Source of the DNA: Pseudomonas parafulva
GTDB lineage: Bacteria; Pseudomonadota; Gammaproteobacteria; Pseudomonadales; Pseudomonadaceae
DNA length: 64,000 bases
Reading direction: 5' to 3'
Assembly (NCBI RefSeq): GCF_002021815.1
Contig: NZ_CP019952.1
Coordinates: forward strand, 1,829,001-1,893,000
A program made the position numbers and the translations under genes. The stretch's first letter is position 1. Each line of letters opens with the position of its first letter. Under the pieces are notes generated by a model. That model had not been told where the DNA came from. It saw only the letters and a list, made by a program, of their open reading frames with translations, and did no database searches. This document shows positions 1 through 64,000 of this stretch, piece by piece.

Positions 1-2494
<2,494 letters not shown>

Positions 2495-2755
2495 TCACGC
2501 ACCCACAGTGCTGGCTACCGGCGTCGCGTCACGTGACAGCGCCTGCACGGCTTCCTCGGTACGGATGTTGACAGCATGCAGTCCCTTCGGGCCCTGGATG
2601 ACATCGAACTGAACGGACTGCCCGGCCTTGAGTGTCTTGTAGCCATCCATCTGGATTGCGGAAAAATGGGCAAAGAGGTCTTCGCTCTTGCCGTCCTCGA
2701 CCACGAATCCATACCCTTTGGCGTTGTTGAACCACTTGACTTTACCGCTTGCCAT
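2495..2755 (-). CDS. cspD: Cold-shock-domain protein CspD
   Basis: An 86-residue single-stranded nucleic-acid-binding OB-fold protein of the CspA family. CspD in E. coli is a stationary-phase inhibitor of replication. The N-terminus MASGKVKWFNNAKGYGF carries the RNP1-like motif (KGYGF) and DLFAHFSAI carries RNP2. The C-terminal tail beyond about residue 68 is low in recognisable structure, as in other CspD proteins. The frame is open further upstream, but the cold-shock domain begins at this ATG. An alternative ATG two codons upstream (2761) is possible. It is divergent from clpS, as in other pseudomonads. Confidence 0.93.
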   Translation of the reverse strand: MASGKVKWFNNAKGYGFVVEDGKSEDLFAHFSAIQMDGYKTLKAGQSVQFDVIQGPKGLHAVNIRTEEAVQALSRDATPVASTVGA

Positions 2756-2985
2756 CCCCATGTCCCTCTGCAAGGACTCCATCACTGGAGTATCATCCAC
2801 GTCATCCGCATACGAACCTTCGGAAAAAATCGGGTTGACTGCGCGGATCTTTCTTGACCACGGTGTGTTCCTATTGGTTGTAACACCGTTTTGCCGATAG
2901 TCAAGGTCATGCAGCGGCCAGGCCGTACCGCTTGCTGCAGGGTCAACCCATAACCTTATCCTGTCGATGTGATGAAATTCTTTCC
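2756..2985. promoter_or_regulatory. Divergent cspD/clpS control region
   Basis: This 230-bp gap separates the divergent starts of cspD and clpS and must hold the promoters of both. It is more AT-rich than the flanking genes. I do not see a near-consensus -35/-10 pair that I would assign with confidence. Confidence 0.4.
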
Positions 2986-3348
2986 ATGCATGCACACAGC
3001 CAGATTCGACTAACATTCAATCAGGATCGCCCTCAATCCAACGAGGACGATGGCGCTGGTCTGGCGGTTCAGGAAGCCAAGCCGATCCTGCAGGCGCCAC
3101 CTATGTACAAGGTGGTTTTGTTCAACGATGACTACACGCCGATGGATTTCGTCGTCGAAGTGCTCGAAACGTTTTTCAATCTGAACCGCGAGCTGGCGAC
3201 CAAGATCATGCTGACCGTCCATACCGAGGGGCGGGCAGTATGCGGATTGTTTACCCGCGACATCGCCGAAACGAAGGCCATGCAGGTCAACCAATACGCC
3301 AGGGAAAGCCAGCATCCGCTACTCTGTGAAATCGAGAAGGACGGTTAA
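2986..3348 (+). CDS. clpS: ATP-dependent Clp protease adaptor ClpS
   Basis: A 120-residue adaptor that binds N-degron substrates (Leu, Phe, Tyr, Trp N-termini) and delivers them to ClpA. The core [21 protein letters not shown] is the ClpS signature; the later [21 protein letters not shown] completes the fold. An N-terminal extension of about 35 residues, needed in the family for delivery to ClpA, is present. The chosen ATG gives [14 protein letters not shown], matching P. putida ClpS. The gene is followed 30 bp downstream by clpA with a purine-rich ribosome site, so the two are probably cotranscribed. Confidence 0.96.
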
Positions 3349-3378
3349 TCGCCGACCACTTGGGTATGAGGTGAAGCT

Positions 3379-5649
3379 ATGTTAAACCGCGAGCTCGAAG
3401 TCACCCTCAATCTTGCCTTCAAGGAGGCCCGTTCGAAGCGTCATGAGTTCATGACGGTCGAGCATCTGCTGCTGGCGCTCCTTGACAATGAGGCTGCCGC
3501 GACCGTTCTGCGCGCCTGTGGCGCCAATCTCGACAAGCTCAAGCATGATCTGCAAGAGTTCATCGATTCTACGACCCCTTTGATTCCCGTCAGCGATGAA
3601 GACCGCGAGACGCAGCCGACCCTGGGCTTCCAGCGTGTGCTGCAGCGTGCGGTGTTCCATGTGCAGAGCTCCGGCAAGCGCGAGGTCACCGGTGCCAATG
3701 TGCTGGTGGCGATCTTCAGCGAACAGGAAAGCCAGGCCGTGTTCCTGCTCAAGCAGCAGAGCGTGGCCCGCATCGATGTGGTCAACTACATTGCCCACGG
3801 CATCTCCAAGGTGCCCGGCCATGGGCCGCATTCGGACAGCGACCAGGAAATGCCGGACGATGAGGGCGGTGAAACCACCTCTTCGAGCAATCCACTGGAC
3901 GCCTACGCCAGCAACCTCAACGAGTTGGCCCGCGCCGGGCGTATCGACCCGTTGGTTGGGCGCGAACAGGAAGTCGAGCGCGTGGCCCAGATCCTGGCCC
4001 GTCGCCGCAAGAACAATCCCCTGCTGGTAGGTGAGGCCGGCGTGGGCAAAACTGCCATTGCCGAGGGCCTGGCCAAGCGCATCGTCGATGGTCAGGTGCC
4101 TGATCTGCTGGCCCAGAGCGTGGTCTACTCCCTTGACCTGGGTGCTTTGCTGGCCGGTACCAAATACCGCGGCGACTTCGAGAAGCGCTTCAAGGCGCTG
4201 CTCGGTGAACTGCGCAAGCGGCCACAGGCAATCCTGTTTATCGACGAAATCCATACCATCATTGGTGCCGGCGCAGCGTCTGGCGGCGTCATGGATGCCT
4301 CCAACCTGCTCAAGCCGTTGTTGTCGTCGGGCGAAATTCGCTGCATTGGTTCCACGACGTTCCAGGAATTCCGCGGGATCTTCGAGAAGGACCGGGCTCT
4401 GGCGCGGCGCTTCCAGAAGGTCGATGTGAGCGAGCCTTCCGTGGAGGACACCGTTGGTATCCTGCGCGGCCTGAAAGGGCGTTTCGAAAGCCACCACAAC
4501 ATCGAGTACAGCGACGAAGCGCTGCGTGCAGCGGCGGAGCTGGCCTCGCGCTACATCAATGACCGGCACATGCCCGACAAGGCCATCGACGTCATCGACG
4601 AAGCTGGCGCCTACCAGCGCCTGCAGCCTGAGGCCAATCGCGTGAAGCGGATCGACGTCCCTCAGGTCGAGGACATCGTCGCCAAGATCGCCCGTATTCC
4701 ACCCAAGCATGTCACCAGTTCCGACAAGGAGTTGCTGCGTAACCTGGAGCGGGATCTGAAGTTGACCGTGTTCGGTCAGGACGCAGCCATCGATTCGCTT
4801 GCGACCGCCATCAAGCTGTCGCGTGCAGGGCTCAAGTCGCCTGACAAGCCTGTGGGTTCGTTCCTGTTTGCCGGCCCTACCGGCGTGGGCAAGACCGAGG
4901 CAGCGCGTCAGTTGGCCAAGGCGCTGGGGGTCGAGTTGGTGCGATTCGACATGTCCGAGTACATGGAGCGTCACACCGTGTCGCGCCTGATCGGTGCGCC
5001 ACCTGGCTACGTCGGGTTCGACCAGGGCGGTCTGTTGACCGAGGCCATCACCAAGCAGCCGCACTGCGTGTTGCTGCTCGATGAGATCGAGAAGGCCCAC
5101 CCGGAAGTCTTCAACCTGCTGCTGCAGGTCATGGACCACGGTACCCTGACCGACAACAACGGGCGCAAGGCGGACTTCCGCAACGTGATCCTGATCATGA
5201 CCACCAACGCGGGTGCTGAAACCGCTGCGCGGGCGTCCATCGGCTTTACCCACCAGGACCATGCGTCCGATGCCATGGAAGTCATCCGCAAGAGCTTCAC
5301 ACCGGAGTTCCGCAACCGCCTGGATACCATCATCCAGTTCGGCCGCCTGAGCACCGAGACCATCAAGAGTATCGTTGACAAGTTCCTCATCGAGCTGCAG
5401 GCGCAACTTGAGGACAAGCGCGTGCTTCTGGAGGTCAGCGACGCGGCGCGTGGCTGGCTGTCGGCGTCGGGCTACGACGTGCAGATGGGGGCGCGGCCGA
5501 TGGGTCGACTGATTCAGGACAAGATCAAGCGGCCCTTGGCCGAGGAGATTTTGTTCGGCGAATTGGCCGAGCACGGTGGTGTGGTGCACGTGGACCTGCG
5601 CGATGGCGAACTGGTCTTCGACTACGAGACCACTGCCGAGGTGGCCTAA
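3379..5649 (+). CDS. clpA: ATP-dependent Clp protease ATP-binding subunit ClpA
   Basis: A 756-residue AAA+ unfoldase that forms a hexamer on ClpP and unfolds substrates, including those brought by ClpS. Order of domains: Clp N-domain (residues 1-145), an acidic linker (about 150-170), first AAA module with Walker A GEAGVGKT (about 218-225), and second AAA module with GPTGVGKT (about 500-507) and [15 protein letters not shown]. The usual length for ClpA is about 750-760. The end of the second module has the sensor-2 arginine region ([11 protein letters not shown]). A long antisense frame covers almost the whole gene and is a codon-bias shadow. Confidence 0.97.
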
Positions 5650-5654
5650 GCCTC

Positions 5655-5680
5655 AGGGGCCGCATGCGGCCCCTTCCTTA
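5655..5680 (+). terminator. Hairpin just after clpA
   Basis: An 8-bp GC-only inverted repeat (ggggccgc / gcggcccc, two-base centre) starts about 6 bp after the clpA stop and is followed by a short pyrimidine run. It is a plausible intrinsic terminator, although the T-tract is weak. Confidence 0.55.
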
Positions 5681-5691
5681 TCCACACAGGC

Positions 5692-5724
5692 ACAAAAAAG
5701 CCCGGCACATGCCGGGCTTTTTCA
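5692..5724. terminator. Bidirectional terminator between clpA and infA
   Basis: A perfect palindromic stem (agcccggca / tgccgggct) flanked by A6 on the left and T5 on the right. It can terminate clpA on the plus strand and infA on the minus strand; the two genes converge here. Confidence 0.85.
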
Positions 5725-5734
5725 TGGCTGGAGC

Positions 5735-5953
5735 TTAGCGCGCACGGTACGTGATGCGGCCCTTGCTCAGGTCATACGGCGTCAGTTCGACGCGAACCTT
5801 GTCGCCAGTGAGAATACGGATGTAGTTCTTGCGCATCTTTCCGGAGATGTGCGCGGTTACGACGTGCCCGTTTTCCAACTCCACGCGGAACATGGTGTTG
5901 GGCAGGGTGTCGACGACAGTGCCTTCCATTTCGAAGCTGTCTTCTTTCGACAT
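5735..5953 (-). CDS. infA: Translation initiation factor IF-1
   Basis: A 72-residue S1-like OB-fold protein that occupies the ribosomal A site during initiation. The sequence starts [13 protein letters not shown] and contains [21 protein letters not shown] and [22 protein letters not shown], all diagnostic of IF-1. Full length. It lies downstream of bpt on the same strand with a gap of about 100 bp. Confidence 0.98.
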
Positions 5954-6054
5954 GCAGTAGAGCCCTCGGATCCAGTGTTGGCCCGACGCATAACCGCACC
6001 GGGCAAAAAAGTGGCGTGGATTATGCCCGAAAACTGTGTGTCAAGCCAATGCTT

Positions 6055-6762
6055 TCAGTTGAGGGCAACCCAACGCTGGTTTATCAACAACTCGATAGGC
6101 CGATACTGCGTCTTGTAGTTCATTTTCTTGCAGTTCTTGATCCAGTAGCCGAGATAAACGCCGTCCAGATCGAGTCGCAACGCCTCGCCAATCTGCCAGA
6201 GGATGGCAAACCGGCCCAGACTGCGGCGCTCTTCATCAGGCTCGTAGAAGGTGTACACGGCAGACAGGCCATTGGGCAGCAGGTCGCAGACGGCGACTGC
6301 CAGCAGCCGGCCGCTGGCGCGAAATTCGTAGAACCAGCAAAACGGTAATTGGCGAACCAGAAACGTGGAAAACTGATCGCGGCTGGGTGGATACATGTCC
6401 CCGTCAGCGTGACGCGCCTCGATGTAGCGCCGGTACAGATCGAAATACTCTTCCTTGAAGGCGGGACGTGCAGCGGTCACCGTTACATCGGCGTTGCGCT
6501 TGAGAATTCGACGCTGCTGACGGCTGGGCACAAACCGTGCCGGCGGTATGCGCGCAGGCACGCACGCGTTGCAGTTCTGGCAATGAGGGCGATAAAGGTG
6601 ATCGCCACTGCGGCGAAACCCCATCTCCGAAAGGTCGGCATACACGTTAACGTCCATTGGCTGGCTGGGATCCAGGAACAACGTGGTGGCCTGCTCGTCG
6701 GGCAGATAGCTGCAGGTGTGGGGTTGAGTGGCATAGAACTTCAACCGCGCCAGCTCTGTCAT
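6055..6762 (-). CDS. bpt: Aspartate/glutamate leucyltransferase (bacterial ATE)
   Basis: A 235-residue GNAT-fold transferase that adds Leu from Leu-tRNA to N-terminal Asp or Glu, creating a ClpS/ClpAP degron. The N-terminus [21 protein letters not shown] and the cysteine motif [14 protein letters not shown] are typical of Bpt/Ate1. The C-terminal part holds [22 protein letters not shown]. The frame is open 21 codons further upstream, but this ATG is the family start and has an upstream purine-rich site. It follows aat by 56 bp and is probably cotranscribed with it. Confidence 0.95.
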
Positions 6763-6818
6763 GGTCAACCCCTTCGGTGAGACTTTGCCTAAGTGTAAGC
6801 CAGGTGTGGAAAACGCGC

Positions 6819-7499
6819 CTAGCAAACCCAGGTGGCGGTGTTGGGCTGATCGAGGTAGCGTGCCAGATAGCCTGCGAATTCACGCCGACTGATGGCATGG
6901 GCGCCCAGGCTCTGCAGGTGATCGGTCTGCATCTGGCAGTCGATCAGCACGAAGCCGGCTGCTTCCAGGTGCCGGACCAGCGTCACGAAGCCAACCTTCG
7001 AGGCATTGTCCGCGCGACTGAACATGGATTCCCCGAAAAACAGCTGCCCCATGGCCAGGCCATAAAGGCCGCCCACCAGCTCACCGTCCTGGCGAACTTC
7101 GACCGAATGGGCAATACCGCGTGCGTGCAGTTCACAGTAGGCCATGCGCATGGGGTCGGTGATCCAGGTGCCGTTGGTGTAATCGCGCGGCGCCGCGCAG
7201 GCTGCGATGACTGCGGCGAAGTCGGTGTCGAAGCTGACCTGGTAGCGGCCTTGGCGCATCCATTTGGCCAACGAACGTGACACATGCAATCGAGCAGGCG
7301 CCAGCACGGTGCGCGGGTCAGGCGACCACCACAGGATCGGCTGGCCATCCTGGTACCACGGAAAGCAGCCGTGACGGTAAGCCTGGACAAGCCGCTCGGG
7401 CGTCAGGTCGCCGCCTGCGGCGAGCAGGCCGTTGGGCTCTTGCAAGGCGCGGTCCAGCGCGGGGAAAGTCAAGGAATCGCGTTTCAGCCAGGTCAACAT
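6819..7499 (-). CDS. aat: Leucyl/phenylalanyl-tRNA-protein transferase
   Basis: A 226-residue cytoplasmic enzyme that transfers Leu or Phe from aminoacyl-tRNA to N-terminal Lys or Arg, making primary N-degrons. Motifs seen: [18 protein letters not shown] (about residues 41-58), GTWITDPM, and [19 protein letters not shown] (about 148-166). Full length for the family. First gene of the aat-bpt-infA run; clpS and clpA nearby act on its products. Confidence 0.97.
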
Positions 7500-7928
7500 G
7501 GTCGGTCATGCGGTAGGGGAGGGGGGTGGCCAGCATGGCGCGATGGGCAAATGGGGTCAATTGCTTCAAGGTCGCGATTGAGCGCTGCGCCAGTGATCGA
7601 GTGGCTTGTGCGGAACTGCGGGCCATGGGCAGGGCCGGTGTAGGCAGTGTCTCGCAGTGATCTGGACAATTTCGGACACATTACAGCTACGGCCGGCACC
7701 ATCGGCGACATTTGCTGTCACACCTGTGCAAAAACACAGCATAAGCCTTTGTCACAGAAGACAATGCGTGCTCAAATTGCAGCTATTGGAAAGTCGCCCC
7801 CGGCCAGATCCCCAGACGGCGTGCCGCCATGGCGGCTGGCGGGCAGTAATGTTAAAAGTAGTGATCCGTTGGCTTCGGCCCTGGCCGATCACTATTGGAC
7901 GCGCACCACGCGCAGGAATAGACGCGTT
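7500..7928. promoter_or_regulatory. Divergent aat/ftsK intergenic region
   Basis: Contains the promoters of aat (left) and ftsK (right). The ftsK frame is open through much of this stretch but the residues there are not FtsK-like. No separate gene is supported. Confidence 0.45.
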
Positions 7929-10472
7929 TTGAAGAAATCCACCGCAACCCCAGCTCCCTTGCCCGTGCCCCTGTGGCGGCAGCAGCTGCACTACCGTCTC
8001 AAGGAGGGTGCGCTGATCGCTGTCGGCGCCCTGTGCCTGTACCTGTGGATGGCGCTGCTGACCTACGACACCTCGGACCCGGCCTTCAGCCACACCGCCA
8101 CCGTCGACCAGGTGCAGAATGCCGCCGGGCGAGCCGGCGCCTATTTCGCCGATATCCTGTTCATGGTGCTGGGCTACTTCGCCTACATCTTCCCGTTGCT
8201 GCTGGCGATCAAGACCTGGCAGATTTTCCGCCAGCGCCATCAGCCCTGGGACTGGAGCGGCTGGTTGTTCTCCTGGCGGTTGATAGGCCTGATATTCCTG
8301 GTGTTGTCCGGGGCCGCGCTGGCCCATATCCACTTCCATCCTCCGGCAAGCATCCCGTTCTCAGCCGGCGGCGCCCTGGGCGAAAGCCTGGGCGACCTGG
8401 CTCGCAACTTCCTGAACGTGCAGGGCAGCACCCTGATGTTCATCGCCCTGTTCCTGTTCGGGCTGACGGTGTTCACCGACCTGTCGTGGTTCAAGGTGAT
8501 GGACATGACCGGCAAGATCACGCTGGATCTGCTGGAACTGGTGCAGGGCGCGGCCTCGCGCTGGTGGGAGGCGCGTAACGAACGCAAGCGCCTGGAAGCG
8601 CAGCTGCGCGAGGACGAGCCCGTCATCAAGGCCAAGCCTGTGGCGCCCGAACCCCGTGAGCCGGCCAAGCCTGCACTGCGCGAACGCTTGTTCAAGCGCG
8701 AGCCTGCGCCTGCTCAGCCCGAGCCGCGCGAACCGACCCTGGGCGGTGAGCCTGTGACGATGCGTGACCCGGTTGCGCGTGAGCAAGGGGTGGTGCAGCG
8801 CGAACCTGTGATCACACGCGAACCGGCACCGGCCCGGCCTTCGGCGCCCGCGCCAGCGGCCGCGCCGGCCCTGATCTCCAACATCGTGCCACCCTCGGCT
8901 GCCAAGGCGCCCGAGCCAGTCAAGCGCATCGCCAGAGAAACCCCGGCGCCGCAATTCATCGACAGCGCAGTGGAAGGCACCTTGCCGCCGATTTCCATCC
9001 TGGACCCGGCTGAACAGAAAAAGATCGAGTATTCCCCCGAGTCCTTGGCTGGTGTTGGTCAACTGCTGGAAATCAAGCTCAAGGAGTTTGGTGTCGAGGT
9101 AGCGGTGGACTCCATTCATCCAGGGCCTGTGATTACCCGGTACGAAATCCAACCGGCCGCCGGGGTGAAGGTGAGCCGCATCGCCAACCTTGCCAAGGAC
9201 CTGGCGCGGTCGCTCGCCGTGACCAGTGTGCGGGTGGTCGAGGTGATCCCGGGCAAGACCACTGTGGGTATCGAGATTCCCAACGAAAATCGCCAGATGG
9301 TGCGTTTCTCCGAAGTACTTGCCACCCCGCAGTACGACGACCAGAAGTCGCCGGTCACCCTGGCCCTGGGCCACGATATCGGCGGCAAGCCGGTCATCAC
9401 CGACCTTGCGAAGATGCCGCACTTGCTGGTGGCGGGTACGACCGGCTCGGGTAAGTCGGTGGGCGTGAACGCGATGATCCTGTCGATCCTGTTCAAATCC
9501 AGCCCCGAAGATGCACGGCTGATCATGATCGACCCGAAAATGCTCGAATTGTCGATCTACGAAGGCATTCCGCACTTGTTGTGCCCCGTGGTCACCGACA
9601 TGAAGGACGCGGCCAATGCCCTGCGCTGGAGCGTGGCGGAAATGGAGCGGCGCTACAAACTGATGGCCGCCATGGGCGTGCGCAACCTGGCGGGCTTCAA
9701 CCGCAAGGTCAAGGATGCCCAGGAAGCCGGCGAAATCATCCACGACCCGCTGTATCGCCGCGAAAGCATGGAGGATGAACCGCCTGCCTTGAAGACGCTG
9801 CCGACCATCGTGGTGGTGGTGGACGAATTCGCTGACATGATGATGATCGTCGGCAAGAAGGTCGAGGAACTGATCGCGCGCATCGCGCAGAAAGCGCGGG
9901 CTGCCGGTATCCACTTGATCCTGGCGACCCAGCGACCGTCGGTGGATGTGATCACCGGCCTGATCAAGGCCAACATCCCGACGCGCATGGCGTTCCAGGT
10001 GTCGAGCAAGATCGACTCGCGTACCATCATCGACCAGGGCGGTGCCGAGCAGCTGCTGGGCCACGGTGACATGCTGTACATGCCGCCTGGCACCAGCCTG
10101 CCGATCCGTGTCCACGGCGCATTCGTGTCCGATGATGAAGTGCACCGTGTGGTCGAGGCGTGGAAGCAGCGCGGTGCCCCTGACTACAACGACGACATCC
10201 TCAACGGTGTTGAAGAAGCCGGCAGCGGCTTCGAAGGTGGCAGTGGCGGTGGTGATGGCGACGATTCCGAAAGCGATGCCCTGTACGACGAAGCTGTACA
10301 GTTCGTGCTCGAGAGCCGCCGCGCGTCCATTTCCGCCGTGCAGCGCAAGCTCAAGATCGGCTACAACCGGGCGGCCCGCATGATCGAAGCCATGGAGATG
10401 GCCGGCGTGGTCACTCCGATGAACAGCAACGGCTCGCGGGAAGTGATTGCTCCAGGCGGCCCACGCGATTGA
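7929..10472 (+). CDS. ftsK: DNA translocase FtsK
   Basis: Septal motor that pumps DNA, clears chromosomes from the closing septum and activates XerCD at dif. From the TTG at 7929 the protein is 847 residues. It has an N-terminal membrane domain with about four helices (up to about residue 200), then a linker of roughly 130 residues rich in Pro, Arg and Glu with repeated REPx units. The RecA-like motor has Walker A GTTGSGKS (about 504) and Walker [12 protein letters not shown] (about 627). The winged-helix gamma domain that reads KOPS ([24 protein letters not shown]) is at the end. Earlier in-frame ATGs exist (7764), but upstream residues do not look like FtsK; the start is the main uncertainty. 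Confidence 0.95.
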
Positions 10473-10533
10473 TATCACCCTGCCGGGCGCCAACGGTGGT
10501 GCTCGGCCCATTCAACGCTCAATGAGGATTCCC

Positions 10534-11157
10534 ATGCGCGCTATTCGCATGCTGTTGGTTTCGGCCCTTGCCCTGGGCCCGGTCTCGGCGTTCGCCGGCG
10601 AGCAGGATGTCCAGCGCCTGACCCAGTTGCTGGAAAAGTCGCAGACCATCGAAGCCAATTTCTCCCAGCTGACCCTGGATGCAGGCGGCACCAGCCTGCA
10701 GGAAACGTCTGGCAAGATGACGGTCAAGCGCCCAGGCCTGTTCTACTGGCACACCAATGCGCCCCAAGAGCAGGTGGTGGTATCGGACGGCAAGAACGTC
10801 ACCCTGTGGGACCCGGACCTCGAGCAGGCTACCGTCAAGAAACTCGACGTGCGCCTGAACCAGACGCCGGCGCTGCTGCTTTCCGGTGATGTGTCGAAGA
10901 TCAGCCAGAGCTTCGATATCGTCTCCCGTCAGCAGGGCGATGTGATGGACTTTACCCTCAAGCCCAAGACCAAGGACACCCTGTTCGACTCGCTGCGTGT
11001 ATCGTTCCGCAAGGGGCTGATCAATGACATGCAGCTGATCGACAGCGTTGGCCAGCGTACCAACATCCTGTTCAATGGCGTCAAGGCCAACCAGGCGGTG
11101 GCGGACAGTACCTTCAAGTTCGACATCCCCAAAGGTGCAGACGTCATCAAGGAGTAA
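10534..11157 (+). CDS. lolA: Outer-membrane lipoprotein carrier protein LolA
   Basis: Periplasmic chaperone that takes lipoproteins from LolCDE to LolB. 207 residues with a signal peptide ([21 protein letters not shown], cleavage after about residue 21). Mature regions match Lol[33 protein letters not shown] and [17 protein letters not shown]. The ATG at 10534 has GAGGA five bases upstream; the longer open frame upstream overlaps ftsK and is not used. Gap to ftsK about 60 bp; rarA follows 12 bp later. Confidence 0.95.
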
Positions 11158-11169
11158 CCAGAGCCTGTC

Positions 11170-12495
11170 ATGGACCTGTTTCGAAGCGAACCTGTCGCCC
11201 AGCCCCTGGCCGCCCGTCTGCGCCCGTCCAACCTGGACGAGTATGTCGGCCAGGAGCACCTGCTTGCCCGCGGTAAACCGCTGCGTGAAGCACTGGAGCA
11301 GGGTGCACTGCACTCCATGATCTTCTGGGGCCCGCCGGGGGTTGGCAAGACGACCCTGGCGCGGCTGCTGGCGCAATTTTGCGATGCGCATTTCGAAACG
11401 GTGTCGGCGGTACTGGCGGGCGTGAAGGAAATCCGCCAGGCGGTGGAAGTGGCCAAGCAGCAGGCCGGCCAGTACGGGCGTCGTACCATCCTGTTCGTCG
11501 ACGAAGTGCACCGTTTCAACAAGTCTCAGCAGGATGCCTTCCTGCCTTTCGTGGAAGACGGCACCTTGCTGTTCATCGGGGCTACCACCGAAAACCCGTC
11601 CTTCGAACTGAACAACGCGCTGTTGTCACGGGCGCGTGTCTACGTGCTCAAGAGCCTGGATGAGCCTGCGCTGCGCAAGCTTGTAGACCGCGCCCTCACC
11701 GAGGAGCGGGGGCTAGGCAAACGTCACTTGCGCGTTGGCGACAAGGCCTTCGACATGCTCAGGGCTGCCGCCGATGGTGACGGAAGGCGCATGCTCAACC
11801 TCCTGGAAAATGCTGCTGACCTGGCCGAGGACGGCAGTGAGATCGACGTCGATCTGCTGCAAAGCCTGCTGGGAGACAGTCGTCGCCGGTTCGACAAGGG
11901 CGGGGAAGCATTCTATGACCAAATATCGGCGTTGCATAAATCCGTACGGGGTTCGGACCCTGACGCGGCGCTCTACTGGTTTGCGCGCATGCTCGATGGC
12001 GGCTGCGACCCCCTCTACATTGCGCGCCGGGTGGTGCGCATGGCCAGCGAAGACATCGGTAACGCCGACCCCCGCGCCCTGAGCCTGTGCCTGGCTGCCT
12101 GGGACGTGCAGGAGCGGCTGGGCAGCCCTGAAGGTGAGCTGGCAGTGGCACAGGCCATCACCTACATTGCCTGCGCCCCGAAGAGCAACGCCGTTTACGT
12201 CGGTTTCAAGACTGCCCTGCGCGAGGCGGCCGAGCATGGTTCGCTGGAGGTGCCGCTGCACCTGCGCAATGCGCCAACCAAACTCATGAAACAGCTGGGT
12301 TACGGCGATGAGTATCGCTATGCCCACGACGAACCGGATGCCTACGCAGCCGGTGAAGACTACTTTCCCGAAGCGCTGGAGCCACGCCAGTATTACCAAC
12401 CCGTGCCGCGCGGGCTCGAGCTCAAGATTGGCGAAAAACTCCGGCACTTGGCCGATCTTGATCGCAGTAGCCCGCGACAGCGGAGAAAGCCATGA
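11170..12495 (+). CDS. rarA: Replication-associated recombination protein A (MgsA family AAA+ ATPase)
   Basis: A 441-residue clamp-loader-like AAA+ ATPase acting at stalled replication forks. Walker [16 protein letters not shown] (about residues 57-71) and Walker [18 protein letters not shown] (about 112-128) are intact, followed by [22 protein letters not shown] with the arginine-finger region. The C-terminal tetramerisation part includes [21 protein letters not shown] residues. It sits between lolA and crcB; its stop overlaps the crcB start by 4 bp. Confidence 0.96.
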
Positions 12496-12866
12496 TCACG
12501 CTGATCGCCGCCGTCAGTGCCGGCGGTATCGCCGGTACCCTGTTGCGCTTTGCCGCAGGCAATTGGGTGGTCGCCCACTGGCCGCGGCACTTCTATATAG
12601 GTACGCTTGCCGTCAACCTGGTGGGCTGTCTGTTGATCGGCCTGCTGTATGGCCTGTTTCTGCACAAACCCATGGTCCCGGCCGAGTTGCGGGCTGGTTT
12701 GATCGTGGGGTTTCTGGGCGGCCTGACCACGTTTTCCTCCTTTTCGCTGGACACCGTACGCTTGCTGGAAAGCGGGCAGGTGCCTCTGGCGTTGGGCTAT
12801 TCGGCCATCAGTGTCGTGGGCGGGCTGCTCGCGACCTGGGCGGGATTGTCCCTCACTCGATTCTGA
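12492..12866 (+). CDS. crcB: Fluoride channel CrcB/Fluc
   Basis: A 124-residue inner-membrane protein that forms dual-topology dimers and exports fluoride. Four hydrophobic segments are visible. Motifs [13 protein letters not shown] near the N-terminus and [15 protein letters not shown] (about residues 74-88) are the CrcB signatures. Its start overlaps the rarA stop by 4 bp, so translation is probably coupled. I do not see a fluoride riboswitch before it, which fits its internal position in the operon. Confidence 0.95.
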
Positions 12867-12883
12867 CCAACACCTACACATAA

Positions 12884-14176
<1,293 letters not shown>

Positions 14177-15568
14177 ATGGACTACCTGCCGCTGTTCCAC
14201 AAACTGCAGGGCGCCTTGGTGCTGGTGGTTGGTGGTGGCGAGATCGCGTTGCGCAAGGCGCGTCTGCTGGCCGATGCTGGCGCCGCGCTGCGTGTGGTGG
14301 CGCCAGAAATCGATGGCCAGCTGGCCAGCATGGCGCGTGAAGGCGGTGGCCAGGTGCTGGTGCGCGGTTACCAGCCGGGTGACCTTACAGGTTGCCGGCT
14401 GGTGATCGCCGCCACGGACGATCCTGGGCTCAATGCCCAGGTATCGGCCGATGCCCAGGCCTTGAGCCTGCCGGTCAACGTGGTCGATGCGCCGGCTTTG
14501 TGCACGGTCATCTTTCCGGCCATCGTCGACCGCTCGCCTTTGGTGATCGCGGTGTCCAGCGGGGGCGATGCACCGGTCCTGGCACGCCTGATCCGGGCCA
14601 AGCTCGAAGCCTGGATCCCTGCTGCCTACGGTGAGTTGGCCGGGTTGGCGGCGCGTTTCCGGCATACGGTCAAGTCGTTGTACCCGGATGTAAACCAGCG
14701 CCGGGGTTTCTGGGAAACCGTCTTCCAGGGGCCGATTGCCGAGCGCCAACTGGCCGGGCAGGGCGCAGAGGCCGAGCGGTTGCTGCAGGCGATGGTCGAT
14801 GGCGCGCCGGTGCAGCAGGGCGGCGAAGTCTACCTGGTCGGTGCTGGCCCGGGAGACCCGGACCTGCTGACGTTTCGCGCGCTGCGGTTGATGCAGCAGG
14901 CCGATGTGGTGCTTTACGACCGCCTGGTGGCGCCTGCGATCATCGACATGTGCCGTCGGGATGCCGAGCGCATTTATGTCGGCAAGCGTCGTGCAGACCA
15001 TGCCGTTCCTCAGGACCAGATCAACCGGCTACTGGTGGACCTCGCCCAGCAAGGCAAGCGGGTGCTGCGCCTGAAGGGTGGTGACCCGTTCATCTTCGGC
15101 CGTGGCGGCGAGGAGATCGAGGAGCTGGCCGAGCACAACATCCCGTTCCAGGTGGTGCCGGGTATCACCGCTGCCAGCGGTTGTGCCGCTTACGGCGGCA
15201 TCCCGCTGACCCACCGCGATCATGCCCAGTCGGTGCGCTTTGTCACCGGGCACTTGAAGGACGGTAGCAGCAACCTGCCTTGGGACGACTTGGTCGCGCC
15301 TGCCCAGACGCTGGTGTTCTACATGGGTCTGGTCGGCTTGCCGACCATCTGCGAAGAACTTATCCGCCACGGGCGGGCAGCGAGCACGCCGGCGGCGTTG
15401 ATCCAACAAGGCACGACGCGCAACCAGCGTGTGTTCACCGGTACCTTGGCAGATTTGCCAGCGCTGGTTGCACGCCATGAAGTGCATGCGCCTACCTTGG
15501 TGATCGTGGGCGAGGTGGTGCAACTGCGCGAGAAGCTGGCGTGGTTCGAGGGGGCACAGCACGGCTGA
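14177..15568 (+). CDS. cysG: Siroheme synthase (uroporphyrinogen-III methyltransferase / precorrin-2 dehydrogenase / ferrochelatase)
   Basis: A 463-residue multifunctional enzyme that makes siroheme for sulfite and nitrite reductases. The N-terminal half is CysG-B: the Rossmann motif [19 protein letters not shown] (about residues 16-34) binds NAD+ for precorrin-2 oxidation. The C-terminal half is the SAM-dependent methyltransferase CysG-A, starting [19 protein letters not shown] (about 219-237), with [15 protein letters not shown] and [21 protein letters not shown]. Usual length. It starts at the base after the serS stop. Confidence 0.96.
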
Positions 15569-15647
15569 CAGTCTGCGAACGCTTTGAGGGGGTGAGCAAG
15601 GCAGTTGTCCCTCATGGTCCTCAAGCCTGCAGATCCAATGCAGCCCT

Positions 15648-15770
15648 CCTGTGGGAGCGGCCCTTGCGCCGCGATGGGCCGCAAAGCGGCCCCGGCAACG
15701 TTAGCGGCGACGCTGAAATCCTGGGGCCGCTTCGCGCCCCATCGCGGCGCGAGGCCGTTCCCACACAAGG
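15648..15770. repeat. Pair of inverted REP elements (BIME)
   Basis: Two P. putida-type REP units face each other. The left carries gtgggagcgg with cgccgcgatgggccgc, and the right carries its reverse complement (cccatcgcggcgcgaggcc). They are separated by about 25 bp. It lies downstream of cysG where the accessory catabolic cluster begins. A related pair lies at 25.1 kb on the other side of the thiolase and TRAP operons. Confidence 0.85.
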
Positions 15771-15811
15771 CTGAGCACGCACAAGGCTGCTTGAACACGG
15801 ACATCAGTGCC

Positions 15812-17137
15812 CTAGAACAACGGCACGGTGTAGCTGACGGTCACCCGGTTCTGATCCTGTGCCCACTCGCTGGGCAACCCACTGCGCAGCATGCCGTTGC
15901 GCCAGCTCAAGCCCAGCCCCTTGAGCGCACCGTCCTGCACCACATAGTCCAGGGCGATGTCACGCTCCCATTCCTTTTCGTCACCGCCGGCAGCGGTGCG
16001 GATGTGCGTGCCCTTGAGGTAGGTGAGCGAGGCAATCAGGCCGGGCATGCCCAATGCCGCAAAGTTGTAGCTGTATTGGCCGAAGGTGGTGCGTTCACCT
16101 GCACGGGTGAAACTGGTCACCAGCCGGTCGGTGAACAGATACAGGCTCGAGCCAGCTGCGCCTTCGCCTGTATTGCCCTGGTTGATCTGCACGAAATTGC
16201 CACTGTCCGAGACCCGCTGATGGCCAAGCAAGACCGAGTGGCCACCTATGGCGTAGGTGAACATGGCACTCCAGGTATCATTGTCGATTTTGCCTGCGGT
16301 ATCGCCCAGGCCGGTGACGCGATACCCTGCCGCGCGCCCGCTGGCTGAGTCGTTGCGTCCATCCGCGTCGGTCTTGAAGTAGCGCAGGTCGGTGGTCAGC
16401 GACTGGTTGTCGCTCAGGGCCCAGGTGTGCACGAGCCCCGCAAAATGCTGGACATAGTAATCCTCCAGCTGGGCGCCGTAATATTGCAGCTTCAAGGCGG
16501 GGGTGAGCTGGTAATCGGCCCCGGCAAACACAAACGCATTACTCTCGCGTGTACCCCCCGCCACGGCCAGGCCTGAGCGGTTGGTCGAGCCCCGGCCGGT
16601 GGTATGCTCCAGGCGGCCTCCGGTCAGGGTCAGGCCATCGATTTCTTTCGAGGTGACGATCCCGCCTTCGAAGGTCTGCGGTAGCAAGCGCCCATCGTTG
16701 GCCACCAGAATCGGCAGTTTCGGTTGCAGCGTACCGTAGCGTGCCTCGGTCTGGGAAAAACGGACCTTGCCGGTCAAGCCCAGGCGACTCCATTCGTCCA
16801 CCGCGCTGCCATCGCTGGCATCCGGAATCATCGAACTGCCTCGGTGATTGCCTGCACCGCCATCCAGGCGTAGGCCCAGCAAGCCAAGGGCGTCAACGCC
16901 GAACCCCACGGTACCGTCGGTGAAACCGGACTTGTAGTCGAGCATGAAGCCCTGCGCCCATTCGGCCGTCTTGCTCTGGCCGGCAGGGCCGGGGCGGTCG
17001 CGGTAATCGTTATTGAAATAGTAGTTGCGCAGGTGCAGGTTGGCTTTGCCGTCCTCGATGAAGGCCGCCTTGGCAGCCGGAACGGCCAGGGTGGTCAAGG
17101 TGAGTAGGTACAGGGGCACGTAGGGCTTTCTTGTCAT
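15812..17137 (-). CDS. OprD-family outer-membrane porin
   Basis: A 441-residue protein predicted to be an 18-strand substrate-specific porin. A signal peptide is present (MTRKPYVPLYLLTLTTLAVPAAKA, about 24 residues). The mature part begins FIEDGKANLHLRNYYFNNDYRD, the OprD-family opening, followed by WAQGFMLDYKSGFTDGTVGFGVDALGLLGLRLD-like sequence (in part). The last residues (VTVSYTVPLF) end in Phe, as outer-membrane beta-barrels do. The ATG at 17137 has AGGAAG upstream. It is the last gene of the thiolase operon, 65 bp after the second DUF296 gene, and probably admits the organic acid that the pathway degrades; the substrate is inferred only in class. Confidence 0.88.
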   Translation of the reverse strand: MTRKPYVPLYLLTLTTLAVPAAKAAFIEDGKANLHLRNYYFNNDYRDRPGPAGQSKTAEWAQGFMLDYKSGFTDGTVGFGVDALGLLGLRLDGGAGNHRGSSMIPDASDGSAVDEWSRLGLTGKVRFSQTEARYGTLQPKLPILVANDGRLLPQTFEGGIVTSKEIDGLTLTGGRLEHTTGRGSTNRSGLAVAGGTRESNAFVFAGADYQLTPALKLQYYGAQLEDYYVQHFAGLVHTWALSDNQSLTTDLRYFKTDADGRNDSASGRAAGYRVTGLGDTAGKIDNDTWSAMFTYAIGGHSVLLGHQRVSDSGNFVQINQGNTGEGAAGSSLYLFTDRLVTSFTRAGERTTFGQYSYNFAALGMPGLIASLTYLKGTHIRTAAGGDEKEWERDIALDYVVQDGALKGLGLSWRNGMLRSGLPSEWAQDQNRVTVSYTVPLF

Positions 17138-17202
17138 TGTTTTCTTCCTGAGGGTGATAGGCGCCCAGAGAGCGGGCGCCAAGGGTGCTGCAGTGTGGGC
17201 AG

Positions 17203-17601
17203 TCAGTCCGGCAGCCACTCCTGCAGGGTGAGCTCCACGGTAATGAAGGACAGGTTCCGACCCCGTTGCAGGCAGCCGGCGAAGAGCTTGCCGTCGGCAT
17301 CGGCGAGCACTGCCTGAAGGTGGCTTCGGCCGGCGATGACCTCACCGCTCAGGCTGAGGATCTCGATACCAGGCCCGGGTACATGAATGGCTTGATGGCC
17401 GCGCTCGCCGTGGTAACGCAGTTCGCCGTCGATCAGGCTGCCCAGCCCGCCACGGACCACGGCGCAGGCGATGCCGTGGCTGGCGCAGAGGGCTTCGGCG
17501 CTGTCGATCACATCCTCGTTGGGCTTTAGGCGGGCGACCACCAGCCGCCCGAGACGGCCTTGCTGGACCTGCGTGGTAGTAGAGGGCAGGGCAGGTGTCA
17601 T
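17203..17601 (-). CDS. PPC/DUF296 domain protein (second, shorter copy)
   Basis: A 132-residue protein with the bacterial PPC (PCC, DUF296) fold, which is usually trimeric and has no established catalytic role. Visible features: an N-terminal LGRLVVARLKPNEDVIDSAEALC, then GIACAVVRGGLGSL, EILSLSGEVI, and AGRSHLQAVLADADGKLFAGCL. The last corresponds to the family's HxH...GGH region but lacks several of its histidines. Its start overlaps the stop of the first DUF296 gene by 4 bp, arguing for coupled synthesis and perhaps a heteromeric complex. The start upstream at 17688 would run through the neighbouring gene and is rejected. Role unknown. Confidence 0.8.
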   Translation of the reverse strand: MTPALPSTTTQVQQGRLGRLVVARLKPNEDVIDSAEALCASHGIACAVVRGGLGSLIDGELRYHGERGHQAIHVPGPGIEILSLSGEVIAGRSHLQAVLADADGKLFAGCLQRGRNLSFITVELTLQEWLPD

Positions 17602-18149
17602 GAGGCCTCCTTGAGCACAGGGTGCAGCAGGTTGAATTGGGTCTCGGTGTCTGGCTGTACCTGGTAGGCGACATGCTCGAACAGGCATAGCCGCAATACC
17701 AGGGGTTCGCTACCGACCACGACTCGCTGCAATACCAGATGCCCGCCGTGCTGTTGCCCAAGGCTGTCGAGCATGCCGGCATGGCAATGCAGCAGCGGGG
17801 CGCCGCTGGCATCCCTGCCGACAGTCAATGCACCACTGATGAAGGTGACAGGGCCTGTAAGCACCACGGGCTTGCCGTAGTCGTAAGGGCGTTGGCTGTC
17901 GCTTGTGGTCACCATGCGGTGGTAGGCCAAGGTGCACGCGCTGCCCCACAACACGCGGCCGACTGCACTCTGGTAGCGACAGCGCTCGAGCACTGACAGC
18001 AGGCTTTCGCCCACCTGGCTGCCGGGGGCAAGCTCGACGCGCAACTCCTGGCTGCACGCGACTTCACAGTCGAGCAGCCTGGGTAGGCGGGCCGGGCCTG
18101 CATGGTTGAAGTGGCGCACCCCGCCGCGCAGTTCGAAATGGGGCGTCAT
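17598..18149 (-). CDS. PPC/DUF296 domain protein (first, longer copy)
   Basis: A 183-residue protein of the same PPC/DUF296 family. It contains PVTFISGALTVG and then LLHCHAGMLDSLGQQHGGHLV (given here in part), which is the HxH...HGGH histidine pattern thought to bind metal in bacterial members. The start overlaps the acyl-CoA synthetase stop by 4 bp and its stop overlaps the shorter DUF296 gene by 4 bp. Plant members are AT-hook DNA-binding proteins, but no AT-hook is seen here. The operon position between a CoA ligase and a porin suggests an enzymatic or metabolite-binding role. No known function is claimed. Confidence 0.8.
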   Translation of the reverse strand: MTPHFELRGGVRHFNHAGPARLPRLLDCEVACSQELRVELAPGSQVGESLLSVLERCRYQSAVGRVLWGSACTLAYHRMVTTSDSQRPYDYGKPVVLTGPVTFISGALTVGRDASGAPLLHCHAGMLDSLGQQHGGHLVLQRVVVGSEPLVLRLCLFEHVAYQVQPDTETQFNLLHPVLKEAS

Positions 18150-19726
18150 GCCGGTTGCTCCGTGCCGGTCTCGAGCAACGTGCGGATGTGTTTCTTGACG
18201 ATCTTGCCGTAGCCGGACTTTGGCATCTCATGCCAGCGTACAAACTGCTTGGGCCATTTGTAGCGTGCCAAGCGGGGCTCCAGGTGCGCGAGCAGTTGGT
18301 CATCGCTGACCTGGGCAGTGGTGACGATCACCGCGCAACCACATTCGCCCCATTTGTCGTCCGGCATGCCGAGCACGGCCACTTCGGTGACAGCAGGGTG
18401 GGTCAGCAACGCTTCCTCCACTTCGCGCGGGTACACGTTCGAGCCGCCGGAGATGTACATGTCCGAGGCGCGCCCGGTGATGAACAGGTAACCGTGCTCG
18501 TCCACATGCCCCAGATCGCCGGTATGGAACCAGCCATGGCGGAAGCATTCGGCATTGGCCTGGGGGTTGTCGTAGTAGCCGGCGAACACGGCCGGGCCGC
18601 GCACGCAGATTTCGCCGTCCGTACCGGTGGGCAGCTCGCGGCCTTGTTCATCGAGTATGGCCACCTGCATGCCGGTGCGTGGGTAGCCGCAGGAACCGAC
18701 CTTGGCCTGAGGGCCATCGTCGGCATCATGGCAGTCGGCGGGCAGCACCGTGATGTTGCCGGTGACTTCGCCTAGGCCGTAATACTGCACCAGCACCTTG
18801 CCCAATGTGCGTAGCGCATGGCACTGGTCGGCGCGGTACATGGGGGCACCTGCGTAGATCACGTAGCGCAGGCTGCTGTGATCGTAACGGCTGACGGCCG
18901 GGTCTTCGGTAAGCATCTTGACGATGGTCGGCACCGTGAACAGGTTGTCGATACGGTGCTGCTGCACCAGGCGCCAGGCCTCGTCACAGTCCAGCCGGTC
19001 CCCGACAGGGAGTACGCAGGCAGCACCCCGGGCTACGTTGACCAGTGCATGGATACCGGCCCCGTGGGACAAGGGAGCCAGCACCAGCGAGCGTGACTGC
19101 TGGCTCAGGCAGGGCATCAGGTCGGCCAGGTGGTTGTTGACCACGAACGCCATTTGCCCGTGGGTCAGTACCCCTGCCTTGGGGTGCCCGGTGGTGCCGG
19201 AGGTGTAGAAGAACCACAGCGGATCGTTGTAGTTCACCTCAGCCGGGCGAAAACCAGGCTGAAGCGGGGCGCCTTCATCGAGCAGGGCATCGTAGGCCAG
19301 TTCACCCGCGCGGGGCGCAGCCATGGCAATCACGGTCCGCAGTGCCGGTGATGCCTGGCGCACAGCGTCCACGTAATGCTCAAAGCCCTCGTCGTAGAGC
19401 ATCGCCACTGCGCCGCTGGAACTGCCCAGGTAGGCAGCTTCAGGGGGGGTGATGCGCACATTGGTGGGCACCCAGACCATTCCCAGGCGAAAGGCCACCC
19501 AGGCACTTTCGAACAGCGGCAGGTTGTTGCGCGAGTGCACCAGCAAGCGGTCGCCCTTGCCCAGGCCGCGTGCACGCAGCGCGGCAGCGACGCTGTCTAC
19601 ACGGTGCAGCAGTTGACGCCAGGACACCTGTTGCTCGCCGCGAATGAAGCCCGGCAGGTCAGGCAAACGCCGAGCCACCTGGCCCAGCAGCTCCCCCAGG
19701 TTCATGACATTGTCGATTCCGTTCAT
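18146..19726 (-). CDS. Acyl-CoA synthetase (AMP-binding, ANL superfamily)
   Basis: A 526-residue enzyme expected to activate a carboxylic acid with ATP and CoA. Motifs in order: A3 WFFYTSGTTGHPKAGVLTHG (about residues 171-190), A5 YYGLGEVTG, A7 GWFHTGDLG, and A8 ITGRASDMYISGGSNVYPREVE. The A10 lysine lies in PKSGYGKIVKKH near the C-terminus. All catalytic motifs are intact. It overlaps the thiolase stop by 4 bp and the DUF296 start by 4 bp. No acyl-CoA dehydrogenase or crotonase is encoded nearby, so the substrate may already carry a beta-oxygen; this is inference. Confidence 0.9.
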   Translation of the reverse strand: MNGIDNVMNLGELLGQVARRLPDLPGFIRGEQQVSWRQLLHRVDSVAAALRARGLGKGDRLLVHSRNNLPLFESAWVAFRLGMVWVPTNVRITPPEAAYLGSSSGAVAMLYDEGFEHYVDAVRQASPALRTVIAMAAPRAGELAYDALLDEGAPLQPGFRPAEVNYNDPLWFFYTSGTTGHPKAGVLTHGQMAFVVNNHLADLMPCLSQQSRSLVLAPLSHGAGIHALVNVARGAACVLPVGDRLDCDEAWRLVQQHRIDNLFTVPTIVKMLTEDPAVSRYDHSSLRYVIYAGAPMYRADQCHALRTLGKVLVQYYGLGEVTGNITVLPADCHDADDGPQAKVGSCGYPRTGMQVAILDEQGRELPTGTDGEICVRGPAVFAGYYDNPQANAECFRHGWFHTGDLGHVDEHGYLFITGRASDMYISGGSNVYPREVEEALLTHPAVTEVAVLGMPDDKWGECGCAVIVTTAQVSDDQLLAHLEPRLARYKWPKQFVRWHEMPKSGYGKIVKKHIRTLLETGTEQPA

Positions 19727-20892
19727 CGTACGCTCTCCAGAATGCTCACGTAGTTGGTCACGGCCGCCCCGCCCATGTTGAACACGCCAGCCCGGTCTGC
19801 GCGCGGCAGTTGCATGTCGCCGGCCTGGCCGGTGAGCTGCATGGCCGCCATCACGTGCATCGAGACCCCGGTCGCACCAATGGGGTGGCCCTTGGACTTG
19901 AGGCCACCGGAGGGGTTTATCGGGAGCCTGCCGTCCTTGCGGCTCACGCCCTCGGCGATCACCCGTGCGCCTTGACCGCGCTCGGCCAGGCCCATGGCCT
20001 CGTATTCGAGCAGCTCGGCAATGGTGAAGCAGTCATGGGTCTCCACCAGGGACAGGTCGTCCAGTGTGAGGCGCGCCTGGCTCAGCGCCTGCTGCCAGGC
20101 CCGTGCAGCGCCTTCGAAGACCGTGGGGTCGCGCCGTGACAATGGCAGGTAGTCGTTGACCTGGACGGCCGCGCGAAAACGAACGGCTTGACCGCCCCCG
20201 GTCGGTTGATCGCCCCGGCTGATCACCAGGGCGGCCGCGCCGTCGCTGATCAGCGAGCAGTCACTGCGCTTGAGGGGGCCCGCCACGAAGGGGTTCTTGT
20301 CCGAAGGTGTGCGGCAGAAGTCGTAGCCCACGTCGCGGCGCATGTGCGCATACGGGTTGAGTGCGCCGTTGGCGTGGTTCTTGGCGGCGATCATGGCCAG
20401 TGCATCGGACTGATCACCGTAGCGTTCGAAGTAGGCGCTGGCGATGTTGCCGAACACCCCGGCAAAGCCGTTCTCGATGTTGGCTTCTTCGGGGGTGTAG
20501 CAACATTTGAGCAGGATCTTGCCCACCTCGGCGGTAGGCAGGCTGTTCATTTTTTCAAAACCCACCACCAGGGCATGGCGCGATTGTCCGCTCAGTACGG
20601 CGTGCAAGGCCGAGTGAATGGCTGCCGAACCGGTGGAACAGGCGTTCTCCACGCGCACGGCCGGGGTGAAACGCAGCGCTGGCAAGTGATTGGCGAGCAG
20701 CGCGGATGGAAAGTCCTGGTAGAGAAACCCTGCATTGAAGTGGCCTACGTGTACCGAATCGATCTGCTGCGCATCGAGCCCTGCGTGGTCGAGGGCGCCC
20801 AGGGCCGCGTCAGCCATCATGCGCTCGGGGTCGATGTCGGGAAACTTGCCGAAGGGGGCGTGGTACCAGCCGTTGATGAGGGGTGAATGCAT
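19723..20892 (-). CDS. SCP2-type thiolase / acetyl-CoA acetyltransferase family protein
   Basis: A 389-residue thiolase-superfamily enzyme of the SCP2/lipid-transfer type. The nucleophile cysteine lies in VENACSTGSAA (about residues 83-93), the HDCF motif in ETHDCFTIAELLEYE, and the second histidine in SKGHPIGATG. The C-terminal loop reads FNMGGAAVTNY and lacks the second cysteine of classical thiolases. SCP2-type thiolases often cleave branched or unusual 3-ketoacyl-CoAs. Start chosen at 20892 (MHSPLINGWY) with GAGGA upstream; the frame is open 56 codons further but crosses the promoter. First gene of a five-gene operon driven by a sigma-54 promoter 36 bp upstream. Confidence 0.88.
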   Translation of the reverse strand: MHSPLINGWYHAPFGKFPDIDPERMMADAALGALDHAGLDAQQIDSVHVGHFNAGFLYQDFPSALLANHLPALRFTPAVRVENACSTGSAAIHSALHAVLSGQSRHALVVGFEKMNSLPTAEVGKILLKCCYTPEEANIENGFAGVFGNIASAYFERYGDQSDALAMIAAKNHANGALNPYAHMRRDVGYDFCRTPSDKNPFVAGPLKRSDCSLISDGAAALVISRGDQPTGGGQAVRFRAAVQVNDYLPLSRRDPTVFEGAARAWQQALSQARLTLDDLSLVETHDCFTIAELLEYEAMGLAERGQGARVIAEGVSRKDGRLPINPSGGLKSKGHPIGATGVSMHVMAAMQLTGQAGDMQLPRADRAGVFNMGGAAVTNYVSILESVR

Positions 20893-20927
20893 GAGAGTAA
20901 TCCTCGCTCGGGGTTGGCGAGGTCGAT

Positions 20928-20943
20928 GGCAAGAACGGTGCCA
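20928..20943 (-). promoter_or_regulatory. Sigma-54 (-24/-12) promoter for the thiolase operon
   Basis: Read on the minus strand, positions 20943 to 20928 give TGGCAC, five bases, TTGCC. The GG and GC dinucleotides are separated by exactly 10 bases, as required for RpoN. It lies 36 bp before the thiolase ATG, giving a leader of about 25 nt. Confidence 0.85.
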
Positions 20944-21014
20944 GGCCTGCGGCAAGCGCTCTGCCATGCGCATTCGTGGCACGTTCGACGGTGGTTGCGG
21001 GTAGCGAACACGTG

Positions 21015-21064
21015 CTACAGGTGTCGCATTGACGTGGCAGGCGACACTCAAGAGAGACACCTGT
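21015..21064. promoter_or_regulatory. Inverted-repeat region, candidate activator binding site
   Basis: Two nested perfect inverted repeats lie between the divergent sigma-54 promoters. The inner one is gtgtcgc (21021-21027) with gcgacac (21041-21047). The outer one is acaggtgtc (about 21017-21025) with gacacctgt (about 21056-21064). The region lies 72-121 bp upstream of the minus promoter and 137-186 bp upstream of the plus promoter, the usual position of enhancer sites for sigma-54 activators. The activator is inferred to be the gene at 26370. Confidence 0.6.
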
Positions 21065-21200
21065 TACACCCTCAAGCAGGCCCGAAATGCCCATTGGCGC
21101 AGCACCACGCCCCAGGAGATTTTATTTAGCACTTCAAAATCAGTCAGTTAAGCGCGCTTTGTGGATGCCCACTACGCTATCCCGTGCACCCGCTTGAGTG

Positions 21201-21216
21201 TGGCACCTCAATTGCA
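21201..21216 (+). promoter_or_regulatory. Sigma-54 (-24/-12) promoter for the TRAP operon
   Basis: TGGCAC at 21201-21206, five bases, then TTGCA at 21212-21216 match the RpoN consensus with the correct 10-base GG-to-GC interval. The dctP start lies about 65 bp downstream, so the leader is about 54 nt. Confidence 0.88.
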
Positions 21217-21280
21217 ATGTCATCTGCACCATCGCCGTATCCCACTCGATCAATAAGAACAAATAGGTCAGGAGAGCTTC

Positions 21281-22312
21281 ATGAGCGATTTCACCCGCCG
21301 TTCCTTCATCAAGACGGCCTCCCTGGCATCGGCCGCCGTCGCCGCTGCCGGCCTGGGCCTGTATAGCACTGGCGCCCGGGCTGCCGACTTCAAACTCAAG
21401 TTTGCCAACAACCTGCCCATCAGCCACCCCATGAACGTGCGTGCTCGGGCCATGGCCAAGGCCATCAAGGAGGAGACCAACGGCGCGTTGGTGGTGCAGG
21501 TGTTTCCAAGCAGCCAGCTGGGCAGCGACACCGATACCCTTGCTCAGGTGCGCTCCGGTGCGGTCGATCTGTTTTCCCTCTCGCCCGTGATCCTGGGCAC
21601 CCTGGTTCCATCGGTGCAGATCAGCGCTGTGGGCTTTGCGTTCAAGGACTACCAGCAAGTGTGGAGCGCCATGGACGGTGCCTTGGGCGAGCATGTGCGT
21701 GCGGAGATCGCCAAGACCGGCACCCTGTTCGCATTCGACCACATGTGGGACAACGGCTTTCGCGTCACCACCACCAGCACCCGGCCGGTCGCAAGCCCGG
21801 ACGACCTGCGCGGCATGAAGCTGCGTGTTCCGCCTAGCCCGATCATCATGTCGATCTTCCGCGTCCTGGATGCTGCGCCGACCAGTATCAACTTCGCCGA
21901 GGTGTATTCGGCCTTGCAGACCCGCATCGTCGAAGGGCAGGAGAACCCCATGACCCTGGTGTCGACGGCCAAGCTGTATGAAGTGCAGAAGTACTGCTCG
22001 CTGACCAATCACGTGTGGGATGGCTTCTGGATGCTCGGCAACAGTGCCTCGATCGGGCGCCTGCCGGCGGATATGCAGGCGATCCTGCGCAAGCACATCG
22101 ACGCGGCGGTGATGGGTCAACGCCAGGACCTGGCCAAGCTCGAGGGCAGTACCCGCGATACCTTGAAAGGGCAAGGCCTGGAACTGGTCGAGGCGCCTGC
22201 CGATCCGTTTCGCGACAAGCTGCGCAGTGCTAATTACTACGCCCAGTGGCACGACAAGTTCGGCGACCAGGCCTGGGGCATCCTTGAGCAATACGCCGGG
22301 AAGCTGGCGTGA
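21281..22312 (+). CDS. dctP: TRAP transporter solute-binding protein (DctP family)
   Basis: A 343-residue periplasmic binding protein for a carboxylate substrate. The N-terminus is a Tat signal (MSDFTRRSFIKTASL with the twin arginine, hydrophobic stretch, cleavage after ARA near residue 34). The mature protein begins ADFKLKFANNLPISHPMN. The conserved segment MKLRVPPSP contains the arginine that salt-bridges the substrate carboxylate in DctP proteins, and INFAEVYSALQTRIVEGQENP is a further family motif. The stop overlaps the permease start. First gene of the plus-strand sigma-54 operon. Confidence 0.92.
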   Translation: MSDFTRRSFIKTASLASAAVAAAGLGLYSTGARAADFKLKFANNLPISHPMNVRARAMAKAIKEETNGALVVQVFPSSQLGSDTDTLAQVRSGAVDLFSLSPVILGTLVPSVQISAVGFAFKDYQQVWSAMDGALGEHVRAEIAKTGTLFAFDHMWDNGFRVTTTSTRPVASPDDLRGMKLRVPPSPIIMSIFRVLDAAPTSINFAEVYSALQTRIVEGQENPMTLVSTAKLYEVQKYCSLTNHVWDGFWMLGNSASIGRLPADMQAILRKHIDAAVMGQRQDLAKLEGSTRDTLKGQGLELVEAPADPFRDKLRSANYYAQWHDKFGDQAWGILEQYAGKLA

Positions 22313-24192
22313 TGCGCGCGCCAGCGCTACCGGCCTCCACCGTTTCGCAGCGCCTGCCGGCCCGGGTGCTCATCTGCCTCAACCAGTGGGCCATGCGCCT
22401 AGTGGGCGTGATCGCGGTTGCCCTGATGGTGATCGAGACCTTCGTGCTGCTGGCCGGCGTGATTGCCCGCTACGTGCTGCATAGCCCGTTGGTCTGGTCC
22501 GACGAACTGGCCTCGTCACTGTTCATCTGGCTGGCCATGTTCGGCGCGGTGCTGGCGTTGGACCGTGGCGAGCACATGCGCATGTCGGCGCTGGTCAACA
22601 AGCTGCCGCAGGCTTGGCGCGGATTCAGCGAAACCTTGTCGGCGCTGATCGTCTGCCTGTTCGTGGCGATGATCATCTCGCCGGCCATGCAGCATTCCCA
22701 TGAACAGATGTGGATCACCACACCGGCGCTGGGGATTCCCGACGGCGTGCGTGCTGCAGCGCTGCCGGTAGGGGCTGTGCTGATGCTGCTGGCGGCCGTC
22801 GCGCGTATGGCCCGTTATTCGACCGTGCGCCAGTTCATGGCCGGGCTGGCGGTGGTGGCCACGGTGGCCGCGGCCTTGTGGCTGGCGCAGCCCATACTGG
22901 CAGCGATGGGCAATTACAACCTGGTGGTGTTCTTCCTGGTGCTGCTGGGCGCCTGCGTGTTTGGCGGCATCCCTATCGCCTTTGCGTTCGGCACGGCGAC
23001 CATGGCCTACCTGGCCCTGGCGACCCACGCGCCCCTGTCGATCGTGGTCGGCCGCATGGACGAGGGCATGTCCCACATGGTCCTGCTGGCCGTGCCGCTG
23101 TTCGTGTTGCTGGGTGTGGTGCTGCAATTGTCGGGCATGGCCCGCACGCTGATCGATTTCATGGCTTCGCTGCTGGGGCACGTGCGTGGCGGTCTGCAGT
23201 ATGTGCTGTTGGGGGCGATGTTCCTGGTGTCGGGTATTTCAGGGTCGAAGGTTGCCGACATGGCCGCAGTGGCCCCGGCGTTGTTTCCTGAAATGAAGCG
23301 GCGCGGCTCAAAGCCTGAAGAGCTGGCAGCGCTGTTGTCGGCCACGGGGGCGATGACCGAGACCATACCGCCGAGCCTGGTGCTGATCACCATCGGTGCG
23401 GTGTGCAGCGTGTCGATCACGGCGCTTTTCATCGGCGGGTTGATGCCTGCGGTGGTGGCCACCCTGGCCATTGCGGTGGTGTGCTGGTGGCGCTCGCGCA
23501 AGGACGAGGCGCCGGCGATTGCGCGGGCACCTTTGTCCCGCGTGGCCAAGACGTTCCTGATTGCCCTGCCGGCCCTGGCGCTGCCGTTGCTGATCCGGGT
23601 GGCGGTGCTGGAAGGGGCGGCCACCGCTACCGAGGTCTCGACCATTGGTGTGGCCTACGTGGTGCTGGTGGGGCTGGTGATGCACCTGTTCATGCGCCAT
23701 ATCGAATGGCGCCGGTTGTACCCGATGTTGCTGGAAGCGGCGGCTTTGTCCGGGGCGATCCTGCTGATCATCGGCATGGCCTCGGCGATGGCCTGGGCGC
23801 TGACGCAGTCGGGCTTCTCGCAGTCGCTGGTGGAACTGATCGAGGAGATACCAGGCGGGGTGATGGGCTTCATGGTGGTCACCATCCTCACCTTCCTGAT
23901 TCTGGGCAGTGTGTTGGAGGGTATCCCGGCCATCGTGCTGTTCGGCCCGCTGATGTTCCCCCTGGCCGAAATGCTCGGCATTCACCCGGTGCACTACGCC
24001 ATGGTCGTGATCCTGGCCATGGGCATCGGGTTGTTCGCACCGCCCTTGGGTGTGGGTTTCTACGCTGCCTGCGCCATCAGCAAGACGTCGTCCGATCATG
24101 TCATTCGCCGCGTCTGGGGGTACCTCGGGGCATTGCTGGTGGCGTTGGTGATCGTTGCCTGTTTCCCATGGATTTCTATCGGTTTCCTTTAA
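22312..24192 (+). CDS. dctQM: TRAP transporter permease, fused DctQ-DctM
   Basis: A 626-residue inner-membrane protein combining the small 4-helix DctQ (about residues 20-185) and the large 12-helix DctM (about 190-626). DctQ features: VWSDELASSLFIWLAMFGAVLALDRGEHMRM-type sequence (in part). DctM features: GIPIAFAFGTATMAYLAL, VPLFVLLGVVLQLSGMA and GSKVADMAAVAPAL. It uses a sodium gradient with the DctP protein to import organic acids. The ATG overlaps the dctP stop (TGATG); an in-frame GTG one codon earlier is an alternative. SDR gene follows after 12 bp. Confidence 0.92.
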   Translation: MRAPALPASTVSQRLPARVLICLNQWAMRLVGVIAVALMVIETFVLLAGVIARYVLHSPLVWSDELASSLFIWLAMFGAVLALDRGEHMRMSALVNKLPQAWRGFSETLSALIVCLFVAMIISPAMQHSHEQMWITTPALGIPDGVRAAALPVGAVLMLLAAVARMARYSTVRQFMAGLAVVATVAAALWLAQPILAAMGNYNLVVFFLVLLGACVFGGIPIAFAFGTATMAYLALATHAPLSIVVGRMDEGMSHMVLLAVPLFVLLGVVLQLSGMARTLIDFMASLLGHVRGGLQYVLLGAMFLVSGISGSKVADMAAVAPALFPEMKRRGSKPEELAALLSATGAMTETIPPSLVLITIGAVCSVSITALFIGGLMPAVVATLAIAVVCWWRSRKDEAPAIARAPLSRVAKTFLIALPALALPLLIRVAVLEGAATATEVSTIGVAYVVLVGLVMHLFMRHIEWRRLYPMLLEAAALSGAILLIIGMASAMAWALTQSGFSQSLVELIEEIPGGVMGFMVVTILTFLILGSVLEGIPAIVLFGPLMFPLAEMLGIHPVHYAMVVILAMGIGLFAPPLGVGFYAACAISKTSSDHVIRRVWGYLGALLVALVIVACFPWISIGFL

Positions 24193-24204
24193 GAGAGCGC
24201 TGAC

Positions 24205-24996
24205 ATGAGCCAACTTGCAAAAAAGACTTTGCCTGCAACTGCCGTGGGCCGCGTGGCGCTGGTCACAGGTGCGGCCATGGGGATCGGCGCGGCCATCGCC
24301 GAACGCCTGGGGCATGATGGCCACACGGTAGTGGTGGCCGACATCGACCTGCAGGCTGCCGAACTCAGGGTGGAGGGGTTGCGTGAGCAGGGCATCGATG
24401 CCTTGGCACTGGCGATCGACATTGGTGACGCAGCGTCGATCACGGCGTTGTTCGATGAGCTGCGTGCACGCTGTGGACGCTGTGATGTACTGGTCAACAA
24501 TGCCGGTATCGCCCGCACCCAGTCGTTTCTGGACACGGACCTGGAAGGCTGGCAGCGGCTGATGAACGTCAACCTGACCGGCACACTGCTGTGCAGCCAG
24601 CAGGCTGCGCACGTGATGCGCGAGCACGGGTGGGGGCGCATCATCAACGTTGCCTCCATCAGCGGCATGCGGGCGAGCATGGGGCGCACTGCGTATGGCA
24701 CGTCGAAGGCAGCGGTGATCGGCCTGACTCGGCAGATGGCGATCGAGCTGGCCGAACATGGCATCACGGTCAACGGCATTGCCCCGGGCCCGGTGGACAC
24801 GCCTTTGACACAGGCACTGCATTCTGCGGCGACACGCGAATCCTATGCCCGTGCGGTGCCTTTGCGCCGTTACGGCACACCGGCGGAGATGGCGGGGGCG
24901 GTGGCGTTTCTTGCGTCCGATGATGCGTCTTACATCAGTGGGCATGTGATCCCGGTGGATGGGGGGTTCATGGCGTCCGGGATTCTGGAGATTTAA
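24205..24996 (+). CDS. SDR-family oxidoreductase (FabG-like)
   Basis: A 263-residue NAD(P)-dependent short-chain dehydrogenase. Cofactor motif TGAAMGIG (about residues 22-29), NNAGI (about 98-102), catalytic Ser in VASISGM and YxxxK in YGTSKAAVIG, then PGPVDTPLT, and the C-terminal VIPVDGGFMASG. An Asp after the second beta strand (ADIDLQ) suggests NAD+ preference; this is inferred. Twelve bp after dctQM with its own ribosome site, so it is the last gene of that operon. It probably oxidises a hydroxyacyl intermediate or a hydroxylated substrate of the pathway. Confidence 0.88.
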   Translation: MSQLAKKTLPATAVGRVALVTGAAMGIGAAIAERLGHDGHTVVVADIDLQAAELRVEGLREQGIDALALAIDIGDAASITALFDELRARCGRCDVLVNNAGIARTQSFLDTDLEGWQRLMNVNLTGTLLCSQQAAHVMREHGWGRIINVASISGMRASMGRTAYGTSKAAVIGLTRQMAIELAEHGITVNGIAPGPVDTPLTQALHSAATRESYARAVPLRRYGTPAEMAGAVAFLASDDASYISGHVIPVDGGFMASGILEI

Positions 24997-25067
24997 GCGG
25001 GGGCAGCGTGGGAGAGGTGGCGGGGTCGTAGCGGTAAACGGGTTTGGACCGGTGTGAACGCCGAAAT

Positions 25068-25245
25068 TCTAGGGCTGCTGTGCAGCCCATCGCGGCGCGA
25101 GGCCGCTCCCACAGAGAGCAAAGTATCGAGGGTGAGCAATTGAGCTGCGCCCTAAAAGTGGACGGATGTCCAACATTTGGGGCGCAGCTCAAATACCTGT
25201 GGGAGCGGCCTCGCGCCGCGATGGGCCGCACAGCGGCCCCAGGAT
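25068..25245. repeat. Composite BIME: two REP units around a 13-bp perfect stem-loop
   Basis: Inverted REP units occur at about 25070-25114 and 25199-25245. Between them is a perfect 13-bp inverted repeat, 25140-25152 with 25180-25192, whose 27-base loop holds a smaller ggac/gtcc stem. The whole is a nested palindrome between the convergent SDR and LysR genes and could act as a transcription barrier. Confidence 0.8.
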
Positions 25246-25287
25246 TTCAGCCCCACATGGCCGGTCGCCGGCCTCCAGACCAGATAC

Positions 25288-26211
25288 TCACTGCTCTGAA
25301 CCGCGTTGCGCCTCATCCTCTCGGGTCGCCTGTTCCCCGGCTTGCAAGGCCGTTTCGACGAAGGTGGCGATGCAGGGGTTGTGATTGTCGGCCTTCCACA
25401 CGGCCACCACTTCGATCACCGGTGCTTCGCGCAGGGGCCTGAAGCTGGTACTGGCCAGGCGCATGTTGCGCATCGACCGGGGGACCATCGCCACCCCCAG
25501 GCCTTCGCCCACCAGGTTGACGATGGTCTGCTGCATGTTGATCTCAAGGCCGATGTTGGGGGTGACTCCATGCTGTAGGCAGTAGTTGCAGATCATGTCA
25601 TGCAGGGCAGGGGCAATACGCCGTGGCACGATGATGAAGGTTTCACCGGCAAGCTCACGTGGCTCCACGACGGTTTGCTCGGCCAGGCGGTGGCCGGGCG
25701 GCAGTACCAGGGTCATTTCCTCGCGGTACAGCGTGACGGTTTCCAGGCCTGTGCAGTCCTGAGGCCGGTACATGATCGCTACATCCTTGTTGCCACTGGT
25801 AATGTCCTGGGCCAGGTCCAATGGCAGCGTCTCGGTCAACTTCAAGTTCACCTGGGGGAACAGCGCGGCATAACGGCGGGTGATCGCCGGTGTGATGCTG
25901 TAAGCGGTGGACATCATGAACCCCACGGAAAGTGCCCCCGCCGCACCGCGCGCGGCGGCCAGTGCATTGCGCTTGGCTTGCTCGAAGGCTGCGAACACCG
26001 TGCCGGTATCGAGGTAGAAGCGCTGGCCGGCCTCCGTCAGCTCGACCCTGCGCCGGGAGCGGTCGAACAGCTTGACCCCAAGCTCTTCCTCCAGAAGCGC
26101 AATTTGCCGCGACAGCGGTGGCTGTGAAATATGCAGGCGCTCGGCCGCTCGGCCGAAGTGAAGGGTTTCGGCCAGCGTGCGGAAGTACTGCAGATGCCTG
26201 AGCTCAATCAT
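25288..26211 (-). CDS. LysR-family transcriptional regulator
   Basis: A 307-residue regulator of the BenM/CatM-like class. The N-terminal winged helix-turn-helix reads MIELRHLQYFRTLAETLHFGRAAERLHISQPPLSRQI (in part), followed by LFDRSRRRVELTEAGQ. The C-terminal domain is a periplasmic-binding-like effector domain. It lies between the TRAP/SDR operon and the sigma-54 activator gene and is divergent from the latter (158-bp gap). It may control the activator gene or add substrate control; no binding site is proven. Confidence 0.92.
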   Translation of the reverse strand: MIELRHLQYFRTLAETLHFGRAAERLHISQPPLSRQIALLEEELGVKLFDRSRRRVELTEAGQRFYLDTGTVFAAFEQAKRNALAAARGAAGALSVGFMMSTAYSITPAITRRYAALFPQVNLKLTETLPLDLAQDITSGNKDVAIMYRPQDCTGLETVTLYREEMTLVLPPGHRLAEQTVVEPRELAGETFIIVPRRIAPALHDMICNYCLQHGVTPNIGLEINMQQTIVNLVGEGLGVAMVPRSMRNMRLASTSFRPLREAPVIEVVAVWKADNHNPCIATFVETALQAGEQATREDEAQRGSEQ

Positions 26212-26369
26212 GATGCTCTCAAAGGTATCAGTCGATGCATGATTATGTATTGGAAAATATAACTGCGCCTCCCTAATGTGAACCGTGCAACGTCATTCGG
26301 CCGAGGCGGCGTCACAAGCCCGCCAGTCGACATAGTCAAAAGCTATAGAACAAGAAAAAGGTGACGCTA
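26212..26369. promoter_or_regulatory. Divergent LysR/sigma-54-activator control region
   Basis: An AT-rich 158-bp gap holding both promoters. The stretch attatgtattggaaaataa around 26242-26260 has dyad-like ends such as LysR proteins use, but I do not assign a specific site. Confidence 0.35.
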
Positions 26370-27401
26370 ATGACCGCTTGTAACCCTGCCGTTCGTGCGC
26401 TCCAACCCGTCGTGGAGGCGTGCAACATCGCTCAAGACAGTGACCCTGTGGTGCGTCAGGCCTTTAACCGGGCCTTGCGGCTGATAGAGCGTGGCATTGC
26501 CGTACTGATCCGCGGGGAGACCGGTACCGGCAAGGAAATTCTCGCCCGCGCCCTGCACGCGCACAGTCAACGCCGCGGTGCACAACTGGTGGCGCTCAAT
26601 TGCGCGTCCATTCCCGAAACCCTCATCGAAAGCGAGCTGTTCGGCTATAGCCGCGGGGCGTTCTCGGGTGCTTTACCGGGCGGCAAGAAAGGCAAGGTTC
26701 AGCAAGCCGATGGCGGCGTGCTATTTCTCGATGAAATCGGCGACATGCCTCTGGAACAACAGACGCGCCTGCTACGGGTGATTGCCGAACGTGAGGTAAC
26801 GCCCCTGGGTGCCGAGCGCAGCATCCCAGTCAACTTTGCGCTGGTCTGCGCGACGCACCAGGACCTCTCGGCACGGGTTGCCGAGGGCAGTTTCCGCGAG
26901 GACCTGTTCTATCGCATCGCCACGGGCGTGGTGCAGTTACCGCCGCTGCGCGAGCGCCAGGACCGTGGCGAGCTGTTGTGCAACATGGTGACCCATGAAT
27001 TGCCAGGCTGTGATCCACGCCAGGTACTGGCGCAGGTGTGGAGCTTGCTGATGGCCCACTCCTGGCCGGGGAATCTGCGCCAGATGCGGGCGGTCGTGCG
27101 TTACGCCTGCGCCGTGATGGAAGGCCCGCGCATGCTGCGCAGCGATCTGCCGCTGGACTTCATCGAGCAGTGCCAGACCCCGGCTGCGTTGCCTGCCAAC
27201 ATCACGCCCATCCGCCGGGCGGCGCCTTCAGGCGATGAGCGCAGTGAGGTGTTACAGGCCTTGCAGAGCTGCCGCTGGAACATGTCGGCGGCGGCCCGCG
27301 CTCTGGGGATCTGCCGGCCTTCGTTGTACCGGGTAATGCGCCGGCTGGACATTCCCCCGCTCAAGGAGCAGTTGGCGCTCGGCGCCTGCGGCACCGCGTG
27401 A
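26370..27401 (+). CDS. Single-domain sigma-54-dependent activator (bacterial enhancer-binding protein)
   Basis: A 343-residue AAA+ activator without an N-terminal sensor domain. Walker A GETGTGKE (about residues 48-55), then SELFGYSRGAFSGALPGGKKGK, in which the sigma-54-contacting loop is GAFSGA instead of GAFTGA. Walker B is GGVLFLDEIGDMPLEQQTRLL. The C-terminal Fis-type helix-turn-helix is NMSAAARALGICRPSLYRVMRRL. The ATG at 26370 is preceded by AAAAAGG; an in-frame GTG at 26361 is the alternative. It resembles AcoR C-terminal parts. The nearby sigma-54 promoters at 20.9 and 21.2 kb are its likely targets. Without a sensor, control may be by expression, perhaps by the divergent LysR protein. 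Confidence 0.88.
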   Translation: MTACNPAVRALQPVVEACNIAQDSDPVVRQAFNRALRLIERGIAVLIRGETGTGKEILARALHAHSQRRGAQLVALNCASIPETLIESELFGYSRGAFSGALPGGKKGKVQQADGGVLFLDEIGDMPLEQQTRLLRVIAEREVTPLGAERSIPVNFALVCATHQDLSARVAEGSFREDLFYRIATGVVQLPPLRERQDRGELLCNMVTHELPGCDPRQVLAQVWSLLMAHSWPGNLRQMRAVVRYACAVMEGPRMLRSDLPLDFIEQCQTPAALPANITPIRRAAPSGDERSEVLQALQSCRWNMSAAARALGICRPSLYRVMRRLDIPPLKEQLALGACGTA

Positions 27402-27488
27402 TGCCCTGACCCTCCAGCACCTTAGACGACCGCCTGCTGCCAATGAGCAGGCGCGCCTGGCTGCGGCCATTTTCGATGGATGACGACC

Positions 27489-28271
27489 ATGAGCACTCCC
27501 GTTGTGCATGCTGCACTCAATTTCACCCTGACCGGCCGCACGGCCCTGGTAACGGGCGCCGCCCGTGGCATTGGTCATGCGATCGCCACGGCACTGGGCC
27601 AGGCCGGTGCCCGAGTAGGGGTGTGCGATTTGGATGCCGAGGCGGCCGAGGCGGCTGCGGCTCGGTTGCGAGAAGCCGGGATCGAGGCGGTTGGCGTGGG
27701 AGCGGATGTTGCCGATGAGGTTCAGGTTCAGGCCATGGTGAACCAGGTGGAAGCCTTGTTGGGAGGGGTCGACATCCTGGTCAACAACGCAGGCATCGTC
27801 TCGACTGGCCCTTTGCTGGAGGTCACCACCGCGGAATGGAACCGGGTGATGGCCATTGACCTGAACAGCGTGTTTTTCTGCGCCAAGGCCGTGCTGCCGG
27901 GCATGATAGCGCGCCAAAGCGGGCGCATCATCAATATCGCATCGGTGGCAGGTAAGCGTGGGGGTGGCTTGCTGGGTAATAGCTGCTACGCGGCGGCCAA
28001 AGGCGCGGTGATCGCCTTGACCAAAGGACTGGCGCGAGAAGCCGGCCCCTATGCCATCACCGTCAACGCGGTGTCGCCGGCACTGACCGACACCGAGATG
28101 ACAAGCGCGCTGGCGCCTCAGGCCAGGGCAGAAGTGCTCGCACAGATGCCGCTTGGCCGCGCCGGCACGCCCCGCGACATCGCCGCCGCCGTATGCTTCC
28201 TGGCCTCGCGGGAGGCCGGGTTCGTGACCGGCGAGATCATGGACGTCGATGGCGGGTTCATGCGCGACTGA
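27489..28271 (+). CDS. SDR-family oxidoreductase (3-ketoacyl reductase-like)
   Basis: About 260 residues. Cofactor motif TGAARGIG, NNAGIVSTGP, catalytic Ser in IASVAGKRGG, YxxxK as YAAAKGAVIALT, and a C-terminal GEIMDVDGGFMRD. The second strand ends in CDLDAE, again suggesting NAD+ use. An in-frame ATG at 27480 is an alternative start, but GGATG eight bases before 27489 favours the latter. It lies 87 bp after the sigma-54 activator on the same strand and is the second dehydrogenase in the catabolic cluster. Confidence 0.86.
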   Translation: MSTPVVHAALNFTLTGRTALVTGAARGIGHAIATALGQAGARVGVCDLDAEAAEAAAARLREAGIEAVGVGADVADEVQVQAMVNQVEALLGGVDILVNNAGIVSTGPLLEVTTAEWNRVMAIDLNSVFFCAKAVLPGMIARQSGRIINIASVAGKRGGGLLGNSCYAAAKGAVIALTKGLAREAGPYAITVNAVSPALTDTEMTSALAPQARAEVLAQMPLGRAGTPRDIAAAVCFLASREAGFVTGEIMDVDGGFMRD

Positions 28272-28298
28272 TTCGGTCTGGGCAGGGCACAGGCTAGT

Positions 28299-29261
28299 TC
28301 AGCTCCCACCCCATATACCCTTGCCGGGCAAGCGTGCGCGATCATGGGGCAGCCTGAAGTCCAGCAGCGGCCCCTTTGGCACGATGCCATTGGGGTTGAT
28401 GGTGGTATGGCTGAGGTAGTAGTGGTTCTGGATGTGCTGCATGTTCACCGTGTCGGCTACCCCTGGCCATTGATACAACTCGCGCAGCCAGTGGGTCAGG
28501 TTGGGGTAGTCGCTCAGACGGCGCAGGTTGCACTTGAAATGGCCGTGGTAAACGGCATCGAAGCGCACCGCCGTGGTGAACAGGCGTACGTCGGCCTCGG
28601 TGAGGTACTCGCCTGCCAGGTAGCGGTGTCGGCTAAGCACATCTTCGAGGTGATCCCATTCGCTGAACACCTCGTCGAAGGCCGCTTCGTAGGCCTGCTG
28701 TGTCGTCGCAAAGCCTGCGCGGTAAACGCCGTTGTTGATGGCCGGGTAGATGCGTTCGTTCAAGGCGTCGATGTCCGCTCGCAACGGTTGCGGGTAGAAG
28801 TCGAGCAGGTTGCCGGTCAGCGAATTGAAGTCATGGTTGAAGATCCGCACGATCTGCGCCGACTCGTTGTTGACGATGCGGTTCTCTTGTTTGTCCCACA
28901 GCACCGGTACGGTCACGCGCCCGGTGTAATGAGGGTCGTCCTGGGTGTAGCGCTGGTGCAGGTACTGGAGCCCGTCGAGGTGATCGCCCGAAGAGCCGTT
29001 CTGGCGGTCGAAGGTCCAGCCGTCACCTTGCATCAACCAGCTGACCACCGACACGTCGATCAGCGGCTCGAGGCCTTTGAGCGCGCGCATGATCAGAGTG
29101 CGATGAGCCCAGGGGCAGGCCAGCGAAACGTACAGGTGGTAACGCCCCGGCTCAGCGGAAGGCAATGGGTTGCGCCGCTGTGAGTCCTCACGCTTGAACG
29201 CGCCATCCTTGCCATTTTCGTACCACTGGTCATGCCAGCGACCGTCGACCAACAGGCCCAT
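28299..29261 (-). CDS. yqjG: Glutathionyl-hydroquinone reductase (xi-class GST)
   Basis: A 320-residue enzyme that reduces glutathionyl-hydroquinones with glutathione. The catalytic cysteine lies in SLACPWAHRTLI (about residues 47-58), the CPWAHR signature of the xi class. N-terminal thioredoxin-like and C-terminal helical GST parts are both present, with NRIVNNESAQIVRIFN and YLTEADVRLFTTAVRFD. The ATG is preceded by AAGGAG. Monocistronic in appearance. Assignment to this class is firm; the physiological substrate is not known here. Confidence 0.93.
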   Translation of the reverse strand: MGLLVDGRWHDQWYENGKDGAFKREDSQRRNPLPSAEPGRYHLYVSLACPWAHRTLIMRALKGLEPLIDVSVVSWLMQGDGWTFDRQNGSSGDHLDGLQYLHQRYTQDDPHYTGRVTVPVLWDKQENRIVNNESAQIVRIFNHDFNSLTGNLLDFYPQPLRADIDALNERIYPAINNGVYRAGFATTQQAYEAAFDEVFSEWDHLEDVLSRHRYLAGEYLTEADVRLFTTAVRFDAVYHGHFKCNLRRLSDYPNLTHWLRELYQWPGVADTVNMQHIQNHYYLSHTTINPNGIVPKGPLLDFRLPHDRARLPGKGIWGGS

Positions 29262-29355
29262 GATGAGCTCCTTAACAAAAGCGATTTGTCTTTGGAGCCC
29301 AGTCTAGAGAAAGACGTTCGAAGCAATAGCGCAAAGAGTGGGGCGGTATGATCGG

Positions 29356-30357
29356 TTAAATCGATCGATTGCGATCAGCCCACCACGCTTGCGCACGGGC
29401 AAACGCCTGCTCGCGGTCTTGCCCCAACCCACGAAGCGCCAGCGCCATGGTGGCTAGCACTGCTTTTTGGGCATAGCTGTCTTCAACCTCACCACGCCAA
29501 AAGGCCAGCATGTGCTCAGGCTCAAGCGCTGCCGGCTTGACGTGGCGCCGCTCGCTCAGGGCAGGCCATTCTTCGTCCCAGGCTTTGCCGTCAGTGGTGC
29601 CGTAGAGATGGCTGAGCACATCCGGGTTCACCTCGATTTCGCCGCCATCACCCTTGATCACGATCGCATGATCGCCCAACAAGCGACTGGCCTCGCGGTG
29701 TACGGCCTGGTAACCCGGGTGGAAGATGCTCTGCAGGCCACAGCGTGCGCCGAGCGGGTTCAGCACCCGTGCGAGGGAGTGGATCGGCGAGCGCAGGCCC
29801 AGAATGTTCCGCAGGTCGATCATGCGCTGAAGTTCAGGCGCCCAGTCCTGCAGTGGGAAAAAGGCCAGGTGGTGCTGGTCCAGGGCCTCACTGACGGCCT
29901 GCCAACCGCGGCACAGAGGTATGTGCAGCAGCGCGAGCAGTTGCTCGCTGTACAGGCGGCCTGCGGTGTGCGCACCGCCACCGTGCATCAGGATACGCAC
30001 CCCATTGCCGGCCAGGCACTTGGCGGCCAACAGGTACCAGGGCAGATGGCGCTTCTTGCCGGCATAGCTCGGCCAGTCGATGTCCACGGCCATGGCAGGC
30101 GCTTGCAAGTGCGCGCGCAGCGCTTCGGTGAAGCCGGCGAGCTCTTCTGCGCTTTCTTCCTTGTGCCGTAGCAGCATGAGAAAGGCGCCCAGCTGCGCGT
30201 CTTCGACTTTACCCTCAAGCAGCAAAGTCATGGCGGCGCGGGCTTCTTCGCGTGTCAGGCCGCGCGCGCCACGCTTGCCTTTGCCGAGGATGCGCACGTA
30301 CTCGGCGAAGGGGTGTTCAGCGGGGGTTTCCAGGGTAAGCGGGCGTAGGCTGGTCAT
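29356..30357 (-). CDS. ybiB: YbiB family protein (TrpD2, anthranilate phosphoribosyltransferase-like nucleic-acid-binding protein)
   Basis: A 333-residue glycosyltransferase-family-3 protein. It resembles TrpD but belongs to the YbiB group, which in E. coli binds nucleic acid and belongs to the SOS regulon. Seen: LTREEARAAMTLLLEGKVEDAQLGAFLMLLR (in part) in the N-terminal helical domain, and MHGGGAHTAGRLYSEQLL in the active-site region. The ATG at 30357 overlaps the tusE stop by 4 bp, so it is the last gene of the tus operon. Confidence 0.88.
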   Translation of the reverse strand: MTSLRPLTLETPAEHPFAEYVRILGKGKRGARGLTREEARAAMTLLLEGKVEDAQLGAFLMLLRHKEESAEELAGFTEALRAHLQAPAMAVDIDWPSYAGKKRHLPWYLLAAKCLAGNGVRILMHGGGAHTAGRLYSEQLLALLHIPLCRGWQAVSEALDQHHLAFFPLQDWAPELQRMIDLRNILGLRSPIHSLARVLNPLGARCGLQSIFHPGYQAVHREASRLLGDHAIVIKGDGGEIEVNPDVLSHLYGTTDGKAWDEEWPALSERRHVKPAALEPEHMLAFWRGEVEDSYAQKAVLATMALALRGLGQDREQAFARAQAWWADRNRSI

Positions 30358-30689
30358 ATGCAATTGGTCGGCTTGGGCAGGCCCGCCAGTTTGGCGGCAA
30401 GTTTGGCGGGAGTGCCATTGAACAGGCGATTGAGATGGGCGCTATTGCCCTTTTCCGGGCCCAGGTTGAGCGCTGCGTATTTGATCAGCGGACGCGTGGC
30501 GGGCGAGAGCTGATACTCCAGATAGAACGCGCGCAGCAATGACAGGATTTCCCAGTGGTCAGGCGTCAGGTCAATGCCTTCGCGGGTAGCCAAGCCTTGC
30601 GCGGTGGCCGGTGACCAATCCTCAAGGTTGACCAGAAAGCCGTCCTTGTCCAGGGCAATGGCCTTGCCTTCGATATCGAGTGTGTTCAT
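30354..30689 (-). CDS. tusE: Sulfurtransferase TusE (DsrC family)
   Basis: A 111-residue acceptor in the sulfur relay that thiolates U34 of tRNA-Lys, -Glu and -Gln. It takes persulfide from TusBCD and passes it to MnmA. The sequence has the DsrC features DGFLVNLEDWS and HWEILSLLRAFYLEY, and ends KPTNCI, with the essential cysteine as the penultimate residue. The start overlaps the tusB stop by 4 bp. Confidence 0.95.
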   Translation of the reverse strand: MNTLDIEGKAIALDKDGFLVNLEDWSPATAQGLATREGIDLTPDHWEILSLLRAFYLEYQLSPATRPLIKYAALNLGPEKGNSAHLNRLFNGTPAKLAAKLAGLPKPTNCI

Positions 30690-30982
30690 AACCAGCTGTT
30701 GACCTTGTCATGGTGCAGGGACAGCGCAACGAAGCCTGGGTAGTCGACCGTCGTTGCCAGCGAGGACGCAATGGCCCTGGCGTGAATGTCTTCTTCCAGT
30801 GCATAAAGGCGACCGATTAACTGGGCCTGCTCCAGCAAACGCAACGGCTCGCTGCCTGGGAGCAGGGCGTAGACCGCATCGCCACACAGCAGCACGGCGT
30901 CTTCGCTGCCGAGCAAGCGCAGGCAGCTGTGAAGGCGTTCGTCACCAAACGGGGAGTGGGCTATCACATGCAAGGTTGTCAT
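30686..30982 (-). CDS. tusB: Sulfur relay protein TusB (DsrH family)
   Basis: A 98-residue subunit of the TusBCD hexamer. The sequence MTTLHVIAHSPFGDERLHSCLRLL (in part) and the C-terminal end VALSLHHDKVNSWL match TusB/DsrH. Start overlaps the tusC stop (TGATG). The family has no catalytic cysteine. Confidence 0.9.
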   Translation of the reverse strand: MTTLHVIAHSPFGDERLHSCLRLLGSEDAVLLCGDAVYALLPGSEPLRLLEQAQLIGRLYALEEDIHARAIASSLATTVDYPGFVALSLHHDKVNSWL

Positions 30983-31341
30983 CAGAGCGTCACCACTTCG
31001 TCGAACTGTGCGATCAAAGCCGCAAGCTGCGCATCGTCAAGTACCTCTACCGGCAGGCCAAGGCTTGCGTGCGTCATGCCGCGCCGAGCCAGGCTATGGC
31101 CACAGACGTACAACGCGTCTACGCCGAACATGGGCAGTGCCTGCAGGTTGGCAGCCAGGTTTTTTTGCTCGAGGGCGGCGGGGTGCTGGTCGCAGGCCAG
31201 CTGGAACACGCCATCGTCCAGGAACAGCACGCCCAGCGGCAGATCGAAGGCGCCGCCGGCCAGGACGATATCCAGCGCTTCGCGGGCAGACAGCCCGCTC
31301 CAGGGCGCCCTGCGACTGATGATCAACATGGACTTGGCCAT
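30982..31341 (-). CDS. tusC: Sulfur relay protein TusC (DsrF family)
   Basis: A 119-residue DsrE/F-fold subunit. Typical beginnings MAKSMLIISRRAPWSGLSAREALDI (in part) and the VYVCG-like segment ALYVCGHSLARRG are present. It starts immediately after the tusD stop and overlaps the tusB start. Confidence 0.92.
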   Translation of the reverse strand: MAKSMLIISRRAPWSGLSAREALDIVLAGGAFDLPLGVLFLDDGVFQLACDQHPAALEQKNLAANLQALPMFGVDALYVCGHSLARRGMTHASLGLPVEVLDDAQLAALIAQFDEVVTL

Positions 31342-31734
31342 TCAGTCGCCTCCAAAGCAGATCAGCCGGTCGGCCGTTTGCGCCGCTTCATGCAACTGAC
31401 CAAGCCCGGACAGTTCCCAGGGTTGCTGCAGATTCACGGCAGGGCGTTGATAGCGGCTGGCTTCGCGTTCGTCCAGTACGCCACGACGCAGGGCGGCGGC
31501 GATGCACACCACTGCATCGAGCTGATTGGCCTGAACGAACGTGCGCCATTGCTGCGCAATGTCCTGTTCGTCCTGAGGGGCTACCACGTTGGACGATGCA
31601 CTGTGCACCCCGTCCTGGTAGAAGAACAAGCGGGTGATGCCGTGCCCCGCAGCCAGCGCTGCCTCGGCGAAGCGCAGCGCCCGGCGGGAAGCGGGTGCCT
31701 GTGCGGGGGAAAACACCGCGATAGCAAATTTCAT
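31342..31734 (-). CDS. tusD: Sulfurtransferase TusD (DsrE family)
   Basis: A 130-residue catalytic subunit of the TusBCD complex. The active cysteine is in DAVVCIAAALRRGV (about residues 74-87). Starts MKFAIAVFSPAQAPASRRAL. First gene of the tusDCBE-ybiB operon, whose members overlap or abut and are therefore probably translated in a coupled way. Confidence 0.93.
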   Translation of the reverse strand: MKFAIAVFSPAQAPASRRALRFAEAALAAGHGITRLFFYQDGVHSASSNVVAPQDEQDIAQQWRTFVQANQLDAVVCIAAALRRGVLDEREASRYQRPAVNLQQPWELSGLGQLHEAAQTADRLICFGGD

Positions 31735-31768
31735 GGCGAACTCGTGCTATTGAATCGCGCCATGATAA

Positions 31769-31796
31769 ACAAAAAGGCCTGACTGCTGCAGGCCCG
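31769..31796 (-). terminator. Terminator of the NCS2 permease gene
   Basis: On the minus strand a ggcctg/caggcc stem with a 7-base loop is followed by T5. It lies 7 bp after the permease stop and just upstream of tusD. Confidence 0.75.
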
Positions 31797-31802
31797 TGGT
31801 AT

Positions 31803-33182
31803 TCAGGCCTTTGCCTGGCCCTCGGGCAGGAACCAGTTGAGTACCAAGGCACAGATGCCTCCGGTAGCAACTCCTGACTCCATCACGTTGCGAATCGCCG
31901 CTGGCATATGGGCAAGGAATTCGGGTACCTGCGCCACGCCCAGGCCCAAGGCCAGCGATACGGCGATGATCAACAAGGCGCGGCGATCGAGCCGGGTGCT
32001 GGCCAGGATATTGATACCCGAGGCTGCCACTGCGCCGAACATGACCATGGCCGCGCCGCCCAGCACAGGCTCTGGAACCGCCTGAATCACCCCGGCAACG
32101 CTTGGGAACAAGCCCAGCAGTATCAGCATCCCCGCGATCCATACGCCGATGTGACGGCTGGCGATACCGGTCAGCTGAATGACGCCGTTATTCTGGGCGA
32201 AGATCGAGCTTGGGAACGTATTGAACACGCCAGCCAGCAGTGAGTTGGCGCCGTTGACCAGCACGCCACCCTTGATGCGCTGCATCCATACCGGGCCTTC
32301 CACGGGCTGGCGCGAGACCTTGCTGGTGGCGGTTACATCACCGATGGCCTCCAGAGAGGTCACCAGGTAGATCACCAGCATCGGGATGAACAGTGCCCAG
32401 GAAAAACCGAGGCCAAAGTGCAAGGGTGTCGGCACTTGGAACAGCGCCGCCTCGTGCATGCCGGTGAAGTCCAGGCGGCCCAGATAGCCGGCCAGGGCAT
32501 AGCCCGCCGCCAGCGCGATGACGATGGCGCAACTGCGCAGCCAGACCACCGGTATGCGGTTGAGGATGACGATGATCGCCAGTACCACGCCTGACAGCAG
32601 CAGGTTCTCGCCGTTGGCAAAGGTCCCGTTGGCCATGGCGCCAAAACCACCGCCCATGCTGATCAGGCCGACCTTGATCAGGGTCAGGCCAATCATCAGC
32701 ACCACGATGCCGGTCACCAGCGGGGTGATCAGCCGTTTGACGAAGGGCAGGATGCGAGACACGCCCATCTCGACGAAAGAGCCTGCGATGACCACGCCGA
32801 AAATGGCGGCCATGACGCCTTCCACAGGCGTGCCTTGCTTAACCATCAAGGCCCCGCCAGCAATCAGCGGGCCGACGAAGTTGAAGCTGGTGCCTTGCAC
32901 GATCAGCAAGCCGGCACCGAAAGGGCCGAAGCGTTTGCACTGGATGAAGGTGGCGATGCCGGAGATGACCAGAGACATGGACACGATCAGGTTGGTATCC
33001 CGGGCAGAGACGCCCAACGCCTGGCAGATCAGCAGGCCAGGGGTGACGATCGGCACAATGATCGCCAGCAGGTGTTGCAGCGCTGCCAGCAAGCCGATGA
33101 GCAGCCGTGGCTTGTCTTCCAGACCCAGTACCAGTTCGTTGTCAGGCGCTGTTGCACCTGGGCTGTGTTCCTGTGAGCTCAT
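31803..33182 (-). CDS. NCS2-family nucleobase:cation symporter (uracil/xanthine permease)
   Basis: A 459-residue inner-membrane protein with about 14 hydrophobic segments. The NCS2 signature QNNGVIQLTGIASRHIG (about residues 320-336) is intact, and TSLEAIGDVTATSKVSR is the other substrate-site region. Closest by feel to purine (xanthine/urate) permeases, but the nucleobase cannot be fixed by eye. Start MSSQEHSP at 33182 chosen by family; a start 12 codons earlier (33218) is possible and neither has a good ribosome site. Followed by its own terminator. Confidence 0.88.
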   Translation of the reverse strand: MSSQEHSPGATAPDNELVLGLEDKPRLLIGLLAALQHLLAIIVPIVTPGLLICQALGVSARDTNLIVSMSLVISGIATFIQCKRFGPFGAGLLIVQGTSFNFVGPLIAGGALMVKQGTPVEGVMAAIFGVVIAGSFVEMGVSRILPFVKRLITPLVTGIVVLMIGLTLIKVGLISMGGGFGAMANGTFANGENLLLSGVVLAIIVILNRIPVVWLRSCAIVIALAAGYALAGYLGRLDFTGMHEAALFQVPTPLHFGLGFSWALFIPMLVIYLVTSLEAIGDVTATSKVSRQPVEGPVWMQRIKGGVLVNGANSLLAGVFNTFPSSIFAQNNGVIQLTGIASRHIGVWIAGMLILLGLFPSVAGVIQAVPEPVLGGAAMVMFGAVAASGINILASTRLDRRALLIIAVSLALGLGVAQVPEFLAHMPAAIRNVMESGVATGGICALVLNWFLPEGQAKA

Positions 33183-33365
33183 TGCGCAGCGCTGCCCGTC
33201 TATAAAAAAGGAGCGCATTCTACGGGCAGAATAGGGAATGCGGTAGGGGAATACCGGTTAGCCGCCTGTTCGACGATCATCGCCTTTGTTACCTGACTTT
33301 TAGGTCAATAAGTATGGGCGCTGTACCGCTTTCAAACCGTGCATGTTCGATAAAAAACGCAGGCA

Positions 33366-33393
33366 CAAAAAAGCCCGCGTAAGCGGGCTTCTT
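33366..33393 (-). terminator. Terminator of yccA
   Basis: The minus strand reads aagcccgc, four bases, gcgggctt, followed by T6. It lies 16 bp after the yccA stop and is a strong intrinsic terminator. Confidence 0.85.
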
Positions 33394-33408
33394 TGGACAC
33401 ACGTTGGA

Positions 33409-34080
33409 TCAGTCGTCACGACCCATGATGCCGAACAGCTGCAGCAGGCTGATGAACAGATTGTAGATCGAAACGTACAAGCTGATGGTCGCCATGATGT
33501 AGTTGCGTTCACCACCGTGGATGATGGCGCTGGTCTGGAACAGGATGCATACCGACGAGAACAGCACGAAGCCGGCGCTGATGGCCAGTTGCAGGCCGCT
33601 GATCTGGAAGAAGAAGCTGGCCACGACCGCACCCAGCAGGACGAAGAAGCCTGCGGTGATGAAGCCGCTGAGGAAGCTCATGTCCTTGCGGGTGATCAGC
33701 ACGTAGGCAGACAGGCCACCGAACACCAGCGCCGTCATGGCAAAGGCCGAACTGACCACTTCGGCGCCGCCGCTCATGCCCAGGTAGCGATTGAGGATAG
33801 GGCCGAGAATGAAGCCCATGAAGCCGGTGAGGGCGAAGGTGGAGACCAGGCCCCATACCGAGTCGCGCAGCTTGGCGGTGAGGAAGAACAAGCCATAGAA
33901 GCCGATCAGCACGACGAACACGTTCGGGTAGGCGAACCGCATCTGTTGTGAGATGAAGGCCATCAGGCCGCTGAATGCGAGGGTAAGTGCCAGCAGGCTG
34001 TACGTGTTGCGCAGGACCTTGCTGATCTCCTGCTGCTCGACCTGCTGGCCGTGGTGTACGGCATAATCCTGTTCGCGCAT
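33409..34080 (-). CDS. yccA: Bax inhibitor-1 family inner-membrane protein YccA
   Basis: A 223-residue membrane protein with seven hydrophobic segments. E. coli YccA binds and modulates the FtsH protease. Features: VLRNTYSLLALTLAFSGLMAF near the start, GLVSTFALTGFMGFILGP, and the acidic C-terminal end GIMGRDD. A preceding purine-rich site (aaggagtg) supports the start. It is read away from the tRNA-Ser genes. Confidence 0.94.
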   Translation of the reverse strand: MREQDYAVHHGQQVEQQEISKVLRNTYSLLALTLAFSGLMAFISQQMRFAYPNVFVVLIGFYGLFFLTAKLRDSVWGLVSTFALTGFMGFILGPILNRYLGMSGGAEVVSSAFAMTALVFGGLSAYVLITRKDMSFLSGFITAGFFVLLGAVVASFFFQISGLQLAISAGFVLFSSVCILFQTSAIIHGGERNYIMATISLYVSIYNLFISLLQLFGIMGRDD

Positions 34081-34213
34081 GGCGACACTCCTTGGTGAAC
34101 CTGTGATATGAAACGTCGAAGATGGTAGGAGTCTACCAGAGCTCCTGCAACCCGCGACACAGAGAGTTTGACAGCGTGTTTCATTCCGGTATTATGGCGG
34201 CCGCAAAGCAGCT

Positions 34214-34302
34214 GGAAGCGTGGCCGAGTGGTTTAAGGCAACGGTCTTGAAAACCGTCGATGGGCAACTATCCTAGAGTTCTTATCTAAGGTGGTTCCCA
34301 GC
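34214..34302 (+). pseudogene. Decayed tRNA-Ser(UGA) copy
   Basis: The 5' three quarters look like tRNA-Ser: GGAAGCG acceptor strand, TG, D-arm GCCGAGTGGTTTAAGGC, anticodon arm ACGGT-CTTGAAA-ACCGT with anticodon TGA, and a long variable arm. The T-arm (loop TTCTTAT in place of TTCGAAT) pairs poorly. The 3' acceptor strand does not match GGAAGCG, and no CCA follows. The region is instead closed by an 8-bp repeat gcagctgg/ccagctgc (34208-34215 and 34298-34305). I judge it non-functional. Confidence 0.6.
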
Positions 34303-34336
34303 TGCACACTACACCTTCATCAGCCGTGCATGCATC

Positions 34337-34427
34337 GGGAAATTGGCAGAGTGGTTGAATGCACCGGTCTTGAAAACCGGCGTACGTTAATAGCGTACCC
34401 AGGGTTCGAATCCCTGGTTTCCCGCCA
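34337..34427 (+). tRNA. tRNA-Ser(UGA)
   Basis: A complete 91-base tRNA with encoded CCA. Acceptor GGGAAAT pairs with GTTTCCC. The D-arm, the anticodon arm ACCGGT-style stem with loop CTTGAAA (anticodon TGA), the long class II variable arm (gtacgttaatagcgtac) and the T-arm with TTCGAAT are all intact. Its 3' end is the left boundary of the island, the usual attachment site for integrases. Confidence 0.95.
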
Positions 34428-34441
34428 AACTCAGTAAAATC

Positions 34442-34470
34442 AGGGCTTAGAGCGATCTAGGCCCTTTTTT
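34442..34470 (+). terminator. Terminator after tRNA-Ser
   Basis: An agggc stem with gccct, followed by T6, starts 15 bp after the tRNA CCA. Confidence 0.65.
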
Positions 34471-34805
34471 ATGGCCGATCATTTCTTGTATTCCCTGCAG
34501 ACCTAGGCACGGCCTGCGCCTCGGAAGGCCAAGGGTGCATTTCACTAGCTGCACGCTACTGCCGCTTGCTGCGCGCTTTGGAATGAGAGAGATTTCGACT
34601 GCATGCTTTGCAGGCCGCAGATTTCCTGGACTCCCCGCATAGTCTCGTACCCCCCCCCCCTTGTTTTGCACTCAGCACCTGAACTGTTGTTCGTTGGCGA
34701 CCCGGCTTACCATTGCGCCTGTTCCTTGCTGAGCCCCTCAAAAAACCTCAAGAAAAAGTCGGCTGATGAACGTAGAGTGAAAGGGTCGTTGTGCCGTTCA
34801 GATCG
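34471..34805. other. Island left edge; no gene seen
   Basis: Contains a run of eleven C residues near 34651. No credible coding frame; a short frame at 34603-34854 lacks a ribosome site and any recognisable motif. Confidence 0.4.
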
Positions 34806-35216
34806 TTACAGACCCAAATCTGCAGCGAACTTGAAATCGCGAAGCTCTGGGTGAAGGGCGTCAGAGTCCATAGCGCCCAGGAGATGCTGAGCAAATTGTC
34901 TTAGGGGATAGTGATCAAGAGGAACACACCATCCCTCGTAGTCTGACAGACAGCCTAGGTATGCAATTCCGAACCGATAGCCGCGCTCTTGGGATACGGC
35001 CATGAAGGCATCAAAGAGGGCTTGGGCGTGCTCCGAAGGTAATCTCGACAGATCAATCATCGCGTCGGAGCTGGATTGATCATCAATAAAATCAAAAAAG
35101 AAGGCATCGATCTCCTGCGCGAGCGATTCGGGTGAAATTGATCTGCAGGTGATCTCGATGATCGTGATGTCATAGAGGGTGGCGCTGAGCTGCGCGCTGC
35201 GCTCGTCATGTAGCAT
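34806..35216 (-). CDS. Hypothetical protein, 136 residues
   Basis: I do not recognise a family. The protein is acidic, with a hydrophobic beta-strand-like start (YDITIIEITCRSI), a run FFFDFIDDQSSSDAMIDLSRLP, and FGIAYLGCLSDYEGWCVPLDHYPLRQFAQHLL. The composition looks like a folded globular protein, which is the main reason to accept it. The ATG has no clear ribosome site. It lies alone near the tRNA end of the island. Confidence 0.5.
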   Translation of the reverse strand: MLHDERSAQLSATLYDITIIEITCRSISPESLAQEIDAFFFDFIDDQSSSDAMIDLSRLPSEHAQALFDAFMAVSQERGYRFGIAYLGCLSDYEGWCVPLDHYPLRQFAQHLLGAMDSDALHPELRDFKFAADLGL

Positions 35217-35946
35217 TGGTGTTTGCTCATTTACTTCTAATGGTGGAAGGCAGGTAGTCTACCTGAGACAGCAATGGCTCAGGTTCGTCAGGCAGGGGCT
35301 TGAGGCGGTGGATGTACGACCAGCCTAGACACTGCTGTTCCGAAAGACGCATCCGGTAAGCGTCAATGGGCGAAAAGCTTAGAAAGGGCTTATCTGGCCA
35401 ATGCTCGGCCTAGAGGATCCCCCCCGCCACCATCACGACCGGCTTTGCAGCGTTCGAGCAAACGCTTTCTTCGGCTTCAATCAGATCAGCGCACACCATC
35501 TCAACTGATCTGAGGGCCTCCAGCCCTTTAGTGGCTACCCGCGTAATGCCCGAGGCGAGGTCAGAACTGGGGCCATCCCCAGTTTAGGGGCAGCCCAGCC
35601 GAGAACTCATTGCCTCGGATGTATCCGTAACCAATCACGAAGCGCTCAATTTTCCAGGGGAGCAGGGGGCATTTTAGATTGGCTATTCAACAAGCAAAAA
35701 TTATCAAGCACTGAAGCACTAACCGAGCGTCACAACGACCGTTACGGCCCATGTCGTTGCGTGAGCCTGGCTAGGGAGCATCGAGCAATGTGCTGCGCTC
35801 GCGTGATGCCTGGTCAGGCCTGCGTGGTTGCCTTTCTGGAAGCGACGGAGAGGGGCTGGCAACGAATTTCGCCCCCCCATTTTGGTTCGCCATCGCTCGG
35901 AATATGAGTCAATCTGCTGGCCTTCTAAGCGCCAAAGGAGGCAAAG
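35217..35946. other. Non-coding or decayed island DNA
   Basis: No gene is supported across about 730 bp. On the minus strand, about 35570-35410, a frame of some 55 codons without a start (including ITRVATKGLEALRSVEM) reads like the remains of a protein, and a second short stretch at about 35660-35580 does so too. There is also a run of eight C residues near 35420. I treat this as decayed sequence. Confidence 0.4.
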
Positions 35947-36219
35947 GTGAAAACCCTATGTGAGCTGTTCAGATACACCCAAACCCAACAAGCCAAGGTG
36001 TTCGGTGCCTGGGTACTCATTCCCGGATGCCTGGCCATGGCAGGCAAGGAAATGTGGAAGCTTGCGGGGGCCACTCATGAGCTTATCCACGGTATGACAT
36101 TCTGGGAATCTTTCCCCTATGTTGCTGTGTGCGCCACAGTGTTTGTGGTCACAGGGTGCTTTAAGCAGGTTACTAATCAGTTGCGCCGAAGGCACCCAAT
36201 CATCAAGGCTTTAGGTTAA
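35947..36219 (+). CDS. Small membrane protein, hypothetical
   Basis: A 90-residue protein starting at a GTG (MKTLCELFRYTQTQ) with a strong ribosome site (AGGAGG six bases upstream). Two hydrophobic segments are visible, about residues 20-33 and 57-70, with a basic tail (LRRRHPIIKALG). No family recognised. Confidence 0.6.
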   Translation: MKTLCELFRYTQTQQAKVFGAWVLIPGCLAMAGKEMWKLAGATHELIHGMTFWESFPYVAVCATVFVVTGCFKQVTNQLRRRHPIIKALG

Positions 36220-36258
36220 TCGAGTTTAAGCCTCAAGCGCGTCTGGGGTTAGCCGGCA

Positions 36259-36450
36259 CTAGCAGCCGTAACCATGCCCCAGGCGCTTCAGTTCTTCCAT
36301 CACCTTCTGGTGTCCTGGCTGATCGTGCGCGAGCTCCAAGGCAGTCCATCCGCCAAAAGCAGGACGTGGCTTAGAAAGCCATGCGGCAGCTTTTTGTTTG
36401 TCACCAAATACGCTCTCGGCCTCAGCCAGCATGTGGTTCACATAGTCCAT
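36259..36450 (-). CDS. DUF2384 (Xre/MbcA/ParS toxin-binding) domain protein
   Basis: A 63-residue protein consisting only of the antitoxin C-terminal domain: AESVFGDKQKAAAWLSKPRPAFGGWTALEL (in part) and then DQPGHQKVMEELKRLGHGY match the A-x-x-vFgd...WL...p...lgg.tPlel...G...v...L pattern. The ATG at 36450 has AGGGAG five bases upstream; an upstream in-frame ATG at 36516 lacks a site. Such domains normally belong to antitoxins paired with RES-type or MbcT toxins. No RES-like toxin gene is adjacent, so it appears to be an orphan. Confidence 0.7.
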   Translation of the reverse strand: MDYVNHMLAEAESVFGDKQKAAAWLSKPRPAFGGWTALELAHDQPGHQKVMEELKRLGHGYGC

Positions 36451-36686
36451 GTAGTCTCCCTTGTTATCCGCAGCTCCAGCCGTGCTCATTTCGACATGGG
36501 TTGCTATCTCCCTCATAGTGCGGCAAGCAGTTCAGTGAGCGCAATAGGTATCTTTGGCGGAGGCGCTGGTAAGAGTTTAGATATGAATGCCGCCCTAATC
36601 CGATAAGATTTATTTGCATCGCTAAGCTTGTTTAGGCGAGAGCTCAACGATATCTTATAAGAAAGAAAAATAATAAGGGGCACGCC

Positions 36687-37082
36687 ATGTCGCAGTTCAA
36701 GATTTTTTTTGAAATTTCCGATGGTAAGTTGAACATCAAGCACAGCATCGAAAGGCAAGAGAGCGAGGAACTGTCGAAATTTCAAGCGTTAGGGCTTCTT
36801 TATCATATGCTGGATTCAGCTATTCAGGTAAGTCAGGAATTAGGGCAATCTGCTATTAGCGTTGCGCGGGGGATTTTTGGCGGAGAAGGGTGGGCTAGTG
36901 AGGTTGTAGACCGATTGCTAGCCGCTCAGAGCTGGGAAGAGCGGATGCGCGCGGCATGGGCGGCAGTGGACAATAAAGCCCGGGAGGTAGCTCTACGACT
37001 GGACTACAACATCTTCCAAAATTATTGGCCTAATCAAGAATTCTGCAATTCCCGTCGGGTGGCTCTTCATTGCACTGGCTAA
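36687..37082 (+). CDS. Hypothetical protein, 131 residues
   Basis: Preceded by AAGGGG about seven bases before the ATG. The sequence begins MSQFKIFFEISDGKLNIKH, beta-rich, and then becomes helical (LGLLYHMLDSAIQVSQELGQSAISVARGIFGGEGWASEV). Base composition is more AT-rich than the core genes. No family recognised. Confidence 0.55.
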   Translation: MSQFKIFFEISDGKLNIKHSIERQESEELSKFQALGLLYHMLDSAIQVSQELGQSAISVARGIFGGEGWASEVVDRLLAAQSWEERMRAAWAAVDNKAREVALRLDYNIFQNYWPNQEFCNSRRVALHCTG

Positions 37083-37246
37083 AGGTTGTAGGCGGGTAAG
37101 AAATAGCCTGAACCCGGGAGTTACCTGCTCGATAATTCCTTTAGCGATGTTGTTGAGTGCGGTTGTGCTCGTACCACGCTTCCGCGCACGAGAGATTCAT
37201 GAGAGATGATTCAGGGCGCTTGTACAGGGAAGCGCTCCGGAATGCT

Positions 37247-37531
37247 TTAGAGACGTGCGTTGATCCAGTCCCAAACGGCTTTTCCAAGCCACCCTTGATG
37301 GGTGCTGGCAGTAATTTGAGTCACAAAAATACGGTCATTGGCATCGAGCTTGGCTCTAAGGTCGGTACAGACCTGCTCGGCCGTCGCATTGACGCTGACC
37401 CAGCGCACGGACTCCAATCCAGGGTCTTTGACATTTTGGTAGCGTTCTATATGTTGGATGAAAGCGGTTCGCGCCTGAGCATAATTGCTACGCTCATTGT
37501 TCAGGTTCCATGTCACCATAAATACCGCCAT
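37247..37531 (-). CDS. Small SinR-like protein, possibly ferredoxin-fold
   Basis: A 94-residue protein starting MAVFMVTWNLNNERSNYAQAR and preceded by AAGGAG six bases upstream. The opening (hydrophobic strand, then T-x-x-L-N with N-Y) resembles small proteins annotated as SinR family, whose fold resembles that of Cas2 and VapD. Ends with KAVWDWINARL. It lies about 130 bp downstream of the OLD/UvrD operon, same strand, and could be its last gene or independent. The family call is tentative. Confidence 0.55.
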   Translation of the reverse strand: MAVFMVTWNLNNERSNYAQARTAFIQHIERYQNVKDPGLESVRWVSVNATAEQVCTDLRAKLDANDRIFVTQITASTHQGWLGKAVWDWINARL

Positions 37532-37659
37532 CGATCGCTCCTTTTTTAGCTGATAATGGCATGATCGAGGTTAATCGAAGGCTTTTCAAGCTTCTGTTGC
37601 TCCTTCGTTGACCCCGCTCTCACGCCTGCTTTTGATGCGAATGTGCAGCTGAATCCAGC

Positions 37660-38685
37660 TTATGATTTATAAGCCTTGAACAGCTTGTCCGGCGCAACAT
37701 AAACCTCCCCTCTGGCTCGTGAGAACGCCACATAAAGCTTGTTCCGCGTCTGAGCCACAGCCTCATGAAGCTTGCCATCCAGGTACTGTTTCCATGCCTT
37801 GATGCCCAAGACAACGCAGACATCCTCGTAGTGATCCTGGCCCTTACTGGCCCCCCAGTTCTGCGAGTAGCAGTCGTACTTGTAGTGTTGCTCCTGGAAC
37901 AGCTTAACGATGCCGTGTTCAGCATGCAGACGGTCTGCAAACTCCTGAGATTCGACCTTGATGATCTGGGTCACCCTGCCTTTGTGGGAGTCAATCTTGA
38001 TCTGCAGGTGGGTACTGATGAAATCGCAAACTGTCGTACCGCAACGCCAGCTCTTGCTCAGGGTCTCTTTGTCCACCTTGATTTTAGCCTTGGCGAACCG
38101 CTTCTCGTATTTTGTGATGTCGTCGTGCAGGGTGCTGTTCACCGAACCATCGCGACTGGTGTCGAAGGTGTGCTGGTAGAAATCACCTACGAACAGCATC
38201 TCGGTGTTAGCGGCTGATACCTGAAGCAGCAGGTTAAAGTCATGGCCGGCAAAATCCTGAACCTCGTCAACGTAGACTGAGTCGTAAAAACGCTCGATTC
38301 GCGCCTTGACCCCAGGTAGCAATCCCTCGACCTCGATCAGCTTGGCCAGTCGGTTGTGGTAGAGCCGACCACTCGGATCACGGTACCGCTCTCTATCGGT
38401 CAGTGCGTAATTACGCTGCGGCGGTCTCCTGAAATTCAGGCCTCTAGTGTTCATCTCGTTCTGCATGAATGGTCGGAAGCAGAAACCGTGTAAGAACGCA
38501 AAGTACGTCATGACGGTGATGTTCGACGGAAGGGTGCCGAACTTCTTGATGATGCTGTTGCGCAGATGGCTGTAGTTGTTCTCCGTGTAGGTGATGATCA
38601 GGGCGCGCTTCTCAAGGCTGAGCTTGCTGATGAGGTGGGTCGTTTTGCCCGACCCAGCCACCGCAAAGATCACTCGTTTATCCAT
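37660..38685 (-). CDS. Minimal UvrD-like SF1 helicase (GajB-like)
   Basis: A 341-residue superfamily 1 helicase. Walker A VAGSGKTTHL (about residues 9-18), motif Ia TYTENNYSHLRN, Walker B YVDEVQDFAGHDF (about 148-160), motif III FVGDFYQHTFD, and motif VI YVAFSRARGEVYV near the end. It is far shorter than UvrD (about 720) or GajB (about 490) and appears to lack the 1B/2B inserts. It overlaps the OLD gene stop by 16 bp. The OLD+UvrD order is that of Gabija (GajA-GajB) and class 2 OLD systems, in which the nuclease acts on foreign DNA. Whether this shorter form is active is unknown. Confidence 0.85.
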   Translation of the reverse strand: MDKRVIFAVAGSGKTTHLISKLSLEKRALIITYTENNYSHLRNSIIKKFGTLPSNITVMTYFAFLHGFCFRPFMQNEMNTRGLNFRRPPQRNYALTDRERYRDPSGRLYHNRLAKLIEVEGLLPGVKARIERFYDSVYVDEVQDFAGHDFNLLLQVSAANTEMLFVGDFYQHTFDTSRDGSVNSTLHDDITKYEKRFAKAKIKVDKETLSKSWRCGTTVCDFISTHLQIKIDSHKGRVTQIIKVESQEFADRLHAEHGIVKLFQEQHYKYDCYSQNWGASKGQDHYEDVCVVLGIKAWKQYLDGKLHEAVAQTRNKLYVAFSRARGEVYVAPDKLFKAYKS

Positions 38686-40238
38686 GCGATCGCATCCTTG
38701 ATGTACTGAGGGGCTACAAGCGCGGCAGACTTCTTCCTGAGCAACTCGAACGCAGCGTCGGCCTTGTTTTTCAGCATGTACTCTTGGACGGTCAGCTTCT
38801 TACGTCCGGCTGCGAACAGCTCATCGCAAGCCGCCTTGTTGTCCTGGTACAACCCGATCTCGAACGTCGAACGTGCGTCATCCCTGTCAGCGAAGATCTG
38901 TGCGCCCTTGTACAGGCTGTCTTTGTAGTTTTCCACGCAGTGCTGCTGGTAGTCGCCGTCATTGTCACGGATCGCTGCGACTCGGATGCCCAGTAGCTTC
39001 CCGAGCTCCAGATACCGTTTGAAGCTCGTGCCACCGATCGAAATGATGTGCACCTGATCGGCGTGTGGCGTACGTCCATTGGAGTGCTTCTTGTAGAGCT
39101 CTTCGATCAGGATGAACTCGGCATCACCCTCCACCAGAATGACCTTCTTGGAGAGCGCGAACTCCAGGACATTGTTATCCGGTGCTTTCATGAAGAAGCT
39201 GGCAGTCGGCTCGGTGAGCGCCTTCAGACGACCAGCCTGCTGGTCGCTACCCAAGAGCAGTGCATGCCGGAGGTCGAGTCGCGAACAGATGTGGCTACTG
39301 TGAGTGGCAATGAAAAGCTGCGTTCCTGCCGTGGCGGCCAGTTGCTCAACCAGTAGCTTCATCTTTGTGTGGCTGAGGTGATTCTCAGGTTCTTCCAGGA
39401 GGAGGGCATGGAGTTCGCCCTTGGCTTCATGCCGGCGCAGCGCGAACTCGGTCTTGATGAAGCACTGCTCACCCTTACCTCGATTCTCGATCGGGATGCC
39501 ATCTTTGGTGATGACGAGGTCGGTTTCGAGATTGGAGCGGATACTGGTTCTCACACCAAATTGGTAGGCGCCCAGGTCGGCATTGAGTGCGGCCAATTGA
39601 TTGTCGCGAAAAGCTTCCTTGCCGCGACGGTAGCGGTTTTCCAGGCTATAACGTTCTGGCGGCTCAGCGTTGAAGCTGAACACTGTGCGGGTGTACTCCC
39701 TCGCCGCGTATTCACTGTCGATACGAGAGCTGTCCAAGAGAAGGTGCTTCACCGGGCGGCGATAGCTGACATGGGGGCCACCCGAGAAGGTGTAGAACTT
39801 CACGCCGTAATATTCGTATGGGAAACCTTCCGGGTCGTCTTGCAAGAGCTGATGGATCGTTGTGCCGAATTCCTCGATCAGCGGAGCAATCTTCATCCCA
39901 ATGCCGTCAGTCATGGCGCCGGCTAGATTCTGCGTACCGTAGTAGCCTTGATCATCGCCTTCCTCGAGAAACACCTCCACGACCAATTCTGGCAACTGGT
40001 CGAGCGTACGTGGCCCCTGCTGAAAAGCCTTTACCGCAGACTGCGCCAACAATGACTCGTACCCGATGGTTTCAACGTGACTACGGCTGGCACTGAGTGC
40101 GAGATCGAGGCCAAGCAATACGCTGCTTTTGCCCGTCTCGTTGTCACCGATCAGTACATTCACCCCAGCATCGAACTCAAGCGTAAGCGACTCGAATTTC
40201 TTGAAGTTTTGGAGCATCACTTTCTTGATGGCAGGCAT
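38670..40238 (-). CDS. Class 2 OLD-family ATPase with TOPRIM nuclease domain (GajA-like)
   Basis: A 522-residue ABC-type ATPase fused to TOPRIM. Walker A GDNETGKS (residues 31-38), Walker B LLEEPENHLSH (about 278-288), and the H-loop region IATHSSHICSRLD. The TOPRIM part begins VILVEGDAEFILIEEL (about 362-377) and has the acidic pair AIRDNDGD (about 418-425), the metal site of OLD nucleases. The gene follows the pPIWI-RE gene by 55 bp and overlaps the UvrD-like gene, as in Gabija (GajA-GajB). In Gabija the ATPase senses nucleotide depletion and the TOPRIM site nicks DNA. Alternative: a non-Gabija class 2 OLD pair. Confidence 0.88.
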   Translation of the reverse strand: MPAIKKVMLQNFKKFESLTLEFDAGVNVLIGDNETGKSSVLLGLDLALSASRSHVETIGYESLLAQSAVKAFQQGPRTLDQLPELVVEVFLEEGDDQGYYGTQNLAGAMTDGIGMKIAPLIEEFGTTIHQLLQDDPEGFPYEYYGVKFYTFSGGPHVSYRRPVKHLLLDSSRIDSEYAAREYTRTVFSFNAEPPERYSLENRYRRGKEAFRDNQLAALNADLGAYQFGVRTSIRSNLETDLVITKDGIPIENRGKGEQCFIKTEFALRRHEAKGELHALLLEEPENHLSHTKMKLLVEQLAATAGTQLFIATHSSHICSRLDLRHALLLGSDQQAGRLKALTEPTASFFMKAPDNNVLEFALSKKVILVEGDAEFILIEELYKKHSNGRTPHADQVHIISIGGTSFKRYLELGKLLGIRVAAIRDNDGDYQQHCVENYKDSLYKGAQIFADRDDARSTFEIGLYQDNKAACDELFAAGRKKLTVQEYMLKNKADAAFELLRKKSAALVAPQYIKDAIAWINE

Positions 40239-40293
40239 CTCAAATCATTCCCACAGTGTTTGAGTTCAAGGTTGGCTAGCGGATATCGAGTGG

Positions 40294-42660
40294 TCAGGCC
40301 TTCTCGGCCAGGCGATTGGCATCACTCTTTCGGCGCATTTCCATGATGGGGTGGTCGTTGGCGATCTGAGCCCCCAGGTGCATGGGGCTTGGCAGTTTGA
40401 GCTGACCGTCCCACAAGGGCGCGTTACGGCAGAGCAGGGCGACTTGTTCTGCGATCGCGGTTGATGAGGCAAAGGAAGCCGGCTCTATGACGGTGATTTC
40501 GGTAACGCCGAGTTGCTGCCAGGGATCTGCCAACAAGAAATCACCGACCTGATAGCGGGTGTTTTTACGCTGGCCTTCAGCCTTGCTGTAGATCTTTGAA
40601 GGCGATACGAAGTAATAAACGGCAGGGCTTCGAAGTGACTGGAAGACGCCGATTTTCTGCCCAATGTACTGGGGCTGGCTAGGGTGCTCGGAGTGATTGC
40701 CGGACATCTGAGCAATGTCGTTATCAACCCTGATTCGCACAATGGCCGCATTGGCCGGGACGGGCGGCAGGCCGTTGTCGGGGCTGTCCTTCAGCCCCCG
40801 ATAGAATGTTCGCAAATTGCTATCGAGGCAGACAATCAGCGGGGTGTCTGCCTCATCCGTGGCCACCAGCATCGACCACGTCACGAGCTTGTTGATGGCC
40901 TCAGGGTTAATCAGCGAAGGCGCGGCATGAATGGCAGCGACGCCCTCAGTGAACGGATACCATTGCCCGCGGCTAGGGTCGTTCTTGACGAACCAGTAGA
41001 CCTCGCATTTCTGAGTATCAACCACCGTCCTGGTGATGACTGGCAGGTAGATCATGTCACCCTTTTCGTTAATGCGATCCAGGCGAATAGACAAAATCGT
41101 TGTGCCTGTCGGGATGGTCTTCGCCTTTACGAAAGCGGTTGGGAAGTAACCCGTTAGGCGGATCACCTCGGTGACAGTGTTGAGCGCCTTGTAGTCCCGC
41201 GACTCTTTTTTGGGCTTCGGTTTGTCCGGGTCTGGTACCTCATGCATGATGAACTGAGTCACGATGCCATGCTCGGCCAGTACCCTGCGGATGTAATGTT
41301 TTGGGTCTCTGTCTGAATCGAGTGCTGCAGCTACGGTACTGGTTTCAACGATCAGGATTGATGTGCCGAGCTTCTTGATTTCGGGGACGACGCTGTTTCT
41401 AAGCCACCCATCGAGTTCAATGGAAGAAGCGCTGCCCTCCAACATGGAGGTTGCGCCTTCGACAGCTAGGCGCGTCAGTAGAATTTCTGGAGGCGCGTTT
41501 TTCTTGAAGAACGGCATGGCCGTGCCCAAGGTCTCGCTGGCTCTGACCAGTCGCAGCATGATCTCGGAGTGTGCTGCCAGTACCGCAGCATGCACCTTCA
41601 CAGGCGTTGAGCCCGTCACATTTTTTGCCACGCGAATACTGGAAACGGCCTTACGAGCGAGCAGCGGCTGCGAGCCCTGGAGGTTGCGCAATAGGTGGAA
41701 GCAAGTTTGGTCGAGGAAGAGGGGCCCTGGGCCGGAGCCGATGGCGGGCTTGAGTGGTGGTGTGACGTAAATTGGCCTAACGAGACTGTCGACGGGTATA
41801 TCACCTTCAATGAGATCGGGCAGAGGCTGAACGCCCATGAATGCGAGCAGCTTGTTGGTCGGGAAGTCGTAAACAGTCTGCCAGCCGGTGTCAGTCTTTT
41901 TGCTTCGAATACCCGCTTTCACAATCGATTGGCCAGTGTGCACCCAAGCGTGTCGCTTACGCCCGATCGAGTTGGGCATGATCTGGCTTAGCTTCACGCG
42001 CAGTTGGATGAAAGGCTCAGTACAGTCGCGAAGTAGCTTCAGGCTGGGCTCGATGACATGCAGGGCGCTGGCATTGCGATCACCCGCGGGCATGATCGGA
42101 TCGTTCCAGGCAATCAGCGAGCCGTCGGAGGCTTGCTGCAAGGAAATGAGTTTGGGAATGGGATCGGGGTTTCCGTTCTGGGTCGACTCAAGAGGTGTCG
42201 AGCACATTGCCTGGCCAATCAGCCACGGAACAACGGTGTAGGCCAGGGGCGAAACTCCGTCGGAATTGATCAAGTCGCCTGGTAGCAGGGGATGAAGCTC
42301 CGTGACTGCGAGCTTGGCCTCCAGTCCCTCAACCTGCTCGTCCCACATGCGCATCACTTCGAGCGACCAGAGATACAGGATCTGATTGATCGTATCGACG
42401 GGCAGGGGCTTCAGCATGAGGATTGCTGACGCACCTTTGTCTTTGTAGGGGAACAGGTTGACGTCAACGGGCCCGCCCGAGACTGCGGCCAGCATTTCTT
42501 TCAGCGCATTCGTAGGCAATCCAGGGTGATGCTTTTTCCCCAGGTTCTGCAAGACTTGCCAAGCAGCCAGGTAGTGCTCTCCGATCTGGGCACGATAGGC
42601 ATGCGCGAGGGCTTGCGGGTCGAAACTGTAGAGGCTGGTGCGCAGGTCAAGGTTCTTCAT
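40294..42660 (-). CDS. pPIWI-RE Argonaute-like protein (DUF3962, MID and RNaseH-fold PIWI)
   Basis: A 788-residue protein that I assign to the pPIWI-RE family described by Burroughs, Iyer and Aravind. N-terminal part of about 400 residues (DUF3962-like), then a MID-like segment (LGTSILIVETSTVAAALDSD, EHGIVTQFIMHEV). The RNaseH-fold part holds LIVCLDSNLRTFYRGL, AAIVRIRVDNDIAQMSG, TEITVIEPASF and the C-terminal LPSPMHLGAQIANDHP. The R in VRIRV and the E in TVIEP may be the family's conserved R and E; that is my reading. It starts by a 4-bp overlap with the helicase stop. The family is predicted to act on RNA-DNA hybrids or plasmid/phage DNA. No PAZ domain expected. Confidence 0.8.
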   Translation of the reverse strand: MKNLDLRTSLYSFDPQALAHAYRAQIGEHYLAAWQVLQNLGKKHHPGLPTNALKEMLAAVSGGPVDVNLFPYKDKGASAILMLKPLPVDTINQILYLWSLEVMRMWDEQVEGLEAKLAVTELHPLLPGDLINSDGVSPLAYTVVPWLIGQAMCSTPLESTQNGNPDPIPKLISLQQASDGSLIAWNDPIMPAGDRNASALHVIEPSLKLLRDCTEPFIQLRVKLSQIMPNSIGRKRHAWVHTGQSIVKAGIRSKKTDTGWQTVYDFPTNKLLAFMGVQPLPDLIEGDIPVDSLVRPIYVTPPLKPAIGSGPGPLFLDQTCFHLLRNLQGSQPLLARKAVSSIRVAKNVTGSTPVKVHAAVLAAHSEIMLRLVRASETLGTAMPFFKKNAPPEILLTRLAVEGATSMLEGSASSIELDGWLRNSVVPEIKKLGTSILIVETSTVAAALDSDRDPKHYIRRVLAEHGIVTQFIMHEVPDPDKPKPKKESRDYKALNTVTEVIRLTGYFPTAFVKAKTIPTGTTILSIRLDRINEKGDMIYLPVITRTVVDTQKCEVYWFVKNDPSRGQWYPFTEGVAAIHAAPSLINPEAINKLVTWSMLVATDEADTPLIVCLDSNLRTFYRGLKDSPDNGLPPVPANAAIVRIRVDNDIAQMSGNHSEHPSQPQYIGQKIGVFQSLRSPAVYYFVSPSKIYSKAEGQRKNTRYQVGDFLLADPWQQLGVTEITVIEPASFASSTAIAEQVALLCRNAPLWDGQLKLPSPMHLGAQIANDHPIMEMRRKSDANRLAEKA

Positions 42661-45600
42661 CGAGCTTCCTTAGCTGATCGATCAATGTAGTGCGTGATAG
42701 CACTCGCGATGCCGTTGTGGTGCAGGAAAAACTGATTCCAGCTGCCTTCATTTTTCAGTCTTTGGACGGACTCCGAGAGCAGTTTTGCCCACGGCGTACG
42801 GCCATTGGTGAACGCTGCATCTGCGAAGTAGCAGGTCACCGGTGTGCCGCCGCGCCGGCCACGCCCGATCAACTGAGTGAGGGTCACCAGTATGTTCATC
42901 ATGGTGTAATGGCGGATGTTGGCGGGCTGCTGGCCAAAAGCTGGCGGAGCGGTGCGAATCTCGTTGAGGATTGAGCTCGCGATAGCACGTTCTTTGTGCA
43001 GCACATGCTGGAGGCTGGGCTCGGGACGCATCCGGTTCCAGGTTTCGTAGCTGATGTGCGCAAGGTTGTTCTCGGGGCTATCGGAGGCAGGTAATGGGCG
43101 CACGCAGATCACCACGCCACCGATCGCTGATAGGCCATCTTTGTTAACAATGTTGTGACCGCGAGCCATAGGGTGGAGGGCGCTGACCAGAATCGTTTTG
43201 TCCCGGTGTACCCCCTCAATGAACTGCGCAAGATCGTCGTACACCAGCGTGTGTTCAGCGTTTAGCAATGTGGGCTTGTACTCGCTAGCTCGACCTCGCA
43301 CCCAGCCAACAGTTGGGGTGGGAGATAGGCCAGCAAGCGTGATTGCCAGTAGCTCAGCATCGGCGTCGCTGCTGGCAACCAGGAGCAGTCGAGCACGATC
43401 CGCGGTGACTGGATCCTTGGCCAATGCTTTCAGGCGCTTCTCAATCCAAGGCCATAGTTCGGCGGCAAGTTGCTTGATCCGATCCTTTCGCTCGAAGAAA
43501 GGTGCACCTGAAACCGTCGTGGTGAGTCCTACATTCTCAAATGCAACTTGGCCTGCGGCGTCAGGCACATCAATGAAGTCCTTGGCCTTGAGGTCGTATG
43601 CACTGGCACCGGGGAAGTAAGCAGTGGCCGAGAAACCCATGAACATGCGTCTGACGCCGGCATACCCAAGCGACGCGAGCTCGGGAAGAGCTAGAAGGGT
43701 GCCGTGGGGGTCACCTCGCATTGCCACAACGTTCAGTGATGATGTCGCCTCGCTGGCCGGCTTGCGTTTGAATCCAAAGACGGTGCGATGCAGTGGGCCG
43801 ATGGGACTGAACGAGAGTGGCTCGCGGCCCTTCAGATTGCTGTAGACCTCTTGAGCATAGGGGACTTCGGCATTGGCAAAGCTGGGCAGTTCGATCTGCA
43901 GATTCCGTAAGGCGACTTCAAGATTGTCCAGAATGCCGCGCAGAATCAGTGCTGCTTTGAGGCGCTGCAGGTCTTTCGTGTTCAGTTTTGCCTTCAGATG
44001 ACCGCTACCCGCAAGTGTTGTGAGCAATCGACCCAACTCCATCGCCTGATTTTCAGGCCTGCTGGCCATCTCATTCGTCTGCCAGTAGATCAGGTTTTCT
44101 CGCAAGCTACGCAGGTGCTCCGGGACGCTGGTATTACCGCTGCTGTACAGCGCCTTTAGCGTCTCGAAGTCAATCTCCAGCTTGGTCATGATGTAGCCGT
44201 CTTCCGCCTCCGCCCAGGTTGTTTCCTTCTTGGGCCAGTCGAAGTACTTGCGTTGTTGAAGGTTCATCAACTGATCGACGTTGGTGCAGCAGAAGCCGAG
44301 GGCTAAGGACAAGCGAATTCGGCTACTTTCCTCGATGCCTGGAATATTCAGTCTGCTGAAAATCGCCGTGAAGAGCTGAACGAGCGGGCTTGCCTCGCCC
44401 GTGTTGCCTAACTGGAGGCTGAAGGCGCTTGTGTCGATCGCGGTTTTGAGCAGCCCGTCGATCTCATCGATCAAGAACACGGGTGAGATACGTAGTAACA
44501 GCTCGATGAAGCTACGAGGGCCCGGGAACTGTTCTGAATCGTTAAGCGGTATGCGCGATGTGCCGGACAGCAAGGCATGGTGATTGATGACGATCACGTC
44601 AGCATCCAGCGCTTGCGACAGCATCTTTGTCCGACCACAAGAGAATAGGAAGGGGCAATGACTTAAGCGCTTTGTCTCCTCCTTCGCATTGCCTTTGGAG
44701 GACACGACATGAAGCTTGAAGCAAGGCTCCGAGCCTGTCGGCATAGCTTCCAACTCGGTCGAGTAGGCGTTTAGCAAGCAAGCGTAATCGTAGGGATGAT
44801 CCTCATTGCGCTGCTTGAAATGTACGCCCGCGCGCTCATGGGTTCGAGAAAGAGAATGTAATGGCGCAACCTTCAGGTTTGGCGCTACGACTGATGCCGC
44901 TAGTCGCATGATCCTCACGGTATTGTCCAGCTCCACGTAGCCAGGAACCGCGATTACGACTTTGTGGCCGCGACTTGCGGCGTCAAGCGCCATCAATGAC
45001 ATCACTACCGTCTTGCCAGTACCGGTGGCGGCATTCACACGATAGAAGTTGCCCGAGCTTGCCGATCGCTGGCTGCTGTTGCCCCAAATGTTATGAAGGG
45101 ATGCGCAGTGTTGCGTATGCGGCGTCGAGGCGGCATCTAGTCGTTCGGCAATCGATCGGAGATTTTCGTAGTTCCAGCTGATATCAGAGATCGCTGGCGT
45201 ATCAGAAATCTTGAGGCATTGACCCGAGGACGGTAGTCGCTTCCTCTCGTTGGCCGGGATGCTGAAGATACGGGTGCGTTCAGCTGTGATGTACTTGAAG
45301 ACTAGGTTGCCGGATTCAGGCAGCTTTGCGATGGCAGGGGGCTGATGCCAACGTTTCAACGCATCCAAGCTTTCCTGGATAACCTGGTCGACATCCAAGA
45401 TCTCTTTGATGCGGTAGTGATCACCCTCGGCCAGCTTTGGCCGCAAGTTCTCGGGTTCAATCAGTTCAAAGGGGCATAGCTCGTCTGCAAGAACGATCGC
45501 TGCAATTTCGACGAACCGCGCCGGCTGTGCGAGCGATGAGGGTCGGAGCCGAAGCCCCATTGCGATCGTGATCTGCTGCTCGTCAGTGAGGCTGTCCCAG

Positions 45601-45725
45601 GTGCTCCACTTGTGGGTGCGCCCAGCAATGAGTGCAGCTGCATCTGCTAAGCAAGGCGTGCCTTCAGTGTGGCGTGCCGCCAGTGCCATGAACAGCGTGG
45701 TTGCGACGTCAGAAAGGGTTCGCAC
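42657..45725 (-). CDS. DinG/XPD-like helicase of the pPIWI-RE module
   Basis: A 1,022-residue superfamily 2 helicase. Walker A AATGTGKTVV (about 231-240), DinG-type VIVINHHALLSG (about 373-384) and Walker B FLIDEIDGLL (about 413-422). Motif VI is LTQLIGRGRRGG near residue 950. Four cysteines spaced between about 312 and 362 (ending HCPFLFSCGR) fit the 4Fe-4S cluster of XPD/DinG helicases. The N-terminal 200 residues are a family-specific extension. It overlaps the nuclease stop by 17 bp and the pPIWI-RE start by 4 bp, so the three are translationally coupled. Such helicases unwind R-loops or 5'-tailed DNA, which fits the PIWI partner. Confidence 0.82.
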   Translation of the reverse strand: MRTLSDVATTLFMALAARHTEGTPCLADAAALIAGRTHKWSTWDSLTDEQQITIAMGLRLRPSSLAQPARFVEIAAIVLADELCPFELIEPENLRPKLAEGDHYRIKEILDVDQVIQESLDALKRWHQPPAIAKLPESGNLVFKYITAERTRIFSIPANERKRLPSSGQCLKISDTPAISDISWNYENLRSIAERLDAASTPHTQHCASLHNIWGNSSQRSASSGNFYRVNAATGTGKTVVMSLMALDAASRGHKVVIAVPGYVELDNTVRIMRLAASVVAPNLKVAPLHSLSRTHERAGVHFKQRNEDHPYDYACLLNAYSTELEAMPTGSEPCFKLHVVSSKGNAKEETKRLSHCPFLFSCGRTKMLSQALDADVIVINHHALLSGTSRIPLNDSEQFPGPRSFIELLLRISPVFLIDEIDGLLKTAIDTSAFSLQLGNTGEASPLVQLFTAIFSRLNIPGIEESSRIRLSLALGFCCTNVDQLMNLQQRKYFDWPKKETTWAEAEDGYIMTKLEIDFETLKALYSSGNTSVPEHLRSLRENLIYWQTNEMASRPENQAMELGRLLTTLAGSGHLKAKLNTKDLQRLKAALILRGILDNLEVALRNLQIELPSFANAEVPYAQEVYSNLKGREPLSFSPIGPLHRTVFGFKRKPASEATSSLNVVAMRGDPHGTLLALPELASLGYAGVRRMFMGFSATAYFPGASAYDLKAKDFIDVPDAAGQVAFENVGLTTTVSGAPFFERKDRIKQLAAELWPWIEKRLKALAKDPVTADRARLLLVASSDADAELLAITLAGLSPTPTVGWVRGRASEYKPTLLNAEHTLVYDDLAQFIEGVHRDKTILVSALHPMARGHNIVNKDGLSAIGGVVICVRPLPASDSPENNLAHISYETWNRMRPEPSLQHVLHKERAIASSILNEIRTAPPAFGQQPANIRHYTMMNILVTLTQLIGRGRRGGTPVTCYFADAAFTNGRTPWAKLLSESVQRLKNEGSWNQFFLHHNGIASAITHYIDRSAKEAR

Positions 45726-46743
45726 GAGTGGTCAGTTCCTTGATGCATTCGCTTTGGGTGAAGATCTGCAAGCCCGGGCATACACTTCTGAGCCATGGAA
45801 CATGAGCCTGCTGGTAATCCGGGATGACGAACCAGCGCATCGTTGTTGGTCGCATTGATTCCAAGTAGGCGCCCAAGGCACGCGGTGATATCCAGACCTT
45901 CGCATCAATGTCGAGCGTCATCCCGCCGTAGGTGACTCGCAGATCTGAGCGGTCTACGTCTGGCCACAGGGTGACATCGAGTCCATGCTTTGAGAGTTTC
46001 TCGGCCAATTGAAGCTCGAGCAGCCCGGGCAGCAATGTGTACTTCCAGAGTGCGCTTTTGAGCATGTGGCGCTTACCTGCAGCTTCGCCTTCCAGCACTT
46101 GGTCGGTAACAACATTGATCAGCCGTCCTTGCATCCATCGGTACAGGCTACTTTTCTCTCTGCACCAGGCAGAGTCGCACTGAACCTCTCGTCGCTGTGG
46201 GTTCATGGGCCAGCGGCATTCTGGGCACTGATAGAGCTTTCCGTTGTGAGCAAGGTGCTCCGGAATGGGCTCATAAAAGTCATCGAGATTCCTGCCAAGC
46301 GGGATGAAAACGCTAGCCGCCCGCACAGGATCGATTACGGCGTTCTCGATCAGGAAGCGTCTGAAGCGCCTGTAGAGCTCATCCCCTTTGGAAATCACTT
46401 GGCACAGGTCACGTACTTCTCGGACGATCGACTGGATCTCTTCCCAGAGCTGATGAACATCGAGCTCGAGGAGCATTTCATTGCAGGTCTGGGTAGAGAT
46501 ACCAGAAGCGAGGAGGGGGCCGGTGTAATCAAACCGTACGGACTCTGGAAGCCATGACTCCAATGGGAGCGACAATTGACGTTCCAGCTGCAGGGCTGAA
46601 CTGAGGGGCTCGCCGGGAGAGAGGCGCCAAAGATGTGCCTGGGCCTCTCGGAGCAACAACAGTGCGGCGCCTCGATCCGACTCGCACTGGGACGCTGCCT
46701 TTGACAGAAGCCTGAGTAAGTACTCCGATCGTTGGGTGTCCAC
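45709..46743 (-). CDS. PD-(D/E)XK nuclease with zinc ribbon, pPIWI-RE-associated REase
   Basis: A 344-residue protein, first gene of the five-gene defence operon. A central zinc ribbon has Cys 173, 176, 189 and 194 (CPEC...CDSAWC). The C-terminal restriction-endonuclease fold is read from LLELQLAEKL (Glu about 243), DRSDLRV (Asp 267) and LDIDAKVW (Asp 280, Lys 282), a D-(D/E)XK pattern. The first 130 residues are helical with no recognised family. Known three-gene pPIWI-RE islands contain an REase protein of this kind. The helicase gene overlaps its 3' end by 17 bp. The exact catalytic set needs a structure-based check. Confidence 0.78.
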   Translation of the reverse strand: MDTQRSEYLLRLLSKAASQCESDRGAALLLLREAQAHLWRLSPGEPLSSALQLERQLSLPLESWLPESVRFDYTGPLLASGISTQTCNEMLLELDVHQLWEEIQSIVREVRDLCQVISKGDELYRRFRRFLIENAVIDPVRAASVFIPLGRNLDDFYEPIPEHLAHNGKLYQCPECRWPMNPQRREVQCDSAWCREKSSLYRWMQGRLINVVTDQVLEGEAAGKRHMLKSALWKYTLLPGLLELQLAEKLSKHGLDVTLWPDVDRSDLRVTYGGMTLDIDAKVWISPRALGAYLESMRPTTMRWFVIPDYQQAHVPWLRSVCPGLQIFTQSECIKELTTRANPF

Positions 46744-47211
46744 GTGTACGTCCCCTGCGCCTTATCCCAAGAGGGCCAGGCTTGCTCGCAATCGTGCGAA
46801 AGCCGGCAACGGCAAGCAGTCAAGGAGCGAGGATGAGGCCGCCACGCGGCAGGTCTATCTGTTCCGAGCGTTGTCTTGCTTAACCCGATGATCTAACAAT
46901 TGATTTTAGTTTGCCACTACTCAAGGTGTGACGTTTTGTGTGGGAATGGGCTGTAAGCGTGAAAGGAATTCAGTTGGATTTATTCGTATCCGGATAGCTA
47001 TTCAATGGGATGTGTCATGCATTAATTGCGGTCTAGCCAAAGACTGCTGCTGACTTAATTGGAGAAGCCTGGAAATGTCTTGCATTTCACGACCAAAGGA
47101 TCATTACGACTGAAGCAGGAAGCGCTATCATCCTGCCATTAGCTCAAGCGGGGGCCCTCTGGCCGGCCAATTCCGGCACTCCCTTGGGCATCACGACAAG
47201 GAAGGTTGCGC
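46744..47211. promoter_or_regulatory. 468-bp divergent control region of the defence genes
   Basis: Separates the five-gene operon (left) from the giant helicase-nuclease (right). It becomes AT-rich from about 46890 to 47110. No helix-turn-helix regulator gene lies nearby, and I see no strong palindrome that would mark an operator. Confidence 0.5.
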
Positions 47212-50200
47212 ATGGACGACATCGTTCAGCCCCTCGCTGCTCAAGAAGAAATCCCACCTAAAGAAGTCAAGATTCTGGCCACGTTGGTGGCGAAGCTGAA
47301 CCTTGCCGACTTCCAGAACGCCATTCCCGTGATCCGAGAGCTTCGCATCGCGAACGAGACCGAAGAACGCTTCGTCAATGTGACCCTGACATTGACCTCA
47401 GAGCCTGAGGTGTTCAAGGCCAAGGTCTGGCGAATCGACGAAGTCGCACCTGACAGCTTTCGAGTTATTCCGGGGCTTGATCTGGTCTTGGACGGCCCAT
47501 TGCTTAGTCGCCTTACAGAGGCGGAGCTTTCCACTTTTACCTTTGTCCTTGAGGCCGATGACAAGGCGTCCGAAAGTGGTCGGAAGGAAGTTGCTCGCCT
47601 GGAGCAGGTTGTAGACCTTTTGCCGCGTAACCAGTGGGGTGGGCTTCGTCATATCCCAGATACGACTGCCGCTTTCGTACAACCCAATGATCCGGCAGTT
47701 GAACGGTTGTTGAAGCAGACGGCTGAATTGCTGCGCCTCAGTGAGAAGTCTTCGGCGCTCGATGGCTACGAGGGTGGTGCGAAGCGTGTCTGGCAGCTGG
47801 CGTCAGCAGTCTGGGGCGCCGTGGCACGAATGAAGCTTGATTACGCGTTGCCACCGGCGAGCTTTGAGCAGACTGGCCAAAAAGTGCGCAGTCCCAGCCA
47901 AATCGCCGACACTGGTTTGGCGACCTGTATGGATCTCACTCTGCTTTTCTGTGCAGCTCTTGAGCAAATTGGGCTGAACCCTGTGATCGTCTTTACCCGG
48001 GGGCATGCCTTCGTGGGTCTGTGGATGAAGCCAGAAGAGTTTACAACTGCTCTGGTGGATGATGTGACCGCAGTGCGTAAACGGGTAAAGCTACGTGAGC
48101 TGATACTTTTCGAGACCACCCTTGTTACTCAGAACCTTGCTCCGTCTTTCTCCTATGCCGTCGAGCGCGGAGCGAAACAGATAGCCGAAGACTCGGACAG
48201 CGACTTCGAGATGCTGCTCGACATACGCCGCGCACGTCTGCAGCGTATCAAACCCCTGGCGAGCTCCGAGGCTCAGATACCACGAGTTGTTCCGGAAGTA
48301 CCGGACGAGAACGCTCCGCTGCTGGTTGAAGACGGCTTGGACATGCCTGATGAAGCTCATGAGGTGGTCGTCGATGACTTTTCCAAGCTCGATCCTGCGG
48401 ATCGTCTGGGCCGCTGGCAGCGCAAGCTTCTGGATCTTTCTCTTCGAAACAACCTTCTGAACTTCAAGATGGGCAAGCGGGCACTGAAATTGGAGTCCCC
48501 GGATCCAGGAGCCCTTGAGGACATATTGGCCAGTGGTCAGTCGCTGAAGCTGCTCACCCGTCCAGACCTCATGGATGGTGCTGATCCGCGGGAACGCGCT
48601 CTCTACGAGCAACGCGAGCGTGAGGATGTTCGTCGCCGGCATGCCGAGGATGCACTTAAGCGCAGAGAGGTGTTCGTTGCGCTGACATCCAACGAGATGG
48701 ATGTTCGACTCACCGAGCTGTACCGAGGTGCTCGTACCGCGCTGCAGGAAGGCGGCTCCAATACGCTCTTCCTGGCTATTGGCTTCCTGAGTTGGACACG
48801 TGAGGACAGGGCAGGGCAGAAGTATAAAGCGCCCCTTGTGCTGGTTCCGGTCACGCTGGAGCGCAGAAGCGCTCGTTCCGGTTTCACCATGGTGCTCCAC
48901 GATGATGAGCCACGCTTCAACCCAACCCTTATTGAGATGCTTCGGCAGGACTTTGAGTTGGGCTTGGGTTCCCTGGAGCACGAGTTGCCTCGGGACGATT
49001 CTGGTCTTGATATCGCCGGCATTTGGAACAAGGTCGGACATGCCATCAAGGACATCCCAGGCTGGGAGTTGAGCGAAGACGTCGTACTGTCGATGTTTTC
49101 GTTTGCCAAATACCTCATGTGGAAGGATCTGGCCGAGAACGCTGAGCATCTGCGGCAGAGCCCTGTCGTTCAGCACCTCCTGGATACCCCACGCGATTCG
49201 TTCGTTTCGGACACACCATTCCCAGAGGCTGAGTCACTGGATCGTGATTACGGCCCGACCGATGTTTTCTGCCCACTGCCATCTGACTCATCTCAGTTGG
49301 CTGCAGTGATGGCGGCAGCCAAGGGCAAAGACTTCGTGCTCATCGGCCCGCCCGGTACGGGCAAAAGCCAGACGATCTCGAACATGATCGCTCAGTCGAT
49401 CGCTCAAGGGCGTCGCGTGCTGTTCGTCTCAGAGAAGATCGCCGCGCTTGATGTCGTGTACCGTCGCCTGCGCGAGATTGGCTTGGGTGAGTTCTGTCTG
49501 GAGCTTCACTCCAGCAAAGCTCGGAAAACTGATGTGCTGGCCCAGCTGCAGTCCGCTTGGGAGGCGAAAGGACAGGTCGATTCCGCTGCATGGGAGGTTG
49601 AGGCTCAGCGCCTCGCAACGCTGCGCGACAGCCTCAACATTTACGTGGAGCGACTGCACCAGCGCCATCGCAACGGTTACACCATTTACGATGCGATTGG
49701 CACCGTCACTTCGGGTGGCGATGAAGCTGTTGCTCCTGTTGGTTGGGTGTCACCTGACATGCATGACCAGAAGGCCATGCTCGAGCTACGTGAGTTGGCC
49801 GATCGTCTTGAAGTAAACGCGCAGGCTGTGGGATATAGCCACTTAGTGGGCAATGCGTTGTCCGCTATAGGCCAGGCGGAATGGTCGCCCCATTGGCAGC
49901 AACAGCTGGTGCAGGCAGCTCGCGATGTATTGCCTGCTGTGCTGGATGTGCAGCGTGCGGCTGATCGGTTCGTTGAATTAGCTGGGCTTCCTGCTTCGGA
50001 CTACACCCCGAGTGTACTGGAGGGGTTGTCACTTCTTTCCCAGGCACTGCCCGCGGCAGCAGGACAGGATTGGCGCTTCGCGTTGCGCCCTGATGCCCGT
50101 TCCATTTCTCAACGGCTAAGCGATGGCTGTGCGTGGGTTGAACAACACCATGAGATCAACGCTAAGCTTTCGCCGCTCTGGCCTTCTCGCGTTGTGGCCG

Positions 50201-53200
50201 ATGCGAAGCAGGGTATTGAACTGCTGCAGCAACGTCGTACCACCCTCGGAGAGCTCAGTCCGGCCTGGCCGGAAAGTGTCACCGATGTGCTTGCTCAGGC
50301 GATGGCACTGCTTGGCCAAATAGTAGAGCTCAAGCAGCAGCTCAGTGCGACCTATGGCGATACGATCGAATCGCTCGACATCGATCTGTTGCTGCGTGAG
50401 TGGAAAGAGGCTGATGAATCGTTCTGGCCAAAATCCTGGTTCGGAAAGCGTCGTATTACGAGTTTGCTAGCCCCGACTCAAACCACTGCAGGCGAGGCCG
50501 ATCACGGTAAAGATTTGGCCACCTGGGCAGAAATCCGCGCCGTGCGCCGCGCTATTGATGAGCTTGAGCCAGGGCACGAGTGCGTTGCCGTTTGGCAAGG
50601 TTCTAAGTCTGACGCTGAGAAGCTTTCCACGTCGATCAAACTTCAAGAGGCCATTCGGCTCCAGCAATCAGACTCGGACTGGATCGATGATGGGCTCCAG
50701 TTGGTCGAGCAAGGCCAGCTGGGTGATGCATTGAAGGAAGAACTGCGACGACTTCGCACGCTGATTCGCCTTGATAGCGATATGGCTGCCTTGTCCGATC
50801 TTGGCTCGAGCACTCAGCAGCTTTGGTGCGGCAAGGACACTAACATTGAACTCCTTACTGCAGCGCTGCGCTTCCAGGCTGAGCGTCGGGATATCGAAGA
50901 ACGTGGTCGCCTTGTTGATGATCACCCAGAAGTGCAGGAGGGCCGCTGTGGAGCCTTGCTGAAAGGTGACTTCGATCTGTTGAAGGAGCGGGCAGCGGTT
51001 GAACGTGATCTGTCCGACCTGGCTGACCTGCGAGAACTGGTGCCGGTCTGGAGTGACCTGAAGACCAAGCTTGAGATTGCACGTCAGGCTGTGGTGTTCC
51101 AAGGGCAGGTAGCGACTGCTGTCGCGAAGCTCGCGCTGAACCCGGAGCAGATTGCAGCTTACAAGGCTCCCCTTCAAACGCTCTTGGGCGATGGCAACGC
51201 TTTGCTAGAGCCTGAAGGTGCGATAGCTCTCGCAGGCGTTGCTCTACGTGAAAAACTTGCGTTGCTGCAGGAGCGTTCATCGCAGCTGACGTCGATCGGC
51301 CACTTCACCGAGGGCGGTGCTGATGAGACCGCACACCTTTCGTTGAATGACCTCAAAAATAATTGCGAAACCGTAGTTTCTTCCGAGGCACGACTCAAGG
51401 CATGGTGTGCCTGGAGGAAGGTGCGCGATGAGGCCTTCGCCGTTGGCCTCGCCCCAATTGTCCAGGCTATGGAAAGCGGAGCGATCACCTCTGGAAAAGT
51501 CCGCCGCGTCTTCGAGGTGAATTACGCTCGCTGGTGGCTGAATACCACTGTCGATAACGAGGAAGTGATCCGGACATTTGTCAGCGTTGAGCACGAACAG
51601 CGTATTCGCGATTTCCGAGCGCTGGATGACAAGTTCACCGAGCTGACGAAGGACTGGCTCCGTGCTCGGCTGTGTGCTGACCTGCCGAGTCAGGACAGCG
51701 TGAGCCGCTCTTCAGAGTGGGGCTTGCTGCGTCATGAGATGGGCAAGAAGACCAAGCATATTCCATTGCGTGAGTTGATGACTCGAGCACCAGAGGCGCT
51801 CACGAAACTCACGCCGTGCTTGCTGATGAGCCCGCTTTCGATCGCTCAGTACCTGCCGCCGGCTTCGACCCCGTTTGACCTCGTCATTTTCGACGAGGCC
51901 TCTCAGATCCCGGTCTGGGATGCGATTGGTGCGATGGCGCGAGGGAAGCAGGTTGTTATGGTGGGCGACCCGAAACAGCTCCCGCCGACCTCGTTCTTCG
52001 ATCGGGCTGAGTCCACGGCCGATGACGAAGATGTTGAGGCGGATCTCGAAAGCATCCTGGATGAATGCATCAGCGCGAACCTGCCGATGCGCAATCTGAA
52101 CTGGCACTACCGTAGTCGCCACGAGAGCCTGATCGCGTTCTCCAACCAGCGTTACTACGGCTCCAAGCTGGTGACGTTCCCGTCGCCATTCACAGCTGAT
52201 AAGGCTGTGAGGCTGTGCCCGGTTGCTGGTGTCTACGACAAGGGCGGCTCACGTACCAACCTGATCGAAGCAAGAGCCCTAGTTGCTGACCTTATTGCTC
52301 GCCTTCAGTCGCCAGCCTTCCGTGAGAGCCGTCGTACAGTAGGTGTTGTGACGTTCAATGGTGAGCAGCAGAAGCTCATCTTGGACATGCTTGATGAAGC
52401 ATGCCGGAAAGACCCATCGCTGGACAGCTACTTCTCTGAGTCGGAACTCGAGCCCGTGTTCGTCAAAAACCTGGAAAGTGTTCAGGGCGACGAGCGAGAC
52501 GTCATCTACTTCTCGACTACCTACGGGAAGGATGCTGCCGGCGCGATGTCGATGAACTTCGGCCCGATGAACCGTCCTGGTGGCGAGCGTCGACTCAACG
52601 TTGCGATTACGCGTGCTCGTCAGGAGCTGGTGCTGTTCTCGACCCTGCGGCCTGAGCACATTGACCTTGCCCGCACGCACGCCATTGGCGTTCGTGACCT
52701 GAAGCACTTCTTGGAGTTTGCGGTACGTGGGCCGCAGGCTTTGGCTGAAGCCAATTTCGGTAGCGTGGGCGGTTTCGATAGCCCGTTCGAAGAGGCGGTC
52801 GCAGCTGCCTTGGCCAAGAAGGGTTGGCAGGTTCACACCCAGATTGGCGTCTCGTCGTTCCGAGTCGACCTGGGAGTCGTTCATCCCGATGCACCTGGAA
52901 AGTTCCTTGCCGGGGTTGAATGCGATGGTGCTACTTACCACCGCAGTGCAACTGCACGTGATCGCGACAAGTTGCGGGAGTTCGTCCTGCGGGGGCTTGG
53001 CTGGGAGATCGTGCGAATCTGGTCGACAGACTGGTGGGTTGATGCTGCAGGGACTGCGGAAAAGGTTCATCAACAATTGACGGAGCTCCTGTCCGAGTCG
53101 AGAGCCAAGCAAGCCGTCATCGACGCAGCGCATGAGGTGGAGCGCTTGAAAATCGATGCCGCCATGGCTGAGGTTATTGAGGTGGTTGATCGAGTTGCCG

Positions 53201-53838
53201 TCGTTGCTTCGCCCCACGCTGATGAAGCCAATGATCCGATTGGCGCTTTGCCAGAATTGAAATACGCAAGAGCGGCCACGGCTCAAGGAGTTGAGGCTGT
53301 GGTCACGCCTTACGTGCCAGTGGAACACGTGGTTTACAGAGAGGCAGACCCTACCAAGGCTGTAGATACGGTTGATCCAGACCGTTTCTTTGAAGCAAGC
53401 TACTCAGCCACGTTGGAGCAGATGATTGCACACGTGGTGGCGGAAGAAGGGCCGGTGCTCGATTCGGCACTTGCACGGCGTATTGCGCGTGCTCATGGCT
53501 GGGTTAGGACGGGCTCACGCATTCGTGATCGTGTCGACCAAATCGCGCGGGAGCGATTCCGTTCCCATGAAGAGGAGCAGGCTGGAACCTTCTTCTGGCC
53601 CACAAATATCGACTCTGATTCAAATGTCGTCTTCCGCAGGCCTGGTGATGACAATTCGATTCGCCCACTCGCTGAAATCTGCTTGCCCGAACTACGTGCT
53701 CTAGTAGACGAAATGTCCAAACACGGACACGTTGGAGAGGGATTGGTTTATGCGGTGGCCAAAGAAGCAGGGGTCGTTAAACTCGCCCATGCGGGCCGTC
53801 AGCGGATCGAAAAGGCGATAAGGACTATAGCCGAGTGA
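47212..53838 (+). CDS. Giant COG1112-type helicase-nuclease (transglutaminase-like, DUF4011, SF1 helicase, Vsr-like nuclease, DUF3320)
   Basis: A 2,208-residue protein; ATG at 47212 has AAGGAAGG upstream. Order: N-terminal domain (1-190), transglutaminase-like part with GLATCMD (Cys about 238) and RGHAFVGLW (His about 263), and DUF4011 (RWQRKLLDLSLRNNLLNF, about 398-420). The SF1 helicase has Walker A GPPGTGKSQT (about 711), Walker B FDEASQIPVWDAIG (about 1557), WHYRSRHESL, VQGDERDVIYFS and motif VI LNVAITRARQELVLFS (about 1796). A Vsr/DUF559-like nuclease follows (FRVDLGVVHP, GVECDGATYH, about 1880-1945), then DUF3320 (about 2050-2208). Several large defence helicases share parts of this plan, including Mokosh helicases (also COG1112, but with a PLD nuclease). 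It stands alone, divergent from the pPIWI-RE operon. Role: foreign-DNA restriction, inferred. Confidence 0.88.
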   Translation: MDDIVQPLAAQEEIPPKEVKILATLVAKLNLADFQNAIPVIRELRIANETEERFVNVTLTLTSEPEVFKAKVWRIDEVAPDSFRVIPGLDLVLDGPLLSRLTEAELSTFTFVLEADDKASESGRKEVARLEQVVDLLPRNQWGGLRHIPDTTAAFVQPNDPAVERLLKQTAELLRLSEKSSALDGYEGGAKRVWQLASAVWGAVARMKLDYALPPASFEQTGQKVRSPSQIADTGLATCMDLTLLFCAALEQIGLNPVIVFTRGHAFVGLWMKPEEFTTALVDDVTAVRKRVKLRELILFETTLVTQNLAPSFSYAVERGAKQIAEDSDSDFEMLLDIRRARLQRIKPLASSEAQIPRVVPEVPDENAPLLVEDGLDMPDEAHEVVVDDFSKLDPADRLGRWQRKLLDLSLRNNLLNFKMGKRALKLESPDPGALEDILASGQSLKLLTRPDLMDGADPRERALYEQREREDVRRRHAEDALKRREVFVALTSNEMDVRLTELYRGARTALQEGGSNTLFLAIGFLSWTREDRAGQKYKAPLVLVPVTLERRSARSGFTMVLHDDEPRFNPTLIEMLRQDFELGLGSLEHELPRDDSGLDIAGIWNKVGHAIKDIPGWELSEDVVLSMFSFAKYLMWKDLAENAEHLRQSPVVQHLLDTPRDSFVSDTPFPEAESLDRDYGPTDVFCPLPSDSSQLAAVMAAAKGKDFVLIGPPGTGKSQTISNMIAQSIAQGRRVLFVSEKIAALDVVYRRLREIGLGEFCLELHSSKARKTDVLAQLQSAWEAKGQVDSAAWEVEAQRLATLRDSLNIYVERLHQRHRNGYTIYDAIGTVTSGGDEAVAPVGWVSPDMHDQKAMLELRELADRLEVNAQAVGYSHLVGNALSAIGQAEWSPHWQQQLVQAARDVLPAVLDVQRAADRFVELAGLPASDYTPSVLEGLSLLSQALPAAAGQDWRFALRPDARSISQRLSDGCAWVEQHHEINAKLSPLWPSRVVADAKQGIELLQQRRTTLGELSPAWPESVTDVLAQAMALLGQIVELKQQLSATYGDTIESLDIDLLLREWKEADESFWPKSWFGKRRITSLLAPTQTTAGEADHGKDLATWAEIRAVRRAIDELEPGHECVAVWQGSKSDAEKLSTSIKLQEAIRLQQSDSDWIDDGLQLVEQGQLGDALKEELRRLRTLIRLDSDMAALSDLGSSTQQLWCGKDTNIELLTAALRFQAERRDIEERGRLVDDHPEVQEGRCGALLKGDFDLLKERAAVERDLSDLADLRELVPVWSDLKTKLEIARQAVVFQGQVATAVAKLALNPEQIAAYKAPLQTLLGDGNALLEPEGAIALAGVALREKLALLQERSSQLTSIGHFTEGGADETAHLSLNDLKNNCETVVSSEARLKAWCAWRKVRDEAFAVGLAPIVQAMESGAITSGKVRRVFEVNYARWWLNTTVDNEEVIRTFVSVEHEQRIRDFRALDDKFTELTKDWLRARLCADLPSQDSVSRSSEWGLLRHEMGKKTKHIPLRELMTRAPEALTKLTPCLLMSPLSIAQYLPPASTPFDLVIFDEASQIPVWDAIGAMARGKQVVMVGDPKQLPPTSFFDRAESTADDEDVEADLESILDECISANLPMRNLNWHYRSRHESLIAFSNQRYYGSKLVTFPSPFTADKAVRLCPVAGVYDKGGSRTNLIEARALVADLIARLQSPAFRESRRTVGVVTFNGEQQKLILDMLDEACRKDPSLDSYFSESELEPVFVKNLESVQGDERDVIYFSTTYGKDAAGAMSMNFGPMNRPGGERRLNVAITRARQELVLFSTLRPEHIDLARTHAIGVRDLKHFLEFAVRGPQALAEANFGSVGGFDSPFEEAVAAALAKKGWQVHTQIGVSSFRVDLGVVHPDAPGKFLAGVECDGATYHRSATARDRDKLREFVLRGLGWEIVRIWSTDWWVDAAGTAEKVHQQLTELLSESRAKQAVIDAAHEVERLKIDAAMAEVIEVVDRVAVVASPHADEANDPIGALPELKYARAATAQGVEAVVTPYVPVEHVVYREADPTKAVDTVDPDRFFEASYSATLEQMIAHVVAEEGPVLDSALARRIARAHGWVRTGSRIRDRVDQIARERFRSHEEEQAGTFFWPTNIDSDSNVVFRRPGDDNSIRPLAEICLPELRALVDEMSKHGHVGEGLVYAVAKEAGVVKLAHAGRQRIEKAIRTIAE

Positions 53839-54084
53839 TCCCGGAAAGGCGCTTTCCTAGCGCCCTTTCTGCAGAATTTTGCAAAAGGTACGACTCTTTA
53901 GCGGCCTGAGCCACTGCATGAATTACCAGGCTCTATCGCTCCATACGCTGGTGTGTTAGAGCCAATGAGACGGTTCAAAGTCAACAGTTTCAGGCTGAAA
54001 TGGTTGTTTTTGTCTGACATGATCTCAGGTACTGAGTCCCTTCTGCAGTCGTCCCATTGCGGCTTGCGCACTTTCTGGGTGCGC

Positions 54085-54896
54085 TCAATCGGGCGTACTC
54101 GGAGAAGCCTCTGCGCTGCTGAGCAAATCTGCGATATCGCGCTTGGGTGGAGAGCCAAATTGCCGTGAATATTCGCGATTGAACTGGGACGGGCTCTCGT
54201 AACCCACCCGGTAAGCAGCACTTGCCGCATCTGCGTGCTCTTTGAGCATCAAGCGTCTGGCCTCATTTAGGCGGAGCCATTTCTGGTATTGCAGGGGACT
54301 CATGGCAGTGAGTTGGCGAAAGTGCTGATGAAAGGATGAAGCGCCCATCTGCACGCGTCCGGCCAATGCATCTACACGCATCGGTAATGTGTAATTCTGT
54401 TTGATCCAGTCAATTGCTTTTGCGACGCGTTGGGCTCAGCAAGCAGTTCAATAAGACGAGTGAAACAGGACATCAGCGAAGGGTTCATAGTACCTACACC
54501 GGCGCTTTTTGTGATCGAAGGGCCTTGCCGGGGTAGCGCTGATTCATTGGCAATCAGCTCTGCCAAAATGCTCAGATCGAGCTTGAAAAGTAGGCCTAGG
54601 CATGGCGCGTGTTCGCTAGCCATCGTAACGGCTGAATTTGCTGGAAGATTCAGCGAGGTTATGAGAAACCGCGAGGTATCTTACGGGTAGACTTCATTGG
54701 CGATCACCATCTCCTTCGCGCCTTGCAACACCAATACAACGCTTGGCTCGACGATGCACATGCTGGGTGGGGCCGGTTGATTTCTGCGCCAAAGCATTAC
54801 ATCAGCAATGGCAGTTGGAAAGTCACCGTGGCTAGGAGCCAGTGCAGCGAGAACTCGTCGTGCAGCAACGAGCTGTAGGTGGTTCAGATCTGTCAT
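54085..54896 (-). pseudogene. Broken AraC-family regulator gene
   Basis: Read from 54896 the frame gives an AraC_N-type cupin domain (LWRRNQPAPPSMCIVEPSVVLVLQGAKEM) and is then stopped by a TAA about 71 codons in (just after NEVYP). The same frame continues with DTSRFLITSLNLPANSAVT and FKLDLSILAELIANE, and shifts frame near 54425. The C-terminal AraC DNA-binding domain (ASSFHQHFRQLTAMSPLQYQKWLR) is read in another frame. One nonsense and one frameshift mutation thus disable it. It lies at the island/core junction. Confidence 0.8.
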
Positions 54897-55031
54897 GGTG
54901 GGAGAGGCTGGCGTGGCGCAGTTTCAGAGATAACAACTCTACGCTGACGCTCTGATCAGCGTCTATTGGCGCTTTTGCCGCTTCGCAGAAATAGGCAAGA
55001 AATGTGGCGGAATGCGCTATTGCGTGACCGC
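54897..55031. other. Spacer before the palindrome; nothing seen
   Basis: AT-mixed sequence without a supported gene or motif, between the AraC pseudogene and the long inverted repeat. Confidence 0.4.
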
Positions 55032-55121
55032 GGAAGTGTCAGATTTTTTGTGTGCGGGCCGGTAGCGGCCTGCCGTCAGGCAGGCCGCTACCGGCCCGCA
55101 CACAAAAAATCTGACACTTCC
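55032..55121. repeat. 43-bp perfect inverted repeat with a 4-bp centre
   Basis: The arms 55032-55074 and 55079-55121 are perfect reverse complements. The inner part is GC-rich (rich in ccgg and ggcc), and a run of six T in the left arm and six A in the right lies further out. It is much longer than a normal terminator hairpin. It is possibly a miniature mobile element, a remnant of element excision, or a very strong transcription barrier between the island and the nic region. Confidence 0.85.
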
Positions 55122-55155
55122 TCGAATCTCTACGCTTCCGCCACTATTCTTCATC

Positions 55156-55183
55156 AAAGCCCTGATTTATCAGGGCTTTTTTG
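55156..55183 (+). terminator. Intrinsic terminator-like hairpin
   Basis: aagccctgat/atcagggctt stem with a short loop, followed by T6. It lies just after the long palindrome; what transcript it ends is not clear, since the nearest plus-strand gene upstream is over 1.3 kb away. Confidence 0.7.
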
Positions 55184-55354
55184 TGTCAGGCCGGTTTCCG
55201 CCTTTTGACCACGCCTTGCTAGTGTCCGCCGTTTGCCAATCGCAGCATTTGAGTAACACCTCCCTCGCTCGCACCGATCCCCTCGCCGAAAAACTACGCA
55301 ACACCCCCCTAATGTGGCAGTGTGGTTCCCCTCGCCACCCCCACAGGGCCCCCC

Positions 55355-55993
55355 ATGCCAACGCGCAAAACCGGTATCCGTGCCCAACAGGCCGACCGCA
55401 CCCGAGACAACATCCTCAAGGCGGCCGTACAGGTCTTCAGCCGGGAAGGCTTCGCTGGTGGGCGCGTCGAGCAGATTTCCACCCTGGCCAAATCCAACGA
55501 CCGAATGATCTATTACTACTTCGGCAACAAGGAAAAGCTGTTCATCAGTGTGCTGGAGCACATCTATGCCAGCTTCAATCAGGCCGAAGCCGGGCTGCAA
55601 CTGGACCTGGACGACCCTGAACAGGCGGTGCGCACACTGGTGGCATTCATTTGGGATTACTACGTGCAACACCCCGAATTCGTCACCCTACTGGCCACTG
55701 AGAACCTTCACCAAGGCGAGCATGCGCGCAAGTCGCAGAACCTCAAGGCCTTGTCGGGCGAGGCGGTTGGCGTGCTGCGGCCGATCATCGACGCGGGCCA
55801 GGCGAAGGGCCTGTTTCGTGACGACATCGACATTACCCACGCCTACCTGATGATTGCTTCGCTCTGCTATTTCTACAACTCCAACCGCCATACGCTCAGT
55901 TCGTTCCTGGCCGTGGACCTGGCTGACCCCAAGGCCAAGGCCGACTGGTTGGCCTTCATCAGCGACCTTGTCCTGCGCGGCCTGCGCCTGTGA
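55355..55993 (+). CDS. nicS: TetR-family repressor, NicS-like
   Basis: A 212-residue regulator. The N-terminal helix-turn-helix is RDNILKAAVQVFSREGFAGGRVEQISTLAKSNDRMIYYYFGNKEKLF (in part). The C-terminal ligand domain is all-helical. The start is the ATG at 55355 (MPTRKTGIRAQQ). Convergent with nicB, next to which the TetR regulator NicS is found in P. putida; NicS controls nicAB in response to nicotinate or 6-hydroxynicotinate. The name rests on position and family. Confidence 0.82.
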   Translation: MPTRKTGIRAQQADRTRDNILKAAVQVFSREGFAGGRVEQISTLAKSNDRMIYYYFGNKEKLFISVLEHIYASFNQAEAGLQLDLDDPEQAVRTLVAFIWDYYVQHPEFVTLLATENLHQGEHARKSQNLKALSGEAVGVLRPIIDAGQAKGLFRDDIDITHAYLMIASLCYFYNSNRHTLSSFLAVDLADPKAKADWLAFISDLVLRGLRL

Positions 55994-55995
55994 CT

Positions 55996-58900
55996 TCAAT
56001 GGCTGCCTGGGTTGGCGCGCACCTGCGCGACCTTGGCGGCGAGCCCTGGCCAGGCGGGCTTGTCACCTGCAAAGCGCTGGCGCAGGTATGCCGCAAGATC
56101 GGCTATCTGGCGGTCCGACAAGCTGTCCTTGAAGCCCGGCATGTAGCCCAGGTCGCGGGTAGCTGGGGTGGGGATGCCGTGCAGTATTACCCGTAGCAGA
56201 TTGTCTGGCAGCTCGCTGTGAACGTTGCTGTTCACCGCCATCGACGGGCTGACGCCGAACAGTTTCGGCCCCTGTCCATCGCTGTGGCAGGCCATGCAGG
56301 CGCCTTTGAACACGCGTTCGCCATTGCTCAATGACACGTGGGTTTCAGCCGGCTGCGGGGCCTTGGCCGCCTGCGACTGAGGCTCGCCATCGAGTGAGCG
56401 GAGGTAGTGGGCGATGGCACGCACGTCGCTTTTGGGCAGCGTCGCCAGCTCGCTGACCACCGGGCCCATGGGGCCTGCCGCCACCCCGTGCTTTTCAGAA
56501 AACCCAGTACTTAGGTAGTTGAACAACTCCTCTTCAGTCCACGGGGTGGTTGATTTGCCCAGCGCATTGAGGGCCGGTGCTTCCCAGCCATCGACCATCC
56601 CTCCGGCCAGGTAGCTGCTGCCAGCTTTCTCGGCGCCCATCAGGTTGCGCGGTGAATGGCAGGCCGTGCAGTGGCCGAGGCCGTCGACAAGGTAGGCGCC
56701 GCGGTTCCACTGAGCGCTGCGTTGCGGGTCTGGCTGGTATTCCCCGCGCTGCAGAAACAGGGCGTTCCAGCCAGCCATCAACGGTCGCTGGTTGAACGGA
56801 AAGCGCATCTGGTTGGTGGGCGCTTGCTGGCGTACCGGAGGCTGCGACATCAGATAGGCATACAGTGCCTGCATGTCGGCATCGTTGATGGTGCGGAACG
56901 AGGTGTAGGGAAACGCGGGATACAGGTGACGGCCATCACGGCTGATGCCTTCACGCATGGCCCGTTCGAAGGCGGCGAATGACCAGCGGCCAATGCCGGT
57001 TTCCGGATCGGGCGTGATGTTGGTGGTGTGGAGCGTGCCGAAGGGCGTCTGCATGGCCAGACCGCCGGCATTGACCTTGCCACCGCTGACCGTATGGCAC
57101 ACGGCGCAATCGCCGGCCGCAGCCACCTGGCGCCCGCGTTCGAGCATCGCGGCGCTCCAGCTGCCAGCGCCGGGCGGGGTAACCGGTGCGATTTCACTGC
57201 GCCAGGGCAGGGCAGTGGCAAGCATGCCCAGGGCTGCGCCCAACACCCCGGCCAAGCCGCCGAACCACCACTTTGAACGTTTACTTGCAGGCTGCGTCTG
57301 AGTCGATGGCCCAGGCCCCTGGCCATCGCCACCCAGGGCGGCGCGCACCCGTTCGGCGGTGATCGGCAGCTCGCGAAAGCGGATCCCGGTGGCGTCGAAG
57401 ATGGCGTTGGCAATGGCAGCGGCACTGGGTACCGAAGCCGATTCGCCGCTGCCCATCGGTGCTTCGTGCTGACGCGGCAACATCATCACGTCGATGGCAG
57501 GCAGCTCGGGGAAGGTCAGGATCGGGTAGCCACCCCATTCCTTGCTGGCCACGGTCGACTCTTCGAAACTGACTTGCTCCTTGAGCACCCGGCTGGTGGA
57601 CTGGATGACATTGCCGTGGATCTGGTGGCGCACGCCCTCGGGGTTGACCATCATCCCGGCGTCATGCCCGATCACCACGCGGGTGACGGCGACTTCACCG
57701 GTGCGCCGGTCAACGGCTACGTCGGCCACCCAGGCCGCCCACGCGGCGCCAAAGCCTGGGAATTTGCTGTGGATGTAGCGCGCGTAGGCAAAGCCGCGCC
57801 CGCGCAGCACGTCACCTTCGCCCTGGCTTTGCATGGGCTGGGTATGCGGCTGCCAGTCGGCGCGCGCGGCGGTAGCCTTGACCAGGTCGATGGCACGTGG
57901 GTCGGACAAGTGCTTGAGGCGGTATTCCACCGGATCGACACCCGCTGCGAACGCCAGCTCATCGATATAGGACTCGTGGGCAAAGCTGTTGGGCATGGCC
58001 GATACGCCGCGCATCCACGAAGCGCGCACCAGCGGCGTCATGTCGTTGATGGTCACGCGCATGTGCTCGTAGTCATAGGGTGGAATCGACGTGCGGTCGC
58101 CCATTTCGAACAGGGCCGGTACGGGTTCCACCGCCCCGGTGAGCAGCAGGGCCAAGGTAGGCGCGCCGTTGGACGGGTAGCTGGTCTGGAAGTCATAGGC
58201 AGCCACGCTGCCATCGGCGTTCAGGCCGCCGTCGATCTCCATCAGTTGGGCTGTGCCCTTGGGTTCCCAGGCGTGTTCCTGCTCGCGGGTCAGCTGTACC
58301 CGCACAGGGCGTTGCACGGCGCGCGACAGCAGCACGGCGTCGGCGCAGACGTCGTCGGCGCAGTTGCGGCCATAGCAACCGGCAGCCTCCATGCGGATGA
58401 TTTCGATGCGCTCCTCGCCGCAGGCCAGCAGCCAGGCCAGATCAGCGCGCAGCAGGTGTGGGTTCTGGGTGCCGGACCACACGCGGATCTGCCCAGGCGT
58501 GTAGTCGGCCAGCGCGCACGATGGGCCAATCGAAGCATGCAGCTGATACGGCCATAAATAGGTACGGCTCAGGCGCTGGCTGGCATTGGCAAGGCCGGCA
58601 TCGACATCGCCTTGGTCCAGCACCGTGCGTTGAACCCTTGGGTTGTTGCGGATCGCCTGGGCTACATCGCTCAGGTCGGGTAGCTTGCCGGTAAAGGGCT
58701 TCCAGCTGATTTTCAGGTCCTGAGCAGCCCGGATGGCCTGCTCCTCGCGCTCGGCAACCACGCCGACGAAATCGCGGATCACGACCACCGCCACGACGCC
58801 CGGTACGTGGGCAATGGATGATTCATCGACGGCCAGCAGGCTGTTGCCCACGAAGTCGCCGCTGTCGTGGCCAGCATAGGGCGGACGGATCACTCGCCCG

Positions 58901-59559
58901 TGCAGCATGTCGGGCAGGCGCATGTCGTGAACGTAGGTCAGTTCACCGGTGGCCTTGCCGGGAATGTCCACACGGGCGGTGCTGCGCCCGACCAACGTGT
59001 AGTCTTCGATGGGTTTGAGCGGCGCATCCTCGGCAATGTGCAACTGTTGGTTTTCACCCGCTACCAGTTCGGCGTAGCCCAGCGTGGTGCCGTCGTTGGT
59101 GATTACCGTGCCTTCTTCGATACGCAGCGACGCGGGCTCGCACCCAAGGCGCAGCGCCGCCCGTTGCAGCAAATGACGGCGTGCAGTCGCCGCAGCCTTG
59201 CGCAAGGGCACGGCTGAAATCTGCAGGGTGGCGCTGGCGATGGTCGCGCCTTGATTGGGCGCCCGCTCGGTATCGCCCAGCACCATGTGCACCTGGTCCA
59301 TGCGCAGGTTCAACTCTTCGGCGACGATCTGCGCCAGCGAGGTGCGGATACCGGTACCCAGGTCGACGTGGCCATTGAAGGCATAGACCCTGCCGTCGTC
59401 GCAGACGGCGATGAACAGCGCCAGTTCGCGCTCCCGGGTCACGGGCGTTACACCCTTGGCCACCGGGCCGGAAGGCGGGGTGATCTGATCGACGATCAGC
59501 AGCACGCCGGTCTTGGCCAGCAGTTGGTCACGGCTGGGCACCTGTTGCGAGTGGTTCAT
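55996..59559 (-). CDS. nicB: Nicotinate dehydrogenase large subunit NicB (Mo-binding domain fused to triple-cytochrome c)
   Basis: A 1,187-residue membrane-linked subunit that hydroxylates nicotinate to 6-hydroxynicotinate with NicA. An aldehyde-oxidase-type molybdopterin domain occupies about the first 730 residues (VDLGTGIRTSLAQIVAEELN; NQGATIASATLQISAVPLRKAA). A single hydrophobic helix (GGLAGVLGAALGMLATALPW, about 755-775) follows, then three c-type heme sites CAVCH, CTACH and CMACH. The hemes pass electrons to the respiratory chain. It starts by a 4-bp overlap with the nicA stop. Full length for the P. putida enzyme. Confidence 0.96.
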   Translation of the reverse strand: MNHSQQVPSRDQLLAKTGVLLIVDQITPPSGPVAKGVTPVTRERELALFIAVCDDGRVYAFNGHVDLGTGIRTSLAQIVAEELNLRMDQVHMVLGDTERAPNQGATIASATLQISAVPLRKAAATARRHLLQRAALRLGCEPASLRIEEGTVITNDGTTLGYAELVAGENQQLHIAEDAPLKPIEDYTLVGRSTARVDIPGKATGELTYVHDMRLPDMLHGRVIRPPYAGHDSGDFVGNSLLAVDESSIAHVPGVVAVVVIRDFVGVVAEREEQAIRAAQDLKISWKPFTGKLPDLSDVAQAIRNNPRVQRTVLDQGDVDAGLANASQRLSRTYLWPYQLHASIGPSCALADYTPGQIRVWSGTQNPHLLRADLAWLLACGEERIEIIRMEAAGCYGRNCADDVCADAVLLSRAVQRPVRVQLTREQEHAWEPKGTAQLMEIDGGLNADGSVAAYDFQTSYPSNGAPTLALLLTGAVEPVPALFEMGDRTSIPPYDYEHMRVTINDMTPLVRASWMRGVSAMPNSFAHESYIDELAFAAGVDPVEYRLKHLSDPRAIDLVKATAARADWQPHTQPMQSQGEGDVLRGRGFAYARYIHSKFPGFGAAWAAWVADVAVDRRTGEVAVTRVVIGHDAGMMVNPEGVRHQIHGNVIQSTSRVLKEQVSFEESTVASKEWGGYPILTFPELPAIDVMMLPRQHEAPMGSGESASVPSAAAIANAIFDATGIRFRELPITAERVRAALGGDGQGPGPSTQTQPASKRSKWWFGGLAGVLGAALGMLATALPWRSEIAPVTPPGAGSWSAAMLERGRQVAAAGDCAVCHTVSGGKVNAGGLAMQTPFGTLHTTNITPDPETGIGRWSFAAFERAMREGISRDGRHLYPAFPYTSFRTINDADMQALYAYLMSQPPVRQQAPTNQMRFPFNQRPLMAGWNALFLQRGEYQPDPQRSAQWNRGAYLVDGLGHCTACHSPRNLMGAEKAGSSYLAGGMVDGWEAPALNALGKSTTPWTEEELFNYLSTGFSEKHGVAAGPMGPVVSELATLPKSDVRAIAHYLRSLDGEPQSQAAKAPQPAETHVSLSNGERVFKGACMACHSDGQGPKLFGVSPSMAVNSNVHSELPDNLLRVILHGIPTPATRDLGYMPGFKDSLSDRQIADLAAYLRQRFAGDKPAWPGLAAKVAQVRANPGSH

Positions 59560-60029
59560 GCTTTCCTCCGGGTGTCGGCGGCGCGGCGCACGGCGCGCAG
59601 GATTTCGACGTGGGTGCCGCAGCGGCACAGGTTGCCGGACAGTTCGTTGCGAATCTGCTCATCGCTGGGCTGGGGGATTCGATCGAGCAGGGCCGTGGCG
59701 GTCATGATCATGCCGTTCATGCAGTAGCCGCATTGGGCTGCCTGCTCGTCGATGAACGCCTGCTGCACAGGGTGCGGCGCACGCTTGCAGCCCAGCCCTT
59801 CGAGGGTAGTGATCTCGCGGCCGACGGCCCCGGCCAGGGGGATGATGCAGGAGCGAGCGGCCACGCCGTCGATGATCACCGTACACGCGCCGCATTCACC
59901 CAGGCCGCAGCCGTACTTGGGGCCGTTCAGGCACAGGTCGTTGCGCAGGGTCAGCAGCAAGGGCGTTTCAGGCGGGGCGTCGACGTCGAACGACTGGCCG
60001 TTGACCTGCACGCAGAGGGTTGTTTGCAT
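59556..60029 (-). CDS. nicA: Nicotinate dehydrogenase small subunit NicA (two [2Fe-2S] clusters)
   Basis: A 157-residue iron-sulfur subunit of the xanthine-dehydrogenase family. The first cluster cysteines are in YGCGLGECGACTV (about residues 38-50) plus an upstream Cys, and the second in QCGYCMNGMIM and LCRCGTHVEI. It transfers electrons from the Mo centre of NicB. The ATG at 60029 (MQTTLCVQVNGQSF) is the family start; a longer frame upstream is not used. Operon nicAB. Confidence 0.97.
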   Translation of the reverse strand: MQTTLCVQVNGQSFDVDAPPETPLLLTLRNDLCLNGPKYGCGLGECGACTVIIDGVAARSCIIPLAGAVGREITTLEGLGCKRAPHPVQQAFIDEQAAQCGYCMNGMIMTATALLDRIPQPSDEQIRNELSGNLCRCGTHVEILRAVRRAADTRRKA

Positions 60030-60098
60030 GATGGGCTCATCTCTGGAGGTGACTTGCGCTACCGAAGCACCCACAGGTGGCGTGCATTTCGGTAAGTA

Positions 60099-60120
60099 CT
60101 CACTACATGAAATGAGTGAG
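60099..60120. promoter_or_regulatory. Candidate NicS operator upstream of nicAB
   Basis: A dyad ctcact (60099-60104) and agtgag (60115-60120) separated by 10 bp lies 70-90 bp upstream of the nicA start, in the gap between nicA and nicR. It has the size typical of TetR-family operators. Assignment to NicS is inference. Confidence 0.45.
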
Positions 60121-60228
60121 CAAGAAGCAGGCCAGGGATACGGATGAGCAGGGCAGGGGCAATGAGCTCACCGAATCGGTGGCTCAGGCAGGGCGTAAGA
60201 CGAGGAGGCTGTCCAGCCGTGATGCTGC

Positions 60229-60705
60229 TCAGGCCGCGCCGTCGTCGCTGTCGATCATTTTGCGCAGCAGGTACAAGATGGCCACGCGCTCAGCGGCATT
60301 GAGGCTGCCCATGCTCAGTTCACTGATCTGCCGGGCGCAAGGGATCATCGCATCGAGCAATGCCGCACCGCTGCCGGTGAGCGTGACGATCACCTTGCGC
60401 CGGTCTCCCGGGTCTGGCGAGAGCTGTACCAGTTCACGGGCTTTCAGGCGCTCGACGATGCCGCGAATGGTCGCCTGGTCCACGGCCGTGGCCTTGATCA
60501 ACTCGGCCTGAGAGCTGGGGCCATGGTCGCGCAGGGCGCACAGGGTGACGAATTGAATGGAGGTCAACTGTGGGTCGCACGCCTGCTGTTGGAAGATCGC
60601 CGTGTGCCGCTGGTAAGCCTTGCGCAGTAAGTGGCCCACCTGTTCGGTAACGTCGTAAGGGGCGGTGTCGTGGAGGGGGCTGCTGGGGGAAGTCTTGTTC
60701 GGCAT
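60229..60705 (-). CDS. nicR: MarR-family repressor NicR
   Basis: A 158-residue MarR-type regulator. In P. putida NicR represses nicX and nicCDEFTP and responds to 6-hydroxynicotinate. Helix-turn-helix: SSQAELIKATAVDQATIRGIVERLKARELV; wing: SPDPGDRRKVIVTLT. The ATG at 60705 (MPNKTSPSS) is preferred; the upstream ATG at 60747 would add 14 residues. It follows nicX by about 70 bp on the same strand. Confidence 0.93.
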   Translation of the reverse strand: MPNKTSPSSPLHDTAPYDVTEQVGHLLRKAYQRHTAIFQQQACDPQLTSIQFVTLCALRDHGPSSQAELIKATAVDQATIRGIVERLKARELVQLSPDPGDRRKVIVTLTGSGAALLDAMIPCARQISELSMGSLNAAERVAILYLLRKMIDSDDGAA

Positions 60706-60774
60706 GGGAGGGCTTGGGCTGGTGGAAAGGAGCTGGCCGGCCGCCAATAGCGGAGCGCCCGGCCAGTATAACTG

Positions 60775-61827
60775 TTATCGCGCCAGTGATTGCTGGGGCG
60801 CGACCACGTCCCCGGCCATGACCACCGCCTGATCGTCCAGGTAGATATCGCAATTGCGCAGCGGGATGTCCAGGTGGCAAGGGGTCTTGCGCTTGCCGCC
60901 CACTTCGGTGTTCGGGCCCGTGGAGAACAGGAAGTTGCCGTAGAACGCGCGGGCATCCATGCACATCCCGTCGTTGCGGTCGTGCAGGCCCATGGCAGTC
61001 CACTGGGCGCGCGGCTGCAAGCCCCAGCCGATGTGCGAGATGCCGTAGACCTCCGGGTCGTTGAAGTACTTGAGGTAGTCGCGCAGGTACTCGGCCTCGA
61101 AGCCGCCATGAATGCCGGTGATAAAGCCCTTTTCAATCTCGAGCGTGATGCGCTCACGGCAATAGTTCTTGAACGGCAGGATGATGTCGCCTACATCCAG
61201 GACCAGCGTGCCCTCGGCGCTGTCCTCGTTCGGCCAGGTGAACAGGAACCCGCTGGGCCAGTGATCCCAACGCCCTGGCTCGTCGGCGTAGCCGTACTCG
61301 GTGACTGCCGGGTACTGGCCGAGCGGTGCATGGAAGTCGCTGCCGGCCCTGGATCGCACATGCATGCTGCGCGCCTGCTTGAGCAGGGTTTCGGCAGCCA
61401 GTACCCGGCGCTTGTCGTCCTCGTTGGGCAGCATGCGCGCCAGCACTTCGGCGGGTTCCACTGCCAGCAGAATGCGGGTGCCAGTCTTGAGAATCTGCTC
61501 CTGCTCGGGGGAGTGCAGAAGCATCATCGTGTCGACGATCAGGTCGGCGGCCTCCAGCGCGCGCTGTGCCGCCAGGTTGCCGGTGAGTGCCGTATCGCCG
61601 CAGTAGGCGGTCATGTCACGGCCCATGGCGGTGGGGTGATTGAATGCCGGCAATTCCACGGCGTAGACCTTCGCCCCTAGTCGCTGCGCCGCTTCCATCG
61701 CGGCATTGACCGTGCGCGGATCGGAGTAATGGCTCTTGAGGACGGCAACGCTCTGGGTGTCGTCCACTCGGGACAGCTTCAGTACGTGCTCGAACATCTG
61801 GGTCAATTGTGCATTGCTCACCGGCAT
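60775..61827 (-). CDS. nicX: 2,5-dihydroxypyridine 5,6-dioxygenase NicX
   Basis: A 350-residue Fe(II) extradiol-type enzyme that opens 2,5-dihydroxypyridine to N-formylmaleamate. It starts MPVSNAQLTQMFEHVLKLSR, and later contains HAPLGQYPAVTEYGYADEPGRWDHWPSG (in part), EKGFITGIHGGFEAE and SHIGWGLQPRAQW. The candidate metal ligands (H and D/E in HWPSG, E in GFEAE, H in ISHIGWG) are my assignment. Full length; starts the nicXR operon and is divergent from nicC. Confidence 0.95.
   Translation of the reverse strand: MPVSNAQLTQMFEHVLKLSRVDDTQSVAVLKSHYSDPRTVNAAMEAAQRLGAKVYAVELPAFNHPTAMGRDMTAYCGDTALTGNLAAQRALEAADLIVDTMMLLHSPEQEQILKTGTRILLAVEPAEVLARMLPNEDDKRRVLAAETLLKQARSMHVRSRAGSDFHAPLGQYPAVTEYGYADEPGRWDHWPSGFLFTWPNEDSAEGTLVLDVGDIILPFKNYCRERITLEIEKGFITGIHGGFEAEYLRDYLKYFNDPEVYGISHIGWGLQPRAQWTAMGLHDRNDGMCMDARAFYGNFLFSTGPNTEVGGKRKTPCHLDIPLRNCDIYLDDQAVVMAGDVVAPQQSLAR

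Positions 61828-64000
<2,173 letters not shown>

What the first reader, a model, noticed from the sequence alone, without database searches (positions are those of the whole stretch)
37660..46743. Five-gene defence operon joins a pPIWI-RE module to an OLD/UvrD (Gabija-like) pair
Minus-strand order is REase, DinG-like helicase, pPIWI-RE, OLD ATPase-nuclease, UvrD-like helicase, with overlaps of 17, 4 and 16 bp and one gap of 55 bp. That spacing implies one transcription unit. pPIWI-RE and OLD/UvrD are each known as defence-type modules; I do not know of a published description of the two as one system. They could work together, the PIWI/helicase recognising R-loops or invading DNA and the OLD nuclease executing, or they could be a recent chance fusion.
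Basis: partly seen in the sequence, partly recalled or inferred. Interest (0 to 1): 0.88.

Follow-up and report, generated by a model that had tools for sequence, protein, structure and literature searches.

The report
Two-module bacterial defence operon, conserved
In some Pseudomonas bacteria, a predicted Argonaute-like DNA-defence system and a small Gabija defence system sit in one five-gene unit that appears to be inherited together, although each half also occurs alone.

Summary
PADLOC models name all five. The arrangement is not unique: five other Pseudomonas loci have it (two are near-copies of each other), with gaps -17, -4, 52-70, -16. Three further contigs appear to hold both pPIWI-RE and GajA. 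Their distances co-vary across eight linked pairs (r = 0.967). Window and strain Kh13 are alike only over the five genes and about 300 bp upstream. No promoter-like or terminator-like site was found in the 55-bp gap. So this looks like a mobile composite operon, not a one-off. But the halves are separable: of 22 surveyed genomes with this pPIWI-RE, 4 have the full set; of 26 with this GajA, 19 show no pPIWI-RE trace and 3 keep only its C-terminal stub before an open GajAB. In one of these a deletion removed the triad and left a conserved promoter-like block upstream of GajAB. I read it as two co-transcribed, probably complementary modules rather than one obligate machine. My searches found no paper describing the combination. 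Function is untested.

The parts
45709..46743 (-). gene 1: pPIWI-RE-associated REase (helical Y domain, Cys4 zinc ribbon, PD-(D/E)XK-like D...DAK motif)
   Evidence: PF18154 3.7e-18; C173/C176/C189/C194, D264, D267, D280, K282 invariant in 13 rows
42657..45725 (-). gene 2: DinG-type SF2 helicase; Walker A, DEID box, four invariant cysteines C316/C335/C357/C363 (Fe-S-type position)
   Evidence: PprDinG 754 bits; cysteines and DEID in 23 of 23 rows
40294..42660 (-). gene 3: pPIWI-RE, Argonaute/PIWI-fold protein; D528, E572, D613, H761 present (catalytic role inferred from position)
40239..40293 (-). 55-bp gap between pPIWI-RE and GajA; no promoter-like or terminator-like site found
   Evidence: 52-70 bp in five other five-gene loci
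38670..40238 (-). gene 4: GajA-type OLD ATPase-TOPRIM nuclease, active-site positions present
   Evidence: GajA 351 bits; E370, D425, D427 invariant in 28 rows; best solved match 8sm3 (Gabija GajA), E 2.5e-15
37660..38685 (-). gene 5: short GajB-type SF1 helicase (341 aa); GSGKT, DEVQD and SRAR motifs present
   Evidence: GajB 170 bits
46875..46950 (-). conserved promoter-like block upstream of the REase (GTCACA-18 bp-TAAAAT at 46932-46903)
   Evidence: 100% in L002, 95% in L099, 91% in L003; not found in 23 other loci searched, among them the five-gene loci L010, L011 and L048

Best explanation
A mobile composite defence operon. One transcript, started upstream of the REase, carries two complete and separable defence modules: the pPIWI-RE triad (guide- or R-loop-sensing PIWI protein, DinG helicase, REase) and a compact Gabija pair (GajA OLD nuclease, short GajB helicase). 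SHOWN by sequence: gene content, spacing, recurrence, parallel divergence, similarity limited to the five-gene block in one pair of strains, separability. INFERRED: co-transcription; that both parts act on invading DNA; and the likely gain from keeping them together, namely that the triad opens or cuts foreign DNA and that GajA/GajB then attack the linear, RecBCD-free DNA so produced, while each part still works alone.
For: Same five genes and overlaps in six loci, five if the near-copies L011/L048 count once. Parallel divergence of pPIWI-RE and GajA in eight linked pairs, r 0.967, 15 of 40320 label permutations as high; with six loci, 6 of 720 (three of the eight pairs are taken as linked from equal contig length and source name). 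In 398 Pseudomonas genomes pPIWI-RE is in 12 and GajA in 20; both in 3, and in all 3 they are adjacent in the same order and strand. Window 33001-58000 against L002 (22 kb): similarity only over window 37664-47050, ending at the end of GajB. No promoter-like or terminator-like site in the gap. In L099 a deletion joins the conserved upstream block to the pPIWI-RE stub and an open GajAB. Stand-alone GajA pairs: dN/dS 0.010/0.133 (L052/L053) and 0.012/0.138 (L100/L101); L053 keeps a pPIWI-RE stub. Gabija is reported to favour injected DNA ends without RecBCD (abstract and section headings of PMC12407980).
Against: No experiment; the handover from triad to Gabija is conjecture. Most triads lack GajAB: 22 genomes carry this pPIWI-RE (relatives down to 36% identity), 4 have GajAB, 1 a truncated GajA, 17 no close GajAB. 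Co-residence alone is weak: 3 against 0.60 expected, P 0.018, but P 0.092 (2 against 0.53) once the window's own genome, which brought the question, is left out. Linked plus stub GajA rows are not one clade (AU p 1.1e-31), so linkage arose more than once or was often lost. On the pPIWI-RE tree the linked label is no more clustered than shuffled labels (9 changes against 9.6, 173 of 500 as low), though rows of unknown context counted as unlinked there. The upstream block is missing from L010, L011 and L048. Parallel divergence could partly mirror host relatedness.
Confidence: 0.57

Rival explanations
1. One obligate five-part machine: the pPIWI-RE triad is the sensor and GajA/GajB the triggered effector (or the reverse), so that neither half protects alone in these strains.
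For: Fixed order and spacing in six loci; parallel divergence. In the window's own pPIWI-RE clade of 17 tree rows, the 7 rows of known context are all linked: window, L002, L003, L011, L048 seen directly, P0005 and P0011 by equal contig length; the other 10 are of unknown context.
Against: Three loci lost the triad and kept open GajAB (L099, L054, L053); L076 and L083, which are 100% identical over 11.9 kb and so one case, keep the triad with a truncated GajA; stand-alone GajAB pairs look constrained; both modules are described or predicted as separate systems in print (PMC3702460, section 6; PMC10781630, passages).
Confidence: 0.13
2. Neighbours of convenience: two independent systems that ended up together in defence islands and travel together without any functional gain.
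For: Defence genes cluster: ProA lies near three pPIWI-RE loci, upstream and divergent in the window and L078, downstream and convergent in L049, and a different OLD/UvrD pair lies 3.5 kb behind the triad in L077. GajA relatives are in 2303 plasmid records while no plasmid matches pPIWI-RE. Co-residence without the own genome is not significant (P 0.092).
Against: In the ORF lists I read (L004, L006, L008, L009, L047, L049, L074-L082) no other gene recurs within 100 bp downstream of pPIWI-RE on its strand, whereas GajAB does, at nearly constant spacing over deep divergence. Pure hitchhiking predicts faster scrambling.
Confidence: 0.28

Closest known systems
pPIWI-RE three-gene system (Burroughs, Iyer and Aravind 2013, PMC3702460)
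   Same: Same three genes in the same strict order (REase, DinG, pPIWI-RE), overlapping ends, zinc ribbon plus helical Y domain in the REase, cysteine-rich insert in the helicase
   Different: Here two more genes, GajA and GajB, follow on the same strand; the abstract and section 6, which I read, mention no such addition
Gabija (GajA-GajB; PDB 8sm3, PMC10781630, passages seen)
   Same: OLD-type ATPase-TOPRIM nuclease followed by a UvrD-like helicase with a DEXQD Walker B; the GajA model's best solved match is GajA 8sm3
   Different: GajB is 341 aa against 494 aa in the crystallised GajB (PMC10681800, passages), with too little room between its motifs for the 2B/Cacc subdomain (inferred); GajA is 14% identical to 8sm3 in the structure match; encoded behind a pPIWI-RE triad
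Gabija-tmn pair in E. coli (seen only as a statement citing earlier work in PMC12735699; I take the work to be Wu et al. 2024, title seen in a reference list)
   Same: A Gabija system reported to act in synergy with another co-occurring defence system
   Different: Different partner; I saw nothing there on a fixed operon

Membership tests
pPIWI-RE three-gene system | Order REase, DinG, pPIWI-RE with overlapping or close ends | tested here: met
pPIWI-RE three-gene system | REase with helical Y domain, zinc ribbon and REase fold | tested here: met
   PF18154 above cut-off; Y domain 25.0 bits, just under its cut-off of 26.7; Cys4 invariant
pPIWI-RE three-gene system | DinG-type helicase with four-cysteine (Fe-S) region | tested here: met
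   C316, C335, C357, C363 in 23 of 23 rows
pPIWI-RE three-gene system | Absolutely conserved R and E of the PIWI domain | tested here: inconclusive
   R642 and E721 are invariant in 32 of 32 rows, but I could not map them onto the residues named in PMC3702460
pPIWI-RE three-gene system | PIWI/Argonaute fold | tested here: met
pPIWI-RE three-gene system | RNA-dependent restriction of invading DNA (predicted in the paper) | not testable with these tools
   needs experiment
Gabija | GajA: ABC ATPase plus TOPRIM with complete active site | tested here: met
Gabija | Adjacent UvrD-like GajB helicase with DEXQD motif | tested here: met
Gabija | GajB with four subdomains including Cacc/2B | tested here: inconclusive
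   341 aa and about 65 residues between motifs IV and V (motif names recalled) suggest it is missing; no GajB structure was predicted
Gabija | 4:4 GajA-GajB complex and anti-phage activity | not testable with these tools
   needs experiment

The most novel reading that the evidence does not exclude
A new composite immune system in which an Argonaute-like, guide- or R-loop-sensing triad hands its target to a dedicated compact Gabija nuclease, the two having co-evolved as one inherited unit since the ancestor of the linked lineages; stand-alone copies would be escapees.
Probability: 0.17. Interest if true: 0.85.

Novelty: new variant of a known kind. Interest (0 to 1): 0.52.

Why it matters
No solved relative of pPIWI-RE turned up by sequence, and among the papers my searches found, one 2013 prediction describes it in depth and one other lists its REase as transposon cargo (PMC8649781, passages). 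A naturally coupled partner of known biochemistry (Gabija), plus natural deletion variants that keep one half, gives a ready test of what the PIWI triad does and whether guided sensing can feed an end-attacking nuclease. It also adds a conserved case for the open question of when neighbouring defence systems cooperate.

Tried and rejected
Recent chance fusion: rejected, see parallel divergence. Plasmid-borne coupling: no pPIWI-RE match in 72,556 plasmids. Wider taxonomic range of this pPIWI-RE subfamily: only the own genome among 369 of the class; other pPIWI-RE subfamilies were not surveyed for Gabija neighbours, which is a gap. Known RNA family in 33800-56000: only the tRNA. att-like repeats bounding the island: none convincing among the 20 of 22 repeat families shown. 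Coupling in viral contigs: 2 pPIWI-RE loci (L083, L084) and 17 GajA loci; L083 has a truncated GajA behind the triad; of the 8 closer GajA loci (L112-L119, 43-59% identity) none has the triad; the other 9 were not examined. Sequence search of the PDB found no relative of the DinG protein or GajB at the limits used. Testing whether linked plus stub GajA rows form one clade: rejected, which cuts against a single origin without losses. Clustering of the linked label on the quick trees: not on the pPIWI-RE tree, yes on the GajA tree (5 changes against 10.7, 0 of 500 as low); both counted unknown contexts as unlinked.

Rows dropped before counts: two GajA hits of 30-31% identity (G357, G359) were left out of the 26. 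L051 (pPIWI-RE fragment) and L013/L050 (split pPIWI-RE) count among the 22 pPIWI-RE genomes without close GajAB, L047 too although its REase and DinG were not found; L079 has an OLD-type protein of another kind upstream on the other strand and is counted as without. L084 is a viral contig and not in the 22. The family and genus searches used different queries and E-value limits (family model 1e-20, protein 1e-60; 1e-60, 1e-120). L111 was mis-cut and not used in a codon comparison; L013's pPIWI-RE and L076's GajA were left out of the trees. On checking, completed the stub test for all 19 GajAB loci called trace-free (10, 9); it looks only at 160 bases upstream. The odds for the best explanation were lowered from 0.60 to 0.57 and for the neighbours rival raised from 0.25 to 0.28.
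Full report
Observation. The five genes are exactly where stated, on the minus strand, with the stated overlaps and the 55-bp gap. Family models name them as the REase, DinG and pPIWI-RE of the pPIWI-RE triad and as GajA and GajB of Gabija. The window is G000:C1:1829001-1893000 of a 4.69-Mb single-contig genome. I take the genus to be Pseudomonas: G676, ranked 'same genus', has its match at the same contig place as the named strain Pseudomonas sp. Kh13, L002. The region has lower G+C (0.51-0.58) than most of its surroundings (about 0.60-0.66) and starts beside a tRNA-Ser gene.

Recurrence. A genome-collection scan gave 12 pPIWI-RE loci; L002, L003, L010 and L011 have all five genes. L048, from the family survey, has them too but is a 99.97% copy of L011 with a frameshifted REase. 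The family survey found pPIWI-RE in 12 of 398 genomes and the genus survey in 12 of 398; two are shared, so 22 genomes. Of these, 4 have GajAB directly behind it (G000, G200, G388, G676), 1 has a truncated GajA (G470/L076, identical to viral contig L083 over 11.9 kb), 17 have no close GajAB. GajA of at least 46% identity is in 12 genomes of the family survey and 20 of the genus survey, six shared, so 26. Of these 4 are linked, 3 keep only a pPIWI-RE stub directly upstream (G652/L099 residues 751-788 at 92%, G325/L054 residues 744-788 at 78%, G216/L053 about 20 residues, score 59 against a maximum of 28 in 5000 shuffles), and 19 show no trace by tblastn or in the 160 bases upstream. Of the 14 with GajA at least 74% identical, 4 are linked, 3 have a stub and 7 neither. 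Gaps in the six five-gene loci are -17, -4, 52 to 70, -16.

Is it more than chance? In the genus survey both genes are in 3 of 398 genomes, against 0.60 expected (P 0.018); without the window's own genome it is 2 against 0.53 (P 0.092). So co-residence alone proves little. What chance does not give is that in every one of these three genomes the two are adjacent, in the same order, strand and close spacing.

Co-inheritance. Eight linked pairs show pPIWI-RE identities from 96% to 52% and GajA identities from 97% to 73%. Five pairs are read directly; three (P0005/P0043, P0011/P0050, P0039/P0061) are inferred from equal contig lengths and source names, and one of those contigs, 6408 bp, is too short for all five genes. 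The distances correlate at 0.967; 15 of 40320 relabellings reach this, or 6 of 720 with two of the three closest loci removed. In the pPIWI-RE tree, linked rows fall in two parts: a 17-row clade around the window, whose 7 rows of known context are all linked, and a second part where L010, P0039 and the truncated L076 lie among triad-only and unknown rows. In the careful GajA tree, 7 of 9 linked rows and all 3 stub rows lie in one 12-row clade with one stand-alone and one unknown row, while L010 and P0061 lie among stand-alone or unknown pairs. Either the unit is old and often loses a half, or it formed more than once; the present data do not decide.

Unit of transfer and transcription. Window 33001-58000 and L002 are alike only over window 37664-47050; L003 shares more on the 3' side and stops near 46950 upstream. 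A 76-base block at 46875-46950 with a promoter-like pair is conserved in L002, L003 and L099, and was not found in the 23 other loci searched, L010, L011 and L048 among them, so other five-gene loci must use another start. In L099 a deletion of about 6.4 kb, relative to L002, joins this block to the pPIWI-RE stub, leaving GajAB open behind it. This fits one transcription unit and a Gabija module worth keeping alone, but it is one natural deletion, and transcription itself was not tested.

Mechanism. The 2013 paper (abstract and section 6 read) predicts that the triad senses DNA-RNA hybrids and restricts invading DNA. Gabija in P. aeruginosa is reported to favour injected DNA ends not held by RecBCD (abstract and section headings). 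Putting these together, the triad could create the ends that GajA/GajB attack. That step is conjecture.

Literature. pPIWI-RE by that name occurs in one paper; pPIWI with Gabija in none; a wider search for pPIWI, DUF3893 and DUF3962 gave 14 papers, of which only the 2013 paper holds the DUF terms; the other 13 I judged by the listing only. A search for Gabija, DinG, PIWI and OLD together gave two papers; in the passages of PMC8649781 that I saw, Gabija and the PIWI REase are separate rows of a cargo table, and the other, a review, I saw only in the listing. The library lacks most subscription journals and preprints, so absence is weak evidence.

Noticed in passing
47206-53838 (+); L049 10822-17451; L078 1-2487: A 2210-aa ProA-family anti-phage protein (NF058533, 2331 bits) lies divergent from the REase, 462 bp away; relatives lie convergent right after pPIWI-RE in L049 (86% identical) and upstream, divergent, with one ORF between, in L078 (73%): a recurrent neighbour of pPIWI-RE.
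   Followed up: partly
L076, L083, L084: Some pPIWI-RE triads look like cargo of an integrated filamentous phage (Zot-like and coat-like genes upstream, recognised by eye); L076 and L083 are the same sequence over 11.9 kb and carry a truncated GajA, L084 a REase-to-pPIWI-RE deletion fusion.
   Followed up: partly
L077 13851-18019; L049 43-3767: A different, larger OLD (765 aa) plus UvrD (624 aa) pair lies 3.5 kb behind a distant pPIWI-RE triad in L077; L049 has a similar-looking 624-aa protein upstream of its triad (by eye).
   Followed up: no
34221-34259 and 34344-34382: A tRNA-Ser-like stretch just before the tRNA-Ser gene at 34337-34427 is 87% alike over 39 bases: maybe a second or remnant tRNA at the island edge.
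   Followed up: no
54085-54896 (-): An AraC-type regulator appears split into an N-terminal and a C-terminal piece at the right edge of the low-G+C region.
   Followed up: no
L099 11626-12678; L052, L053, L048, L011: A protein of about 350 aa without Pfam match (E limit 0.01) follows GajB in these loci of the window's GajA clade; tblastn finds no relative in the window, L002, L003, L010 or L054.
   Followed up: partly
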